Below are positions 1 through 64,000 of a stretch of DNA of 64,000 nucleotides, in pieces. A model generated the notes under the pieces. The model was not told the DNA's origin and made no database searches. It saw only the letters and a list, made by a program, of their open reading frames with translations. This DNA is from Ignavibacteriales bacterium. Its GTDB lineage: Bacteria > Bacteroidota > Ignavibacteria > Ignavibacteriales > Ignavibacteriaceae. How positions within the stretch are numbered: the stretch's first letter is position 1; each line of letters begins with the position of its first letter. The stretch spans positions 1 to 64,000 of the forward strand of contig JAGUYG010000009.1 of assembly GCA_020061465.1 (NCBI GenBank), given 5' to 3'. Position numbers and translations under genes: made by a program.

Positions 1-310
1 AATTTGAACGCAAAAATTAATTGGCAGTTTACAACGAAGAATGCAAGAATTAAACTAAAAAGGCTTTACCCGACACTACAATGTTGACGAGACACTAGGG
101 TATAGAAATATTTTTCAGTGCTTCAATTATATAGTCCTCTCGAAGAAAATATACCCCCCTATCAGATTCGCAAAACAAGAATCTTTCCTAAAACGGTACA
201 CACTAAAGCACAAAAAGCAGTAAAAAATCTCATTTTTCGATATTATTTAGCATTTAATATATGGCATATTACTTGGCTTAGAACGGAAGAATAATCAAAT
301 GAGGAGTAAT
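1..310. other. Left-edge non-coding stretch
   Basis: No convincing gene, RNA or repeat is visible. The last bases carry the ribosome binding site GAGGAG (301-306) of the surface protein that starts at 311. The promoter of that gene is presumably here, but no motif stands out. Confidence 0.5.
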
Positions 311-3300
311 ATGAAAAAACTTACACTTTGGCTTGTAGCCACGATATTATTTGCCGGTTCTCTTTCGGCACAGGTAACTGTCAGCCTTCCACAAATTAAT
401 CTGAGTTCGGATGGCGGAACTGTTACAGTACCGGTAAATGTAACTAACTTTCAGGGAATAGGGGCATTCAGTCTAAAAATTTCTTATGATCCAAACGTAT
501 TAACATTTCAAAGTACACCAAATCCACTTGGCGGAAATTTTATAATAAATACTGTTGGCGGTGTATTGAGCATAGGCTGGTTTGGTCTAGATCCGCTTTC
601 GGTAAATGACGGAAAGCTGCTTGACCTTGAATTTACCCATATTGCAGGCAGTACTGATCTGAATTTTATAACCGATCAATGCGAAGTTAATGATAAAGAT
701 GCTAACCAACTAAATACTACTTACATTAATGGTCGAATTAATGGACAGTCGCCTAATAATCCTGTTGGTTCGATTGGTGGTCGTGCTTGGGTCGATCTGA
801 ACAAAAACGGATTGCAGGATAGCGGTGAACCGGGTCTGCAATGGGTAACAGTTGAGTTATATGACTGTGACGGAGTAAAGAAAGACTGGAAAATGACCGA
901 TGCAGATGGAAAGTATCTTTTCGAAAATGTAGCTGAAGGGAGTTACTTCGTTAAATTTTATCTAATAGATAATAACAGTGTATTCACATTTACCGCCATG
1001 AATGTAGGTGGTGATGATGCAATCGATTCCGACGTTTATAAAGATTCGGATACAACAGGAAGAACGGACTGTTTTGCAATGGCTGCCGGTCAGTCAAAAT
1101 TTAACGTAGATGCCGGTGTAATTGACAAGCCTATTGATAATAATACCGGTTCTATAGGAAACTTCGTATGGATTGATGGGAATGGAAACGGAATACAGGA
1201 TGCCGGCGAAACAGGTTTAACTAACGTAACAATCAATCTTTTAGATTGCAGTGGTACTTTACTTTCAACTACTATCAGTGATCCAAACGGTTTTTATTCT
1301 TTTACCAATCTTATTGCCGGATCTTACATCGTACAATTTGTTCCGAAAGCAGGATTTATATTCTCTCCGAAGAACCAGGGCGGCGATGGTACCAAAGATT
1401 CCGATGCAAATGAAACTACTGGCAAAACTGACTGCATCACACTTGCAGAAGGTATTAATGATATGACCGTTGATGCAGGTATGATTCAAGAATTCAACGA
1501 TCCGGATCCGGGCACAGCTGTAGTTTGGGTTAAAAAGGACGATGGCTTGGATGTAATGCCGGCTATTGATGAATTTACTACCTATTCAATCACCTTTGCC
1601 AATGAAGGGGATGCACCTGTATATGACGTTACGATTACGGATGCAATTCCGGCAGGCACTATGTTTGAATCATGCGATGATGGAAACTGTGAAGAAACTT
1701 TTACAGGCAGTAACACCTATGTTTTCAATATAGGAACGTTAAATCCGGGAGAGAACGGCGAAGTTAAGATAACCGTAAAGGTTGTTAATTTCGAACCCGA
1801 ATACACTAACATCGTTTGCTTAAGAGGAACCGATGCAAATCAGAATCAATTAGAACTATGCGATACTGACGTTAACATGGCGCCCTCAAGTACAAGCGGC
1901 GGCGGCGATAGCGGTGTTGAATCCCGCGGTGATATGGCTGAGCTTTTATTGAAACGTCAATTAAAAATTCAGTATGGTATGACTACTCCGATATTAGCTA
2001 AGTCATCGGGAATGTCGGTAAGCTCTTCGATTTCACTTAAAGACTTAGTTCCGCCAACCGGACCTTTCCAATCTGTTCCGGTTGAAACTACACCATTCGA
2101 CATTCTTGGAATTTCAAACGCAATAGAAAGTTACGCCGTTGACTATAATGCATACAGACAATTCGGTGTTGTTCGTGTCGGTGCAATCTTCGCAACAATC
2201 ACCGAAGCTCCAAAGATTTATGATCATACCAAAGCTGTCTGCGATAGACTCGGCGGATATGACGTAGATAATATTCAATTGGTTAATATTGATGGTCATC
2301 CGTTTTATATATCATTGATTAGAAATAATGAAAAACGGTTCCTCGATTACTCAATTTCCTTCAGCGTATATGAAACCCCATCCGGATTACAGCTTGAAAA
2401 CAAGTGGAATTATTCGGATTTTCATGCACCTGCAGGAGCTTCAAACGTATTCAATATTCAGATATGGTCGAATACAAAGGATGGAACGATTCAGTTAACA
2501 GAAGATGTTATTGCCAGGTTTAAGCAAAATGGCAACGTATCTTATATGAGCCAGAATCTGTTTAACCCTGATATCTTCATAAAGAGTGCCCGTTATACTC
2601 ACGACGGCAATGTTCATTTGAATATTGTTAATAAAGCTGGCACAAACAGAGTAGTTTTAAAAACCAATTACAGGGTTTCTCAAGGTGATAACCTTCTAGA
2701 AACATCTGCTTATTATACAGCTTACTCTGGTGAAAATCAGGTTGTAATTCCTGTTGGAATTGTTTCTGATGCTCAAATCCACATGTCCCAAACAGTTGGA
2801 TTCAGCGACGAGGTTTATGTAAGTGGCGGCGCTTATACTTACTTAACCGGTCCTAATAGTATAGTATCGGAATTCGAGACTGCCAATTATCCACAGCAGT
2901 TAATATCGAACTATCCGGCAGGATCGGTTCTGCTTGCCGGCGGTGCTTATACTTCGGGGGTTTTGAACGATTGGGTAAGCGTTATGCGTTCATTAACCAC
3001 TACAGGATCGGCTTATAACCTTTCGGGTCATACCACGTTAAGATTCAAAGCCAGTGGAAACGGAGTATTACAGGTAATATTTGATCTAATCGATACTCAG
3101 AATTTCAATTACTATTCTACACTTGTTTATCTATCGGGTGAAACGAAAGAATATGCAATTGATTTTTCTGAATTCAAATTATTGAACGGAAACCCTGTAC
3201 CTTTGGATGCAAGCAAAATAAGAAATATCGGATTCGTATTAAGTTCAGCACATAACCCGGGATTGAGCAATTTCAAATTCGATATAAATAGTATTGCATT

Positions 3301-3613
3301 TACCGGAAATTCAACCACCGCTGTTGATCCGGGTGAGCAAGTAATTCCGGATAAATTTAAACTTGAACAGAATTATCCTAATCCGTTCAATCCTTCAACT
3401 GTAATTAAGTTCTCGGTTGCGAACAGAGAGATGATTACGCTGAAGGTGTATAACTTAATCGGACAGGAAATCGCTACTCTTGTTAAATCCGAATTAGAAC
3501 CCGGCACATATACGGCTACCTTCGATGCTTCGAAGTTGTCGAGCGGTGTCTACTTCTATCAGTTGACCGGCAATTCAGTAAACATCACTAAGAAGATGAT
3601 CCTTACCAAGTAA
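311..3613 (+). CDS. Secreted multidomain surface protein with SdrD-B-like repeats and T9SS sorting domain
   Basis: About 1100 residues. An in-frame ATG at 299 exists, but the ATG at 311 follows GAGGAG and begins a clean signal peptide (MKKLTLWLVATILF...LSAQ), so 311 is preferred. Domains in order: a cohesin-like beta-sandwich (about 25-145), two SdrD-B-like repeats of about 110 residues, each opening with IG..xW.D.N.NG.QD.GE.G and carrying DADGKY/DPNGFY turns, a DUF11-like conserved repeat (about 405-520), a long region of unknown fold, and a C-terminal T9SS type A domain (NYPNPFNPST, then ...GVYFYQLTGNSVNITKKM). By family knowledge it is exported through the outer membrane by T9SS and attached to or released from the surface. 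The central part is not recognised. Probably monocistronic: a strong terminator follows. Confidence 0.85.
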   Translation: MKKLTLWLVATILFAGSLSAQVTVSLPQINLSSDGGTVTVPVNVTNFQGIGAFSLKISYDPNVLTFQSTPNPLGGNFIINTVGGVLSIGWFGLDPLSVNDGKLLDLEFTHIAGSTDLNFITDQCEVNDKDANQLNTTYINGRINGQSPNNPVGSIGGRAWVDLNKNGLQDSGEPGLQWVTVELYDCDGVKKDWKMTDADGKYLFENVAEGSYFVKFYLIDNNSVFTFTAMNVGGDDAIDSDVYKDSDTTGRTDCFAMAAGQSKFNVDAGVIDKPIDNNTGSIGNFVWIDGNGNGIQDAGETGLTNVTINLLDCSGTLLSTTISDPNGFYSFTNLIAGSYIVQFVPKAGFIFSPKNQGGDGTKDSDANETTGKTDCITLAEGINDMTVDAGMIQEFNDPDPGTAVVWVKKDDGLDVMPAIDEFTTYSITFANEGDAPVYDVTITDAIPAGTMFESCDDGNCEETFTGSNTYVFNIGTLNPGENGEVKITVKVVNFEPEYTNIVCLRGTDANQNQLELCDTDVNMAPSSTSGGGDSGVESRGDMAELLLKRQLKIQYGMTTPILAKSSGMSVSSSISLKDLVPPTGPFQSVPVETTPFDILGISNAIESYAVDYNAYRQFGVVRVGAIFATITEAPKIYDHTKAVCDRLGGYDVDNIQLVNIDGHPFYISLIRNNEKRFLDYSISFSVYETPSGLQLENKWNYSDFHAPAGASNVFNIQIWSNTKDGTIQLTEDVIARFKQNGNVSYMSQNLFNPDIFIKSARYTHDGNVHLNIVNKAGTNRVVLKTNYRVSQGDNLLETSAYYTAYSGENQVVIPVGIVSDAQIHMSQTVGFSDEVYVSGGAYTYLTGPNSIVSEFETANYPQQLISNYPAGSVLLAGGAYTSGVLNDWVSVMRSLTTTGSAYNLSGHTTLRFKASGNGVLQVIFDLIDTQNFNYYSTLVYLSGETKEYAIDFSEFKLLNGNPVPLDASKIRNIGFVLSSAHNPGLSNFKFDINSIAFTGNSTTAVDPGEQVIPDKFKLEQNYPNPFNPSTVIKFSVANREMITLKVYNLIGQEIATLVKSELEPGTYTATFDASKLSSGVYFYQLTGNSVNITKKMILTK

Positions 3614-3630
3614 TATAACGATCTAACATA

Positions 3631-3706
3631 ACCGACCTGGATATCATTCCGGGTCGGTACCTTTTTAAAACCCCGCTTGTATGTAGGCGGGGTTTTTTTG
3701 TTTTTT
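3631..3706 (+). terminator. Double hairpin terminator
   Basis: Hairpin one pairs ACCGACC (3631-3637) with GGGTCGGT (3651-3658). Hairpin two pairs AAAACCCCGC (3667-3676) with GCGGGGTTTT (3687-3696) and runs into a T-rich tract, a classic intrinsic terminator for the surface protein gene. Confidence 0.9.
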
Positions 3707-3966
3707 CATGTTAAGACCATTTCTATGTTATCAAATTCTCTGATAATGTCACATAAGCGGGGATTCATCACTCTGATATTTATACCTATAATGGGTAAAG
3801 TACATTTCTCATTGATGTCAAATTCCACTTCTGAAGAATATTTAGAATGAGAGATACTTTTTCCAATTTTCCTTTTTAAAAGAGGACGAAGGATTGTATT
3901 GACGCTTTCATAAATGTAAAGAATTTGGACTCGTGAGGTAATCATCGTAGTGCGATTTATTATCAT
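3706..3966 (-). CDS. Possible small hypothetical protein
   Basis: An 86-codon open frame fills the gap between the upstream terminator and gap. No signal peptide, membrane segment or known motif is visible, and no ribosome binding site precedes the ATG at 3966 or the second ATG seven codons in. It could be a real small gene read toward the terminator, or a chance frame. Function unknown. Confidence 0.25.
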   Translation of the reverse strand: MIINRTTMITSRVQILYIYESVNTILRPLLKRKIGKSISHSKYSSEVEFDINEKCTLPIIGINIRVMNPRLCDIIREFDNIEMVLT

Positions 3967-4081
3967 AAAAATTTTTCGAATTTAAATTAATTTAGATTGT
4001 TTCGATTTGACAGATAGCTTATTAAATTGATAATCAACCTTCCTTTAAGTAATTTTGCACGTCACAAAAATTTTCAAATAA

Positions 4082-5089
<1,008 letters not shown>

Positions 5090-5101
5090 AAAAATAATTA
5101 C

Positions 5102-5129
5102 GGCGGGATCGATTGACCCCGTTTTTTTT
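5102..5129 (+). terminator. Probable intrinsic terminator after gap
   Basis: CGGGATCGATTGACCCCG can fold into a short GC-rich hairpin (CGGG with CCCG, TC with GA, one bulge) and is followed by eight T residues. It separates gap from pgk. Confidence 0.6.
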
Positions 5130-5248
5130 AAGTGCCGCTAATGGCTTCAACATCAATCCACAAATTTTTTATGTTAATTAAAATTTCGAAAACTGCTGTG
5201 CTTAAAAATATCTACCTAAACAAGCACAGCTAAAAATAGGGTGAAAAG

Positions 5249-6478
5249 ATGAGTAAAAACGATAAATCTTCCCCAACAGGAAAAAAGTTAACGATAGACC
5301 ATATAAATTTTGAAAATAAAAGAGTATTAGTTCGTGTTGATTTTAACGTGCCTTTAGATGAAAAAGGAAACATAACGGATGATAGGAGAATAACGGCTTC
5401 TTTACCAACAATCAAAAAAATTATATCCGACGGCGGTAAAGCTATTTTGATGAGTCATTTAGGAAGACCTAAAGGCGGACCAGATCCAAAGTTCAGCTTG
5501 AAGCCCACAGCAATAAGGCTTGGTGAACTCTTAGGTAAAGATGTAAAATTAGCTAATGACTGTATCGGTGAAGAGGTAAAATCACTAATTGACTCGATGA
5601 GCCATAGCGATGTAATAATACTTGAGAATGTTCGATTTCATCCCGAAGAAACGAAGAACGATCCAGAATTTTCAAAGAAGCTTGCTGAACTTGGAGATAT
5701 TTATGTAAACGATGCTTTTGGCAGTGCGCACAGGGCACACGCATCTACTGAAGGTGTAACCAAATACATAAAAACATCTGTTGCAGGATATTTAATGCAG
5801 AAAGAGCTTGAGTATCTCGGTAATGCAATTTCAAATCCGCAAAGACCTTTTACTGCGATTTTAGGAGGAGCTAAAATTTCAGGTAAAATCGATGTGATTA
5901 CAAATCTGCTTGATAAAGTTGATACTCTGATAATAGGCGGAGGCATGGCTTTTACATTCTTCAAAGCTCAGGGAAAAGAAATAGGAAAATCTCTTCTTGA
6001 AGAGGAAAAGATAAATGTGGCAAAAGAAGTGCTGGAAAAAGTAAAGAGTTCTAATCTTAATTTTATACTGCCGGTAGATGTAATAACAGCCGAAGAATTT
6101 AATAATGAATCTCCGTATGAAATTGTTAGTGTGGATAATATTTCCCCAAATAAAATGGGATTGGATATTGGACCCGAAACTATTAATTTGTTTCAGAATC
6201 AAATAGCTCAAGCTAAAACTGTAATATGGAACGGACCGATGGGTGTTTTCGAAATGAGTAATTTTGCTAAAGGAACTTTTGCAATAGCACAAGCATTAGC
6301 AGATGCCACAAAAAAAGGGGCAACTACGGTAATAGGCGGCGGTGATTCGGCTGCTGCAATTTCTAAAGCTGGTTTAGACGACAAAGTATCTCATGTATCT
6401 ACAGGCGGGGGTGCTTCACTCGAATTCCTTGAAGGAAAGCAGCTCCCAGGCGTTGTTGCGTTAACCGATGCAGAATGA
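5249..6478 (+). CDS. pgk: Phosphoglycerate kinase
   Basis: 409 residues with a roughly 12-residue N-terminal extension before the usual LTIDH start. It transfers phosphate from 1,3-bisphosphoglycerate to ADP in glycolysis. Visible: RVDFNVPL (29-36), SHLGRPKGG (69-77), ENVRFH..EE, the GGAKISGKI hinge region, NGPMGVFE, and the C-terminal nucleotide-binding GGGDSAAAI and [18 protein letters not shown] eleven bases before the ATG is only a moderate ribosome binding site. Downstream, 26 bases separate it from a rhomboid protease gene with no terminator seen, so the two may be cotranscribed. Confidence 0.97.
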
Positions 6479-6504
6479 TTTTAAAATTAAACTAAAGGAT
6501 AGGT

Positions 6505-7419
6505 GTGAGTAATCATTATAGACCGAGTGGGTTTGGAGGTTTCAGCTTCTTTCCACCCGTTATCAAGAATTTATTGATAATAAACGTTGCGATATTTTTT
6601 GTTCAGGTGCTTGCGCAAAATATAGTGGTAGGTGATAAAATTGCATCTGAAATAATTATAAGATGGTTTGCATTGATGCCTATTGGCAGCGGATTATTTC
6701 AAATATGGCAGCTCATAACATTTCAATTTTTACACGGCAGCTTCGGTCATATCCTTTTTAATATGTTTGCGCTTTGGATGTTCGGAATGGAAATTGAAAA
6801 CTTGTGGGGCTCGAAAAAATTTTTATACTTCTATTTACTTGCCGGAGTAGTAGCAGGTTTATGTCATTTGTTTATTTCTCCGCTGCTGGGTGCTCTACCT
6901 GCGCCTACTATAGGTGCTTCGGGCGGTGTTTATGGGGTTTTGGTTGCTTTTGCCCTGCTGTTCCCGAACAGATACATTTTCCTTTACTTCTTTATTCCGA
7001 TTAAAGCAAAATATCTTATTACATTTTTGATCGTAATGGAAATTATGCTTATTGACAGCGCTCATTCAACTGTTGCACATCTTGCTCATCTTGGCGGAGC
7101 GTTAGCAGGATTGATTTTCATTTTATTAGATAAATCCATCGATGCTGAAATTAAGCATTTGTTTGGTAGAAAAACCTACCGACCCAAACAACCTTTTCCA
7201 AAGGATCGTTCCGATAATCCCTTTGGTGGAATTTCTAATCCCTTCAAAAGAAATGAAAAAATTGAAGAAGCAAAATATTATGACATAAACGAAAAGGAAG
7301 ATAAGATTACTCAAGAGCAGCTTGATAAAATTCTCGATAAGATCAGTCAATCGGGTTATCAAAACTTAACCGACGAAGAGAAGAGAATACTTTTTGAAGC
7401 AAGCAAAAAAATGAAATGA
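6505..7419 (+). CDS. Rhomboid family intramembrane serine protease
   Basis: 304 residues starting at GTG (AAAGGATAGG just upstream). Family role: cleavage of transmembrane substrates inside the membrane by a Ser-His dyad. About six hydrophobic segments lie between residues 20 and 210. The HGSFGHILFNM motif (77-87), the catalytic GASGGVYG with Ser139, and AHLGG with His195 are all present, so it should be active. A hydrophilic cytoplasmic tail of about 95 residues follows. This tail contains PKDRSD, encoded exactly by an 18-bp palindromic repeat (7197-7214), evidently an in-frame insertion. The gene overlaps the next by ATGA, implying translational coupling. Confidence 0.92.
   Translation: MSNHYRPSGFGGFSFFPPVIKNLLIINVAIFFVQVLAQNIVVGDKIASEIIIRWFALMPIGSGLFQIWQLITFQFLHGSFGHILFNMFALWMFGMEIENLWGSKKFLYFYLLAGVVAGLCHLFISPLLGALPAPTIGASGGVYGVLVAFALLFPNRYIFLYFFIPIKAKYLITFLIVMEIMLIDSAHSTVAHLAHLGGALAGLIFILLDKSIDAEIKHLFGRKTYRPKQPFPKDRSDNPFGGISNPFKRNEKIEEAKYYDINEKEDKITQEQLDKILDKISQSGYQNLTDEEKRILFEASKKMK
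7197..7214. repeat. Dispersed palindromic element inside the rhomboid gene
   Basis: TCCAAAGGATCGTTCCGA, identical over all 18 bases to the copy at 57099-57116 in the group II intron. Its length is a multiple of three and it lies in the variable tail, adding six codons (PKDRSD) without breaking the frame. Confidence 0.8.
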
Positions 7420-7790
7420 CCGCTGCCATTATGAATATTATCAACTGCTTCAGTATTCTTTTACTTTTATCATTTTTAATTTTTGCCGGCGGCTGTTCCG
7501 ATTCCAAATTACTTAAAGAAGAAAAGTTCTTACGTGTGTATACTGATTTAGTGATAGCTCAGGATACGTCCAATGCCGATTATAATAAAATTGATGGATT
7601 GAAGCAGATAATTTTTAAGAAGCATAATATCACTAACGAACAGTACGAACGAACTTTTAATTACTATAATGAAAATCCCTCACGGTGGGATGCTTTCTTT
7701 GAAAAAGTTATTCATCATGTAGAAGCTTTGAAGAGGGAAGCGAATCGGAACGATCCCGCCCCGAAAGCCTTCGGGATTCAGGAGAAGTAA
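7416..7790 (+). CDS. Small lipoprotein, DUF4296-like
   Basis: 124 residues. A hydrophobic signal segment ends in FAGGC with lipidation Cys27, so it should be a membrane-anchored lipoprotein. The mature part, with spaced helices and the segment DGLKQIIFKKHNITNEQYERTFNYYNENPSRW (split here by family alignment), resembles DUF4296, a Bacteroidota lipoprotein family of unknown function. It overlaps the rhomboid stop by four bases; a later ATG at 7431 is an alternative start. The last 25 codons run through a palindromic repeat block and overlap the convergent recQ gene by 83 bases, so the tail NRNDPAPKAFG is probably repeat-derived. Confidence 0.7.
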   Translation: MTAAIMNIINCFSILLLLSFLIFAGGCSDSKLLKEEKFLRVYTDLVIAQDTSNADYNKIDGLKQIIFKKHNITNEQYERTFNYYNENPSRWDAFFEKVIHHVEALKREANRNDPAPKAFGIQEK

Positions 7791-10377
7791 GCTTATACTT
7801 TACCGCTGCAATTCTTATTAATGGATAACTAACCTCTGCAGGCAAACGCTGTTTTAAATCTTTAAGATCGATATATCCCTTCTTTATTTCATCCAGAGTA
7901 ATTTTTAATAACTTATGTTCAAATAAATTCGAAATGTCGGTCTCGGGCATGAATTCAATTATGCTCTCAATCTGCATCGATATTACAGCCTCCGAAAGAC
8001 GCCTGATACTAGCAATATCTTTTAACGAGTACCCCTTTTTTAACAATTTATAAGTTTCAAGAATGTTTGAAGGAACACTTTTTGGTTTTTCAGCGGCAGC
8101 AACCGAGTCGGCTTTAAATTGCCTGATAACTTCCAAAAAATCATGTCCGATTTTATTATACATTCTGTTATTAAAACCTTTTATGGACATCATCTCCCAT
8201 TTATTCTTTGGCTTCTTACCGGCAATCTCTTTCAATATGGAATCCGGGCAGATAAGATAGCCTGTCTGCATAAATTTTTTTGCTGCATTTTGTCTTACTT
8301 CGCGCAAAAGATTGAACAGCTCCAGATTCTTTTCGTAATTATTTTCTTCAATTACAGTTTCAAAAAATAAATTATGTTCGTCAAGATATTCAATGCCTTT
8401 TAAGGTTAACTGAAGACGGTTCTTGCTTGCTTTGTTCCTTTCTAAAAGTCCAATCGAAATAAGCTCATCTAAAACAGAATGGATATCAGTTTTAGAATAA
8501 TTAGCACAGGTACCGAATGTATCCAACTCTTTCAAATTTTCCAGTTTAGTATTTCCGGTTAAAATGCTTACAGTTTTATTCAACGTTAACGGTACGGGGC
8601 TTTCGTTTACGGTTCTTAATAAAATTTCTTTTATGTATTGCCTTGAAGAGTCGGGAATTATATTCGGATTACTGCAATTGTCGCAACGCCCGCATTTGAA
8701 ATCGGTAGTATTTTCGCCGAAATAATCAAGAATAAAAGCGAATCTGCATCTATCCGAATACACATATTCAACCATAGTTTCGATCTTACGCTGAAGGTTA
8801 AGATAACTCCGGTTCAATTTATCAAAATCGATTATTAGTCTATCGGAAGGGATGCGCGGAATGAGAAGCTTGACATTTTCGCCTGAAAGTATTTTTTCGT
8901 ATTCGGCAACACCTATGTTATCAAGTTCGGATAAAGCCTCATCTGCTTCAGCTTCAGGCATACCCGAAGCATGCGATATTTCTGCAAGACGAATAGTAGT
9001 TTTTGTTCTCAAAATTTCACTCCCGTACATACGAAGAAGCTGCAGTACTATTTCCTTGAAATTAAGGTTGGAAGTGCTTTTTACGAATTGTTTCAATTTA
9101 TCCTTTGCAAGCAAGAACCGGAAAGATGTACGTTGGTCGAGAGCAGATAAATTTTTTATATAACCTGCCGCTTCAAGAATTTGCAATGCAGCATAAAGCA
9201 GTCCGCGTGAAATATTCTTGTTTATGTAAGATGAGATATAATCAATGTTAACCGGAAGCTGTTTATCGGGTTGAGAGTTAACTGCTGTCTGAGAGTAGTC
9301 GCATATTGCATCATAAATTTTTTGGATTAATAATTTATCCGGGTGCGAACTTGAAAGAAAATAATTTTGAATATTGATATCCGAATCATCATGCAGCAGA
9401 AAGATAGAAGCAGGTTCACCGTCTCTTCCCGCACGTCCTATTTCCTGATAATAATTTTCAACCGAGCCGGGTGTGTTGTAATGAATTACAAGACGTATAT
9501 CCTTTTTATCGATTCCCATTCCAAATGCATTTGTTGCGGCAATAACCGGTATTTTATCATTAATAAAATCTTCTTGAATTTTTTTTCGTTGGACGGCAAG
9601 AAGTCCTGCATGATAGTATGTACATGAAACACGATTCATGTTCAGAAATTCGGATACCTCTTCAGCCCTTTTTCGCGATGATGTATAAATGATAGCAGGT
9701 GTTGTGTGTTTAGAAAGCAATTCAAGACACTTTTCTTTTTTCCTTTTTGGTTGAAGAACATTCAAATACAAGTTTTCCCGCTCGAATCCTTTTACAAATA
9801 CTTTCGGGTCTTTCAATCCTAATTGTTTGACTATATCATTTTCAACTTCCGGGGTTGCCGTTGCAGTAAATGCAGATATTCTTTTAATGCCTGCAAAATC
9901 AACGAATGATTTTATTTTGCTGTAGCTTGGTCGGAAATTATGCCCCCACTCGCTTATGCAGTGAGCTTCGTCTACAAACAGGAAAACCGGCTTTAGCTGT
10001 TTTAGTCGCCCGGAAAAATTTATTCCTTCAACTCGTTCGGGCGCTACATAAAGCAGCTTAATTTTTCCGAATGCAATTTCATTCAGAACTATCTCTGTTT
10101 CGGTATAGCTGATCGTACTGTTTATGAAGGCTGCGGCAATACCCGATTTGGTGAGTGAATCAACTTGATCCTTCATTAAAGCAATCAGCGGCGAAATTAC
10201 AATTGAGAAACCATCGCTTACCAAAGCCGGTATTTGATAACAAAGAGATTTTCCGGCACCGGTAGGCAAAACTGCAAGAACGTTTTCACCGTTTAAGATT
10301 GCCTCGATTATCTCCTGCTGCCCGGGTCGAAAGGTTTCATAACCGAAATATTTTTTTAACGCTTCGAAAATTGTCAT
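7708..10377 (-). CDS. recQ: ATP-dependent DNA helicase RecQ
   Basis: 889 residues from the ATG at 10377; a TTG two codons earlier is less likely. It unwinds DNA 3' to 5' in recombinational repair. Visible: Walker A TGAGKS (39-44), VDEAHCISEWGHNFRPSY, the TATATP motif, the helicase C signature QEIGRAGRDGEP, the RecQ zinc-binding cysteines (C..FAFILDYFGE...CGRCDNC), an RQC winged-helix region, an HRDC domain (about 680-745), and a C-terminal helix-turn-helix tail (LKKGYSLKDIASIRRLSEAV). It is longer than the roughly 600-residue E. coli protein; the extra tail is common in Bacteroidota RecQ. The final residues overlap the convergent lipoprotein gene and include a repeat-derived RDRSD. Divergent from the next gene. 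Confidence 0.93.
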   Translation of the reverse strand: MTIFEALKKYFGYETFRPGQQEIIEAILNGENVLAVLPTGAGKSLCYQIPALVSDGFSIVISPLIALMKDQVDSLTKSGIAAAFINSTISYTETEIVLNEIAFGKIKLLYVAPERVEGINFSGRLKQLKPVFLFVDEAHCISEWGHNFRPSYSKIKSFVDFAGIKRISAFTATATPEVENDIVKQLGLKDPKVFVKGFERENLYLNVLQPKRKKEKCLELLSKHTTPAIIYTSSRKRAEEVSEFLNMNRVSCTYYHAGLLAVQRKKIQEDFINDKIPVIAATNAFGMGIDKKDIRLVIHYNTPGSVENYYQEIGRAGRDGEPASIFLLHDDSDINIQNYFLSSSHPDKLLIQKIYDAICDYSQTAVNSQPDKQLPVNIDYISSYINKNISRGLLYAALQILEAAGYIKNLSALDQRTSFRFLLAKDKLKQFVKSTSNLNFKEIVLQLLRMYGSEILRTKTTIRLAEISHASGMPEAEADEALSELDNIGVAEYEKILSGENVKLLIPRIPSDRLIIDFDKLNRSYLNLQRKIETMVEYVYSDRCRFAFILDYFGENTTDFKCGRCDNCSNPNIIPDSSRQYIKEILLRTVNESPVPLTLNKTVSILTGNTKLENLKELDTFGTCANYSKTDIHSVLDELISIGLLERNKASKNRLQLTLKGIEYLDEHNLFFETVIEENNYEKNLELFNLLREVRQNAAKKFMQTGYLICPDSILKEIAGKKPKNKWEMMSIKGFNNRMYNKIGHDFLEVIRQFKADSVAAAEKPKSVPSNILETYKLLKKGYSLKDIASIRRLSEAVISMQIESIIEFMPETDISNLFEHKLLKITLDEIKKGYIDLKDLKQRLPAEVSYPLIRIAAVKYKLTSPESRRLSGRDRSDSLPSSKLLHDE
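7745..7776. repeat. Composite palindromic repeat across two convergent gene ends
   Basis: A TCGGAACGA half-site (7745-7753) is followed by CCCGAA (7760-7765) facing TTCGGG (7770-7775). Both the lipoprotein gene and recQ read through it, which explains their unusual 83-base convergent overlap and the RDRSD string near the RecQ C-terminus. Confidence 0.6.
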
Positions 10378-10562
10378 ACACAACTTAAATTTTTAGGCAG
10401 CAAAAAATAAAGAAAAACGGATTGAGTTACTTTGAAGCATATCAAATTAAGGAAATAATACCCGCACGGTTTAAATCTCTAACTTCTATCATTTCGCAAT
10501 ATAGACTTGATAAAAGCCGCTATTAAAATTAGATTTCAACTCAATAATAATTCTTTCCGAAT

Positions 10563-13500
10563 TTGAATCTGCAGAAAATATTTGTCATATCGCTGCTTCT
10601 CGTCAACGGCATGTTCTCATTCTTGAGGGGGCAAGAGTATTTTTCGAAAATCGTTACCGATACTATTCCCATTAACCTGGAGAACAGCTACAAAATTTCT
10701 GAAATAAATATTATTCCCTTCACGGAAACTATAAGGCTTAGAGGCGAAATTTTAAAACAAGAAGATTATTTTTTCTCTTATTCCACTGCATCTTTCAAAC
10801 TATCGGATTCGTTAGCATATTCAATATTTGATACGCTGATTGTTTCTTATCAATCAATAAATTTTGGACTGAAAAAAGAATACAAAAAAAGAATCCTAAT
10901 TGTAAAATATGACGAGTTTTTAGGGGACACCGTAAAATTTGTTCAAAGCGAAGGAAGCCTATTAACTGCCGAATCAATTTTTGGTTCTTCAATTGAGCGA
11001 AGCGGAACTTTGGTGCGCGGATTCAGCATCGGAACGAATAAAGATTTAACATTAACCAGCGGATTAAGACTGCAATTATCAGGCAAGCTATCCGATGATC
11101 TCGAAATTGTTGCTGCATTGACTGACGAAAACACCCCAATTCAACCCGAGGGTACCACCGAAAGATTGGAGGAATTAGATAAAGTATTTATTCAAGTTAA
11201 GCATCCCGCTGCCGAGGGTACATTCGGCGATTTCCAATTTCAGCAAAAAGCCGGAGAATTCGGATTTGTTGACAGAAAGCTGCAAGGCTTGATGGGGCAG
11301 TTCCATTACGGCTCATCTTCGGCTTATTTTGCACTTGCAAGCTCTAAAGGAAAATTCAATACAAATAATTTTAATGGCTTGGACGGAGTTCAAGGTCCTT
11401 ACCGCTTATCCGGCATTAACAACGAACGCGATATAATAATAATAGCCGGTACAGAAAAAGTTTATATTGACGGTATTCCTATGAAAAGGGGAGAAGCTAA
11501 CGATTATGTAATCGAATACTCTAATGCACAAATTACATTCACACCTAATAGACTAATTACCTCGGTAAGCAGAATTACCGTTGACTTTGAATATACAGAC
11601 AGACGCTATACAAGAAATTTCTTTACTGCCGGAACTCAATCTAAATTTTGGGATGAAAAAATCGGATTGAAATTTCACTACGTTCGCGAAGGCGATGACC
11701 CCGACGCTCCCATTGATATTTCTTTATCCGAAGAAGATAAAAATATTTTGCGTACAGCCGGTGATAATAGAAACTCTGCCGTTAAAAGCGGCGTCAGGAT
11801 TGCCGAACCGGATTCTCTCGGAAACGTTAGAGGAGTATACCGGCAAATCGATTCTGTCTTTAATGAGCAGCAATATATTATTTATGTGTATGATCCCGGC
11901 AACCCTGAAGCGATTTACAATGTATCCTTTTCCTACGTCGGTGAAAGAAACGGTGATTATGTTAGAGAAAGCATCGGAAATTTTAGATTTGTGGGTATCG
12001 GAAACGGAAGTTATCTGCCCGTTATTTTTCTGCCTCTGCCCGAATTGAAGCAGAGCGCAGGAGTAGTTGTAGATGTTAAGCCTCTGCAGGATTTAACACT
12101 ATCGTTAGAGTATGCCGGCAGCCTGTGGGATAAAAACCGATTCTCAAATCTTGATGAAGGCGATAATTATGGTTATGCAAGAAATTTGGTTTTGAATTTT
12201 CAACCTGCAAATGTAAAGATTGGAGAGGTTAACTTGGGGCGAATAGGTCTGACGTATAAAGACAGATATATTCAAAGCCGATTTACTTCTCCCGATCGCT
12301 TTAACGAAATTGAATTTAACCGGAATTATAATCTCGATCTTTCCTCGCAAAGAGAAAGTGAAACACTTCGCGAAATCGGTTTATTGATCAACCCTATTAA
12401 AGAATTGAGAATAAATTCATCCGCCGGATTTTTAAGAAAGGGCTCTTCGTTTAAGTCGGACAGGTTTAACAATTACCTCACACTTACTGATATTAATTCT
12501 TTTGGTTTGGATTATAACCTGGACTATGTTAAATCCGATAATAATTTAATACGATCCTCATGGTTTCGTCATAAAGCTAATGCATTTTATAAGTGGTGGA
12601 AATTAAAACCGTCACTAGATTTTTTGGCTGAAAACAGAACGGACAGATTCACTTCTCAAGACTCAGTCTTATCTGGCAGCTTGAAATATTACGAAATAAC
12701 TCCTTCACTACAGTTAGCCGAATTGGAAGGAATAACATTTACCGCAAGATATTCTTTCAGAGAAGATTACATGCCGGGCGAAGGAGAACTAATAAAAGAG
12801 TCGTATTCTTTTTTGCAAGGATATGAATTATCATATCGGGAAATAAGAGAAGTTAGCTCATCTTTATCGTTGAATGTAAGGAATAAGAGATATAAGGAGT
12901 ATTTCAAGTTAAAAGGCTTTTTAGATAACGAAACAATCCTCGTTCGTTCGCAGTCGCGTTTTTTATTCTTTCAAGCCATAAGCGGAGACTTGTTTTATGA
13001 GGTTGCTACACAACGCACCGCTAAACTAGAAAAAGTTTTTGTCCGTGTGGAAAGAGGTACCGGAAACTTTAGATATTTAGGCGACCTTAACTATAACGGC
13101 ATTGCCGATGAATTTGAGTTTGAACCAACCCTGTATGATGGCGATTTTATTGTAGTAACGGTTCCGACAGATGAACTTTTCCCTGTTATTGAACTGAAGA
13201 CCAGCACAAAATGGCGAATTGAATTTGACAAACTTATTGGGGGCAATTCTTTTATATCAAAAATATTTAAGCCATTATCATCTGAATCTTTTTGGCGGAT
13301 TGAAGAAAACAGCAAGGAAGAAGACTACAAGAAAATTTATCTGCTGAATTTTTCTTCTTTCTTGAATGAGCAAAAAACGATTAGAGGTTCAAATTATTTT
13401 CAGCAGGATTTTTTTCTGTTCGAAACCGAGCGTGATTTTTCCCTACGTTTCCGCTACTCGCAGCGAAAAAGTTTAAATCAATTCAGCGGCGGTGTTGAAC

Positions 13501-14030
13501 AAGCTTTCAATAGGGAGAGAAGCTTAAGAATCAGATTTAAAGTTGTTGAAGAGATAGGCAATCAAACCGACCTTGTAAATGAAACCGACAACGTACACGC
13601 ACCTGTTACTTCAAATAGAAGAAGATTAATTAGCGGCAATAATATCACTTCGGATTTTTCCTACAGACCGGAACGTAACATAGAAGTTGGTTTTAAATTC
13701 AAAGTAGGACGAAGAGAAGATAATCTATCTATTAATCCTTCAACCATTGATCTCAATTCACAGTTGATAAGATTTAATTTTTCATTTGCCGGAAAAGGCA
13801 GACTTCGCTTTGAAGCAGAAAGATCCGAACTTACCGGGGTTACTTACGATAATTTCATTCCGTTTGAATTAACCGGCGGAAATCGATTGGGAAAAAATTA
13901 TTTTTGGCGTTTTAACTTTGATTACAGAATTTCGAGCAACTTACAATCAACAGTTGGTTACGACGGCAGAATCCAGGGCGGCGGAAGAACTATTCACTCC
14001 GGTAGAGCAGAAGTAAGAGCTTATTTTTAA
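10563..14030 (+). CDS. Large exported protein, probable outer-membrane beta-barrel of unknown function
   Basis: 1155 residues from a TTG that gives a complete signal peptide (LQKIFVISLLLVNGMFSF..GQ). The first internal ATG would cut the signal in half, so TTG is preferred. The N-terminal third holds an ordered module: SIERSGTLVRGFSIGT, EIVAALTDENTPIQPEGTTE, GTFGDFQFQ, and YIDGIPMKRGEANDYVIEY followed by ITFTPNRLIT. The rest is rich in alternating aromatic/polar strands (for example RLRFEAERSELTGV, NYFWRFNFDYRI) typical of barrels, ending in VRAYF with a terminal Phe. The YxDGxPxxRG...DYxIDY-like stretch is reminiscent of very large T9SS-era outer-membrane proteins, but I do not recognise a named family. 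Likely a multistranded barrel exporting or binding something at the cell surface. Confidence 0.7.
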   Translation: MNLQKIFVISLLLVNGMFSFLRGQEYFSKIVTDTIPINLENSYKISEINIIPFTETIRLRGEILKQEDYFFSYSTASFKLSDSLAYSIFDTLIVSYQSINFGLKKEYKKRILIVKYDEFLGDTVKFVQSEGSLLTAESIFGSSIERSGTLVRGFSIGTNKDLTLTSGLRLQLSGKLSDDLEIVAALTDENTPIQPEGTTERLEELDKVFIQVKHPAAEGTFGDFQFQQKAGEFGFVDRKLQGLMGQFHYGSSSAYFALASSKGKFNTNNFNGLDGVQGPYRLSGINNERDIIIIAGTEKVYIDGIPMKRGEANDYVIEYSNAQITFTPNRLITSVSRITVDFEYTDRRYTRNFFTAGTQSKFWDEKIGLKFHYVREGDDPDAPIDISLSEEDKNILRTAGDNRNSAVKSGVRIAEPDSLGNVRGVYRQIDSVFNEQQYIIYVYDPGNPEAIYNVSFSYVGERNGDYVRESIGNFRFVGIGNGSYLPVIFLPLPELKQSAGVVVDVKPLQDLTLSLEYAGSLWDKNRFSNLDEGDNYGYARNLVLNFQPANVKIGEVNLGRIGLTYKDRYIQSRFTSPDRFNEIEFNRNYNLDLSSQRESETLREIGLLINPIKELRINSSAGFLRKGSSFKSDRFNNYLTLTDINSFGLDYNLDYVKSDNNLIRSSWFRHKANAFYKWWKLKPSLDFLAENRTDRFTSQDSVLSGSLKYYEITPSLQLAELEGITFTARYSFREDYMPGEGELIKESYSFLQGYELSYREIREVSSSLSLNVRNKRYKEYFKLKGFLDNETILVRSQSRFLFFQAISGDLFYEVATQRTAKLEKVFVRVERGTGNFRYLGDLNYNGIADEFEFEPTLYDGDFIVVTVPTDELFPVIELKTSTKWRIEFDKLIGGNSFISKIFKPLSSESFWRIEENSKEEDYKKIYLLNFSSFLNEQKTIRGSNYFQQDFFLFETERDFSLRFRYSQRKSLNQFSGGVEQAFNRERSLRIRFKVVEEIGNQTDLVNETDNVHAPVTSNRRRLISGNNITSDFSYRPERNIEVGFKFKVGRREDNLSINPSTIDLNSQLIRFNFSFAGKGRLRFEAERSELTGVTYDNFIPFELTGGNRLGKNYFWRFNFDYRISSNLQSTVGYDGRIQGGGRTIHSGRAEVRAYF

Positions 14031-14060
14031 TTACACTTATTTTCAGAAAGGAAAATATTA

Positions 14061-14522
14061 ATGCAAATAATTTCTAACATGATTGAAGCTCATGTATTCA
14101 GAGCCGAAGGAGAAAAAATTGAATTTCTTCTTCTTAAGCGTTCTGAAAAAGAAATTTATTCCGGCATTTGGCAGATGGTAACCGGCAAAGTCAAAGATAA
14201 TGAAACTGCCGTTTCGGCAGCCTTAAGAGAAATTTATGAGGAAACTGCATTAAAGCCTCTCAGGTTTTGGGCTGCTCCAAATTTAAACTCATTTTATTCT
14301 GCGGAAAAAGATTCAATAATACTCATCCCTGTATTTGCCGCATTAGTAGATAAAAATCAAGCAGTAATAATCAGCAGTGAACATTGCGAGTTCGGTTGGT
14401 TCGAACCGTCCGAAGCAAAAGAACTACTTGCATGGGAAGGACAAAGAAAATCGGTAGACATAATCGAAAATTATTTTCTCCGCCAAAATAATTTTTTAAG
14501 CTTTGTAGAGTTAAAACTGTAG
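14061..14522 (+). CDS. NUDIX hydrolase
   Basis: 153 residues; AGGAAA sits eight bases before the ATG. The Nudix box is present as G-x5-E-x7-REIYEETAL (about 51-73), with the usual GL replaced by AL. The box binds magnesium and cleaves a pyrophosphate bond in a nucleoside-diphosphate derivative. The overall length and W..VTGKVKDNE context resemble dihydroneopterin-triphosphate or dATP pyrophosphohydrolases, but the substrate cannot be fixed. It follows the barrel protein by 30 bases and precedes the PfkB kinase. Confidence 0.88.
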   Translation: MQIISNMIEAHVFRAEGEKIEFLLLKRSEKEIYSGIWQMVTGKVKDNETAVSAALREIYEETALKPLRFWAAPNLNSFYSAEKDSIILIPVFAALVDKNQAVIISSEHCEFGWFEPSEAKELLAWEGQRKSVDIIENYFLRQNNFLSFVELKL

Positions 14523-14606
14523 TTCTTAGTTTTGTTATGGTTTAAATATGGTTTTAATTATTTTTACCACAAATTTTTTCAATTCTAAGTATAACCGGAG
14601 TCAATT

Positions 14607-15524
14607 TTGGGTTTATTAGTTGTTGGGTCATTGGGTTTGGATACGGTATCCACTCCTTTTGACAAAGTTGATGGAGCCTTAGGCGGTTCTGCAACTTATA
14701 TCGCTTTGGCTGCAAGCTACTTTACCGGGCCTGTTTATCTTGTCGGTATTGTAGGCGAAGATTTTCCGAAAGAATATATTCGATTGTTGGAAAATCACCA
14801 TGTAGATTTAGATGGACTCCAGGTAGTACCTCACGGTAAAACATTTCGATGGTCAGCAAAGTATCACTACGATCTGAATGTGCGAGATACGTTATTTACC
14901 GAGTTAAATGTATTCGAAAAGTTCGATCCGGTTATTCCTGAAAAATTCCGCAAAGCCAAATTTATTTGTTTGGGAAACATTGATCCCGAGCTGCAAATAA
15001 GAGTTATGGATCAAATGAACAGCCCTAAATTTGTTGTATGCGATACCATGAACTATTGGATTGAAGGTAAGAAGGATGAATTATTAAAGCTTCTAAAAAG
15101 AGTGAACGTGCTTATCATAAACGATTCTGAAGCCCGGCTTCTTGCCCACGAACCAAATTTGATAAAAGCTTCCAAGATCATTAGAGAAATGGGACCTCAA
15201 ATTCTTATAATAAAAAAAGGCGAACACGGTGCACTTCTTTTTACGGAGGATATAATCTTCTCGGCACCTGCTTATCCGATGGAAATGATTTACGATCCCA
15301 CCGGTGCCGGAGATGCATTTGCCGGCGGATTCATCGGCTATCTCCATAAAACTCATGATCTTAGCCCCGAGAATATGAAATGCGCGGTTGTTTACGGAAG
15401 CGCTATGGCTTCCTTTTGCGTAGAAAAATTTAGCACAAAAGGTTTAGAGGATTTAGAGTATTTTAGAGTGTATGATAGATTCAGAGAATTTCTTAATCTT
15501 TCCAAATTTGATGATAAAGAATAA
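14607..15524 (+). CDS. PfkB-family carbohydrate/nucleoside kinase
   Basis: 305 residues from TTG with GGAG eight bases upstream; the translation begins directly with the family fold (LLVVGSLGLDTV), supporting that start. ATP-dependent phosphorylation of a sugar or nucleoside. Visible: the early GGSATYIALAASYF substrate/cofactor segment and the C-terminal PfkB signature DPTGAGDAFAGGFIGYL with the catalytic Asp in GAGD. Substrate unknown. It overlaps mtnA by 14 bases, and this coupling suggests a role near nucleoside or methylthioribose salvage, but that is inference. Confidence 0.88.
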   Translation: MGLLVVGSLGLDTVSTPFDKVDGALGGSATYIALAASYFTGPVYLVGIVGEDFPKEYIRLLENHHVDLDGLQVVPHGKTFRWSAKYHYDLNVRDTLFTELNVFEKFDPVIPEKFRKAKFICLGNIDPELQIRVMDQMNSPKFVVCDTMNYWIEGKKDELLKLLKRVNVLIINDSEARLLAHEPNLIKASKIIREMGPQILIIKKGEHGALLFTEDIIFSAPAYPMEMIYDPTGAGDAFAGGFIGYLHKTHDLSPENMKCAVVYGSAMASFCVEKFSTKGLEDLEYFRVYDRFREFLNLSKFDDKE

Positions 15525-16527
15525 TTATTTTTCGATAAAATTTTTTGATGATAAACTTTCTTTCCTTGACCAAACTAAACTACCCCTGGTTGAGGACTAT
15601 GTAGAGACTGACGACTTTGACAGAATTGCCGAAGCTATCGAAAGATTAGAAGTGCGCGGTGCGCCTTTAATTGGCGTTGCTGCCGCTTATGGATTGGCTC
15701 TCTCCATAAAAAATATTCCTGCAGATGCACTAAGAAGAACATTCTACTTGGCTTATCAACGGCTGCTTTCCACACGTCCAACAGCCGTAAATTTATTCTA
15801 TTCACTTAACGAGTTAAAAAATGTATTTGAAGAGAATAAGGATTCGGAAAACCTTTACGATCTCCTAATCGAACGTGCAAAAAAAATTCATAAAGAAGAC
15901 ACTGAGATGTGTGAGAAAATTGCACAGAACGGTCTCAAAATATTCAAGAAGAAATCGAATGTGCTCACCCACTGTAATACTGGTAAATTAGCTACTGCAG
16001 GCGGCGGTACGGCATTTTATGTAATCCAAAAAGGTTATGAGCATAATTTAATTAACAAAGTTTATGCTGATGAGACTCGTCCGCTGCTGCAAGGTTCACG
16101 ACTTACGGCTTTTGAACTGCACAAAGCGGGAATTCCGTTCGCAATTCAAACCGATTCAACTGCCGCAGTGCTTATGCAGCAAAACCAAATTGATTTAGTA
16201 ATCGTTGGGGCTGATAGAATTGCATTAAACGGGGATACTGCAAACAAGATAGGTACTTATAATCTTGCCATTTCTTGCAACTACCATAATATACCGTTTT
16301 ATGTTGCTGCACCTTCTACAACGATTGATCGAAACATACCTGCCGGAAATGAAATTGATATCGAATATAGAAACAAAAATGAAGTGCTTTCGATCGGAGA
16401 TATGCAAATTGCACATGTAGAGTATGAGGCATTTTCACCGGCTTTCGACGTAACCCCATCTCATTTAATATCCGGTATTATAACAGACGAAGATTTGTTT
16501 TTATTCCCTTATAATTTTATCCGATGA
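15511..16527 (+). CDS. mtnA: S-methyl-5-thioribose-1-phosphate isomerase
   Basis: 338 residues from the ATG at 15511, inside the end of the kinase gene; a frame open from 15472 adds only poorly conserved residues. It converts methylthioribose 1-phosphate to methylthioribulose 1-phosphate in methionine salvage. Visible: EVRGAPLIGVAAAYG (48-61), THCNTGKLATAGGGTA with the catalytic Cys near 155, YADETRPLLQGSRLTAFEL, and VGADRIALNGDTANKIGTY with the catalytic Asp near 235. It overlaps recO by ATGA. An eIF2B-fold relative lies at 53137-53922. Confidence 0.94.
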   Translation: MIKNNYFSIKFFDDKLSFLDQTKLPLVEDYVETDDFDRIAEAIERLEVRGAPLIGVAAAYGLALSIKNIPADALRRTFYLAYQRLLSTRPTAVNLFYSLNELKNVFEENKDSENLYDLLIERAKKIHKEDTEMCEKIAQNGLKIFKKKSNVLTHCNTGKLATAGGGTAFYVIQKGYEHNLINKVYADETRPLLQGSRLTAFELHKAGIPFAIQTDSTAAVLMQQNQIDLVIVGADRIALNGDTANKIGTYNLAISCNYHNIPFYVAAPSTTIDRNIPAGNEIDIEYRNKNEVLSIGDMQIAHVEYEAFSPAFDVTPSHLISGIITDEDLFLFPYNFIR

Positions 16528-17261
16528 GCGAAATAATTAAAACTGAAGCTGTTGTGCTCAGTAAGCTGAATTACGGAGACACAAGCAGCATTGTTACTTT
16601 ATACACTAGAGAGCAAGGGAAAATATCGGTTATTATTAAAGGAGCGCGAAGACCATCTTCTAAAATCGGATTATTATTCGATCCGGTTAATCATCTGCAG
16701 GTTATTCTTTACAGCAAAGCAACTAGAGATGTTCAATTAGTTTCGAATGCGGATCTTCTAAATCATTTTCCTCACATCCGGGAAGAGCTAGACAAATTAA
16801 AATATGCATACGCAGTTTTAGAATTGGTTAAGAAACTAACCCCGGATCATGAAACGAATGATAAACTGTTTAGGGGGATAATAAGAATCTTATGTCTTTT
16901 GGATTCATCAAATGAAGCGCCGATTATAAATTTTCTTAAATTTTTCCTATTTTTTTTGACCGAGACAGGCTACCAGCTTCAACTCAAAAGTTGTGTTTCG
17001 TGCGGCGCTGAAATTATTAACGGCACTAACGTTTTTTACAGCATGAATAAAGGTTTATTGTGTGCGAATTGTAAAAATTCATTTCTTGATGCCGCTTTAC
17101 TAAAACCGGAACTTTTTGAATTATTAAAATGTCTAATGCGCAACGAAATTAGAATCACAGCGAACAGCGAACTAACTTCTGCTGCTTTAGATTTTTTAGA
17201 AAAATACTTAAAATTCCATGCGGCGGATTTTGGCTCTATTCAATCATTAAAATTATTTTAA
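16524..17261 (+). CDS. recO: DNA repair protein RecO
   Basis: 245 residues. It loads RecA with RecR at gaps and anneals single strands. The N-terminal OB fold is recognisable (IKTEAVVLSKLNYGDTSSIVTLYTRE, KGARRP), followed by the helical domain and a four-cysteine zinc site (CVSCGAE ... CANCKN, about residues 157-188). The start overlaps the mtnA stop (ATGA), so expression is coupled to the salvage gene. Confidence 0.93.
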   Translation: MSEIIKTEAVVLSKLNYGDTSSIVTLYTREQGKISVIIKGARRPSSKIGLLFDPVNHLQVILYSKATRDVQLVSNADLLNHFPHIREELDKLKYAYAVLELVKKLTPDHETNDKLFRGIIRILCLLDSSNEAPIINFLKFFLFFLTETGYQLQLKSCVSCGAEIINGTNVFYSMNKGLLCANCKNSFLDAALLKPELFELLKCLMRNEIRITANSELTSAALDFLEKYLKFHAADFGSIQSLKLF

Positions 17262-17342
17262 CGTGAGGTATAGAATAAGACATTGATACAAATGTCAGAA
17301 AGTAGTATTTAAACATTAAGAAAAACTAACGGAGGTAACGAA

Positions 17343-18827
17343 ATGAAATCCAAAGGAATTTTAGGTGCAATTGTTCTTATCGGAATAGGAATATTATTCG
17401 GAGCATTGCTGGTATCCGGTTTTGGTTTGGTTAGACCTGGATTGGCTGATATAAATATAGGGGCAGACAAGCCGCCGGTAAGCTTAGATGCCGATGCAAC
17501 TTCATTCAGCAAAGCATTTATCGAAGTAGCTGAAACAGTTACTCCTACAATTGTACAAATTACGGTTGTATCTGAAAGAACGGACAGCAAAGGCTGGGAC
17601 TTTTTCTTTCCGTTCAGAGATATGCCCCAGGAACAGCGCGGCTCAGGCAGCGGAATAATTATATCTGGAGACGGTTATATCATTACCAATAATCATGTAG
17701 TTGAGAATGCGACTAAAGTAGATGTTGGTTTGTATGATAAAAGAAAATTCAGCGCTACGGTTGTTGGTACCGATCCGCTTACTGATTTGGCAGTAATAAA
17801 AATTGATGCTAATAATCTTCCCGCTGCTTACCTTGGTAACTCCGATAATCTTAAAGTAGGGCAATGGGTTATGGCTATTGGTAATCCTCTTGCGCTTACA
17901 TCCACTGTTACTGCAGGTATTGTTAGTGCAATAGGAAGAGGTAATCTTAGATTAATTACCGACAGTTACGGAGTTGAAAACTTTATCCAAACAGATGCAG
18001 CAATTAACCCGGGCAACAGCGGCGGAGCACTTGTAGATTTATCCGGAGCAGTCATAGGAGTCAATTCGGCTATTGCAACCCGCAGCGGAACATATATTGG
18101 ATATGGGTTTGCTATTCCTATAAATCTTGCTAAAGCAGTGGCAAAAGACCTTATTGCTACAGGAAAGGTAAATAGAGGATATATTGGAATTGAGATTAAA
18201 GATATAGACGATGCACTGGCTAAAGCCTTAGGTTTAGATAGACCACGGGGTATACTAGTTCAAAGAGCCATTGAGGGTGGTGCTGCCGAGTCTGCAGATA
18301 TTAGAGAAGGTGACATCATACTAAAAATTGACGGTAAAGAAGTAAACAAATCTAACGAGCTGCAAAGTTATGTAGCTTCAAAAACTGCCGGCACTACCGT
18401 ATCATTAATTATTTTCCGGGATGGTAAAGAAATCGAAAAGAAAGTTACTCTCAAAGCACGAGAGGAGGATAAAAAGTCTGAGCCCGTTGCCGATAAAGGG
18501 AAGAGCGATCCAAAAAAGGATACGAAATTGAATACCGTTTCATTCGAAGAAATAGGTTTAGCGGTTTCGAATCTTACGCAGAGAGAGAAGACTTCCTACA
18601 AAGTTGATAACGGTGTAAAAATAATCGGCGTTAAAACCTTCAGCATTGCAGAAGACCAGCGTTTAAGAGATGGGTATATTATTGTTGAAGCCGATAAGAA
18701 AAAGGTTAATGATGTAAACGAGTTGAAAGACATTTTCGATTCTAAAAGAGGTTCTGCTGTCTTGCTTAAGGTTCAAGATGCAAACGGAAATAGCTGGTTC
18801 ATTGGTTTAGAAGTGCCGGAGAAATAA
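17343..18827 (+). CDS. HtrA/DegP-type periplasmic serine protease with two PDZ domains
   Basis: 494 residues; GGAGG at 17332-17336 fixes the start. One N-terminal membrane segment (5-30) anchors or exports it. The trypsin-like domain has His118 (TNNHVV), Asp148 (TDLAVIKI) and Ser226 (GNSGGAL). The first PDZ (about 275-380, YIGIEI...RPRGILVQRAIEGGAAE) is intact; after a lysine-rich linker a second, more divergent PDZ lies at about 405-494. Family role: degradation and chaperoning of misfolded envelope proteins. Monocistronic; a repeat-rich intergenic region follows. Confidence 0.94.
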   Translation: MKSKGILGAIVLIGIGILFGALLVSGFGLVRPGLADINIGADKPPVSLDADATSFSKAFIEVAETVTPTIVQITVVSERTDSKGWDFFFPFRDMPQEQRGSGSGIIISGDGYIITNNHVVENATKVDVGLYDKRKFSATVVGTDPLTDLAVIKIDANNLPAAYLGNSDNLKVGQWVMAIGNPLALTSTVTAGIVSAIGRGNLRLITDSYGVENFIQTDAAINPGNSGGALVDLSGAVIGVNSAIATRSGTYIGYGFAIPINLAKAVAKDLIATGKVNRGYIGIEIKDIDDALAKALGLDRPRGILVQRAIEGGAAESADIREGDIILKIDGKEVNKSNELQSYVASKTAGTTVSLIIFRDGKEIEKKVTLKAREEDKKSEPVADKGKSDPKKDTKLNTVSFEEIGLAVSNLTQREKTSYKVDNGVKIIGVKTFSIAEDQRLRDGYIIVEADKKKVNDVNELKDIFDSKRGSAVLLKVQDANGNSWFIGLEVPEK

Positions 18828-18893
18828 TTATAAAAATATTCGATTAAAGTCTCTAAAAAAATTTCAGAAAACCTTCGGAAAAAAATAATGTAA

Positions 18894-19174
18894 TCCGCAG
18901 GATCGAGGCTGTGTAATCAGAATGATCCTTCGGAAAAGTGTCGTTGTCATTTCGACTCCGAAAGCTTTTCCAAAGTCCAAAGGATCCTCGGAGAACCTAC
19001 GGTCGGAGGAGAAATCTTGCATTTAGTAAAGGTTTCTCTCCGAAGGAGTTTTTTGGACAGTCGCTCCGCTCCTTCCTGCCTGCAGCATACCTTTAGTATG
19101 TAAACAGGCAGGCGAAATGACAGTTTTCCTAAGGATCCTATGGATGAGTTTTCACACAGTCTCGATCCTTTGGA
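18894..19174. repeat. Intergenic block of palindromic elements within a 620-base gap
   Basis: The gap 18828-19448 holds no gene. It contains several members of the TCCGAAGGA family: TCCGCAGGA (18894-18902), TCCTTCGGA (18926-18934), TCCAAAGGATCCTCGGA (18976-18992), TCCGAAGGAGTTTTTTGGA (19039-19057), TCCTAAGGATCCTATGGA (19127-19144) and TCCTTTGGA (19166-19174). Most are two mini-palindromes back to back. Nothing recognisable lies in the remainder up to 19448. Confidence 0.8.
18945..19122. repeat. MITE-like inverted-repeat element
   Basis: TGTCATTTCG (18945-18954) faces its exact complement CGAAATGACA (19113-19122), enclosing 158 bases. Inside is a nested hairpin: CCTGCCTG (19075-19082) with CAGGCAGG (19105-19112), and within it CATAC (19086-19090) with GTATG (19096-19100). 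No coding capacity. It resembles non-autonomous repeats seen in Bacteroidota intergenic DNA, but no target duplication was identified. Confidence 0.55.
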
Positions 19175-19448
19175 TAAGGTTCATGTAGTCCGGGTTTATT
19201 AAGTTACTAAGGTTAAAACAGGAATTGACAAGTTTTCATTCCTAATCAGGCATTTACATTAAAGAAGAAATTATTTATTACAACCGCAAGATGATGAATC
19301 ACAAGCCGTAAAACTTTTCAAAAAAAACCATAGACATAATTCCTTAATATTTCAATCGAGAAATGATTATATTTATACCGAACTCATTGAAATTCATAGT
19401 TATTTCAAACAATTTTATTGCATCAAATCTTAACTATAAAGCTGCAAC

Positions 19449-22400
19449 ATGATTAAGTATAACTTCCACGTATCTAAGCACTCAAGACTGAAGTATCAGT
19501 TCGATAAATCACTTTTCAGCCTTAGAGGTACAGTAATCATAGCTCATCCCAAAAATGCGCGTGAGCTTTCCAACAGCATAAATGAAAAAAGAAAAAGTGA
19601 AGGACTGGGTCACGAGCCGATTACGCCCGGTCAGATTAATGCATTAGGATTGTTACACGAAATATTCCATTTCATTATTGGTGTTTACAAAGAAAAAGAA
19701 AATGCCGGCGTATTTAGCAGAGCATTTACTCATTTGATGGTTCATTTAGGTGATGCAGAATTAACAAAGGTTCTGAACGAATTCTGCAATGAATTTCCTC
19801 CCCTTGAAGTATATAAGGGTAATACCGGTGTAGAAGAATATTTGAACGGCAATACTTCCGGAGTTTCAAACAAAGAAATTTTATTGGAAGAGTTAATACT
19901 TCTTCATCTCGAAAATATTAATCCTGCTTTAACTTCGCTTGAAGAATTATTTTCGGATATACAAATTTCTAAAAGGACAAAGTATGTAGATCTATTAGGA
20001 TTAGCAGAAGAATTTTTCCAATCTGAAAAGCCGTTTGGTGAAGAAAGTCTTTCCTTAATCCAATTCCTTCGAAAACCTATCGTAACGTTTCCTTTCAACA
20101 TCGATACGCAGTTGGATTACATTCGTGAAAAATGGAGGATTTACATCGACGATGCTCTGTTTCAGAAGTTACTTAAGGGACAGGATCTAATTCGGGAAGA
20201 CCTGAAACTTTTTATAAAACATGGCGGTGGAGAAAAAGCAACTCCGCCTGTACCAGAGTATAAGTTCGATGAGGAATATCTTAAAAAAATTAGAGATAAA
20301 CTAAAAGCAGGTGAAGAGTTAACCGATGCCGAAAGTTATTACTATTCTGAAATTGAAAAATTCACACAGGATACGGATTGGATGCCTAAAGTTGTGATGA
20401 TTGCAAAGAATGTTTATGTGTGGTTGTTTCAGCTTTCAAAACAGTACAACAGATTGATTCAGCGCCTGGATCAAATTCCCGACGAAGAACTTGATAAACT
20501 TGCAAGTTGGAATTTTAACGCCCTCTGGTTAATAGGTGTGTGGGAAAGAAGCAGCGCTTCAAAAAAGATCAAAGTGTTTACCGGAAATCCTGAAGCGGCA
20601 CCCTCAGCATATTCGATTTATAATTATACAATTGCGCATCAGCTTGGCGGAGAAGAAGCTTTTGAGAATCTAAAAGCAAGAGCCATGCAGAGAGGAATAA
20701 GACTTGCAAGCGATATGGTTCCGAACCACACAGGCATATACTCAAAATGGATTGTAGAAAAACCACATTACTTTTTGCAAACTAATAATCATCCCTATCC
20801 TTCTTACACTTTTACCGGGCCTAATCTTTCGGAAGATGAAAGGGTAGAAGTACGCATTGAAGATAAATATTATTCACGCCAGGATGCGGCAGTAGTTTTT
20901 GAGCGGAGGGATAGATATACAGGCGATAAAAAATATATTTATCACGGCAACGACGGAACAAATATGCCATGGAACGATACTGCTCAGCTTAATTTTTTAA
21001 ATCCGGAAGTTAGAGAAGCAGTGATTCAAACAATCATGCATGTAGCGCAGCAATTTCCGATTATCCGGTTTGATGCAGCCATGACCTTAGCTAAAAAACA
21101 TTATCAAAGATTGTGGTTCCCTAAGCCCGGCACAGGCGGAGCAATTCCTTCACGTTCCGATTACTCAATGAGTCAAAATGAATTTGACAGATCGATGCCT
21201 ACAGAATTTTGGAGAGAAGTAGTTGACCGTATAAATTCCGAAATGCCTAATACGCTGTTGCTCGCCGAAGCTTTTTGGTTGATGGAAGGATATTTTGTAA
21301 GAACACTTGGCATGCACCGCGTATACAACAGCGCATTTATGCACATGCTTATGAAAGATGAGAATGACAAATACAAACAGCTAATTAAAAATACCCTTGA
21401 GTTTAATCCTGAAATACTGAAACGATATGTTAATTTTATGAGCAATCCCGATGAGGAAACAGCGGTTAATCAATTCGGAAAAGGAGATAAATATTTTGGA
21501 GTCGCATTAATGATGGCTACGCTGCCGGGGCTTCCTATGTTTGCTCATGGTCAAATAGAGGGATTTGCTGAAAAATATGGAATGGAGTATCAACGCTCGT
21601 ACTATGATGAATTTGTGGATGAACATCTTGTCAACAGACATCGTGAGGAGATATTCCCTCTGTTAAAGCAGCGATACCTCTTCAGTCAAGTGTCGGAGTT
21701 TGAATTGTACGATTTTTTTGATGATTTGGGAAATGTAAACGAGAACGTCTTCGCTTTTTCGAACCGCTCAGGTACAAATAAAGCTTTAATTTTATATAAT
21801 AATTCCTACTCGGAAGCAAAAGGGACAATTCGTCATTCGGCTAACAAAGCTGTTATGAAATCCGGTGAGGAATCTAAGTATTATACAACAAAAAATCTGA
21901 CTAAAGCTCTTGACTTAAAGACAGAGCAGGGTTACTTCTATATTTATTCCGACCATAAAACTAATCTTGAATATCTAATTTCCGGACGCGAATTAAATGA
22001 TTTCGGGTTTCACATTTATTTGGGCGGTTATCAGAGCAGGGTTTGCATGAATTTCCGCGAGGCTTATGATACAAACGGACAGTATGAAAGACTGAATAAT
22101 TATTTGTCGGGCAAGGGAGTTCCTTCTATTTTTAATGCGTTGCATGAGCTGCAGCTTTTACCGGTTCATAATAAATGTTATGAGCTGTTAAATTATACAA
22201 TAAAAGAGGAATTCGAGCGATATTGTTTGGATTATAAAATTAATAATACTGAAAAATTACTAAATGCTTTTAATTCCCTAATAATAGAAATTAATCATTT
22301 CTCATCTCCGGAAGTGAATCCTAAAACTGCAGTTGATAACTTAAAGCAGGATGTAAAGAATCTGAGAGATTTTAACAATTATATTTATAGAGCTTACAAA

Positions 22401-23087
22401 AGAAAAAATTCTGCAAAGTGGTTCAAGCAAGCGGCGGAGGAATTACTTATCTTAAATCCTGACAACCATTTTTACAAAGAGATACTTTTTGCGGTTACGG
22501 TTCTGAATAGAGTAGTAAATCCCGATGATCATAACAATCTTTATCACACATTAATGTTTGACAAGGTAATTTCTAACTATTTGCAGCAGATCGAGAGCAA
22601 TCAAAAAAATCTTGCGAAGGAAATGCTGCTTATAAAACTGTTGTTAAAGAATAGAGCATTACTACAAGTTAAAAACTTATTTGATAACTCGAAGGATGCT
22701 GATAAAAATGCCGGTTCAAAATTGATCGAATTCTTGAATCACAGCGCCGTATTCAATTTCATAAATTTAAATGAGTTCGACGGCATCTTATATTACAGTA
22801 AAGAGAATATGGAAACTCTTCTCGGTTGGATCTATTATTTCTATAATGCCTCCAACAGTAATACAGTATCGGAAAAGAAAGGAAAATTAAGCTCAAACAA
22901 GAAAAGCACTCAAATAAATGAACGATTGAAAAATTCCTTTGAGATTATAACTCAAGTTAAACAGTTGTCCGGGTCGTCCGGTTATCGTTGGGAGGAATTT
23001 CGAGAGGGTCTATCAAAATTAGAGATAAGAAACAAGTCAACCGTAAAAAAGCGAACGGCAAGTAAATCAAAGAGAAAGACTAACTAA
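19449..23087 (+). CDS. Very large GH13 alpha-amylase-family protein
   Basis: 1212 residues, no signal peptide. A GH13 barrel spans about residues 350-800: region I DMVPNHTG (about 421), region II IIRFDAAM with nucleophile Asp near 541, region III LLAEAFW with acid/base Glu near 607, and region IV SNPDEE near 667, where the usual NHD has Pro in place of His. The 340-residue N-terminal part is not a known carbohydrate-binding module and contains HEIFH (70-74), which fits the HExxH pattern but may be chance. The C-terminal 400 residues are mainly helical with a basic tail. Likely acts intracellularly on alpha-glucans (glycogen/maltooligosaccharides); the exact reaction is unknown. Standing alone between two repeat-rich gaps, it appears monocistronic. 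Confidence 0.8.
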   Translation: MIKYNFHVSKHSRLKYQFDKSLFSLRGTVIIAHPKNARELSNSINEKRKSEGLGHEPITPGQINALGLLHEIFHFIIGVYKEKENAGVFSRAFTHLMVHLGDAELTKVLNEFCNEFPPLEVYKGNTGVEEYLNGNTSGVSNKEILLEELILLHLENINPALTSLEELFSDIQISKRTKYVDLLGLAEEFFQSEKPFGEESLSLIQFLRKPIVTFPFNIDTQLDYIREKWRIYIDDALFQKLLKGQDLIREDLKLFIKHGGGEKATPPVPEYKFDEEYLKKIRDKLKAGEELTDAESYYYSEIEKFTQDTDWMPKVVMIAKNVYVWLFQLSKQYNRLIQRLDQIPDEELDKLASWNFNALWLIGVWERSSASKKIKVFTGNPEAAPSAYSIYNYTIAHQLGGEEAFENLKARAMQRGIRLASDMVPNHTGIYSKWIVEKPHYFLQTNNHPYPSYTFTGPNLSEDERVEVRIEDKYYSRQDAAVVFERRDRYTGDKKYIYHGNDGTNMPWNDTAQLNFLNPEVREAVIQTIMHVAQQFPIIRFDAAMTLAKKHYQRLWFPKPGTGGAIPSRSDYSMSQNEFDRSMPTEFWREVVDRINSEMPNTLLLAEAFWLMEGYFVRTLGMHRVYNSAFMHMLMKDENDKYKQLIKNTLEFNPEILKRYVNFMSNPDEETAVNQFGKGDKYFGVALMMATLPGLPMFAHGQIEGFAEKYGMEYQRSYYDEFVDEHLVNRHREEIFPLLKQRYLFSQVSEFELYDFFDDLGNVNENVFAFSNRSGTNKALILYNNSYSEAKGTIRHSANKAVMKSGEESKYYTTKNLTKALDLKTEQGYFYIYSDHKTNLEYLISGRELNDFGFHIYLGGYQSRVCMNFREAYDTNGQYERLNNYLSGKGVPSIFNALHELQLLPVHNKCYELLNYTIKEEFERYCLDYKINNTEKLLNAFNSLIIEINHFSSPEVNPKTAVDNLKQDVKNLRDFNNYIYRAYKRKNSAKWFKQAAEELLILNPDNHFYKEILFAVTVLNRVVNPDDHNNLYHTLMFDKVISNYLQQIESNQKNLAKEMLLIKLLLKNRALLQVKNLFDNSKDADKNAGSKLIEFLNHSAVFNFINLNEFDGILYYSKENMETLLGWIYYFYNASNSNTVSEKKGKLSSNKKSTQINERLKNSFEIITQVKQLSGSSGYRWEEFREGLSKLEIRNKSTVKKRTASKSKRKTN

Positions 23088-23143
23088 AAATATTTGTCAA
23101 ATGACTCTTGGAGAAATTTTAATTGTAAGAAAAAAACAAATAA

Positions 23144-23404
23144 TCCGAAGGATCCTTTGGACAAAACCCAAATTACAAATCCGTAGGATCGTTCCGATAA
23201 ACACCAAATAACAAATTCATAATCTTATCGGAACGATCCCGTTCAAAGGATCCTTCGGAAATACATTCAGGAAAAGCTTGTCACGCTTCGTTTTGATTTT
23301 CGGAACGATCCTTCGGAATTGATATTTTCGGAACGATCCTACGGAGAAGATTGAACATTATTTGTAATTTGTTTTTTGATATTTGTCCAAAGGACTCCTT
23401 TGGA
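23144..23404. repeat. Dense cluster of 18-19 bp palindromic elements
   Basis: Seven units in 260 bases of the 23088-23466 gap: TCCGAAGGATCCTTTGGA (23144-23161), TCCGTAGGATCGTTCCGA (23180-23197), TCGGAACGA (23228-23236), TTCAAAGGATCCTTCGGA (23242-23259), TCGGAACGATCCTTCGGA (23300-23317), TCGGAACGATCCTACGGA (23328-23345) and TCCAAAGGACTCCTTTGGA (23386-23404). Each half is a 3-bp stem around three bases; the stem varies between TCC/GGA and TCG/CGA, keeping pairing. Spacing is irregular, so this is not a CRISPR array. Confidence 0.85.
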
Positions 23405-23466
23405 GGAATTTTATATCTGAGAGATTTTCTATTAATTTCTAAAGATTAAGAATATAATAAGTCAAA

Positions 23467-24924
23467 ATGAAAAAATTATTTTTAATATCGATCGTTTTGT
23501 TTTACATTTTTCCGGTTTGCTTTTCTCAAATTCAGTTGGAAAAAGCTTTTCCGAATTTAACTTTTTCAAATCCGGTTGATCTTCAATATGCCGGTGACGG
23601 AACGAATAGAATATTTGTTGTTGAACAAAGCGGGAAGATAAAAATATTTTTAAATTCAAAGTCGGCTGCATCGGCAGAAACATTTTTAGACATTTCGGAT
23701 AGAGTTGTATCAGGAGGGGAGATGGGCTTGTTGGGATTGGCTTTTCACCCCGAATACAGGCAGAACGGTTACTTCTATGTAAATTATACGGCTCCAAATC
23801 CGCTGCGCACTGTGGTCTCAAGATATAGAGTAAGTTCAACAAACCAAAATCAAGCCGATCCTAACAGCGAATTGATTTTATTAACCGTCTCCCAGCCATA
23901 TTCAAATCATAACGGCGGACAGATTGCTTTTGGTCCAAATGGTTTCCTTCACATTGCTTTAGGCGACGGCGGTTCGGGCGGCGACCCTCAAAACAATGCA
24001 CAGAACAAAACCAATCTTCTTGGGAAAATTTTGCGAATAAATGTTGATGAAACTTCAGCCGGCAGGAATTATTCTATTCCGAATTCGAATCCATTTTTTG
24101 GAAATACTTCCGGATATAGAGAAGAAATTTTTGCTTACGGATTAAGAAACCCATGGCGTTTCAGTTTCGATTTTGAAGACGGCAGATTGTGGTGCGCTGA
24201 CGTAGGACAAAATAGAATTGAGGAGATTGACATAATTGTAAAAGGTGGAAATTACGGTTGGCGGATTATGGAAGGAACACTATGCTATAATCCTTCATCA
24301 AACTGCGATACTACCGGGTTAATACTCCCTGTATGGGAATACTCTCATGCAGACGGTAGTTGTTCAGTTACCGGAGGATTCGTTTACAGAGGAAATAAAA
24401 ATGCTCAGTTATATGGAAAATATATTTACGGCGATTACTGCTCGCGAAAGATATGGGCGCTTGGTGCGCAGGGAATAAATGCAGCCGCTACGACAAACGA
24501 ATTCATCGTTACTGCGCCTGCCCCAATCTCATCATTCGGCATAGATGAACAAAATGAATTATATGTGTGTGCCTTCGATGGATATATTTATAAATTTGTT
24601 TCAACTCCGGCTTCAGGGAAAAAGGATAAACCTTCTATTCCCAATGATTATGCATTATTACAAAATTTCCCTAATCCGTTTAACAATCAAACAAAAATAA
24701 CTTTTCATCTTCCTGAAGAAAGCAGAGTGAATATCACTATCATCGACACAAACGGGAAATTCGTAAGCAAGATATTTGAGGGTGTGCGGCAGGCGGGTAT
24801 TTACGATACAACCTGGAATGCATCGAAGCTTCCTTCGGGGATTTACTTCATAAAAATGCAAGCTGAATCGTTGACTTCACAAAGAGAATATTCGAAGGCA
24901 ATTAAAGTGGTATTGGCTAAATAA
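23467..24924 (+). CDS. Exported PQQ-type sugar (glucose/sorbosone) dehydrogenase with T9SS tail
   Basis: 485 residues. A signal peptide (KKLFLISIVLFYIFPVCFS) is followed by the six-bladed propeller of the glucose/sorbosone dehydrogenase family: GEMGLLGLAFHPEY, NHNGGQIAFGPNGFLHIALGDGG, NLLGKILRINVD, GLRNPWRFSFD, WCADVGQNRIEEI, GGNYGWRIMEG. By family knowledge it oxidises aldoses or related sugars with PQQ and calcium. The last 85 residues form a T9SS type A sorting domain (LLQNFPNPFNNQT ... SGIYFIKM), so it should be secreted or surface-bound. No ribosome binding site is evident, as in many genes here. Confidence 0.88.
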   Translation: MKKLFLISIVLFYIFPVCFSQIQLEKAFPNLTFSNPVDLQYAGDGTNRIFVVEQSGKIKIFLNSKSAASAETFLDISDRVVSGGEMGLLGLAFHPEYRQNGYFYVNYTAPNPLRTVVSRYRVSSTNQNQADPNSELILLTVSQPYSNHNGGQIAFGPNGFLHIALGDGGSGGDPQNNAQNKTNLLGKILRINVDETSAGRNYSIPNSNPFFGNTSGYREEIFAYGLRNPWRFSFDFEDGRLWCADVGQNRIEEIDIIVKGGNYGWRIMEGTLCYNPSSNCDTTGLILPVWEYSHADGSCSVTGGFVYRGNKNAQLYGKYIYGDYCSRKIWALGAQGINAAATTNEFIVTAPAPISSFGIDEQNELYVCAFDGYIYKFVSTPASGKKDKPSIPNDYALLQNFPNPFNNQTKITFHLPEESRVNITIIDTNGKFVSKIFEGVRQAGIYDTTWNASKLPSGIYFIKMQAESLTSQREYSKAIKVVLAK

Positions 24925-25048
24925 TCCCCCTCATGAATCAGTAACAGGGAAACGCATTTCAATATATTTATTGGATATCAAATCCATGTCAAACCAGAGT
25001 CAAAAAGAGTAGATAGATTTTGATGTTTTATAGTTATACAATGGATTG

Positions 25049-25076
25049 TGGCTATCCAATGATCCTTCGGAAAGCC
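25049..25076. repeat. Degenerate palindromic element in a 326-base gap
   Basis: TCCAATGATCCTTCGGA (25055-25071) is flanked by TGGCT and AGCCA, giving an extended hairpin. The rest of 24925-25250, between the convergent dehydrogenase and FAD oxidoreductase genes, shows nothing else. Confidence 0.5.
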
Positions 25077-25250
25077 AACTATATTAAGTATGAATTTTAC
25101 CGTACACTAAAGTGAACGGCAATTGATGATTGAAAGAAAGATATTTTTATGCTCATTCATTTAGAGATTGACTAAAAATTAATCCACTTCGGAGAATTAC
25201 TATTTAATCAGTTTTGTGCTGAGGATAGCTTCCCCGAATGGCTAAAAAGT

Positions 25251-26798
25251 TTAAACTCTCAAGTACTTTGCACAGGCATCCGCACATTTTACACCATCAA
25301 AAGCAGCGGAAACTATTCCGCCTGCATATCCTGCGCCCTCACCGCACGGGAACAATCCTTCAACATCGGGATGCATCAAAGTATTTTTGTCGCGCAAAAT
25401 TCTGATAGGCGAGCTTGTCCGGCTTTCCGGCGCAGTTATTACTGCCTCCGCTGAATAATATCCCTTCAACTTTTTATCAAAAATAATCAAAGCCTTTTTT
25501 ATGTAAGAAGATACAAATTTCGGAAGGAATTCGTGAAGAGGTGCAGGTGTTAACCCTGGTATGTACGATGCAGAAGGAAGCGATTCAGAAACTTTATTTT
25601 TTACAAAATCGGTTAAGCGCTGCGCAGGCGCACTTTGTGTTTGATTGGCAATTTGAAAAGCCGTTTGCTCCAATTTCTGCTGGAGTATCAATCCGCTAAA
25701 AGGATAGAAGCTTTGATATTTGTCCCAATCCCGTTCATCAACAGTTACAACTAGACCTGCATTTGCAAAAGGAGAATTTCTTTTAGAAAGCGACATCCCA
25801 TTTACCACAATCTCACCCGGTTCAGTCGCTGCCGGAACAATCATACCGCCAGGGCACATACAGAAAGAATAAATTCCTCGTTTATCAATTTCACAAGTTA
25901 AAGAGTAGCTTGCCGCCGGAAGATAGTGACCTCTGTTCTCAGTATGATATTGTATATTGTCAATCATTTTCTGGGGATGTTCAATTCTTACACCCATCGC
26001 GAAAGGTTTTGGCTCGATTCGAATATTTTTTTTATGAAGCAAATAGAATATATCTCTTGCTGAATGTCCCGCCGCTAAAATTAAAGCATCACCTGGAATT
26101 TCATCGGCATTATTTACAATCACCGCCACAATTTTGCCGTTATTCACACTGAAATCGGTTACGCGCGAATTGAAATGAATTTCTCCTCCGCAATCGATAA
26201 TGGTTTTTCGAATAGCTTCAACGACTTTAGGCAGTTTGTTTGAACCGATATGCGGGTGTGCATCTATTAGAATATCCGGATGGGCATTATGCTGGACTAA
26301 GATTCTTAAAATTTTTTTTACATCACCTCTTTTAGTTGCACGAGTATATAATTTACCGTCGCTGTAAGTTCCTGCACCGCCTTCGCCAAAGCAATAATTT
26401 GAATCGGGGTTAACGATGTGCAATTGTTGAAGTGTTCTTATATCCCGCCGGCGAGTTCTAACATCTTTTCCTCTTTCTATAATGACAGGTTTTAATCCTA
26501 ATTCGATTAGTCTTAAGGCTGCGAACAAGCCGCCCGGACCGGAGCCTACAATTAAAACTTTTTTATTCGACTTTACGGGGTTAAACACCACAGGCGGTTC
26601 TTCGATAGGCAGTTCATTTACATAAACTTCCGCACGAATCTTAAATACCGGCTGCCTACTTCTGGCATCAATTGATCTTCGAGTAGGAACGACTGCTTTT
26701 ATTTCTTTACGATTTAATTTTAGCTGTCTTGAAGCGGCGATATACAGATTTTCTTTGTCCGGTAATAATTCCGGCAGCAGTGTCAGTTCAATAACCAT
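25251..26798 (-). CDS. FAD-dependent oxidoreductase (COG2509-like)
   Basis: 515 residues. An N-terminal alpha/beta region of about 75 residues (IAASRQLKLNRKEIKAV) precedes the dinucleotide fold VLIVGSGPGGLFAALR (81-96, GSGPGG at 85-90). Further features are CFGEGGAGTYSDGKLYTR, ALILAAGHSARD and a C-terminal second FAD segment LFPCGEGAGYAGGI. This matches the NAD(FAD)-utilising dehydrogenase family whose reaction is not established. It lies 12 bases downstream of the SDR gene, so they are likely cotranscribed. Confidence 0.82.
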   Translation of the reverse strand: MVIELTLLPELLPDKENLYIAASRQLKLNRKEIKAVVPTRRSIDARSRQPVFKIRAEVYVNELPIEEPPVVFNPVKSNKKVLIVGSGPGGLFAALRLIELGLKPVIIERGKDVRTRRRDIRTLQQLHIVNPDSNYCFGEGGAGTYSDGKLYTRATKRGDVKKILRILVQHNAHPDILIDAHPHIGSNKLPKVVEAIRKTIIDCGGEIHFNSRVTDFSVNNGKIVAVIVNNADEIPGDALILAAGHSARDIFYLLHKKNIRIEPKPFAMGVRIEHPQKMIDNIQYHTENRGHYLPAASYSLTCEIDKRGIYSFCMCPGGMIVPAATEPGEIVVNGMSLSKRNSPFANAGLVVTVDERDWDKYQSFYPFSGLILQQKLEQTAFQIANQTQSAPAQRLTDFVKNKVSESLPSASYIPGLTPAPLHEFLPKFVSSYIKKALIIFDKKLKGYYSAEAVITAPESRTSSPIRILRDKNTLMHPDVEGLFPCGEGAGYAGGIVSAAFDGVKCADACAKYLRV

Positions 26799-26810
26799 TT
26801 TAAATAAAAA

Positions 26811-27602
26811 TCAAAAAAGGTTTTTAATCCAGCCTCCGTCAACTTGAATAGTGCTTCCGGTAATGTAAGAAGCCTGAAGCGAAGCTAAAAATGCTACTGC
26901 TGCGGCAATTTCTTCAGGTCTGGCAAGGCGGTTCATTGGAATTTGTCTTGCCATTCCGGCTAATACCTCTTCATGAGATTCGCCGGTAAGTTTTGCTTTT
27001 GAAACTGCAAGATCGTACAGCCTATTAGTTAAGGTGAAACCCGGGGCTATATTGTTTACTGTAATGTTATATCTTGCAACTTCATTACTGAGCGACTTAG
27101 CAAATCCTATAACTCCAGTTCTAAGCGAATTGGAAAGCATCAAATTATCAATCGGCTGTTTAACGGCAACCGAAGTTATATTTATTATTCTTCCCCATTC
27201 CCTAAGAATCATATCGGGAATAATTAGATTACAAAACCTTACTACGCTTAATAGAACCTGCTCAAAGGCATCTTCCCAATTCTCTTCGCTAAGGTCGCGA
27301 AAATAGCCGGATACCGGACCACCGCAGTTATTCACAAGAATATCGATCTTACCAAACTGATCTAATACGACGTTTACAGTATTTTCAATATCTTTTAGTT
27401 TATTAAGATCGCAAACGCACCAGAAAGGCTCGACACCGAATTTCTTTTTCATTTCGGAAGATGCAATCAGCAAATCCTCTTTATTACGTGAACAAATTGC
27501 TATCTGGCAGCCTTCTTCGATAAGTGCATCGGCAGCCGCACGTCCGATACCTTTGCTTGAGGCTGTAATTAATGCTGTTTTTCCGGTTAAACCTAAATCC
27601 AT
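26811..27602 (-). CDS. SDR-fold oxidoreductase with altered catalytic motif
   Basis: 263 residues with the SDR Rossmann fold: nucleotide motif TASSKGIG (13-20), NNCGG (91-95), Ser144, and the C-terminal GSTIQVDGGW. The usual YxxxK active site is replaced by SNSLR (157-161), so Tyr and Lys are both missing. This resembles the BKR-like SDR subgroup (cd05344 type), known for imperfect active sites. Annotating it as a ketoacyl-ACP reductase would be unsafe. Upstream of the FAD oxidoreductase in the same direction. Confidence 0.8.
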   Translation of the reverse strand: MDLGLTGKTALITASSKGIGRAAADALIEEGCQIAICSRNKEDLLIASSEMKKKFGVEPFWCVCDLNKLKDIENTVNVVLDQFGKIDILVNNCGGPVSGYFRDLSEENWEDAFEQVLLSVVRFCNLIIPDMILREWGRIINITSVAVKQPIDNLMLSNSLRTGVIGFAKSLSNEVARYNITVNNIAPGFTLTNRLYDLAVSKAKLTGESHEEVLAGMARQIPMNRLARPEEIAAAVAFLASLQASYITGSTIQVDGGWIKNLF

Positions 27603-27682
27603 GATTTTTTTTATTTAGTGAAAAATTAAAATTTTTATGCTCTCGAGTTTCAAACCGGGTGATTAGAAAAATAATCGAAATA

Positions 27683-28903
27683 TTATCCGGCGTGTTCTGG
27701 CTGCTTCTCCTTAAGGCTTTTTACTATTTCACTTGTATCCATGGCAATTACCAATTCTTCATTGGTAGGTATCCGCAAAACTTTCACCTTCGATTTATCG
27801 GTAGAGATAATCAGGCTTCCGTTATTATTCCTTTCACGGTCAAGTTCTATTCCTAAAAATTCCATATCGCGGCAAACTTCTTCCCGAACTTCTATGGAAT
27901 TCTCTCCTATACCGCCAGTAAATATAAAAGCATCAAGCCCGCCTAAAGCGGCAGCGTATGCACCTAAATATTTTTTAATTCGATAGCAGAAAATTTCAAA
28001 AGCATAGGTAGCTCGCTTATGCCCTTGTTTTACTGCTTGAATAATTTCTCTCATATCGCTGCCTTCGCCGCTGATTCCGGTTAAGCCGCTGTGTTTATTT
28101 AATAAAGTACCTGCTTCATTTAACGACAGAGCCTCTTTGCTCATAATATAAAGTATTAGAGACGGATCAAGATCGCCGCTTCGTGTACCCATTAACAATC
28201 CTTCTAAAGGAGTAAAGCCCATACTCGTATCTATCGAATGACCTCTGTCAATAGCAGCCATGCTGCATCCGTTTCCGAGGTGTGCCGTAACAAGTTTAAG
28301 CTCTTCAATATTCTTATTTAGAATCTCGACTGCTTTCTGCGAGACATAGAGGTGAGATGTTCCGTGGAAACCATATCTTCTAATTTTATGTTTTTTATAT
28401 AGCTCGTAGGGAATGCCATATAAAAAAGCTTTTGGGGGCATCTTAACGTGAAAAGCCGTATCAAAAACACAGCATTGAGGAGTATTAGGTAATATTCTTT
28501 TTATTGCCTGAATACCCTTAATATTCGGGGGATTATGCAGCGGGGCAAGTTCAATATTTTCTTGCAGCACTTCAATTACGTGGTCGTTAATCAAAACTGA
28601 ATCGGAAAAAGATTCGCCGCCATGCACTACACGGTGTCCGACGGCTTCTATATCTTCTTTTTCTTCAATTACACCGTGGTTTTTGCTGAGCATTACACCA
28701 AGCACATATTCGATAGCAATTTGATGGTCTAAAATTTCACCGACGATTTTAATTGCATCGCCGTCATAGCGTGAATGAGATAAAACTGCGCTGCTCATCC
28801 CGATTCTTTCAACCATACCTTTTGCAAGTGCTATTTTTTGTTCGGTATCTATAAATTGATATTTAATTGATGAGCTGCCGCAGTTAAGTACTAATACTTT
28901 CAT
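27683..28903 (-). CDS. ackA: Acetate kinase
   Basis: 406 residues, full length. Interconverts acetyl phosphate plus ADP and acetate plus ATP (substrate-level phosphorylation). Visible: VLVLNCGSSSIKYQF (3-17), GHRVVHGG, DTAFH, RRYGFHGTSHLYVS, THLGNGCSMAAI, and GGIGENS near the C-terminus. AGGA precedes the ATG by about seven bases. No pta gene is in the window. Confidence 0.96.
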   Translation of the reverse strand: MKVLVLNCGSSSIKYQFIDTEQKIALAKGMVERIGMSSAVLSHSRYDGDAIKIVGEILDHQIAIEYVLGVMLSKNHGVIEEKEDIEAVGHRVVHGGESFSDSVLINDHVIEVLQENIELAPLHNPPNIKGIQAIKRILPNTPQCCVFDTAFHVKMPPKAFLYGIPYELYKKHKIRRYGFHGTSHLYVSQKAVEILNKNIEELKLVTAHLGNGCSMAAIDRGHSIDTSMGFTPLEGLLMGTRSGDLDPSLILYIMSKEALSLNEAGTLLNKHSGLTGISGEGSDMREIIQAVKQGHKRATYAFEIFCYRIKKYLGAYAAALGGLDAFIFTGGIGENSIEVREEVCRDMEFLGIELDRERNNNGSLIISTDKSKVKVLRIPTNEELVIAMDTSEIVKSLKEKQPEHAG

Positions 28904-29047
28904 AACATATCCTGTCTATTGAAGAGAATTAATTAATGAATAAGCCACATTCCGCACATTCGAAAGATGTTATCTTTAACTTTTAACATAGTTCCACAAG
29001 TACAGAATTACATTTTATTATTAGGAGATGTAATCTGATGTATGTTT

Positions 29048-29075
29048 GTAGAGACGGGGCATGCCCCGTCTCTAC
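29048..29075. repeat. Perfect 28-bp palindrome
   Basis: GTAGAGACGGGGCA followed directly by its exact complement TGCCCCGTCTCTAC, in the 247-base gap between hbd and ackA (28904-29150). Related GTAGAGACG..CGTCTCTAC repeats are widespread as dispersed intergenic elements in several phyla. Both flanking genes are on the minus strand, so it may act as a hairpin downstream of hbd's upstream neighbourhood rather than as a terminator. Nothing else is seen in this gap. Confidence 0.85.
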
Positions 29076-29150
29076 GTTAGGATGGCAAATTTATTTTTTA
29101 AAGATATCATCTAATCTCGATTCATTTTATGAGTAAAATGCTTGAATAAA

Positions 29151-30086
29151 CTAATCTATTATTTGTCCATTTTCGTCATAGTGATAAAATCCCGCTCTGG
29201 TTTTTTTGCCCAGTTTCCGTTCGCGCACTAATTTGCGTAAAATGGGGCAAGCCCGGTAACGAGGTTCGCCTAACGTTTTCCAAAGAGTTTCCATCCAGGC
29301 AAGCACTTCATCTAAACCCATGCTGTCGGCAAGTTCAAGCGGACCGTATTGAAAGTTATACCCAAGCTTCATGGCAGTATCTATATCTTTGGCGGTTGCT
29401 ACGCCTTCAAGCAAAATATACATTGCTTCATTCAACAGCGGAACGATTGCTCTTGTTGTTACAAATCCGGGGTATTCATATACTTCAACAGGAGTTTTAC
29501 CAATTTTTGCAGCAAATTTTTTAACCATCTCAACGGTTTCATTAGACGTATGAAGACATTTAACAAGTTCGACAAGGGGTATCTTCGGAACAGGATTTAA
29601 GAAGTGCATTCCGATTATTTTGTCGGGTCGATTAGTTGCTTCGGCAATTTTTGTTAAGCTTAATGTAGATGTGTTTGAAACAAAGATTGCATCTTTTTTA
29701 GCTATTGAATCCAATCTGCAAAAAATTTCTTTTTTTAATTCGAAATTTTCTTGAACCGCTTCAATTACGAGATCGCACTCTTTAATCTTTTCGAAATCGA
29801 GCCGCCAGTGTATTCTGCTAAGGATAGATTTTTTTTCAGCATTAGTCATTGCCCAGCGTTTAATCTCACGGTCAATCGATTCTGCTAATGAAATTTTGGC
29901 TTCGTTAAGTTTCTCTTCATTTTTTTCAATTACAATAACATCCATTCCCGAAGCTGCTATAGTGTGTGCAATACCCTGCCCCATTATTCCAGCACCTACT
30001 AAAGCTACGTTGTTTATCGTACCTATTTCTTTTACTATTTGAGTTTTTCCAAGCAGGTCTTCTAATTTAAGATTTTCATTCTGCAT
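29151..30086 (-). CDS. 3-hydroxyacyl-CoA (3-hydroxybutyryl-CoA) dehydrogenase
   Basis: 311 residues with a roughly 25-residue N-terminal extension. NAD-dependent oxidation of 3-hydroxyacyl-CoA. Visible: VALVGAGIMGQGIAH (27-41), DLVIEAVQENFELKKEIF, SNTSTLS, the catalytic GMHFLNPVPKIPLVELV, and the C-terminal domain YNFQYGPLELADSMGLDEVL...KTRAGFY. Fits the single-function Hbd type used in butyrate/fatty-acid metabolism. AGGA is placed upstream of the ATG. Last gene of a four-gene minus-strand run with the lipoprotein and ABC genes. Confidence 0.92.
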   Translation of the reverse strand: MQNENLKLEDLLGKTQIVKEIGTINNVALVGAGIMGQGIAHTIAASGMDVIVIEKNEEKLNEAKISLAESIDREIKRWAMTNAEKKSILSRIHWRLDFEKIKECDLVIEAVQENFELKKEIFCRLDSIAKKDAIFVSNTSTLSLTKIAEATNRPDKIIGMHFLNPVPKIPLVELVKCLHTSNETVEMVKKFAAKIGKTPVEVYEYPGFVTTRAIVPLLNEAMYILLEGVATAKDIDTAMKLGYNFQYGPLELADSMGLDEVLAWMETLWKTLGEPRYRACPILRKLVRERKLGKKTRAGFYHYDENGQIID

Positions 30087-30098
30087 ATAATTGATTTC

Positions 30099-31064
30099 CT
30101 ATAAGTTTTGGTAAAGATTTCGGTTTTTAGCTAACGATTGTAGATCTTCAATATCTTTTTTGTTAAGTGAAATTTCAAAATTGATCTTGTCGGATTTTCT
30201 GACTATCTCCATTTTATCGAACAAAGAATGTAAAATTTTATCATGTCCGGCTAATAGGTCTAATGCAATGGCACTTCTGATTGCTGCCGAAAGTAAATAT
30301 GCATTCTTCGAATCTTTACATTTCCAAATTGATGAAATATTCACACCGTCGGCAAAGTCGGCGGAAATAGAAATATCTTGAATCGAGCCGAGAATTTCTT
30401 TTGCCGGTAATTCCTTTTTTGTACTTAATAATTTTTCGATTAATAGAGCGGCATAGCTGCCATTATCTGTTGCAATCCAATAGTGATCTTTAAATTGAAT
30501 CTGCTGAATGATTGAGATGAATCTATCATTATTCTTGAATGAATTTCCCTCCCCTCGAAGTACGCTTAAAAGATATTCTTCATTGTTAGCTATTAATAAG
30601 ATTGATTGATCTATAAGACAAAAATTTGAAGATGATTTTCCCCTCATATTGAAAATCTTGTGTCCGTCGAACTCCTTTGCATTGAATCGAAGCGGGTTTT
30701 CGAAATAAGCTGAGACTGCACGAAAGTTTTTAGTAAATAAAACTACTGTTGTGCTGTTTCCATCCCATGTTGAAGCTGTATAAACCTCTGCGATTCCCTG
30801 TCTAATTCCCGCGCCTGTTTCACTTTCAAAATCATCAAGCCATTTGCCTGCGGGGTTGCTGCCAAGTGTCGTATCGATAAACTGCTGCCAATGGTTTGTC
30901 TGTCTTAGATTTTCAAAACCTATAAACATAAGTAGCTGCGTGTTTTCAGGGAGATATCTAAAAACATTCCATTGGGATGCAGAAATAGGGGAAACTTCTA
31001 TTTGTTTTTCGCAGCCTGCAAATGCTAAAATTACCACAGCAAAATGGATAAATGATCTCATCAT
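30099..31064 (-). CDS. Predicted lipoprotein of unknown function (DUF3352-like)
   Basis: 321 residues. The signal segment ends FAFAGC-like (AFAGC), giving lipidation Cys18. The mature part (FRYLPENTQLLMFIGFENLRQ, FDGHKIFNM, LLIANNEEYLLSVL, repeated helix/strand units) recalls DUF3352-type lipoproteins, but the match is only by impression. It follows the ABC permease by two bases, so it is probably translated with the exporter and may be an accessory envelope component. Confidence 0.7.
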   Translation of the reverse strand: MMRSFIHFAVVILAFAGCEKQIEVSPISASQWNVFRYLPENTQLLMFIGFENLRQTNHWQQFIDTTLGSNPAGKWLDDFESETGAGIRQGIAEVYTASTWDGNSTTVVLFTKNFRAVSAYFENPLRFNAKEFDGHKIFNMRGKSSSNFCLIDQSILLIANNEEYLLSVLRGEGNSFKNNDRFISIIQQIQFKDHYWIATDNGSYAALLIEKLLSTKKELPAKEILGSIQDISISADFADGVNISSIWKCKDSKNAYLLSAAIRSAIALDLLAGHDKILHSLFDKMEIVRKSDKINFEISLNKKDIEDLQSLAKNRNLYQNL

Positions 31065-31065
31065 A

Positions 31066-31887
31066 TTAAAAATTTTTTTTATTAAATAAGTATCCGCTGT
31101 AAATCATAATGACAATTAAAAAAATAAATGAAGAAATAATTGGTCGAAATTCATTTATTTCTGCTTTCATAACAAGAGATAAAGAAATACTTCCCATTAG
31201 TTCGGATGTTTTTGGAACGATGTAATATAAACCTTTAATTAAAGTTCTGATAATTTCGCTCTCGGTAAGAAGATGAATTTTATCTTTTCCTAATAAAAGA
31301 ACAGGGCTTAGAACTAAGTAGATGAGATATGCAATCATCATTCCCGGTATCGAGCTTCTTGTAGTAATACCGAAGAATACAATCAATGCGTAAAGCACCG
31401 CAAAAGTGAAAGTGATAATAACAATTAAGAAAAGAAAATTAAATTCCCAATACGAAAATTTTAATGAAATAATGCTCCAAACTCCTACTACAAGAAATGC
31501 AATATTTACAAACACAACCAGTATACCGCCAAAATATTTTCCCAGCATCAATTGCGTCCTTGATACAGGTTTTGATAATAGCAGATCTATATTGCCTTTT
31601 TCAAGCATGTTCGGGATAAAACTTGAACTTGCAAAAATAGATAATAGAAGACACAAACCGGCTAATGGTGTAACAATTATTAGCTGGAGTGAAGAGATTA
31701 TCTCTCTGATCATTTTATCTTTACCCTCAGGATTAGCAAACTGAGTTATTGCTTCCGTATCAATCAAACTGAATGCAGCAGCCAATCCTATCAGAATAAA
31801 TGCAGATATTCCTAAAAAGAAAATAAACACTTTACGTACAAGAGCTTCGCGAAAAGTAAAAAGCGACATTATAAAGACATTGCGCAT
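31066..31887 (-). CDS. ABC-2 type exporter permease
   Basis: 273 residues with about six hydrophobic helices. The opening MRNVFIMSLFTFREALVRKVF and NMLEKGNIDLLLSKPVSRTQLMLGKYFGG are typical of NatB/Nos-type ABC-2 membrane subunits. It forms an exporter with the ATPase immediately upstream (stop and start abut). Substrate unknown. Confidence 0.88.
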   Translation of the reverse strand: MRNVFIMSLFTFREALVRKVFIFFLGISAFILIGLAAAFSLIDTEAITQFANPEGKDKMIREIISSLQLIIVTPLAGLCLLLSIFASSSFIPNMLEKGNIDLLLSKPVSRTQLMLGKYFGGILVVFVNIAFLVVGVWSIISLKFSYWEFNFLFLIVIITFTFAVLYALIVFFGITTRSSIPGMMIAYLIYLVLSPVLLLGKDKIHLLTESEIIRTLIKGLYYIVPKTSELMGSISLSLVMKAEINEFRPIISSFIFLIVIMIYSGYLFNKKNF

Positions 31888-32829
31888 TTATTTAACTTCT
31901 CCCTCAGCTTCTTTTATTAAGGAGATGAAAATATCTTCAAGAGTATTTTTTTGTTGAATTATTTCTTTAATCATCACCTCTTTTTTTCTGATCATATCAA
32001 TCAAGCGATTTAGTTCGGTTATATCTGCAACTTTCAATGAATAAACAAGCTCACTTATTTTGGTTAAGTTGAAACCGTTAATTAAATCTTCGATGCTCAT
32101 TAGTGTTGAATCCGGATCGAAAGTAATTAAATATTCCTCTTTCCGTTCGGTCAATTCTTTAACCGTGCCTTCGCGAATTAATCTGCCTTTATTAAGGATT
32201 CCGACCCGGTCGGTGATTAATTCAACTTCTGAAAGAAGATGGCTGTTTAAGAAAATAGTTTTGCCTTTACTTTTAAGTGCAAGAAGAATATCACGAATTT
32301 CTTTGCGTCCGATCGGATCGACTCCGTCTGTCGGCTCGTCAAGAAAAATTAATTCGGGTTCATTCAGCAATGCTTGAGCAAGCCCCAGCCGCTGCATCAT
32401 CCCTTTTGAGTAGGCTTTCACTTTAGTTCTTTTCCACTTCTCCAATTTAACCAATTCCAAAAGCTCTTTTATTTTCTGGCGAAGTTCCGGCTTCTTTATC
32501 CCACTTAACTTACCGAAGAAAATCATTACCTCTTCACCTGTGAGATAGGGGGGGTACTTATGATTTTCGGGGAGATAGCCAATTCGCTTTTTAATGGTAT
32601 AGTCTGAAATTGCGGTATTAAAAATCTTAGTCCATCCGGAAGTAGGAAAAGTAATTCCGAGAAGGATTTTTACAAGCGTAGTTTTTCCGGCGCCGTTTGG
32701 TCCTAAAAGACCGAAAATAGTTCCTGCTCGTACATTTAGGGACAAATCAATAAGCGCATGAATATTTTTCTTTCCAAAGGAGGAAGAATAAATTTTGGTT
32801 AGCTTATGTATTTCAATTACATCGGTCAC
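31888..32829 (-). CDS. ABC transporter ATP-binding protein
   Basis: 313 residues from GTG. Walker A GPNGAGKTT (43-51), Q-loop IGYLPENHKYPP, a signature replaced by YSKGMMQRLGLA (about 140-151) as in NatA-like exporters, Walker B LIFLDEPTDG, and the H-loop FLNSHLLSEVE. The C-terminal 85 residues form the extension typical of DrrA/NatA ATPases. Partner of the downstream permease. Confidence 0.93.
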   Translation of the reverse strand: MTDVIEIHKLTKIYSSSFGKKNIHALIDLSLNVRAGTIFGLLGPNGAGKTTLVKILLGITFPTSGWTKIFNTAISDYTIKKRIGYLPENHKYPPYLTGEEVMIFFGKLSGIKKPELRQKIKELLELVKLEKWKRTKVKAYSKGMMQRLGLAQALLNEPELIFLDEPTDGVDPIGRKEIRDILLALKSKGKTIFLNSHLLSEVELITDRVGILNKGRLIREGTVKELTERKEEYLITFDPDSTLMSIEDLINGFNLTKISELVYSLKVADITELNRLIDMIRKKEVMIKEIIQQKNTLEDIFISLIKEAEGEVK

Positions 32830-33127
32830 AATCGAGTCTCAATAAAAATCCTTTTTCTGTATGTAAATATATGAAAAAGGGAAGTAATCAGTAATCAATC
32901 TACTGGAGATAGTAATGCGGTTTGAATAATAAAAACCTGATTAATTATGTACTGCTGACTAAGTGCTGTTCAATTATAATCGATTTGAAATAAATAATCA
33001 GGCACTGTTTCTTGCAAACAAACGGAAAAGTGAGTGAGTATTTCTAAGATGAAAAGAGATAAAGGTTGCAGCAGAATGGATGAATGGAAATAAAAAAAAT
33101 ATAAAGGAATGATTCGTACACACAGAA

Positions 33128-33247
33128 GGATTCTCCGAAGGATGCTGTTAGCAGAATCCTCAACCCTTTGATCCGAAGTCAAATGCTCTATCCAGTTTAT
33201 CCGGCGAAACTGATTTTTCGGTGAAGATGGATTGAGCTGCGGGCGCA
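33128..33247 (-). pseudogene. Decayed tRNA-Arg(TCG) copy with two inserted palindromes
   Basis: Aligns with the intact tRNA-Arg(TCG) at 49889-49962 but carries two insertions. One is 20 bases (33134-33153), TCC-GAA-GGA followed by TGCT-GTT-AGCA, in the T-arm region. The other is 36 bases (33195-33230), an imperfect palindrome, in the D-arm region. The anticodon arm is still identical (33163-33193 against 49920-49945). It cannot fold as a tRNA. The segment downstream, up to 33331, matches the spacer and the second tRNA. Confidence 0.85.
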
Positions 33248-33287
33248 GATTTTCACAATTTGTAAATTGACATGTAGCTTTTCTTTG

Positions 33288-33331
33288 TGCACCCGGAAGG
33301 ATTCGAACCTTCAACCTTCTGATCCGTAGTC
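33288..33331 (-). repeat. Left attachment site: 3' part of tRNA-Arg(ACG)
   Basis: Forty-four bases equal the 3' half of tRNA-Arg(ACG) (50005-50048) with one mismatch (T for C at 33302). Similarity stops abruptly after GTAGTC, inside the anticodon arm, where the island begins. The upstream spacer is also shared. This is the expected displaced tRNA fragment of a tRNA-targeting integrative element. Confidence 0.85.
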
Positions 33332-33587
33332 GTCGGGAATCGCTGAATTTTCGCTAAAAATAAAGAGTTTGTTGGGAACTCCATACACAGTTCATACAAT
33401 GGAAGGAGTTCTAAAATGTTCTTAGTAAAAAACAACAAGTCTTCATTTTACCAAATCGTATATTTCATCGATGGTAAAAGAACAACTCATTCCACCAAAA
33501 AGACAAACGAACAAGAAGCACTCCAATATTTGGAAGAGTTCAAGAAATCTCTTTCACTCCCTTCCGGGGTATTTGATTCAATTTCTC

Positions 33588-33604
33588 TCCCGACAGAATC
33601 GGGA
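33588..33604. repeat. TCCCGA palindrome inside the integrase
   Basis: TCCCGA-CAGAA-TCGGGA; the same arms recur at 48011-48027 inside the crcB riboswitch. It encodes part of LPTESGCSK in a weakly conserved linker. Confidence 0.6.
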
Positions 33605-34236
33605 TGTTCCAAAATAACTACTGATGAAAATAGCTTAACTCTCTCAATATTCAAAGAGGAGTATCTTGAATACTGCAATCCGGTTAAATCAAAAAAGTAT
33701 ATTGATTCAATAGCATTTTCATTTAAGCAGTTTATTTCATTGTGTGGAAATCGTTCATTAACTGAAATTGACATTCGTACAGTTGATAAATTTATCAATT
33801 CGACCTTTACACGCACAGAAAGAGGCGCTCATCTTTATTACCGTTCACTCAAGGCAGCATTCAATAAAGCTGTAGAATGGAATTACATTCCCGTTAATCC
33901 TTTTGCTAAAGTTAAATTTCCAAAGCTCTCAAACACATTTCCGGTTTTTATTTCTGAAGATGAGCTGCTGATTATACTTGCAAATACTCCGCATCAGCAT
34001 CTTAAAGATATTTTTACTGTTGCCTTTTATACCGGTTTACGTCTCAGCGAATTAATAAATATGCAGTGGAACTGGATTGAATTTCTGCAAAATCAAATTA
34101 CTGTTAAATGCACAGATGAATTCTTAACCAAAAGTAAAAAAGAAAGAATTGTTTCTATGAGTGAAAAGGTTAAAGCAATATTATTCAGAAGGTTTAATTC
34201 TGCTTCTCATAATCCTGGTGAAGTTGTTTTCTATAA

Positions 34237-34260
34237 CCTGCCTGCCGGTGGTAGGCAAGG
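34237..34260. repeat. TGCCTGCC palindrome inside the integrase
   Basis: TGCCTGCC (34239-34246) and GGTAGGCA (34250-34257) pair with one mismatch around GGT. It encodes LPAGGRQG, between the catalytic Arg and the His-Arg box, where the integrase family is variable. It is in frame. Similar CCTGCC..GGCAGG hairpins lie at 19075-19112, 47991-48004 and 49789-49818. Confidence 0.6.
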
Positions 34261-34387
34261 TGTGAAAGGGAAAATATTATATCCCGATGCTGTTAGTAGG
34301 CGATTCAGAAAAATTGTTCGTAAATCAAATCTTAGTGAAAAAATTCATTTTCATACTTTGCGGCATTCTTTCGCTTCGCTGCCGGTT

Positions 34388-34407
34388 CTCCGAAGGAGTC
34401 CTTCGGA
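34388..34407. repeat. 20-bp palindromic insertion that breaks the integrase
   Basis: CTCCGAAGGAGTCCTTCGGA lies between GTT and CAA codons. It holds two complementary 9-base halves around one base. Because 20 is not a multiple of three it shifts the frame; deleting it joins two conserved integrase blocks exactly. Confidence 0.9.
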
Positions 34408-34540
34408 CAAAAAGGTGTGTCATTATATGTAGTTAAAGAATTACTCGGTCACGAAGATTTAGCAACCACGCAAATATATTCTCACCTGCAAAAACAAAAT
34501 TTAACGGATGCGGTATATCTATTATAATTATTTATTAGGA

Positions 34541-34554
34541 GGGAGTATACTCCC
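34541..34554. terminator. Palindrome between integrase and enolase, possible bidirectional terminator
   Basis: GGGAGTATACTCCC is a perfect 14-bp palindrome in a GGAGG..CCCCC context, seven bases beyond the enolase stop and 14 beyond the integrase stop. Only short T runs follow, so termination is uncertain. Confidence 0.5.
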
Positions 34555-34560
34555 CCTTAG

Positions 34561-35841
34561 TTATTTATTTTTAAATGCTTTAATTCCTGCAAAGGAAGAA
34601 TTGCTTCCAAGCTCTTCTTCAATTCTTATAAGCTGATTGAACTTTGCAATTCGTTCACTTCTGCATCCGCTTCCTGTTTTTATGTGTCCGGCATTGGTTG
34701 CTACTACTAAATCCGAAATTGTTGTATCTTCTGTTTCGCCACTTCTGTGCGAAATAAAATTATTGTAATTATTTTTCTTTGCAAGATTGATTGTTTGCAG
34801 TGTTTCAGTTACAGTTCCTATTTGATTTAATTTTATCAGAATCGAATTAGCAATTCCTTTCTCAATTCCTTCTTTTAATATTTTTGGATTGGTGCAGAAG
34901 ATATCATCTCCAACTAATTCAATTTTATTCCCTAATTCTTTAGTAAGATTTTTCCAGCCTTCCCAATCGTTTTCTGCCATTCCGTCTTCCAAAAGAATTA
35001 TGGGATAATCGTTAACCCATTTCTTCCAGATTTCAATCATCTCATCTGATGAAGCTAAATGCTGGTCTGATTTGAAGAATTTATACTTTCCATTTTCCCA
35101 CATTTCGCTCGCAGCCGGGTCTAAACAAATTGAAACATCAACACCGGGTTTATATCCGGCTTTTTCAATTCCTTCAAGAATAGATTCAACAGCTTCTTCA
35201 TTTGATTTTAAGTTTGGTGCAAATCCACCCTCATCTCCAACTCCGGTTGAATATTCTTTTTTCTTTAATATCTCTTTAAGTGTATGAAATACTTCAATTC
35301 CCATTCTTATAGATTCTTTAAACGATGGAGCGTTGTGCGGTGCAATCATAAATTCCTGAAAGTCAACATTATTATCAGCGTGTTTTCCACCGTTTATAAC
35401 ATTCATACAAGGAACTGGCATGATGTATTTTTTTTTATCGTTTAAATAACGATAAAGAGGAATGCCTTTTTTCAAGGCTGCAGCACGTGCAAAAGCAATT
35501 GATACACCAAGAATAGCATTAGCACCAAGCCGGGCTTTATTAGATGTGCCATCTAATTTTATTAAAGTCTTATCTAATTCTTTTTGTGATTCAAAAAATT
35601 TTTTGAAAAGATGTTCAGCAATTTCTTTATTAACATTTTCAACGGCTTTAAGAACACCTTTGCCTTTAAATCTTGATCTATCACCATCCCTTAATTCAAC
35701 AGCTTCTCTTTCTCCGGTGCTTGCTCCACTTGGCACAATTGCTCTTCCAAAGAATTTATTGTCAAGTGTAACATCAACTTCCACCGTTGGATTTCCTCTT
35801 GAATCTAAAATCTCTCTGCCGACTACTTTAGTTATTTTCAT
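34561..35841 (-). CDS. eno: Enolase
   Basis: 426 residues. Converts 2-phosphoglycerate to phosphoenolpyruvate with magnesium. Visible: [58 protein letters not shown] with catalytic Glu, [21 protein letters not shown], the catalytic Lys in [28 protein letters not shown], and [15 protein letters not shown]. All active-site residues appear intact. Enolase is strongly inhibited by fluoride with phosphate and magnesium. It is the last gene of the minus-strand run MFS, zinc-finger protein, pyrophosphatase, enolase, headed by the fluoride riboswitch at 39632-39684. Whether a second eno exists elsewhere cannot be seen. Confidence 0.96.
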
Positions 35842-35931
35842 TTTATAATCTTCCTTTTTTATTTATATCTCTAATTCGTAATAGAAAACTTTATATCAAA
35901 GTTTCTTATGTGAATAAACAATTAATATTGA

Positions 35932-37932
35932 TTAAAATAAATTTGCAACAAACTGACTAATCTTGTTTGAATATCTTACAAACACCGGAGCAAATACCAA
36001 AGAAACTACAGACATTAATTTAATAAGGATATTCATTGAAGGTCCGGTTGTATCTTTAAATGGATCACCCACTGTATCGCCAACAATTGCAGCGGCGTGA
36101 GTTGGAGTTCCTTTGCCCCCGAGGTTTCCTTCTTCAATCCATTTTTTTGAATTATCCCATGCAGCGCCAGCATTTGCCATCATTATTCCGAGAAGAACCC
36201 CCGTTGCAGTAGCACCAGCTAAAAATCCGCCAAGAGTTTCAACACCTAAAAATAATCCCACAAGCAAAGGAACAATTACCGCAAGAAGTCCCGGAAGAAT
36301 CATTTCTTTAAGTGCACCTTTAGTAACAATATCAACGCAGGCAGCAGTATCTGGTTTACCGGTGCCTTCAAGCAAACCGACAATTTCTTTAAACTGCCTT
36401 CTTATTTCTAAGATCATTTTATCGGCAGTTCTTCCAACAGCTTTCATAGTAAGTGAGGCAATTATAAACGGCATTAGTGCACCAATTAACAGTCCCACTA
36501 CAGGCATATGTTTTGTCAGATCAATTGCCTGTAAATTAACTGAGTGTTGAAAAGCTGAAAACAATGCAAGCGCAGTTAAGGCGGCTGAACCTATAGCAAA
36601 TCCTTTTCCTATCGCTGCGGTTGTATTGCCAAGTGCATCAAGCTTATCGGTAATTTTTCTAACTTCTTTTCCAAGCCCAGACATTTCCGCAATACCTCCT
36701 GCGTTATCTGCTATTGGTCCGTAGGAATCAGTTGACATTACAATTCCAATTGTAGAAAGCATTCCGACTGCTGCTAAAGCAATTCCATAAAGTCCGCTTA
36801 ATGTAAATGAAATAATAATTGCTATGGCAATTGTTATTATAGGTAAAATTGTACTTTCAAATCCTATGGCTAGCCCGGTAATAATTGTTGTTGCGGCACC
36901 AGACTCCGAACTCTTTGCAATACTCTTTATTGGTGAACCGGAAGTATAATATTCGCTTTCAATACCTATTAGTATTCCACAAAATAATCCGGTTATTACA
37001 ACCCAGAATTCATTTAAACTGCCAACTATAATTTTTGAAGCAAAGTAAGCCCCGATTATAAATACTATTCCGGCAACATAAGTTGTATTTCGTAACGCAG
37101 TTTGGGGGTTCATTTTTTTTAGTATATTTATTGAAAAAATTCCTGTTAAAGAAGCTATTAAGCCGATGGTTATAAACACAATTGGCAAGACAGAATACTC
37201 AAAAGCCATTTCAGAAAAAGTTGCAGCAATAGCAATAGAAGCTACAACTGAACCCACATAGGATTCAAAAAGATCTGCACCCATTCCTGCAGTATCACCA
37301 ACACAATCGCCGACATTATCTGCAATAACTCCGGGATTTCTTGGATCATCTTCCGGAATTCCTGCTTCTACTTTACCAACCAAATCAGCACCAACATCTG
37401 CGCTTTTTGTATAGATACCGCCGCCTACTCTTGCAAATAGAGCTATTGATGAAGCGCCGAGTGCATATCCACTAATAATCTCTGGATTTTTTGTGAAGAA
37501 GAAAACAAGACCGAGACCAACCACACCTATAGCTGCAACAGAAATTCCCATAACTGAACCACCGAGAAATGCTGTTAACAGAGCCAGAGGAGAACCACCG
37601 GTTACTGCTGCCTGACAGCTTCTGCTGCTGCTTCGTGTTGCTGCCTGCATTCCAAAAATACCAGCCAACATTGATGAAATTGCTCCGCCGATATATGCTA
37701 TTCCGGTATAAAGGGATAAAAAGATCGTTAAAATTATAAATACAGCACTCATAAAGATTGCAATTATTTGATACTCTCTTTTAAGAAATACCATAGCACC
37801 AATATGAATTTGTTCTGCTATTTCTTTCATTTTTTCATTTCCGGCATCGCGTCTCATTACCAATTTGTAGATAAAAAGTGCGCATAATAATCCTGCTAAA
37901 CCGATTAATGGAATCCATAATATATTTTCCAT
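35932..37932 (-). CDS. hppA: Membrane-bound ion-translocating pyrophosphatase
   Basis: 666 residues, about 16 membrane helices. Hydrolyses pyrophosphate while pumping H+ or Na+. Visible: the signature [28 protein letters not shown] followed by [15 protein letters not shown] (given in parts), [16 protein letters not shown], and the C-terminal [19 protein letters not shown]. The [16 protein letters not shown] segment has Ala rather than Lys, the mark of potassium-dependent enzymes; ion specificity is not resolved. Soluble family I/II pyrophosphatases are fluoride-sensitive, which gives a reason for its place in this riboswitch-led operon. Ten bases downstream of the zinc-finger gene. Confidence 0.95.
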
Positions 37933-37942
37933 AATTATTCCC

Positions 37943-38245
37943 TTATTTTTTAGATGTTGTAAAAAGAATATCCCCTCTTTGAAGCCGTGGATATTTTGGA
38001 TTTGTCAGGTCTCTTATATCTTGAGTATAAATAACATTAATAGAAATATTTTTATCTAATTCCGGGAATTGAAGCTCATCGTAAACTTTATTCTTTTCAA
38101 CCGGTAAGTGATGTTCTAGTTCATCTCTTGAAAAAAATATTTTCCCGCAAACGCCACATCTGAAAATTTTTCCGCTAATAGTTTCAATCGAAAACGGAAT
38201 TTTATTTTTCATTCTGAATTTAGCGGTTAGTTTTGGAGCTGACAT
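37943..38245 (-). CDS. Small protein with C2H2-like zinc finger, fluoride operon
   Basis: 100 residues, not recognised. One zinc-finger-like unit: Cys30-x2-Cys33-x11-His45-His46 ([19 protein letters not shown]), preceded by a basic N-terminus. The C-terminal half is [25 protein letters not shown]. It lies between the MFS transporter (79 bases upstream) and hppA (10 bases downstream) in the riboswitch-led transcript, so it belongs to the fluoride response by context. It could be a regulator or an RNA/DNA binder; nothing in the sequence decides. Confidence 0.7.
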
Positions 38246-38324
38246 AATTCAAATATTATAAAATTATAAGGTTACAAAATTGCAAGACTTATATACTAAT
38301 TTTTTAATCTTGAAATCATAATTC

Positions 38325-39587
38325 TCATTTATAAAATAAAATTGTAATAGTGCCGATTAACATTAGCACACCTGTTGCAGCAAATCCTGCTATTGGTGAA
38401 AAAGCTGTCCATAAAAATCCAATTAATATGCTGGCAGTAAAATCACCAATACCATTAACCGTTCCTAAAACGCCCATTGCAATTCCTCTTGTTTCAGTTG
38501 AAATATGGTCTGCGGTAATTGCGGTTTCAAGAGTATCTTCTGCTGCTATATAAATTCCGGCGAAAGTAAAAAGCGCGAAAAGAAAAATCAGATTTGAAAT
38601 ATTCAATATAAAAGCAAGCATAAAACCGGCAACCGTTAGCGTTGCAAGAAAATATCCGGCAGCAAGCAAATACACTCTCTTTATTTTATCACTTAAAGCG
38701 CCTATAGGATATGAAGCGAGAGTATAGGAAATGTTTCTAGCGATATACATCATTCCTGCAAGCTGTGCAGCTTTAACAATTCCGTATTCAGTTGTAAGCA
38801 ATGTAGTGGCTGCAAGAATTAAAAATGTAGGGGCAAAATCACCGAGTCCAAATATTCCTACACCAACTAAATAACTTTTAAATTGTGTTGGAAAACCTTT
38901 AATTGTTAACCAGAATTTTAAGTTATGATTTTTATCTTTGTGTGTGTCTTTTACCATTAAGGCGAAACTTAATACTGCAAGCATACCAGGAATCAGAGTA
39001 ATCAAAAAAATATTACGAAAAGGTTTTGAAGGATTATCGATTGATAATGGTTGCCACACTTCCAACAATATTATTCCGATTACCGGACCGATAATAGCGC
39101 CTAAAGTATCGCCGGCTCTATGAAACCCAAAAGCTTTTCCTCTGACTTCGGGTGCTACTGCATCAGCAAGCATTGCATCTCTTATTGGACCACGAAAACC
39201 TCTTCCAATCCACGCAGTTAATCTGCCGAGAAAGACAAGATGCCAGGTTAATGCAAATGCAAAAAGTGCTTTAGAAATGCCGGTAATAAAATAGCCTGCT
39301 GAAGCTAATAATTTTCGTTTGCCTATTTTATCAGATATCCACCCAGCCCACAGTTTTATGAAACTTGAGGCAGCATCAGAAACACCTTCGATTATTCCTA
39401 GAGCAGAAGGCGGTGCACCAATTACAGATAAAAATCCCGGCAGAACAGTTGTAGCCATTTCGTGAGAAGCATCTGAAAAGAAGCTTGCAAGCCCCATTCC
39501 GGCTACACTTCGGTTAAACCATTTTTGTTTTGATTTTTGGGTACCCGGAATATTATTTATTTCGGGTGACTGAGAAATGTTATTCAA
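38325..39587 (-). CDS. MFS transporter under a fluoride riboswitch
   Basis: 420 residues with 12 predicted helices. Typical MFS loops: AGWISDKIGKRKLL between helices 2 and 3, GRLTAWIGRGFRGPIRDAM, and YPIGALSDKIKRVYLL in the second half. The start is TTG at 39587, with AGGAG at 39596-39600. That same AGGAG can pair with the CTCCT at the 3' end of the riboswitch, so start and control go together. Permeases of this type are known among fluoride-riboswitch genes; whether it moves fluoride, magnesium or something else is unknown. First gene of the eno operon. Confidence 0.9.
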   Translation of the reverse strand: MNNISQSPEINNIPGTQKSKQKWFNRSVAGMGLASFFSDASHEMATTVLPGFLSVIGAPPSALGIIEGVSDAASSFIKLWAGWISDKIGKRKLLASAGYFITGISKALFAFALTWHLVFLGRLTAWIGRGFRGPIRDAMLADAVAPEVRGKAFGFHRAGDTLGAIIGPVIGIILLEVWQPLSIDNPSKPFRNIFLITLIPGMLAVLSFALMVKDTHKDKNHNLKFWLTIKGFPTQFKSYLVGVGIFGLGDFAPTFLILAATTLLTTEYGIVKAAQLAGMMYIARNISYTLASYPIGALSDKIKRVYLLAAGYFLATLTVAGFMLAFILNISNLIFLFALFTFAGIYIAAEDTLETAITADHISTETRGIAMGVLGTVNGIGDFTASILIGFLWTAFSPIAGFAATGVLMLIGTITILFYK

Positions 39588-39631
39588 AAAAAAACTCCTG
39601 CACCAAAGGTATTGAAAAATAATAATCTTAG

Positions 39632-39684
39632 TGAAGGAGTTATCAATCCCGAGGGATGGTTTTAAAGGCGAACTCCATCGCCAA
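39632..39684 (-). promoter_or_regulatory. Fluoride (crcB) riboswitch upstream of the MFS-hppA-eno operon
   Basis: On the minus strand: GGCGATGGAGTTCGCC, then AAAACC, a short ATCCC-TCG-GGGAT-like stem, then TGATAACTCCTTC. This is the conserved aptamer layout (GATGG, hairpin, TGAT-ACTCC). The 3' AACTCCT can alternatively pair with AGGAGTT (39594-39600), which carries the ribosome binding site of the MFS gene and runs into a T tract, so control may be translational, transcriptional or both. Fluoride binding should free the genes. Confidence 0.92.
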
Positions 39685-39934
39685 TTTTCAGTACAAAAAT
39701 AATGAATTTAAACTAATAAGGAAATTATTAAAAACTGTTTTGTTAGGTTTATTAGAATAATTACCTTTACATATTATTTTTATTATTTGTAAATAAAACG
39801 GTAATGCAATGTCTGATTCAGATGAACCTGACGCTAATCTAAATAATTTACTTAATCTAAAAACCCTCCCACGGAAATAGTACCTATGAATTTTCATTGG
39901 TTTATCTCCGGGATAATTATGATTGGAGATGCCT
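39685..39934 (+). promoter_or_regulatory. Divergent control region before mgtE
   Basis: Intergenic region between the minus-strand riboswitch and mgtE. I looked for a fluoride aptamer or a ykoK-type magnesium box on the plus strand and found neither. It must hold divergent promoters, which I cannot place. GGAG at 39925-39928 is the mgtE ribosome binding site. Confidence 0.4.
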
Positions 39935-41314
39935 ATGAAAAATTTAATCCTCTTACCAGAATTCAAAGAAATTATTGAAACCCAAAATTGGCAACTATTT
40001 AAAGATATATGTGAGGATAGCCATCCTGCAGAAATTGCTGATTTATTATCGGCACTTGAGCCAAAAGAAGTTTGGGAATTAATTGAAAAGTTAGAAATCT
40101 CTGGAAGGTCTGAAATATTCAGTCACCTTGATTTATACTTGCAAATTGAAATAACTGAAGTTATTGACCGCAAAAGGTTAGCAGAATTACTTACCGAATT
40201 ACCTTCGGATGATAGAGTAGATTTATTCAAAAAATTCCCGTTAGAAAAACAAGAATATATATTACCTGCTTTAGCGCAAGCTGAGAGAGAAGATATCCGG
40301 CGACTGGCTTCGTATCCTGAAAAAAGTGCCGGCTCTGTTATGACTTCTGAATATGTTTCTCTTCCTGACAATATTACTGTTCAAGAGTCAATAAACAAAC
40401 TTCGGCTTGAAGCTCCTAAAAAAGAAACTATTTATTATAGCTACATCATAAACAGCGCAAGACAATTAATTGGATTTATTTCTTTATCAGATTTAATAAT
40501 GGCAAATCCTCATTCCGTTATCAAAGATATAATGCACGAAGAAATAATATTTGCAACAATTGATGAAGACCAGGAATCAGCAGCAAGAAAAATTCAGAAA
40601 TATGATTTGATTGCAATTCCGGTTGTAAATGGAAATCATACTTTAGTAGGTATAATAACTCACGATGATGCTCTTGATATTATAACCCAAGAGCAGACGG
40701 AAGACTTTGAAAAAATAATGGCTATTGGCGGCGCTCACGAAGCCGGTGTTTATCTTAAAACTCCTGCTTTTACACATTTTAAAAATCGTGCGGTTTGGAT
40801 TATTAGCCTCGCAGCGCTTGGATTAGTTTCCGGCATTATCATTCACAATTTTGAATCTACTTTAACAAGTATGATGATACTTGCACTTTATATGCCGATG
40901 GTTGCCGATACTGGCGGAAACACCGGAAGTCAGTCCGCAACAGTAATAGTCCGTGCACTTGCATTAGGTGAAGTTAATTTTAAGGATGCTCTTAAAGTTT
41001 TATGGAAAGAATTTCGTATATCAATTTTATTGGCTTTAGCACTTGGACTTCTTTCTTGGGGAAAAGTAATGTTCTTATCTCAAGGGACAGAAATTCCAAA
41101 TGGTTTTACATTAAAGACTATTGGTTTTGTAATTGCTATAGCACTTTCTTTACAAGTAATAACTGCAACATTAATCGGCGCTTTTTTACCAATGCTCGCT
41201 TCAAAATTTAAATTGGATCCGGCGGTAATAGCAAGCCCTGCACTAACAACAATAGTGGATATAACCGGATTATTAATTTATTTTACAACAGCAAAAATAA
41301 TTTTAAGGATTTAA
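39935..41314 (+). CDS. mgtE: Magnesium transporter MgtE
   Basis: 459 residues from the ATG at 39935, which follows GGAG by six bases; TTG at 39923 and ATG at 39929 are alternatives. Layout: intracellular N domain (about 1-125, EDSHPAEIADLLSALEP, LPSDDRVDLFKKFP), paired CBS domains (about 130-250), then five membrane helices with the P-loop-like PMVADTGGNTGSQSATVIVRALALGE. Passive magnesium channel gated by internal magnesium. Only gene of the eno-mgtE-mutS stretch on the plus strand. Fluoride forms magnesium complexes, so its presence in the island may keep magnesium available; this is inference. Confidence 0.93.
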   Translation: MKNLILLPEFKEIIETQNWQLFKDICEDSHPAEIADLLSALEPKEVWELIEKLEISGRSEIFSHLDLYLQIEITEVIDRKRLAELLTELPSDDRVDLFKKFPLEKQEYILPALAQAEREDIRRLASYPEKSAGSVMTSEYVSLPDNITVQESINKLRLEAPKKETIYYSYIINSARQLIGFISLSDLIMANPHSVIKDIMHEEIIFATIDEDQESAARKIQKYDLIAIPVVNGNHTLVGIITHDDALDIITQEQTEDFEKIMAIGGAHEAGVYLKTPAFTHFKNRAVWIISLAALGLVSGIIIHNFESTLTSMMILALYMPMVADTGGNTGSQSATVIVRALALGEVNFKDALKVLWKEFRISILLALALGLLSWGKVMFLSQGTEIPNGFTLKTIGFVIAIALSLQVITATLIGAFLPMLASKFKLDPAVIASPALTTIVDITGLLIYFTTAKIILRI

Positions 41315-41330
41315 TAAAATCTATTTACAG

Positions 41331-41741
41331 TTATTTAGCTGTTTTTTCCAAAATTATTTTTATTTCTTCCAATTTATAATTTTCATCTTCGAGAATTCCT
41401 ATTAGTTTTTCCGGGCTGTCTTCCGGTTTTACCCATTCAAGAAAATTTTTCATATATTTTTTCCCGATTTCATAAGCTTCCTTTTTAATATCCGGCAATG
41501 GAAAAAGAACGAATCTTATTTCTGTTTGGATAATAAATTTCAATTCATCAATCAGATTAATTATTTCTGTTTCGATTTCAGAAAATTTTTTACTGGCAAT
41601 ATTATTCATTCTTTCAATATCGAATAGTAATAAGCTGCATTTTACAGCAGCTTCAGCGTAGCTTCTTTTCAGACAAATCTTTTTTATTTCACTCACTACA
41701 AATATTAATGAATCTTTTGTTCGATCATTCATTGCAATCAT
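41331..41741 (-). CDS. Hypothetical helical protein, end of the MutS-like operon
   Basis: 136 residues, predicted all-helical, no signal or membrane segment, no recognised domain. Opens MIAMNDRTKDSLIFVVSEIKKIC; the second Met could be the start. It sits 12 bases after the DUF6062-like gene and ends the run begun at the riboswitch 45531-45585. Its role is unknown; context links it to the MutS-like pair. Confidence 0.65.
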   Translation of the reverse strand: MIAMNDRTKDSLIFVVSEIKKICLKRSYAEAAVKCSLLLFDIERMNNIASKKFSEIETEIINLIDELKFIIQTEIRFVLFPLPDIKKEAYEIGKKYMKNFLEWVKPEDSPEKLIGILEDENYKLEEIKIILEKTAK

Positions 41742-41753
41742 TCAATCAATTAT

Positions 41754-42419
41754 TTATAATCCTCTGGTTTTCCGTCCTGCAAGCTTTTCTATAAGAACGT
41801 TTATCAGTTTTCTTTTTTCGCGGTCAATTTCATAAAATGATTTATGGCTGCTCATTTCTTCAAAATCACCCTGCATTCTTTCGATTTGTGTTTTATAAGT
41901 ATTATTCAACCACAATTTTATATTTTCATCTGCTATTATTTTATCGGCTTGTTTTAAATGAACAGAACAAATTCCGTTTGTTGCTTTATATTTATTTCTG
42001 TTTTCTTCCTGCCGTAGAATATCAGTAAAATTTTTTACGCATTCCTTTTCATATTCATTAACTGAATTACAAATTCTACATTCAATTCCATAATTGTCTT
42101 TTTTATCCGAAGGATCTTTTGAATAAATTTTTTCTTCAATAATTGTATTCAGTAAAAGGATATTAGTTTTACCGCCTGCAATTTTTTTAAACTGCCGGAA
42201 GTGAAAATCACAGAAGCCGCCTTCACTAGAAATTTCTCTTCTGATATTTTCTTCATTTGCAACTTTATGCTGCAGTTTTGCAAGAAAATCAAATTCAAAA
42301 TCCATAACCATTGAGCATAAAGGACATCCGTTCTCTTTAACTATTCGATTAATTATTTCTTTCTTAACAGAAGAATTAAATTGAACAATATTTTTTTCAG
42401 CTTCAGTTATTGACATCAT
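41754..42419 (-). CDS. Cys/His-rich protein, DUF6062-like
   Basis: 221 residues. Two repeats of Cys-x2-Cys followed by Cys-x2-His: CPLC (32-35) with CDFH (70-73), and CRIC (114-117) with CSVH (151-154). This suggests two zinc- or metal-binding units and resembles DUF6062 proteins of unknown function. KDPSDK (101-106), between the repeats, is encoded by a palindromic element in frame. The start overlaps the upstream MutS-like gene by 17 bases, showing tight coupling. Confidence 0.7.
   Translation of the reverse strand: MMSITEAEKNIVQFNSSVKKEIINRIVKENGCPLCSMVMDFEFDFLAKLQHKVANEENIRREISSEGGFCDFHFRQFKKIAGGKTNILLLNTIIEEKIYSKDPSDKKDNYGIECRICNSVNEYEKECVKNFTDILRQEENRNKYKATNGICSVHLKQADKIIADENIKLWLNNTYKTQIERMQGDFEEMSSHKSFYEIDREKRKLINVLIEKLAGRKTRGL
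42106..42122. repeat. Palindromic element inside the DUF6062-like gene
   Basis: TCCGAAGGATCTTTTGA, a slightly decayed copy. It falls in the linker between the two Cys/His repeats and keeps the reading frame. Confidence 0.55.
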
Positions 42420-43974
42420 CTTTTTTTAAGAATATTTCATTAAACAAATCTTCTCCATAACTTGTTTGCATCGGTTCTCCTTCTTTTATTTTAAAAGTGC
42501 GGGTTCCATCTTTCAGCCGTTCTGCCCGCAAGAAAATGGCATTATTAATATTTCTTTCATAAAAATTATGAGCGAATTCATATTGATGAGTAACAAAAAA
42601 TACTTTTATGCCGCTTTCAATTAAAGCATTTGTTATTTGGCGGGCTATTTCAGATCCTTCTCTTTCATTAGTTGCAGAAAATGATTCATTAAAAAGAACC
42701 ATAGATTTTGAGTTTACTTTATCAACAATTTCGCTCATTCTGTTAAGCTCTTCATCTAATTTGCCGCTTTCCATTGCAGTATCTTCTTCACGTTTGAAGT
42801 GAGTGAAAATGCTATCTCGAATTTCTGCAGAAAATTTTTCTGCCGGGACAAACATTCCTGCCTGCATCATTAGTTGAGCAATACCTAAACTTCGCAACAA
42901 AGTAGATTTACCACCAGTATTTGCTCCGGTAATTATAAAAAGATCTTTGCCGTCAGCACGGAGATCATTACCAACAACTTTCTTACCTGAGCTTAATGCA
43001 AGGTTTATATCATATAATTCTGAAAATGATAATATCTTTTTCCCGGAAGAGAATAGATTTGGAAAGCAAATCGGTTCTTTAAGTTGTTTAAGTTTATTAC
43101 ATAAGTTTAGACAGCCAACATAAAATGCCAACTCCGTCCGGAGCACCTGAAAGAAATTAAGAATATGATCCATTGATTGTGCTAACGCATTAGCAACAAG
43201 ATTAATGCTTTGATTTCGTAACTCAGATAAAGCTCTTGCCCCAGCTTCATCCCGCGGATGAATTTCATAAGTGTAACCGTCAAGTTTTTTAGATAAAAGC
43301 CGTTCCCACCATTTTCGATTATCTTTAGGCGGCTTATGTAAAACATAATTTGTACCTTTATTTCCAAAGCCTAATTCAGTGCTTACAAGAATACCGTCCT
43401 TAAACTTCAATTCATTCAATTGATAATTTAATTCATCTAAGTATTCTTCGCTCAATTCTTCTTTCAGCATTTTAAATAATCTTTTAAAACCTTCTGAATC
43501 AAAATCATTTTCATTTCGCTCAACTATTGTTCTCAGTTTAAACAGCATTTCCGAAAACATTTCAAGTTTGTTTCGTGCCTGGTGAAGAACACTATCCGGT
43601 TTCTCCTTCAAAAAACCCCAGCCATAGATAGCTTTTTCTTTTTCAATAGTTTCTAATATTAGTTTGTAAGTATCTCTTACAATCACCTCATTCTTTATGC
43701 AATCCTTTAGAATATTTTGTCTGTAATAAATTGAATCTGCATCTTTAGTAGAATTTAAAATGATTACTTTTACGTCTTCGTATATGAAGTTGTCTTTTTC
43801 TGCCATAGCATTAAATAATATATCTAAACCTAAATCCTGTATTAATTCTTGATGATTCCAAGGAAGAAGTAGTCCTAAATCCGGGATATTTTCGCGACTA
43901 TATTTTTTTTCTCTTTTAACTAAGATCTTATCCAGGTCAAAATCCCGGTCTTTGAACATTAAAAATGATTTCAT
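42403..43974 (-). CDS. MutS-like ATPase, second of a pair
   Basis: 523 residues. C-terminal MutS-family ATPase: Walker A TGANTGGKSTLLRS (near 347-360), Walker B-like SMVLFNESFSATNEREG (NES instead of the usual DE), and VFFVTHQYEFA. The N-terminal 330 residues correspond to the helical lever/core; there is no mismatch-recognition domain I and no Smr nuclease tail, so this is not canonical MutS or MutS2. Members of this group are known among fluoride-riboswitch genes, but their job there is not established. Start overlaps the preceding MutS-like gene by four bases. Confidence 0.85.
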   Translation of the reverse strand: MKSFLMFKDRDFDLDKILVKREKKYSRENIPDLGLLLPWNHQELIQDLGLDILFNAMAEKDNFIYEDVKVIILNSTKDADSIYYRQNILKDCIKNEVIVRDTYKLILETIEKEKAIYGWGFLKEKPDSVLHQARNKLEMFSEMLFKLRTIVERNENDFDSEGFKRLFKMLKEELSEEYLDELNYQLNELKFKDGILVSTELGFGNKGTNYVLHKPPKDNRKWWERLLSKKLDGYTYEIHPRDEAGARALSELRNQSINLVANALAQSMDHILNFFQVLRTELAFYVGCLNLCNKLKQLKEPICFPNLFSSGKKILSFSELYDINLALSSGKKVVGNDLRADGKDLFIITGANTGGKSTLLRSLGIAQLMMQAGMFVPAEKFSAEIRDSIFTHFKREEDTAMESGKLDEELNRMSEIVDKVNSKSMVLFNESFSATNEREGSEIARQITNALIESGIKVFFVTHQYEFAHNFYERNINNAIFLRAERLKDGTRTFKIKEGEPMQTSYGEDLFNEIFLKKDDVNN

Positions 43975-45509
43975 TTATTAATTCGCCCCATAATATTATT
44001 ATATCCGAGCTTGTATTTTTCTGCAATTGCCATTGCATAAGCGAGTCCATCGGCGGGACGCCTTATAATTTTAAATGTTCGTAAAGCCGGAGTTTCCGGA
44101 ACAATCATACTTGTCATTGATACAGTTTGCTCATTAAAATTTGCCAGCTCATCTATGAAAGTTACCCAAACACATATAATATCCAGATCAATAATTTTTT
44201 CTAATAATTTGGTACTTAAAAATTTCATATCCTGCAGAGTAGTTGAATTAAAAATTTCATTCATAACAATAATTGATTGTGAAGTAGCATTTTGTAAAAC
44301 AGAATGAATTCTTTTAAGATCATCCTCTAATTTTCCTCGAAGATTTTCAACCTTTTCTACTCTTTCAAATTGAGTAAAAATATTATCAGCAAGGTAAAGT
44401 TGTGCTTTGCTTCCAGGGACTGTACAACCGATACTTGCAAGATAATGCAGTTGCCCGAATGTACGTGCAAAAGTTGTTTTACCACCCTGATTAGGACCGG
44501 TTACAGCTATAATCCTTTCTTTGTCCTTTAAATAAAAATCATTACAGATAATTCGTGAATTATTTTTGTTTAACTTTTGAGCTAATGCCAGATCAAATCC
44601 TTCATAACTGTATATTTCCTTAGATTTATTTACAATTTGCGGATAGCAAAATTTCAATTTATTCTGCTTAAATTTTTTGATGTGCTCTATATATGAAATA
44701 TAAAAATGTATTTCTCTGTCATAAGAAGATATTATCTCATTAATGAAATTTGCATTATTGATGAGAAAATTCTTTAGTCTTGAAAATAAATCCGGATATA
44801 GTTGTGATACAAAATCCAATATTTTGACTTCGATGTGGTTCATTTCCGTCGGTGAGGATTTGTATTCTACTTTGTAGTCTTTCACAGCCTCCTGATTAAA
44901 TTTTTCAAAAACCTTTTCAATCTCAGTGCTATAGTCAATTCCGGGTTCAAAATTTTGAACAGTAAATGAACCTTCCTGAATTATAATTTGATATTTAACT
45001 TTCGCAAGATCTTCCTTAATTCTTTTTATGTCATCTGCGAGAGAAATAAAATCTTCGCTTAAAGAATAATTTGTTAAGTAGTCTTTAATTTTGAGAAAAC
45101 CTTGTGATTTAATTGATGAAGAGGATAAATTTCCAGAAAAGTTTTTTACAGCATCACAATAAATCCCTGCTGCGTATAGAAACCAGATTTCTTTCTGCTC
45201 TATGTAAAAAAATTTTTCTATTAGCTCTATATATTTGCGGACTTTGCGCATTTGGTCAGCAAATAAATTTACGTGTTCATAAAATGTTTCAGTCTCAAGA
45301 TCCCGGAAAACATTATGACGGTATTCAATAGCATCTAAATCTTTCAGTGGGAAATAGAAGAATGACTTTAAATCGTATTTCTGCCAACCGGTAGTAATTT
45401 CATCAACTATCTGATCTAAATTTAAATCTTTGAAATGTTCTGGCTGTTTAATAGGAAGATTTTGCAGGTATCCAACTTGTTTATCGAAAATTATGCTAAT
45501 GAAGCTCAT
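43971..45509 (-). CDS. MutS-like ATPase, first of a pair
   Basis: 512 residues, paralogous in design to the next gene: an N-terminal helical region, then Walker A TGPNQGGKTTFART (near 330-343), Walker B-like SIIVMNEIFNSTTLQD, and VWVTFIDELA. It ends in ADGLAYAMAIAEKYKLG, as in MutS-type ATPases. No domain I. The two proteins probably form a heterodimer, since MutS ATPase sites are built across dimers. The gene follows the aptamer at 45531-45585 directly; AAAGGA is ten bases before the ATG. Confidence 0.85.
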   Translation of the reverse strand: MSFISIIFDKQVGYLQNLPIKQPEHFKDLNLDQIVDEITTGWQKYDLKSFFYFPLKDLDAIEYRHNVFRDLETETFYEHVNLFADQMRKVRKYIELIEKFFYIEQKEIWFLYAAGIYCDAVKNFSGNLSSSSIKSQGFLKIKDYLTNYSLSEDFISLADDIKRIKEDLAKVKYQIIIQEGSFTVQNFEPGIDYSTEIEKVFEKFNQEAVKDYKVEYKSSPTEMNHIEVKILDFVSQLYPDLFSRLKNFLINNANFINEIISSYDREIHFYISYIEHIKKFKQNKLKFCYPQIVNKSKEIYSYEGFDLALAQKLNKNNSRIICNDFYLKDKERIIAVTGPNQGGKTTFARTFGQLHYLASIGCTVPGSKAQLYLADNIFTQFERVEKVENLRGKLEDDLKRIHSVLQNATSQSIIVMNEIFNSTTLQDMKFLSTKLLEKIIDLDIICVWVTFIDELANFNEQTVSMTSMIVPETPALRTFKIIRRPADGLAYAMAIAEKYKLGYNNIMGRINK

Positions 45510-45530
45510 ACTAATTAAAATCCTTTTATT

Positions 45531-45585
45531 ATAGAAGCCATCAATCCAGCTGCGGCGGGATATTTACGGCGAGCTTCATCGCCTT
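45531..45585 (-). promoter_or_regulatory. Fluoride riboswitch before the MutS-like pair
   Basis: Minus strand: GGCGATGAAGCTCGCC, TAAAT, an ATCC..GGAT stem, then TTGATGGCTTCTAT. GAAGC and GCTTC co-vary with the GGAGT/ACTCC of the other three copies, strongly supporting a true aptamer. It begins only ten bases after the usp stop, so it appears to be an internal switch in the crcB transcript, or it has a promoter within usp. Confidence 0.88.
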
Positions 45586-45594
45586 ATAGAAAAA

Positions 45595-46020
45595 TTAATT
45601 TTTAACTATCAGAACATCGCAATGTGCATTTTCGCTTATCATATCAGCTGTATGCCCAAGCAACCTTCCCCACAGATTAGAATGACCTTTGCTGCCCACT
45701 ACAACTAAACCGATATGCTCTTTTTCAGCATAAGTAATTATAGTTTTCGTTGTGTGTCCCTGCTGGTAAATAAACCTGATTGGATAATTCATTTGTTTTG
45801 AAAAATGTTTGACTTCAACCTCAAGTTTATTTGCAAAGGCAAGAGCACCATCCTGTTCCTGTTTTACTTCACTGATAGTCTCCGGATAGTGGGGCAATTT
45901 GCTTTGAACCCAGATTGCCGTTAATTCAGATTGATGTAGCTGAGCTATTTTTATAGCACGATCAATTGCTTTTTTGCTTCCTTCAGAACCATCATAAGCA
46001 ACCAATATTTTTTTATACAT
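45595..46020 (-). CDS. Universal stress protein (UspA family)
   Basis: About 141 residues from the ATG at 46020; a TTG twelve bases upstream is possible. Begins MYKKILVAYDGSEGSKKAIDRAI and ends with the ATP-binding segment VVGSKGHSNLWGRLLGHTADMI and CDVLIVKN. Usp proteins bind ATP and aid stress survival. Usp genes are among those reported under fluoride riboswitches. It follows the antiporter gene by 15 bases in the crcB operon. Confidence 0.92.
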   Translation of the reverse strand: MYKKILVAYDGSEGSKKAIDRAIKIAQLHQSELTAIWVQSKLPHYPETISEVKQEQDGALAFANKLEVEVKHFSKQMNYPIRFIYQQGHTTKTIITYAEKEHIGLVVVGSKGHSNLWGRLLGHTADMISENAHCDVLIVKN

Positions 46021-46035
46021 TTTATTACCCAATGA

Positions 46036-47220
46036 TTATTTTTTATTGTTTTTCTTTTTACTAATTCTTGATAGTCTTCCCCAGGCGTGCATCATAACCT
46101 CACTTGGCTGGAAGAATTTCTGAGCTATTAAAGTTGGAATAATCGCACTTAAAATTACAACCGTTACCAAAACTGTGTATTGTGATTGATCAATGATTTT
46201 ATTCGTTAAACCAAATAGGGCTGAGATTGTACCGAAGGTTAATCCGGTTGCCATTAATAACGTAGTATAATTTGCTTCACGTATTCTCATTTTTGATACT
46301 CTTGCAAGAGGATAAACGCCGATAAATTTTGTCCCAAGCTTTATTGCTAGTAAAATAACTATTATGATTAATGAAGAAATCAAAACCGGGAGAGAAACAT
46401 ATAAACCTGCTTTGATGAAATAAAAAGGTGTAAATATTGTAAAAGCGATTGTTCTCATTCTTGTAACTAAAGTTTTATCTCTTACAAATACTCCTGCAAC
46501 AACAAGCCCTATCAGATACGCCGGCAGAACAGCTTCACTTTTTGCGGTAGTTGCTAAACCACCAAGGAAAAAAAGAACAAGTAAAATAAATTTAACTTCC
46601 GGCTCACTGATTCTTGTTGCACCCATTTTTGTAATAATGAATTTTGTCCATCTCGGCATATACCAAAGCATAACACAAAGCACAACTACAAAAACCAGTA
46701 ACCAGATATTGAAATCCGCAAAAAGAATGCCTAGAGCAAATACGGTTCCAAAATCTGTAATGAAACAAGCAGCAAGAATCATTTTGCCAAGTGGTGTATT
46801 ACTTAAACCCTTTTCTACCATAACAGCATAAACAACTGCTACAGAAGTAGTAGAAAGTGCTATTCCTGCAATCTGAGACTGCTGCCATCCCCAACCGGCA
46901 ACATAAAATGTGAAAAATAATATGCCAAGAAACGGGAGGAGAAAAGAACTCACCCCTATTAAAAGACTTTCTTTAAGATGTGCTTTAAGTGATGCCGGGT
47001 CTATTTCAGCACCTGCAAGAAAAGTTAATACACCACTTCCAAGCATAGCAAGAAAGTTTATCCATTCGGTTGTTTCATGAATACCAAGAAAATTTCCTGC
47101 TAATATCCCAATAAATATTTCGACAAGTGCTACTGAAATACCAATCCGTATAGAAATAAGACTCGCAACAAATGCTAATCCCATCCAAACTGCAGCAGCA
47201 AACCAGATATTTTCCAGCAT
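46036..47220 (-). CDS. CPA2-type cation:proton antiporter
   Basis: 394 residues, 12 or so membrane helices, no TrkA domain. Typical elements: VEIFIGILAGNFLG, LTFLAGAEIDPASLK, and the core CFITDFGTVFALG with an ion-site Asp; ALSTTSVAVVYAVM is the first discontinuous helix. Sodium/proton antiporters are known in fluoride regulons; fluoride enters as HF and acidifies the cytoplasm, so a pH role is plausible. Third gene after crcB and DUF190. Confidence 0.9.
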   Translation of the reverse strand: MLENIWFAAAVWMGLAFVASLISIRIGISVALVEIFIGILAGNFLGIHETTEWINFLAMLGSGVLTFLAGAEIDPASLKAHLKESLLIGVSSFLLPFLGILFFTFYVAGWGWQQSQIAGIALSTTSVAVVYAVMVEKGLSNTPLGKMILAACFITDFGTVFALGILFADFNIWLLVFVVVLCVMLWYMPRWTKFIITKMGATRISEPEVKFILLVLFFLGGLATTAKSEAVLPAYLIGLVVAGVFVRDKTLVTRMRTIAFTIFTPFYFIKAGLYVSLPVLISSLIIIVILLAIKLGTKFIGVYPLARVSKMRIREANYTTLLMATGLTFGTISALFGLTNKIIDQSQYTVLVTVVILSAIIPTLIAQKFFQPSEVMMHAWGRLSRISKKKNNKK

Positions 47221-47235
47221 CTATTTCCTTACCAT

Positions 47236-47586
47236 TTATTTTTCATTTCCAATGTATTTTATAATTTCCACCTTTTCCATAGTAATTAATCCACCGCTGT
47301 TAGCTTCTTCAAAAATATCATGTAGAATTGGAAGAAATTTTTCAATTTTTTCTTCTTCATCTACAATTTCAATTACCATTGGCATATCCTCTGAAAGCCG
47401 TAAAATTTTTGCAGTATGAATACGGCTCGTTCTGCCAAATCCCATCACCCCCTTAAATACTGTAGCTCCTGCAAGATGAAGTTTTCTCGCTTCCTGAACT
47501 ATCCTTTCATACACAGTAATATGGTGGAGAATATCTGTTTCACCAACAAAAATTCTGACAAGCTTTGCTTCGCCTTTTAATTCCAT
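47236..47586 (-). CDS. DUF190 protein
   Basis: 116 residues. ARLVRIFVGETDI-like opening (AKLVRIFVGETDI), LAGATVFKGVMGFG, MPMVIEIVDEEEKIEKFLP: a PII-like ferredoxin fold typical of DUF190, which commonly accompanies crcB. Probably a small soluble regulator of the channel; function not established. ATG lies directly next to the crcB stop. Confidence 0.92.
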   Translation of the reverse strand: MELKGEAKLVRIFVGETDILHHITVYERIVQEARKLHLAGATVFKGVMGFGRTSRIHTAKILRLSEDMPMVIEIVDEEEKIEKFLPILHDIFEEANSGGLITMEKVEIIKYIGNEK

Positions 47587-47919
47587 TTAAGCTCCTGTTA
47601 ATAGTTTAGAAATTTTATAAGCTGTGAAAAGGAATTCTTTTTCTTTAAGAAAATTAATTGTCTTGAAGGAAAAGGTCGAAAATGTAGTCAGTCCGCCGCA
47701 GAACCCAACTGTTAGAAAAATTCTTAATTCCTGGTCAATTAATTCATTGTCATTGAAATAATACATCACAATACCAATTATAAAACTACCTAGAATATTA
47801 ACTAATAAGGTACCATAAGGAAATGTAGGTGGAAGGAATCTATAGATATAATTTGAACTCCAATAACGCAAAATACCACCGATACCTGTTCCAAAGAATA
47901 CTAAGATATAATTTTGCAA
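47587..47919 (-). CDS. crcB: Fluoride channel CrcB/Fluc, apparently lacking the last helix
   Basis: 110 residues from TTG, with TAGGA about ten bases upstream. Helices 1-3 are intact, with Arg18, PYGTLLVNILGSF (34-46, pore Asn41) and GFCGGLTTFSTFSFKTI, including the phenylalanine-box FSTFS (80-84). After FLKEKEFLF only TAYKISKLLTGA remains, about 15-20 residues short of the usual fourth helix, and the next gene begins at once. Family role: dimeric fluoride-selective export channel of the inner membrane. The truncation may impair it or be a recent deletion. Confidence 0.9.
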   Translation of the reverse strand: MQNYILVFFGTGIGGILRYWSSNYIYRFLPPTFPYGTLLVNILGSFIIGIVMYYFNDNELIDQELRIFLTVGFCGGLTTFSTFSFKTINFLKEKEFLFTAYKISKLLTGA

Positions 47920-47965
47920 TGATGTTTTCCTACCTTAATCAATAGTTACTGTATTTGTTTTTTAA

Positions 47966-48080
47966 GATAGGAGTTATCAGTCCGGTATATCTGCCGATAG
48001 GCAGGGTTTCTCCCGACATTCTCGGGAAATGTGTTAGGACGGTTATCTCTGCTAAGTGGGAAGGTGAACTCCATCACCAA
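47966..48080 (-). promoter_or_regulatory. Fluoride riboswitch of the crcB operon, enlarged by nested palindromes
   Basis: Minus strand: GGTGATGGAGTTCACC opens the aptamer and GGACTGATAACTCCTATC closes it, with the P3 pair GTCC/GGAC. Its loop is expanded by two hairpins: TCCCGA/TCGGGA (48011-48027) and CTGCC-GATA-GGCAG (47991-48004). The 3' TCCTATC can pair with GGTAGGA, which is the crcB ribosome binding site region, implying control of translation. Confidence 0.92.
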
Positions 48081-48162
48081 TGCAAAGTTAGCCAACGTTA
48101 ACTTTAAAAACAATTTATAAACAATTCTGCATTGTTAAAATGAATTAAAATAATTATGTTCG

Positions 48163-48220
48163 TAACAGCGATGGAGTTCGCTTAACATTCAGCTTTAATA
48201 AGGAATTGATGACTCCTACT
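48163..48220 (+). promoter_or_regulatory. Fluoride riboswitch before the metallophosphoesterase operon
   Basis: Plus strand: GCGATGGAGTTCGC (48168-48181), TTAAC, an ATTC/GAAT stem, then TGATGACTCCTAC. It is divergent from the crcB riboswitch, with about 80 bases between the two aptamers that must hold both promoters. Confidence 0.92.
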
Positions 48221-48246
48221 TAATTAATTTTACGGTAGGAGTTTTT
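48212..48246 (+). terminator. Riboswitch expression platform (terminator)
   Basis: ACTCCTAC (48212-48219), the 3' strand of the aptamer, is fully complementary to GTAGGAGT (48235-48242), followed by five T. Aptamer and terminator are therefore mutually exclusive: without fluoride transcription should stop here, with fluoride it should continue. Confidence 0.88.
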
Positions 48247-48276
48247 CCTCCTGCCTTTAATTCTCAAATATAATTT

Positions 48277-48959
48277 ATGAAACTCTTAATTCTATCTGAT
48301 ATCCATGCTAATTATCCGGCTCTGCAAGCTGTTCTTGATAAAGATGGAACTTATGATAAGTTAATTTTTCTTGGCGATGTTGTTGATTATGGACCACATC
48401 CAAAAGAATGTTTAGATTTTATTAAAGATAATGCTTATTTTTATGTAAGAGGAAACCACGATAATGCTCTAGGCTATAATGCTGACTGCAACTGCATGGG
48501 TAAATTCAGAGAATATTCTATTGCTACAAGAGAATGGCAAAAACTCTTTTAGATGAAAATGATATTCATTTTTTAAGGAATATGCCGATAATAAATAAAG
48601 CCCACTTCGATGATAATGTGTTTTTACTTGCACATGCCTCGCCTCAAGGTAATATTGCCAAATATCTCACCGAAGATGAAATTGCAAATGAGCTCGATGA
48701 TATAATTGCAGAGTACATTCTTGTGGGTCATATGCATGTTCAATATGAAAAGCGAATTGATTATAATTTAATTGTAAATCCGGGAAGTGTTGGCTTAGCA
48801 AGGGATGGCGGGCAAGCCTGTTATGCAGTTTTTGAAAATGAAAACATATCCCTTCACCGGATAGATTATGATGTTGAAAAAACTATTTCTGATCTTATGA
48901 AAGCTCCCTTGTCTGATAATATTAAAAATTGCTTAAAAAATATTTTACTTCATAAATAA
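48277..48959 (+). pseudogene. Metallophosphoesterase (YfcE/MJ0936-like), single-base frameshift
   Basis: The first frame (48277-48552) carries the metal motifs SDIHANYPAL, GDVVDYGPHP and GNHDNA. A second frame (48534-48959) carries LAHASP and the final VGHMHVQYEK...VNPGS. Together they make a full small calcineurin-like phosphatase of about 227 residues. The join is at the A run 48539-48543, where one more A would give REWQKTLLDEND. This may be a sequencing error, a broken gene, or a minus-one slip on AAA. An ATG at 48534 could restart translation. Family members cleave phosphodiesters; the substrate is unknown. Regulated by the fluoride riboswitch upstream. Confidence 0.85.
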
Positions 48960-48966
48960 TCTTAAA

Positions 48967-49350
48967 ATGATTTTTTACTGCACAAACTGTTGGAAAGAAA
49001 TAAAACCAGACGACAAGATCTGTCCCAATTGTGGTGCCGATCAAACAGAACTTGAAAATGAATCTTTTGTAAAAAAGTTAATAAAAGCATTAAATCACCC
49101 GGAACCTGAAACGCCAATTAGAGCAGCAAATATTTTAGCTCAGTTAAAAGTAAAAAAAGCAGTCCCATTTTTAATTGCTAAGTTAAAAAATGAAAAAGAT
49201 CCTTTTATAATTGAAGCAGTTGTTAAAGCATTACTTGAGATTGATGAAGACCAAACTAAATCAGCTATATTATCTCGTCTTGCCGGATTAAAAAATCCTC
49301 CTGTTACCATTAAGAAAATATTTGAGGAGTTGAAAAAAACGAATGAATGA
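48967..49350 (+). CDS. Zinc-ribbon plus HEAT-repeat small protein
   Basis: 127 residues. N-terminal zinc ribbon with Cys5, Cys8, Cys19 and Cys22 (YCTNCWKEI, ICPNCGA), then about three HEAT/PBS-type helical pairs (IRAANILAQLKVKKAVPFL, IEAVVKALLEI). Likely a protein-interaction adaptor in the cytoplasm. Seven bases after the phosphatase gene, so under the same riboswitch. Function unknown. Confidence 0.78.
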   Translation: MIFYCTNCWKEIKPDDKICPNCGADQTELENESFVKKLIKALNHPEPETPIRAANILAQLKVKKAVPFLIAKLKNEKDPFIIEAVVKALLEIDEDQTKSAILSRLAGLKNPPVTIKKIFEELKKTNE

Positions 49351-49783
49351 AAAAAAAGCTCTACCAGATAATCATAAGCGAAGTCTTTCGGTTACTGCTC
49401 GGCATATTGAGCAAGGAATAAGGGAAATTGAATTATTACTGCTCAATAATAATCCTGATAATGCAACTTCTACGAAAGAGTCATTGACAAGTGTTATAAA
49501 AAATCTAAACAATGAGGAAAGGGCATCAATTCTTGATTTAATAAAGTATCTAAAAATAGAAAATGAGAAGATGATTAAAGATTTAAATCTTCCAAAAGAA
49601 AAACTTTACGAAGATAGAATTGTACGGGGAAGATTAAGTCATATCTGGGCTTTGCTTGTTGACAGCACTCCCAAAGGTTTGAAAGGATACGGTGAGCTTA
49701 ATTCAAATCAAGCAGAGGTTCTTGATTCATATATTAATAAGCTTCTTGATATTGTTTATAAGCTGCAAGCTATTATTAAGTAA
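49343..49783 (+). CDS. Hypothetical helical protein, fluoride operon
   Basis: 146 residues, mainly helical and charged, with no signal or membrane segment. Notable strings: RSLSVTARHIEQGIREIE and RIVRGRLSHIWALLVDSTPKG. I do not recognise a family. Overlaps the zinc-ribbon gene by eight bases, so it is the last gene of the riboswitch-led run and the last of the island before the tRNA genes. Confidence 0.72.
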   Translation: MNEKKALPDNHKRSLSVTARHIEQGIREIELLLLNNNPDNATSTKESLTSVIKNLNNEERASILDLIKYLKIENEKMIKDLNLPKEKLYEDRIVRGRLSHIWALLVDSTPKGLKGYGELNSNQAEVLDSYINKLLDIVYKLQAIIK

Positions 49784-49788
49784 TCTTG

Positions 49789-49818
49789 CCTGCCTGCCGA
49801 AGACTTCGCGTAGGCGGG
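49789..49818. repeat. CCTGCC-type hairpin repeat
   Basis: CCTGCCTGCCGAAG and CTTCGCGTAGGCGGG form an inner CGAAG/CTTCG stem and an outer GC-rich stem just after the last island gene. It resembles the hairpins at 19075, 34237 and 47991. Confidence 0.55.
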
Positions 49819-49847
49819 TAATCTTTCAATCTTTCAAATAGCACTAT

Positions 49848-49880
49848 AAAAAAAGCCCATCCTAAAATAGGGATGAGCTT
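49848..49880 (-). terminator. Terminator of the tRNA-Arg pair
   Basis: On the minus strand AAGCTCATCC pairs with GGATGGGCTT (one mismatch) and a run of T follows. It lies just beyond the 3' end of tRNA-Arg(TCG). Confidence 0.75.
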
Positions 49881-49888
49881 TCTTCTTG

Positions 49889-49962
49889 TACGCCCGGAAG
49901 GACTCGAACCCTCAACCCTTTGATCCGAAGTCAAATGCTCTATCCAATTGAGCTACGGGCGC
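49889..49962 (-). tRNA. tRNA-Arg(TCG)
   Basis: Cloverleaf: acceptor GCGCCCG with CGGGCGT, D arm AGCTC..GAGC, anticodon stem TTTGA/TCAAA with loop CTTCGGA (anticodon TCG), T arm with GGTTCGAGTCC. CCA is not encoded. A decayed copy lies at 33128-33247. Confidence 0.95.
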
Positions 49963-50004
49963 AGATTTTCACAATTTGTAAATTGGCATGTTAGCTTTTC
50001 TTTG

Positions 50005-50078
50005 TGCACCCGGAAGGACTCGAACCTTCAACCTTCTGATCCGTAGTCAGATGCTCTATCCAATTAAGCTACGGGTGC
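50005..50078 (-). tRNA. tRNA-Arg(ACG)
   Basis: Acceptor GCACCCG/CGGGTGC, anticodon stem TCTGA/TCAGA with loop CTACGGA (anticodon ACG), T arm GGTTCGAGTCC. CCA is not encoded. Its 3' 44 bases are repeated at 33288-33331, marking it as the integration target and right boundary of the island. Confidence 0.95.
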
Positions 50079-50339
50079 CTGCTGATTTATAATTTATTGT
50101 TAAAAAACTCGTGAAAAAAGCAACAATTTTGGTAAACTTGGGCGTCAAATATAGCATAATCGATTTAGAGAATCAAAGTAAACGAATATTTGCAAAACCT
50201 TTTCAAGAAACTAAAACCCTACGCAATTTTGTTTTTAGAATTAACTGAAGTAACAAAACTATCAGGCTCAAATTTAATTCCATAAGTTTCTCAACTTTGG
50301 TAAACCTGGTATAAATTTCTATATTTGAGCCGCAAAATC
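50079..50339. other. Spacer between divergent tRNA genes
   Basis: About 260 bases without a gene. It should hold the promoters of the tRNA-Arg pair (leftward) and tRNA-Ser (rightward); no motif can be assigned. Confidence 0.4.
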
Positions 50340-50429
50340 GGAAAGGTGCAGGAGTGGTTTAACTGGCACGCCTGGAGAGCGTGTGTATCCGTGAGGGTAC
50401 CGAGGGTTCGAATCCCTCCCTTTCCGCCA
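50340..50429 (+). tRNA. tRNA-Ser(GGA)
   Basis: Acceptor GGAAAGG/CCTTTCC, anticodon stem CACGC/GCGTG with loop CTGGAGA (anticodon GGA), the long variable arm expected for serine, T arm GAGGGTTCGAATCCCTC, and an encoded CCA at 50427-50429. Confidence 0.95.
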
Positions 50430-50663
50430 TTTGAATCTTTTTTAAATTTTCTTCGAATTAATCACATTCTGTTCGCTCGGCATTTACATTCTTCCCCAGG
50501 TAATTAAAGCACACATTCTGTATTGATAAAACGAAAAAATTTCTTAATTTAGGGCTAAATTCTTTGCATAGTTTCGCAAAAGTTGTTTTATTAGGGCAAA
50601 CTTAAATATTAGACTAAGGTGAGGGATAACTGAAGTCTAATTTTATTAGGAGTGAGGGTCGCT

Positions 50664-50960
50664 ATGAAAACGTTTCTAGTCTTTTTAACTGTGCTTTTGG
50701 TATTTTTCGGAGTCGCTTCAGTTTATTTTGTTGACATAAAAATTGAACAAAAAAAACGAGAGGCATCAACATCGAAAAGTAGTCAATCGATGATGATGGC
50801 AGGAGCTGATACTAAAAGCGGGTTTTTTCCTAAGCCAAGTATGCGCGAACTCGACAGTCTAACAGCAAACATGAATCTGCCTTTTACTATTGAGAATGCA
50901 CATTTGAGTCCGCATGATGCAAGAGTTACTCGCGGAGTTCGAACCGTAAGAAGTTTTTAA
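50664..50960 (+). CDS. Small single-pass membrane or exported protein
   Basis: 98 residues from the ATG at 50664, preceded by GAGGG; a GTG at 50652 is less likely. One hydrophobic helix (TFLVFLTVLLVFFGVASVYFV), then a Lys/Ser-rich linker and a short conserved-looking tail (PKPSMRELDSL, NAHLSPHDARVTRG). No family recognised; possibly membrane-anchored with its tail outside. The flanking gaps 50430-50663 and 50961-51189 show nothing else. Confidence 0.6.
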   Translation: MKTFLVFLTVLLVFFGVASVYFVDIKIEQKKREASTSKSSQSMMMAGADTKSGFFPKPSMRELDSLTANMNLPFTIENAHLSPHDARVTRGVRTVRSF

Positions 50961-51189
50961 GCGGTATCAGAGGTCGAAGTTTTAATTCAAGAAAAAATAA
51001 TAAGCGGCTAAATATTTTAGTTCCGCAATAAATTTTAAATTACGGATACATTATAACCGCTGCTCATCCGCACGTATAAAGAACTATCTATCAACAGTAT
51101 ATGCCTTCCGTCCCATTCTAATTTTCAACTTGGTATTATTGTTTTAGTTTAACATCGTAAACTTCAAACAATAAAATCATGAGGTAGTC

Positions 51190-51621
51190 ATGAAAAAGCT
51201 AATCATAACTTCTTTGGCAGTTCTTTTCGCATTTGTTTCAATTGGTTTTGCGTCTTCAAAAGTTTTAATCAGTTCTAAAAAAACTGATCACAAAGCTGCA
51301 ATTGCCAATTTGTTAGTGGGACTTAATTCGGATAACTACGGATTAAGGACAAGTTGTGCATTCATGTTGGGTGAACTTAAAGCATCACAAGCAGTAATTC
51401 CTTTAATGAAGATGCTTCATTCCGAAAAGAGCGATGATGCGCGTATAGTTGCTGCATTGTCTCTATATAAAATCGGAAATCCTATTGGAATTTTTGCCGT
51501 TAAACAAGCCGGGCGTTTCGACGACAGTGAGAGAGTTAGAAAAATGTGTTCTAACTTTTATGTCAATTTTCAGCAGAAGGAAACTACTTCTGCTTCCGAT
51601 CTTTTTTACGGCTGGTTATAA
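51190..51621 (+). CDS. Exported HEAT-repeat protein
   Basis: 143 residues; GAGGTAG sits just before the ATG. A signal peptide (KKLIITSLAVLFAFVSIGFAS) is followed by two to three HEAT/PBS units (LRTSCAFMLGELKASQAVIPLMKML, ARIVAALSLYKIGNPIGIFAV). Probably a small periplasmic scaffold; function unknown. Confidence 0.72.
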   Translation: MKKLIITSLAVLFAFVSIGFASSKVLISSKKTDHKAAIANLLVGLNSDNYGLRTSCAFMLGELKASQAVIPLMKMLHSEKSDDARIVAALSLYKIGNPIGIFAVKQAGRFDDSERVRKMCSNFYVNFQQKETTSASDLFYGWL

Positions 51622-51805
51622 TTATTCCGGTTGATTCATTAATTCATTTGAAAAGACTTCGTTAGAATATTTTTTTGGCGGAGAAAGGCGAAGTCTTTCT
51701 TCTATAAATTCTTCCTTCACGCATTTCTACCAAGATCATTATTTTCTCTCATTATTTTTTCTGATAAACACTTCATAAGCTATATTTGCGGAAACCTTTT
51801 TGAAC

Positions 51806-53140
51806 ATGACATACAAAGAACATATAAAAAGAACTTTTATTCTTGCCTATCCCGTAATAATCGGTCAATTAGGATTTATTATGATGGGAGTAGTCGACAG
51901 TATTATGGTTGGTGAAATCGGTGCAACACCTTTAGCTGCGGCTTCGCTGGCAAATAGTATTGTAATTTTGATTATGGTAATAGGCTTCGGTGTTTCTAAT
52001 GCAGTTACTCCACTGGTGGCGATTTCGGTGGGAGCAAATAAATTTGAAGAGTGCGGTACCATATTCAGGCAATCGCTTTTAATAAACATGGTGTTGGGAA
52101 TTATTCTAACTTCTATCATCGTTTTCTTATCGGAACTATTCATGTATTTTAACCAGCCGCCGGCAGTTGTAGAAGAAGCTGTCTCTTATACCAAACTTAT
52201 CGGATTGTCTGTAATACCGCTTATGTTCTTTCAAACATACAAGCAATTCATCGAGGGTTTTTCAATTATGAAACCGGCAATGATATTGGCGCTGGTTGCT
52301 AACCTAGTTAATGCATTCTCAAATTGGATTTTTATTTACGGTAATTTGGGTGTGCCTGCTTTAGGATTGGATGGTGCCGGTATAGCCACATTAATATCGC
52401 GTCTGTTTCTTGGGTTTACTTTATTCTATTATGTTAAAAGGTTAAAAAAGTTTGAGCTGTTCGATTTGAGTTTTCATTTTCGGGATAGAAATAGATTCTG
52501 GATTAAGAAAATATTACGACTCGGTTTACCGGGCGGCTTCCAATATTTTTTCGAAGCCGGCGCATTCTCTTTTGCGGTGATTATGATCGGATGGCTCGGC
52601 ACTTACCAGCTTGCAGCTCATCAGATAGCAATAAATCTTGCATCAATATCTTTTATGGCTGTCCTAGGAATTTCGGCAGCAGGCGGGATACGCGTTGGCA
52701 ATGCTGTGGGGAGAGGGGAGACTTCTGAGGTTAGAAAAGCGGGCTTTACTGCATTGTTACTTGGGGCATGTATAATGGGCAACGCAGGAATCATTTTTAT
52801 TATTCTCAGAAATTTTTTGCCAACGTTATACATCAATGAAGCTCCAGTAATTGAGATTACATCTTCACTGCTGATAATTGCTGCACTATTTCAGCTTTCG
52901 GATGGTGTTCAAGGAGTAGGTATCGGAATTCTAAGAGGCTTAACTGATGTGAAATGGCCTACTATTATCACCTTCTTTTCTTATTGGATTTTAGCTTTAC
53001 CCGTCGGATATCTTTTGGCTTTTGAATTTGGGCTTGGAGTTCAAGGTGTATGGTTTGGCTTTTTGATAGGATTAACTTCCTCCGCAACGATGTTGACGCT
53101 TAGATTCAATAAAAAAAGTAAACAGCGTATTATTGTTTAA
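51806..53140 (+). CDS. MATE family efflux transporter
   Basis: 444 residues from ATG 51806 (a TTG two codons earlier is possible). Twelve helices in two related halves: FILAYPVIIGQLGFIMMGVVDSIMVGEIGATPLAAASLAN, split here across helices 1-2, and IKKILRLGLPGGFQYFFEAGAFS opening the second half, with GISAAGGIRVGNAVGRGE. Sodium- or proton-driven export of cationic compounds. Convergent with the eIF2B-like gene, overlapping it by four bases. Confidence 0.93.
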   Translation: MTYKEHIKRTFILAYPVIIGQLGFIMMGVVDSIMVGEIGATPLAAASLANSIVILIMVIGFGVSNAVTPLVAISVGANKFEECGTIFRQSLLINMVLGIILTSIIVFLSELFMYFNQPPAVVEEAVSYTKLIGLSVIPLMFFQTYKQFIEGFSIMKPAMILALVANLVNAFSNWIFIYGNLGVPALGLDGAGIATLISRLFLGFTLFYYVKRLKKFELFDLSFHFRDRNRFWIKKILRLGLPGGFQYFFEAGAFSFAVIMIGWLGTYQLAAHQIAINLASISFMAVLGISAAGGIRVGNAVGRGETSEVRKAGFTALLLGACIMGNAGIIFIILRNFLPTLYINEAPVIEITSSLLIIAALFQLSDGVQGVGIGILRGLTDVKWPTIITFFSYWILALPVGYLLAFEFGLGVQGVWFGFLIGLTSSATMLTLRFNKKSKQRIIV

Positions 53141-53922
53141 TCTGTAATAATTTTAGTAATTAGTTTACGTTCGATCTTTTCAAAATATTTGTTATCGATT
53201 TTTAATCCTGTATGCTTGAATTTCCATATCTCCGAATCCTCACCAAATTTATTTTCAAAATTATTATCCTTTCTTAATTTGTCTTTTGTTACAAATACAT
53301 AAGTTGGAATCATACAGTAGTGAGCAATTATTGCTGCAGCTTTACTTCCCACCTTGTTATATACATCTCCGGCTTTGGTTATGGTATCAGCACCCATTAT
53401 AACTGCATCAACCTGAGGAATTTTTTCTGCTAACATTGCTTCGGTAATCAGTTCTGTCTTAATTCCGAGCAGTAAAAATTTTTTAGTTAAAATTTTACCT
53501 TCGCAATTCGGGCGTGATTCACAAACAACCGCTTTAAGATTCCGTTTGTCCCTAAACCATATATTAATAATTTCATAAATAGTTCTGCTGTTTGATATTG
53601 TAAGAAATTTTGAAATGGGAAGCAAAATTTTTGATGCATTCTTATATAAGCGGTAATATTTATTTTTATAGCTGTTCTCAATTGATATGATAAATTCTCG
53701 AAGCTTTTGGGGATTACTTTTTAGCTTTTTTATTCTCTCTAAATATTGAACTACGGCGGCAAAGGATAAAAAATTTTTCTCCCTGTCTGAAAGAAATTTA
53801 ATTATTTCATCGGCATCACCAATATTATTTTTTATCAGCTTGTTAAGCTTAAATAGAATATCAATCGACCCGGAAGTTTTATCTTCAAGTAGTCGGTTTA
53901 GTTCATGTTTAATTTTAATCAT
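53137..53922 (-). CDS. eIF2B alpha/beta/delta-like protein
   Basis: 261 residues. The C-terminal Rossmann-like half carries the family motif: VVCESRPNCEGKILTKK, GIKTELITEAMLAE, DAVIMGADTITKAGDVYNKVGS, IAHYCMIPTYVF. The N-terminal helical half is shorter than in MtnA. Relatives include ribose-1,5-bisphosphate isomerase and eIF2B subunits; it lacks the MtnA Cys motif THCNTG, so a methylthioribose role is unlikely. A sugar-phosphate isomerase is plausible but not shown. It directly follows the S9 peptidase gene. Confidence 0.8.
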   Translation of the reverse strand: MIKIKHELNRLLEDKTSGSIDILFKLNKLIKNNIGDADEIIKFLSDREKNFLSFAAVVQYLERIKKLKSNPQKLREFIISIENSYKNKYYRLYKNASKILLPISKFLTISNSRTIYEIINIWFRDKRNLKAVVCESRPNCEGKILTKKFLLLGIKTELITEAMLAEKIPQVDAVIMGADTITKAGDVYNKVGSKAAAIIAHYCMIPTYVFVTKDKLRKDNNFENKFGEDSEIWKFKHTGLKIDNKYFEKIERKLITKIITD

Positions 53923-56541
53923 TTACTCTTTCTTTTTGTTATCGTAAAGCGAATTCCACCATTCCGGCTGGATTTTTAAATATTTATCGAACCAGGCAAT
54001 GATTGTTTTTGTCCATTGCTTTCTTTTTCCATATTCTAAGATGTGATGATCCTGCCCTGCCACTTCAACAAATTCAACTTCTTTTCCCAGGAGTTTAAGT
54101 GCTGTAAACATTTGTAAACTTTCACCGGATGGTACATTTGTATCCGATGCACCATGCAGCAAGAGCAGGGGAGTGGTAATTTTATTGGCATTGTACAAAG
54201 GGCTGTGATCTACGTAAATGTCTTTACGGTTCCATGGGAAACTATTTGCCGTTGCAACTGCACTATAAAGATAACCCCAATAACCTTCACCCCAATAACT
54301 TGCAAGCGAGCTTATGCCGGCATGAGAAACTGCTGCGGCAAACATATCTGTCTTTGTAAGAATATTTAATGTCATAAATCCGCCGTACGATGCACCTATG
54401 CAACCTACTCTTGCAGGATCTACGAATGGATGAGCTTCTAAAAATTCTTTTGTGCCCTTTATAATTTCGTCAGCAGTAATTTTACCCCAATCATTCACAT
54501 GATATGCAGAAAATCTCTGACCATAACCAACAGCACCGCTTGGCTGTAAAACATAAACTATATAATCATGTGCAGCCCATAGATTTTTCGGATAACGACC
54601 CTCAAAGGATTGCTCAACCGGATTTGTGCCTCCATAAAAATAAACTATGCACGGATATTTCCTATTTTGGTTAAAATCGGGAGGATAGTAAACCAATCCG
54701 TCAATATCCTCATCCCGTGAATTCTGAAATGTCCATTCCTCAGTTCTTCCAACTTGAATATAACGATAACTTTCAGTATTTGGATCAAAAAGTAGTTTTG
54801 AATTTTTGTTGTTAAAATCAATGTAGAATAGTTTTTCTGTTTCCGTTGCACTTGAACCTTTATAAATTGCCGCTGCTTTATCATCTGCGAAATCAATGTT
54901 ATCGAGTACGCTTATTCCAAGATTAACGAGAAAATATTTCTTCGTTTTTAAATCATAGCGATAAAGGTTTTGAAATGATTTATCTCTTGTTGAGAAATAA
55001 ATTGACTGTCCGTTTTTAGTCCAATAAGCCGATGTAATCCCGGGATTGAATTCTCTTGAAATCGCTTCAACATTGCCGGATATTAAATCATAAATATATG
55101 CTTGACCGTCATAATCGTTTGGTATCATACCTTCAGGCAAATTAATTCCTGCTGCACCGAATGCCGATGGACCGCCTAAGAATAAAATCTTATTTCCCTC
55201 CGGAGAAAATTGTGCTGATGAAGACCACGCTAAAGAAGTAAGAGAATCACATCGCATAGAATTTAAATCAAGAATAAAAAAGGTAGTGAAGGAATATGGT
55301 CTTTCGGTTGGCTCATATTGAGTAGTAGAAAGAAGCAATTTTTCACCGTTGCTGTTTATAGACTGTAACTGTAATGAATACTGACTTCCGGTTAACCGGC
55401 TTTTAACTTTTGAAGGAAAATGAATGCGATAAAGATCGGTTGCATGACGAGCCCAGGGCCATCTGTCATTTAAATCCTTGTGTTTCTTCAAACCTGTTTT
55501 ATCTTCTTCCGGTTTCTGAGTAATAGAATATATAATGTATGAACCATCCGGCGACCACGTATATCCGCTTAAATCTTTTACTTCTTCAAGTATTGGCTCA
55601 GTTTTTCGTGTAGATAAATCTACAATCCAAAGACTTTGTTTCTCTTTCGATGAACTTAAAAATGTAAAAGCTTTTATTTTTGGCACCCATTTTAATGAAG
55701 AAATATTCGATAAACCTTTATAGCTGGTGAATAAATTTCCTGTCTTGGTTTCATAAATATCAATCCATGAATCTTTATTTCCGCTTTCATCTTTTATTTG
55801 TGAAATGCCCACGGCCGCTAATTCACCATCGGATGAAATCGCAATGCTTCCGATTTTGGGATCCTCAAGTAAATTTTTGATTGAAGTAAAATGAATTGGT
55901 GAAGTTGTTAAATGCAATGCTGCGTTACTAAATGCCGAATCAATAATTACCGAAGCTGTGAAATCCCATCCGTTATCGGTATCAGGATTCTTTAATGATT
56001 TAATTAAAAGAATGTGTTTGCCCGTTTCGAGGTTAATATCCTTGTTAAGAGTTTCAGGTTTACAGCCTATTGTATCAACGTTGTTTTGTGCGGTCTTTTT
56101 TGATATGATTTCATCACCGTTAAGATAAATACTGAATAAATAGCATGAGGAAAATTCTAATTTTAATTTAGTGAATTGCTCAGCTTCAATGTAGGTGGTT
56201 AAAAAATAAACCTCAGGATTAGTGGGTGATTCGATGCTTAAGTTTAATTTACCATCTGGTGCATTGACTGCTTTCCATTGTTTTGAAGTTTGTTTATCCC
56301 ATTTGAGTTCGTCACCTTGATTTATCCATTCGTTAAATACATTTATCTGATCAAACTCTAATAATTCTTTTAATGTGTTAGCCATGTTTGTATCTTTTTG
56401 CAATACGGGTAATGAAAGTTTGAATGGACCGACGGTTAACCATTCTTTAATAGGAATTTTATGTTCTTTTTCTTGCGAGAGAGAATTAAATTGAAAAGTA
56501 ACAGAAATTAAAATAGTAAGGGTGATGTGAAGGATTTTCAT
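53923..56541 (-). CDS. Exported S9 family (prolyl-oligopeptidase-type) peptidase
   Basis: 872 residues from the ATG at 56541, which has AGGAG upstream and starts a clean signal peptide (KILHITLTILISVTFQFNSLS); a frame open to 56631 adds no conserved sequence. An N-terminal region of about 210 residues precedes a beta-propeller (YTWSPDGSYIIYS, AQFSPEGNKILFLGG, AYWTKNGQSIYFS) and a C-terminal alpha/beta-hydrolase with GASYGGF (Ser about 718), HGASDTNVP (Asp about 800) and GQDHH (His about 832). Cleaves short peptides, probably in the periplasm or outside. Confidence 0.92.
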   Translation of the reverse strand: MKILHITLTILISVTFQFNSLSQEKEHKIPIKEWLTVGPFKLSLPVLQKDTNMANTLKELLEFDQINVFNEWINQGDELKWDKQTSKQWKAVNAPDGKLNLSIESPTNPEVYFLTTYIEAEQFTKLKLEFSSCYLFSIYLNGDEIISKKTAQNNVDTIGCKPETLNKDINLETGKHILLIKSLKNPDTDNGWDFTASVIIDSAFSNAALHLTTSPIHFTSIKNLLEDPKIGSIAISSDGELAAVGISQIKDESGNKDSWIDIYETKTGNLFTSYKGLSNISSLKWVPKIKAFTFLSSSKEKQSLWIVDLSTRKTEPILEEVKDLSGYTWSPDGSYIIYSITQKPEEDKTGLKKHKDLNDRWPWARHATDLYRIHFPSKVKSRLTGSQYSLQLQSINSNGEKLLLSTTQYEPTERPYSFTTFFILDLNSMRCDSLTSLAWSSSAQFSPEGNKILFLGGPSAFGAAGINLPEGMIPNDYDGQAYIYDLISGNVEAISREFNPGITSAYWTKNGQSIYFSTRDKSFQNLYRYDLKTKKYFLVNLGISVLDNIDFADDKAAAIYKGSSATETEKLFYIDFNNKNSKLLFDPNTESYRYIQVGRTEEWTFQNSRDEDIDGLVYYPPDFNQNRKYPCIVYFYGGTNPVEQSFEGRYPKNLWAAHDYIVYVLQPSGAVGYGQRFSAYHVNDWGKITADEIIKGTKEFLEAHPFVDPARVGCIGASYGGFMTLNILTKTDMFAAAVSHAGISSLASYWGEGYWGYLYSAVATANSFPWNRKDIYVDHSPLYNANKITTPLLLLHGASDTNVPSGESLQMFTALKLLGKEVEFVEVAGQDHHILEYGKRKQWTKTIIAWFDKYLKIQPEWWNSLYDNKKKE

Positions 56542-57098
56542 ACTTGCTCCTGTGATAAGGTTATATAATTTGTCATCAAAAATTAAAGAAAATATTTCTA
56601 TTTCCGTCCAAAGTAAATTTTTATATATCATCTCTATAGGGATTTTATTAATTCCTTATTCATTTTTCATACAGTGTTATTAATTCTGTCTTTGTCCAAT
56701 TGTTGCCATATTTATTAGGATAATAAGCTAAAGTGCCTCCCCCTTCGTGAGGCATTCCAAAAAGTTTTTTGTGCAACTTTGAGCCTTGGTTTGTGCCGTG
56801 AAGTTAAAGAAAAGTTCTTTGACATGCCGTAATAAAGATGATACAATTCTGGAAAGTGCTAATCAGGACGCAGTATCGGTGAAGTTGTTCAGGCGAATTC
56901 ACCAAACCACTCTGCGCTGCAAAAGCCGTAAGGCTGCTGTGGTGAACGGACAGAGAAAAGGTTCACAAAATGAATCAGGTAATTCTTCAAGAGATGAATG
57001 CAAATGAATCGCTAATAAAGTAACGAAATCACAAAAGTTGTCGGGCAAAATCGCATTGTGCAAAGGATGTAGAGACAGGCATAGCGGCAACCTGCTTA

Positions 57099-57116
57099 TC
57101 CAAAGGATCGTTCCGA
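57099..57116. repeat. Palindromic element inside the group II intron
   Basis: TCCAAAGGATCGTTCCGA, identical to the copy in the rhomboid gene (7197-7214), placed in a helix of intron RNA domain I (CTTA..TTGGC). Confidence 0.8.
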
Positions 57117-57345
57117 TTGGCTATGCGCCCACCGTTATACAGGCGACATGACTTGAAGATAGGCTTTATTATGGAACACAGGAAACCCGTCATGGGAAGC
57201 TAAGGGAAATACCAATAGCAAAGGCGGGTGTCGGACTAAGCCATAGTAGTGAAGATAATCCTTGAAAGAGGAAAGGAGCGAAGGGCTTAGGTTATTCAGT
57301 AATATTCACAATAAACAACCACGTAAAGGTGTGAGAAGATTTCCC

Positions 57346-57845
57346 ATGGAATTACAAATAGGAAAAACAATGCCCATTGAATACGAATGGGTAGTAAAGG
57401 CGTCCCAAAAGGTAAGACAGGACGGAAAAGCCGGCGGTATAGGCAACAAGAGTTGGACTGGCTTTGAAAAGCAAGCAGACAGAAACTTGTATGTCATATG
57501 GAATAGACTTGCCTTCGGGAGCTATTACCCGCAACCGTTAAGAGAAGTAGAAATACTGAAGAAAGACGGAAAAAAAAAGTTAGGCATTCCAATACTGCGA
57601 GACAGAATAGCACAACAAGTAGTGATGGAATATATGGAAAAAAGAATAGATAAAAGCTTTCATAAAAACTTTTATGGATACAGACCATTGAAAAGTGAGC
57701 ACCAAGCCATAGAAGAAGTCAGATCCTGCCAAGACGGGACTAAAAGCAGGATTGGGTGATAGATATGGATATAAAGAGCTTTTTTGATGAGATAGACCAT
57801 GAGCTGATGCTTAAAGCAGCAAGCCACGTAATGGAAGAAAAGTGA
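57346..57845 (+). pseudogene. Group II intron reverse transcriptase remnant
   Basis: Starts MELQIGKTMPIEYEWV, the usual start of this RT type, and keeps LREVEILKKDGKKKLGIPI, RIAQQVVMEYMEK and FYGYRP. After VR a 30-base inverted repeat (57723-57752, ATCCTGC facing GCAGGAT) shifts the frame. The sequence resumes as WVIDMDIKSFFDEIDHELM before a stop at 57845. The YADD catalytic centre and maturase domain are absent. Not functional. Confidence 0.88.
57723..57752. repeat. 30-bp inverted repeat in the RT remnant
   Basis: ATCCTGC (57723-57729) and GCAGGAT (57746-57752) around 16 bases. It replaces a conserved stretch of the RT and changes the frame. A different family from the TCCGAAGGA elements. 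Confidence 0.6.
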
Positions 57846-58431
57846 GTGATGATGTATAACAGAGTGACGGCACGCTGAAACAAAAACAAGGGAAATTTCA
57901 AAAATATCCAAATATATTCCATGGACTAACGCCTCAAACCTGCTAATATTTCTGAAATGTTTCCGGAATCAAAAAACATTAATTTGATCCCTCTACTTTC
58001 CCTGATCTTCTCACCTTTGGAAATTTTCCATAATTGCCATATATAACTAAAGCATAACATTTTCTTCCCGTAATAAATAGTTAAAATTAAAGGAAATACA
58101 CTGTTTTCTTTAATAAGATTAACAAATAAACATTTTATTTTTAAAGTATAAAAGACAATATGAGCAATGTTAAATAATTATAACGATTTTTGTTGACAAA
58201 AAAACCTATAATATGTATGTTGTCATACAAGTTATTACATCATTTTATAGTTATTCTAAAATTTCATTTACACCTTTTAAAGAAAACTTTATAATAATGA
58301 AGAATTTGAATAAACCATACAGGAAAAAGTATAGAGAAAGGTTGATGAGTCACCAACCTAATCACACATAATTACTAATAAACCGACGTATACACTCAAA
58401 ATTTTATCCTCAAAAATGAAGAGAGTTAATA
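57846..58431. other. Long AT-rich intergenic region before the TonB receptor
   Basis: Nearly 590 bases without a supported gene or repeat. It must contain the receptor promoter. A TTGACA at about 58193 is followed too closely by TATAAT to be a standard sigma-70 promoter. Confidence 0.5.
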
Positions 58432-61368
58432 ATGAATATAGTTCAAACGTTTTACCGAAGTAAAATTATGTTCATAGAAAAATTGACAGAGACAGCCTCA
58501 TTATTATTGTGTTTAATTCTTTTAACAACAACATCTCTCAATGCAGGTGATACCGGTAAGCTTGCAGGAAAAATTACTGATAGTGAAAGCGGTGAGCCGT
58601 TAGTCGGTTGTAATGTAATAATTACCGGAAAATGGGCGGGTGATGTTGAAGAACCCTTGAATTTATTTTTGGGTTCATCTACTGATATGGAAGGAGATTA
58701 TTACATCCTTAATATTCCACCGGGGGAATATACCGTTAAAGCGTCTTATGTAGGTTATCAACCTCAGATAATTACACGTGTTCAAATTAAGATAGATATA
58801 ACAACGCGATTGGACTTTCAACTTTCTCTCCAATCGATTCAAACAGAAGAGGTTGTTGTAAAAGCCTTTTCAACTACTAAAGTAGAAATAGATGTTACAG
58901 CTACTAAGCAAACTTATAATATATCGCAAATGGAAGGTATTGCCGGGGTGGCAGACATTGCCGATATCTTGGAACTTCAAGCTGATGTAATAGATGATCA
59001 TTTTAGAGGGGGAAGAGTTGGTGAAGCGCTCTATCTTATCGGTGGTGGAACAATTGTTAATCCTCTCGATAAAAAAAGAGCATTTAATCCTATAGTTATC
59101 GGACTTGAGCAAGTCGAAGTATATACAAGCGGTTTCAGTGCAGAATATGGGAATGCCCAATCGGGAGTGGTTAATATGGTGGCGAAAGAAGGGGGTAACC
59201 AATGGGAGTCCAGACTGGAAATGTCTACCACTCCGCCCCAATATAAAACTTGGAACGGTTCGCCTTATTCGCCGCAGAATCTATATTTCTACAATACTTT
59301 ACTAAATACCGAAGTTTGGCTGGCTGAAAATCCTACCCAGCCGGGACGAAGTTTATTTGATCCGGGTTACGGATTCGGAAGCGTTTATTTACCTGAAAGA
59401 AATGTATGGCCACCTAATCCATTAAAATTGGAAGACTCGCTCAAAATAGCGCGCTTAGGTCAGATTTCATGGATGCAATCGATAAGAAGTGCAGGATTGG
59501 AATATGATAATACTTATGATTATCGTGTTGATTTTTCAACCGGAGGACCACTTTCTGATAAATTAAAAATTTTTATTGCGGGACGGGAAAATAAATCTTG
59601 GCCGATTATTCCTACGCCTAATGCAGATTTATCGCGTCAGTTAATTACCAACTTTTCTTATCAAGCTAATGCTAATAATAAACTTAAATTCAGGGTCATT
59701 TATGACTATAAGTTTGCGAATATTCTCACCAGCAATTGGCTTAGATGGTTATTTGATCGAACATTTAGTGTTAGTAAATCCTCACAAATAACTACCCAGT
59801 TTGGAGCCGATTGGCAGCATATTCTGAATCCATCAACATACTTTGACGTTAGATTTAGTATGCTCAACACGAGTCTTGAAGAAAAAGTGGAATTATTAGC
59901 ACCTGGACAATTCATCGAAGAATATGCAAATAAAACAAATTGGGTTGATTACACCGGTCCCTCGGCGCATAGGGTAGGAAGATTAAATGACGATAGCGGA
60001 GATGATAAAACACGTTCGTATGATTTTAGTGGGAGTTTCACCAATCAAGTAAACAAACAAAACTTAATAAAAGCAGGTTTGCAGTTCACTTATTATGATC
60101 TAAACGTTAACCGCGATATGAATTTTTTCGATGCCGGTGGGTATAGAAAAGTTCAATTTGAGGCTTTCCCTTATGAAGGTGCTCTGTTTGTTCAAGATAA
60201 ACTTGAGTTTGAAGGGCTTATTGCTAACGTAGGATTAAGATTAGATTTTTATAATCTGAACGCATCTTATTTTGCCGATATTTATTCTCCTCTTCGAAAT
60301 CCATATTATGATGAGTCCAAACCTTACCTTGAGAGAGGGTTTTACTATGATCAGGATCTGGCTGCTAAAGAAGAATCAAAGTTATATTCAAAATTACAGC
60401 CTAGAATCGGAATTTCTTTCCCTATCTCTGAGTATTCTGTTTTTCATATCAATTACGGCACCTTCACACAGCGACCTTCTTTCAGTCAAATATTTTATAG
60501 CCAGGTTACACGCTTCAACGAAATTGAGATTCTTGGAAATCCCAGGTTAAAACCCGAAAATACAAAAGCATACGACATCGGTTTAGTTAATTCTTTTCCT
60601 ATCGGTATAAAGCTGGACGTAAGTGCATATTATAAAGACGTAACCAACCTTGTTCAAACCGCTTATTATTTTGATCAGCAGCAAACTGTTTATAGAACAT
60701 ACATAAACAGAGACTATGCCGACATCAAAGGATTCCATGTAAGCGTGGAAATGACCGAGAGCCAGATAAAAGGTTATATTAGATATAATTATGAAGCCGC
60801 AACCGGTAAAAGCAGCAATGATTTAAATGCACCGGTAACTTACTTCGAAAACCCTGCTGTCGGGCAAGAAGCGATCGAGTTGCCCGATCCTGAGGATGTC
60901 TATCTCGATTACGATAGAACCCATAAAGCAGTAGTTAATCTTCGATATAAAACTCCAAAAACATTTGGGTTTAATCTTGGTAATTTCTATCCACTTGCCG
61001 ATCTCAATTTTAGCGTAACTTTTAAATTATATACCGGCAGACCGTATACGTACGATGTTACAGGACAAGGACTTAAATTCAACAAGCGTACACCCACCGA
61101 AAGAGATCTAAGACTTAGAATCGAGAAATCCGTTCCGCTTGGGAAGAATAATCTTGTAATCTATGGGGAAGGGTTTAATCTGCTAAATCAAGAGATCTAT
61201 CATTATTCGAGAACTTTTGATAGTGAAAGAAACACAGTTCGATGGGAGAATCAGAGAGAAAATGTTTTGGTTTACGATGAGTATATTCCATATGTAACAG
61301 ATCAGAGTGTTTATCTTCTAAGTAATCTACCTCGTTACTTCAGATTTGGAATAATTTACAAGTTTTAA
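58432..61368 (+). CDS. TonB-dependent receptor with carboxypeptidase-regulatory-like domain
   Basis: 978 residues. Signal segment (LLLCLILLTTTSLNA) near residue 40; a later Met (13) could be the start. Then a carboxypeptidase-regulatory-like domain (about 45-130, GKLAGKITDSESGEPLVGCNV, GDYYILNIPPGEYTVKASYVGY), a plug domain (LEQVEVYTSGFSAEYGNAQSGVVNMVAKEGG), and a 22-strand-type barrel ending in FRFGIIYKF with terminal Phe. TonB-powered outer-membrane uptake or, in this protein style, a component working with T9SS-exported partners. Substrate unknown. It is followed after 36 bases by a T9SS-tailed protein. Confidence 0.9.
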   Translation: MNIVQTFYRSKIMFIEKLTETASLLLCLILLTTTSLNAGDTGKLAGKITDSESGEPLVGCNVIITGKWAGDVEEPLNLFLGSSTDMEGDYYILNIPPGEYTVKASYVGYQPQIITRVQIKIDITTRLDFQLSLQSIQTEEVVVKAFSTTKVEIDVTATKQTYNISQMEGIAGVADIADILELQADVIDDHFRGGRVGEALYLIGGGTIVNPLDKKRAFNPIVIGLEQVEVYTSGFSAEYGNAQSGVVNMVAKEGGNQWESRLEMSTTPPQYKTWNGSPYSPQNLYFYNTLLNTEVWLAENPTQPGRSLFDPGYGFGSVYLPERNVWPPNPLKLEDSLKIARLGQISWMQSIRSAGLEYDNTYDYRVDFSTGGPLSDKLKIFIAGRENKSWPIIPTPNADLSRQLITNFSYQANANNKLKFRVIYDYKFANILTSNWLRWLFDRTFSVSKSSQITTQFGADWQHILNPSTYFDVRFSMLNTSLEEKVELLAPGQFIEEYANKTNWVDYTGPSAHRVGRLNDDSGDDKTRSYDFSGSFTNQVNKQNLIKAGLQFTYYDLNVNRDMNFFDAGGYRKVQFEAFPYEGALFVQDKLEFEGLIANVGLRLDFYNLNASYFADIYSPLRNPYYDESKPYLERGFYYDQDLAAKEESKLYSKLQPRIGISFPISEYSVFHINYGTFTQRPSFSQIFYSQVTRFNEIEILGNPRLKPENTKAYDIGLVNSFPIGIKLDVSAYYKDVTNLVQTAYYFDQQQTVYRTYINRDYADIKGFHVSVEMTESQIKGYIRYNYEAATGKSSNDLNAPVTYFENPAVGQEAIELPDPEDVYLDYDRTHKAVVNLRYKTPKTFGFNLGNFYPLADLNFSVTFKLYTGRPYTYDVTGQGLKFNKRTPTERDLRLRIEKSVPLGKNNLVIYGEGFNLLNQEIYHYSRTFDSERNTVRWENQRENVLVYDEYIPYVTDQSVYLLSNLPRYFRFGIIYKF

Positions 61369-61404
61369 TAAACCATGCTTAACCTTTTGAAATTTGAGGA
61401 AATA

Positions 61405-63630
61405 ATGAAACATAGTTTTTTAATCTGGATTTCAACTTCTTTAATGATTCTTTCCTCTTTTAGTGCAGCACAGATACGGGAATATAGAATTCATGATCGA
61501 GGTATGCTGCACAATACTGTTTTTAATACAGGCGAAATAGGGAGAGGATGGATGACTGGTGAAGCAGGCAACAAAACAAGTGTTCCGCTTTTTGAATGGC
61601 CCTCCCGTTCAAAAACCACTTTTGGTTCAATTGAGTACAGCGGACAGCATAATTTATTAGGTGCCGGTGTATATATGGCTGCCAACCTCAACGGCAAACC
61701 CGGTAAGGATAACAGGCTTTATTCGTTCTGCGGTGGAGTAGGTGCATCTCAACCCGAAGTTGTTTTTGGTAGATGGAGTTTTCCGCTTTATATGGAAGAA
61801 ATTGAAAATTTCCCGTTGTTACCCGATGGGGACCTTAATCCCGATTATAATCCTGATGAAGCTGAAGAAATTATCACTACTGCTTGGGCTAGTTCGATAG
61901 GAATAACTGTTACAAGAACTTCACGTGCCTGGAGTTATCCTGATTACGATGACATGATTATCTATGAATATACTTTTGAATATACCGGCGATACGGACGG
62001 TAATCCTGCTACTGTTGAGAGGGATGCCGTCCTTACTGATGTGATGATTTTGTTCAACTATGGTTTTGCTCCCTCTATGTATGGATATCAACGTCATTAC
62101 CAAATTTGGAAGTATGAAGCCGGGATTTACCGTGGAGATCAGAGAAATTCTTGGGACGCAGATTATTGGTTGTCTTTCAATCTAGATGTACAGACCGATC
62201 TGAATCCAGACTTAGCAGGCAAGCCCGAGCCGGACAGAGCTTTATTTAGAAGATATTCCGAAACCGGTGAAAAAGGAGGAGGACTTTGCAGTCCTCAGGC
62301 ACCGGGTTATTGCATGCTGTATTATGACACAAATCATCTTGCAGTAGTAGACCCTGATAATTCCGATTTAAACGAATCAGAAGCAGTATTGGTCTTAAGA
62401 ACTTCTCAAGGAGTGTTTTATGAGCTTGATGAAAACAAGCATATTAAACAACCCTGGTCTAACAAAGTAAGTACCGGTAATACTAACTCGATCAAGATGA
62501 TGAATGAATCGATCAATCCTGATAAGAGATGGAGTGGAGTTTATAGTCAAACCAGTACCACCTGGCCACAGGTTCCGCGTAATGATCCACGATGGTATGG
62601 AAGAGCCGCTTACAATTATCGCCAAAGCAACGATGCAGGTCAAAAACATCTTGTGTTTGGACCTTATACTTTGAGACCTGGAGATAAACTGCATTTTGCC
62701 TTAGCCGAAGTTGTGGGTTATGGTGCAGAGATAGGTAAGAGAGTTGAAGGCGGGCAGGTTAATACTCAATGGGCACCTACACCTGGTTGGAATAAAAGAA
62801 TAGTTATTCAGAGTGAAGTGATGACTGAAAATTATCTAGAGCAGTACGGTTATCCCGATTATGTTAATTCCGAAATTAAAAACGTAACGCAAGTAGCTCA
62901 TAAAGCCTTTGAAGCTTATTTAGGGCATGAGCCAACTATCCCGGTTTGGCCGGAGGACAATCCTTCTTCCGGAAGTTATAAAATACCGGTTCCGGTTCCC
63001 GCACCTATAATAGATATATCAAATACCCTCGATGGAAATATCAGAATAAGCTGGAAAAGAGCTGTAGAAAGTTTTACACACCCGCGCTTAATGGGAAACC
63101 TGATAAAATTCAATATCTATACGTCAAATGCGGGAATGGGTCCATGGCGGCTTCTCGGAAGCAAAGTACTCGGAGATGTAACAGAAGATGATCTTTATGA
63201 GTTCATTGATGACGATCAGAATTTTAAAATAGGCGAGTCAAGATTTTATGCAGTAACTTCATTAGATAATAATGGCAATGAAAGTGGAAAAACCAATATC
63301 ACTCAAATCGAAAAGAATGTTGGCTCGGTCGAAAAACTTGAGAAAATATATATCGTTCCTAATCCCCTTGTATCAAAATCCGGTTTTCAAGGAAGTGGTT
63401 CGGTTGACGATAAAATTGGCTTTTATGGTTTACCCGAACAATGTACGATTAGAATTTTCTCTTATTCGGGTCAGCTAATTGAAACAATTGAGCATATCGC
63501 ACCTCTCTATTCAACAGCATGGTTTCAAACTACTAGGAATGGACAGGAGATTGCCTCAGGCATTTACTTCTACCTGGTTACTACTCCGAATGGAGATACG
63601 GCAAAAGGTAAATTCGTAGTTATTAAATAA
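61405..63630 (+). CDS. Exported protein of unknown function with T9SS sorting domain
   Basis: 741 residues from the ATG at 61405, which follows GAGGAA and starts the signal peptide (KHSFLIWISTSLMILSSFSAAQ). The body (EYRIHDRGMLHNTVFNTGEIG, WPSRSKTTFGSIEYSGQHN, many Trp/Tyr) has no recognised domain apart from a possible fibronectin-like segment near 540-640. The C-terminus is a T9SS type A domain (YIVPNPLVSKSGF ... ASGIYFYLVTTPNGDTAKGKFVV). Between the TonB receptor and a PorV-like gene, it forms a typical Ignavibacteria surface-protein cassette. Confidence 0.78.
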   Translation: MKHSFLIWISTSLMILSSFSAAQIREYRIHDRGMLHNTVFNTGEIGRGWMTGEAGNKTSVPLFEWPSRSKTTFGSIEYSGQHNLLGAGVYMAANLNGKPGKDNRLYSFCGGVGASQPEVVFGRWSFPLYMEEIENFPLLPDGDLNPDYNPDEAEEIITTAWASSIGITVTRTSRAWSYPDYDDMIIYEYTFEYTGDTDGNPATVERDAVLTDVMILFNYGFAPSMYGYQRHYQIWKYEAGIYRGDQRNSWDADYWLSFNLDVQTDLNPDLAGKPEPDRALFRRYSETGEKGGGLCSPQAPGYCMLYYDTNHLAVVDPDNSDLNESEAVLVLRTSQGVFYELDENKHIKQPWSNKVSTGNTNSIKMMNESINPDKRWSGVYSQTSTTWPQVPRNDPRWYGRAAYNYRQSNDAGQKHLVFGPYTLRPGDKLHFALAEVVGYGAEIGKRVEGGQVNTQWAPTPGWNKRIVIQSEVMTENYLEQYGYPDYVNSEIKNVTQVAHKAFEAYLGHEPTIPVWPEDNPSSGSYKIPVPVPAPIIDISNTLDGNIRISWKRAVESFTHPRLMGNLIKFNIYTSNAGMGPWRLLGSKVLGDVTEDDLYEFIDDDQNFKIGESRFYAVTSLDNNGNESGKTNITQIEKNVGSVEKLEKIYIVPNPLVSKSGFQGSGSVDDKIGFYGLPEQCTIRIFSYSGQLIETIEHIAPLYSTAWFQTTRNGQEIASGIYFYLVTTPNGDTAKGKFVVIK

Positions 63631-63652
63631 AATTTTGAAGTAGAGTTCTGCA

Positions 63653-64000
63653 ATGATGAAAAATAATACAAAATACTTGCTTATAATCTTCTTACTCCAG
63701 TTTTTATCAACGGCACAAGCCTTTGAGAAAGTAGGAGCCACCTCATTTCAATTTCTGAAGATGTTAACTAGTGCCAGAGCGTACGGTTTAGCAGGTTCCT
63801 TCAGCTCTGTTGTGAATAATTCAGAAGCAGTTTTTTGGAATCCCGGTGCGCTTACAAAAGTTAGCAATCTCGATTTTTCAGTTGGTTACCTTGATTGGTT
63901 TATGGATGCAGCGCATTACTCTCTTTCTGCTGCTTATAAAATGGACGGCGTCGGAACATTCGGATTTCTAGCGCTCTATTCTACGGTTGGACCAATCGAG
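63653..64000 (+). CDS. PorV/PorQ-like outer-membrane protein, 5' part only
   Basis: The first 116 codons are in the window. Signal peptide (YLLIIFLLQFLSTAQA), then FLKMLTSARAYGLAGSFSSVVNNSEAVFWNPGAL, the characteristic opening of PorV/PorQ and related FadL-like barrels in T9SS organisms (ARxxGMGGA..A...D..A.xxNPA pattern). Probably helps shuttle or attach T9SS cargo such as the protein encoded just upstream (22 bases away). The gene runs off the window. Confidence 0.8.
   Translation, partial: MMKNNTKYLLIIFLLQFLSTAQAFEKVGATSFQFLKMLTSARAYGLAGSFSSVVNNSEAVFWNPGALTKVSNLDFSVGYLDWFMDAAHYSLSAAYKMDGVGTFGFLALYSTVGPIE

Follow-up and report, generated by a model that had tools for sequence, protein, structure and literature searches.

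Very small palindromic inserts in displaced tRNA genes of an Ignavibacteriales genome, with a possible preference for hairpin tips

How two palindromic stretches came to lie within a decayed tRNA pair at one end of a genomic island, and to what extent a nearby intact pair preserves the state before their arrival, is the question raised by positions 33128-33331 of the window analysed here (the whole stretch of 64,000 nucleotides, bases 1-64000 of contig C15 in a 4.2-Mb draft genome of 122 contigs from an Ignavibacteriales bacterium). The first-pass annotation had viewed the left pair as a fossil that was released from selection by integration and then gained a 20-base double hairpin and a 36-base imperfect palindrome. 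The following features are relevant for this part of the locus:

33125..33331, reverse strand: displaced tRNA-Arg(TCG) and 3' part of tRNA-Arg(ACG), both pseudogenes, at the left island end (alignment to 49897-50048)
33134..33153, no strand assigned: 20-nt insert composed of TCC-GAA-GGA (9-nt half) and TGCT-GTT-AGCA (11-nt half), within the T-loop (C56^57)
33195..33230, no strand assigned: imperfect palindrome of 36 nt, lying in the D-loop shortly ahead of G18G19 as read on the tRNA strand
33285..33331, reverse strand: remnant of the 3' part of tRNA-Arg(ACG), the left attachment site (1 mismatch to 50002-50048)
49888..49962, reverse strand: intact tRNA-Arg(TCG), the insert-free counterpart (ARAGORN; Rfam 68 bits)
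50004..50078, reverse strand: intact tRNA-Arg(ACG) at the right island end (ARAGORN; Rfam 71.2 bits)

Pairwise alignment of 33125-33331 with 49897-50048 yielded 146 matches, 5 mismatches and 57 gap columns, the latter consisting of the 20-nt insert, the 36-nt insert and a 1-nt deletion, and both inserts were recovered exactly where the first-pass annotation had placed them. Congruent with its description of nearly identical flanks, the left pair is 97% identical to the intact pair at 49888-50078 outside the two inserts; extension of the alignment to the acceptor end added 3 further mismatches in the left copy, and ARAGORN called no tRNA in 33128-33331. After 33331, which falls within the anticodon arm of tRNA-Arg(ACG), the likeness ends; the integrase gene begins at 33416. 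The left pair and the integrase probably reflect what is usually seen where an island has entered a tRNA gene, with a replacement sequence that here would also span the neighbouring tRNA gene. The proposed before/after view holds in that an insert-free counterpart exists, but the right pair is a close paralogue and not the literal ancestor. Three of the 5 substitutions of the left copy, at 33131 and 33157 beside the T-loop insert and at 33302 in the other remnant, make the T-arms more perfectly palindromic, a pattern as expected from quasi-palindrome repair.

The island itself (33416-49783) looks like a fluoride-response island, with four fluoride riboswitches and CrcB (47587-47919), and further includes genes for DUF190, enolase, H+-pyrophosphatase, a Na/H exchanger, MFS and MgtE. 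Within it, two tandem genes at 42403-45509 have MutS domain V as their sole MutS-related Pfam hit. At 56867-56980, an RNA match to group II intron D1-D4 was detected.

The direction of the change was assessed in relatives. Among the loci supplied to ARAGORN, tRNA-Arg(TCG) was intact in 5 relatives' loci from 4 genomes (G001, G003, G013 and G017), and tRNA-Arg(CCG) in 18 of 18; the search for the latter in 41 genomes gave 21 matches in relatives, 18 of which were scanned by ARAGORN, and 22 of the 41 genomes were without a match. None of the other 394 among 395 genomes of the phylum has the T-loop-insert pattern. As the tRNAs of the relatives are insert-free, the left form has gained its inserts, in agreement with the earlier claim of gain rather than loss.

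An insert of the same length interrupts the integrase gene of the island:

33416..34432, forward strand: tyrosine integrase of the island (PF00589, E 1.1e-21), its frame broken by a 20-nt insert and resuming past it
34389..34408, forward strand: 20-nt insert TCCGAAGGAGTCCTTCGGAC in the integrase gene, at GTTC^A or one base leftward (from the empty sites of relatives)
34238..34261, forward strand: second palindromic stretch of ~24 nt, in frame, its ends uncertain by a few bases (8 residues missing in L221 and L229)

The reading frame is lost at GTT^CAA, where CTCCGAAGGAGTCCTTCGGA (or its one-base shift) stands between HTLRHSFASLPV and QKGVSLYVV. Both pieces of the integrase were matched by 8 of 11 relatives' loci (L223-L229 without L222, and L231; in L221 and L222 only the first piece was matched, and in L230 neither was), and extra bases were present in none of the eight. 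The empty site reads CTGGTTCAGCG in L223, and the second integrase of L224 has CTTGTTCAAAAG there. The tRNA and integrase sites are both filled here and empty at the same place in relatives. The two inserts are equal in length, as had been claimed, and the 9-nt half is common to them. Palindromes of the CCTGCCTGCC type are located at 34238-34261, in frame in the integrase, and at 49789-49818, in an intergenic position at the other island end.

Further tRNA fossils of the same genome carry 20 nt at the very same T-loop point. On contig C41, a fossil of tRNA-Arg(CCG), its anticodon being a reading from the alignment, was matched across the insert in a genome search and has no tRNA match from Rfam. 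Its 20 nt are placed at C56^57 and read TGCT-ATA-AGCA-TCC-TTC-GGA on the tRNA strand, and the D-loop harbors an 18-nt palindrome, unlike that of C15, just before G18G19. The stems are retained, with 3 differences counted from the G024 gene outside the inserts. This fossil remains at its ancestral place, adjoined by PHP and TPR genes; among the 18 tRNA-Arg(CCG) loci of relatives, which span only ~2-3 kb, TPR was matched in 17 and partially in 1, and PHP in 10. A second tRNA-Arg(CCG) of the genome, on C47, is intact and unrelated to the C41 type. On C73, an intact tRNA-Pro(CGG) is followed by a GIY-YIG gene (PF01541) and then by a displaced 3' part of tRNA-Pro, in which 20 nt (TTCCGAAGGAATCCTTTGGA) are found precisely at TTC^GAA, again C56^57; in this part (L102 1928-2001), the 17-nt anticodon arm has in addition been swapped for a different 17-nt hairpin, TGGCGCCTTTGGCGCCA. 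The view that integration released the copies from selection thus fits C15 and C73 but not C41, where the tRNA has stayed at its ancestral place and an unrelated tRNA-Arg(CCG) exists at another location in the genome.

A T-arm pattern (the 9-nt half plus an unconstrained 11-nt half, at most 1 mismatch), composed after the three cases were known, gave 3 matches in 395 genomes, namely C15, C41 and C73, and the reversed control gave 1 match in each of 2 genomes among the 395 scanned. All three matches are opposite to the tRNA strand, and the inserts therefore have the same orientation. Similarly, TGCTNNNAGCATCCTTCGGA, the pattern of the T-loop 20-mer with 17 specified letters, was recovered with at most 1 mismatch at 2 places in 21 genomes, C15 and C41, both exact and both in T-loops of tRNA-Arg, with 1 match each in G016 and G018 for the reversed control across the 21 genomes. 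The T-loop 20-mer is not a product of chance.

One explanation for this distribution is a single insertion in the T-loop of one tRNA-Arg that spread to the other by gene conversion, without any special targeting. Indeed, the TGCT-NNN-AGCA variant is found only at C15 and C41 among the 21 genomes, in both cases in a tRNA-Arg. However, the bases flanking the inserts differ (GGATTC..GAATCC versus GGACTT..GAACCC), as do the D-loop inserts, and C73, a tRNA-Pro, and the integrase contain different variants at sites of this type; we hence consider gene conversion an unlikely origin.

A tRNA-Leu array is present on the same contig at C15:88353-88956 (L084 8354-8957), where an intact tRNA-Leu(CAA) is located between two insert-bearing copies, along with more-decayed fragments. 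In both of these copies, a palindromic insert of 39 nt adjoins the variable arm and is not in a tip, and the tRNA-Leu fossil inserts, being situated at a stem junction or next to that arm, count against a loop-tip reading.

The 20-nt family is widespread. At least 116 stretches of genome_contigs hold at least one exact match to the common form, TCCRAAGGAGTCCTTYGGAC, as compared to a chance expectation of ~2 calculated with equal base frequencies. Among the matches listed, 78 of 80 records, several of which derive from one assembly, belong to Bacteroidota, Chlorobiota, Balneolota or Ignavibacteriota, and the other two to LCP-89 and Brocadiia. A looser pattern, exploited in 21 genomes, gave 45 copies here, 13 in G001, 9 in G019, 2 in G015 and 1 each in G003 and G011, with no copies in the remaining 15 of 21 and no match at all for the reversed control. 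Equating the 45 copies with 45 insertions was rejected, as 13 of the 22 copies read (in 20 regions) sit in two longer repeat contexts. We defined 118 distinct sites, with 30 bases present on both sides and duplicate flanks removed. The element is preceded by C at 112 of the 118 sites and followed by A at 71. No convincing target-site duplication, as looked for in a MITE, was detected; the T-loop sites gain 20 nt, and the integrase site has a 1-nt ambiguity only.

The same sites are informative on target preference. With the stem measured as the longest perfect pairing between left and right flank starting at most 5 bases from the insert, a flanking stem of at least 6 bp was identified at 12 of the 118 sites, which are not all independent because some share contexts, and one of at least 7 bp at 7. 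Permutation of the right flanks (1000 times) resulted in means of 1.2 (maximum 5) and 0.36 (maximum 3), respectively, and 200 sets of random positions chosen to share both adjacent bases in 1.4 (maximum 6) and 0.56 (maximum 4); the observed counts were reached by none of the control sets, permuted or matched random. An earlier and smaller run had placed 10 of 83 sites in tips, versus 0.93 (maximum 5 in 500). A stem of at least 6 bp is missing at 106 of the 118 sites. Together with the 3 matches of the T-arm pattern in 395 genomes, the excess of hairpin tips supports a target preference, which the first-pass annotation had proposed to look for at other insertions. Across the window as a whole there is no hairpin excess, with 18 perfect 7-bp hairpins versus 8-19 in ten first-order Markov sequences. 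On C109, a Y1 transposase gene is located amid several palindrome families (L248 2780-3920), and near this gene AAACCGTT..AACGGTTT palindromes are present both empty and filled, that is, without and with a TCCGAAGGATCC-type insert at the tip.

It had also been proposed, from the second half of the T-loop insert, that the stem sequence can differ while the fold is kept. A 4+3+4 hairpin adjoins 273 of 360 TCCRAAGGA sites, a count that takes both strands of an element and in which most loci were fetched for the motif, versus 1-6 of 357-359 at eight shifted offsets. The stem is GTCC/GGAC in 135 and CTCC/GGAG in 130, the latter mainly from the opposite strand of the same elements. The 8 of 273 outside the two strands of the common form are TTCC/GGAA (3), TGCT/AGCA (2), ATCC/GGAT (2) and GAGC/GCTC (1), with one L175 element counted twice, as TTCC and ATCC, and with the GAGC case perhaps due to chance. 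Stem changes with retained fold thus receive modest support: TGCT/AGCA, TTCC/GGAA and ATCC/GGAT do exist, but these rarer types are few and partly double-counted, and 1-6 hairpins are expected by chance. In DNA folding, the T-loop 20-mer displayed a z of -1.30 alone, with TGCT/AGCA as the sole pairing, and of -2.71 with flanks, and the 3-bp half by itself was not supported; the common 20-mer and the integrase copy fold as one 8-bp hairpin, not two. The R and Y combinations (40, 36, 33 and 9 among the 118 sites) do not fit one maintained long hairpin, and the 20-nt element may fold as one hairpin or as two. Changes in unselected copies (22 rows, with some elements represented by both strands) amounted to 17 in the loop and 36 in the stem, 28 of the latter at positions 10 and 20, and no conclusion was based on this tally.

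The 36-nt insert folds barely beyond shuffles (z -1.35 alone and -1.89 with flanks). Its 13-letter core is found at 4 places in the genome, C15:33197, C15:88237, C15:88566 and one on C57, three of which are in tRNA fossils (88237 and 88566 in the tRNA-Leu array), and with 24 matches in the other 20 genomes versus 11 for the reversed control. The imperfect palindrome of the earlier description is present and modestly palindromic, but its family differs from that of the 20-nt element.

Alternatively, such inserts may have arisen locally once the tRNA genes were released, through template switching or the repair of quasi-palindromes, with no mobile element involved. The substitutions at 33131, 33157 and 33302, which raise the palindromy of the T-arms, are in agreement with such an origin, and so is the 36-nt insert, which compared with the C57 copy resembles a family palindrome enlarged near its apex. 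An identical 20-mer at unrelated places and in different species, with a rarer variant at two loci, is on the other hand unexpected from local copying, and we deem this origin rather improbable. That the interrupted genes serve a function for which they are retained, namely as tRNA-like structured RNAs whose D- and T-loops bear hairpins, is very improbable, for although C41 has kept its stems with 3 differences from the G024 gene outside the inserts, and C15 and C41 have their inserts at two nearly identical points, the acceptor end of C15 is decayed, the T-loop pattern is in no other genome of the 395 scanned and an unrelated intact tRNA-Arg(CCG) is available.

The best explanation, and one we regard as probable, is that the island displaced the tRNA pair, and that very small palindromic elements then inserted into it. 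On its integration into tRNA-Arg(ACG), the island would have supplied new sequence to replace both tRNA genes, and the old pair at 33125-33331 would therefore have lost its function. Afterwards, the 20-nt element would have entered the T-loop of the displaced pair, and a member of the second palindrome family its D-loop. In such a model, the 20-nt element would consist of a 9-nt and then an 11-nt hairpin, with a 3-nt loop in each, that adds 20 nt after YYC, usually before A, without clear target duplication. The tRNA T-arm, GGTTC^GAATCC, would be a target of this hairpin-tip kind. Most likely, it is an enzyme that sets the 20-mer down at YYC^A within a hairpin tip, and redundant tRNAs would be tolerated as its targets; inserts would be visible only in redundant tRNA copies, because interrupting a working tRNA would be costly. 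The inserts, their empty sites, the family, its site letters and the excess in hairpin tips are shown. It is likely that the element is mobile and that redundancy has a role in keeping the inserts, and hairpin DNA may be the feature that is recognised.

The enzyme would act in trans, and a Y1/HUH transposase is the first candidate. It fits in principle, since such transposases act on hairpins at element ends: in PMC3116915, this is described for the IS608 transposase and proposed for RAYTs. Y1_Tnp genes are present in 19 of the 21 genomes. A dependence of element number on the number of Y1 transposases was considered and rejected, as there was no clear link in the 21 genomes. A model we label 'RAYT-like', derived from nine other Y1 proteins, hit 4 of 116 element loci (818 kb), compared to ~0.7 expected from 72 Y1_Tnp hits in ~85 Mb, the two counts stemming from different models, and 3 of the 4 hits are kilobases away from the element. 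IS200-type Y1 genes near elements looked suggestive at L241, L242 and L248 and were also rejected, a separate model built from nine IS200-type genes having hit 0 of 116 element loci. The link between Y1 and the 20-nt element is a weak one.

Bacteria commonly contain palindromic repeats of very small size. Cyanobacterial small dispersed repeats are very small, dispersed and presumably mobile, and the Rickettsia palindromic elements, which are longer than 20 nt, are inserted within genes, some of them in frame; both are likened to the 20-nt element by description. Fungal mitochondrial double-hairpin elements were reportedly treated by Paquin et al. in 2000. A literature text search with 20-mer strings was without match, and a keyword search, mostly judged from listings, returned no work recognised as concerning the 20-nt element, with subscription journals mostly outside the coverage of both. 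Mobile palindromic GC clusters of yeast mitochondria (PMC4478555) and fungal mitochondrial double-hairpin elements (PMC7218506) are already in print and are, like the 20-nt element, short, non-coding, palindromic, dispersed and present or absent among relatives. GC42, as described in PMC4478555, is a mitochondrial element of 42 nt with short flanking direct repeats and changes enriched in loops, whereas the present element is bacterial, has 20 nt, lacks a clear target duplication and prefers hairpin tips. REP and REPIN sequences are likewise small palindromes, mostly extragenic (PMC3116915, PMC3733652), and REP dimers within palindromes are in print, with some GTAG and CGTC families inside other palindromes (PMC3733652). 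They are defined by a GTAG or CGTC tag at the palindrome end, in contrast to the 20-mer, as inspection of both strands of TCCRAAGGAGTCCTTYGGAC revealed neither tag. We class the 20-nt element with the very small dispersed palindromic elements.

To our knowledge, how such repeats move is mostly unknown, in part because pairs of empty and filled sites are seldom at hand. Redundant tRNA genes, whose original sequence is known, allow an exact comparison of the states before and after insertion. The three tRNA fossils and the integrase together amount to four such sites, and the hairpin-tip excess in the larger set suggests what the machinery of insertion may be recognising. Tentatively, the 20-nt elements of Bacteroidota and Ignavibacteriota, which would be among the smallest known, may insert at the tips of hairpins in single-stranded DNA (or RNA), which would make tRNA T-loops natural targets and redundant tRNAs their recorders.
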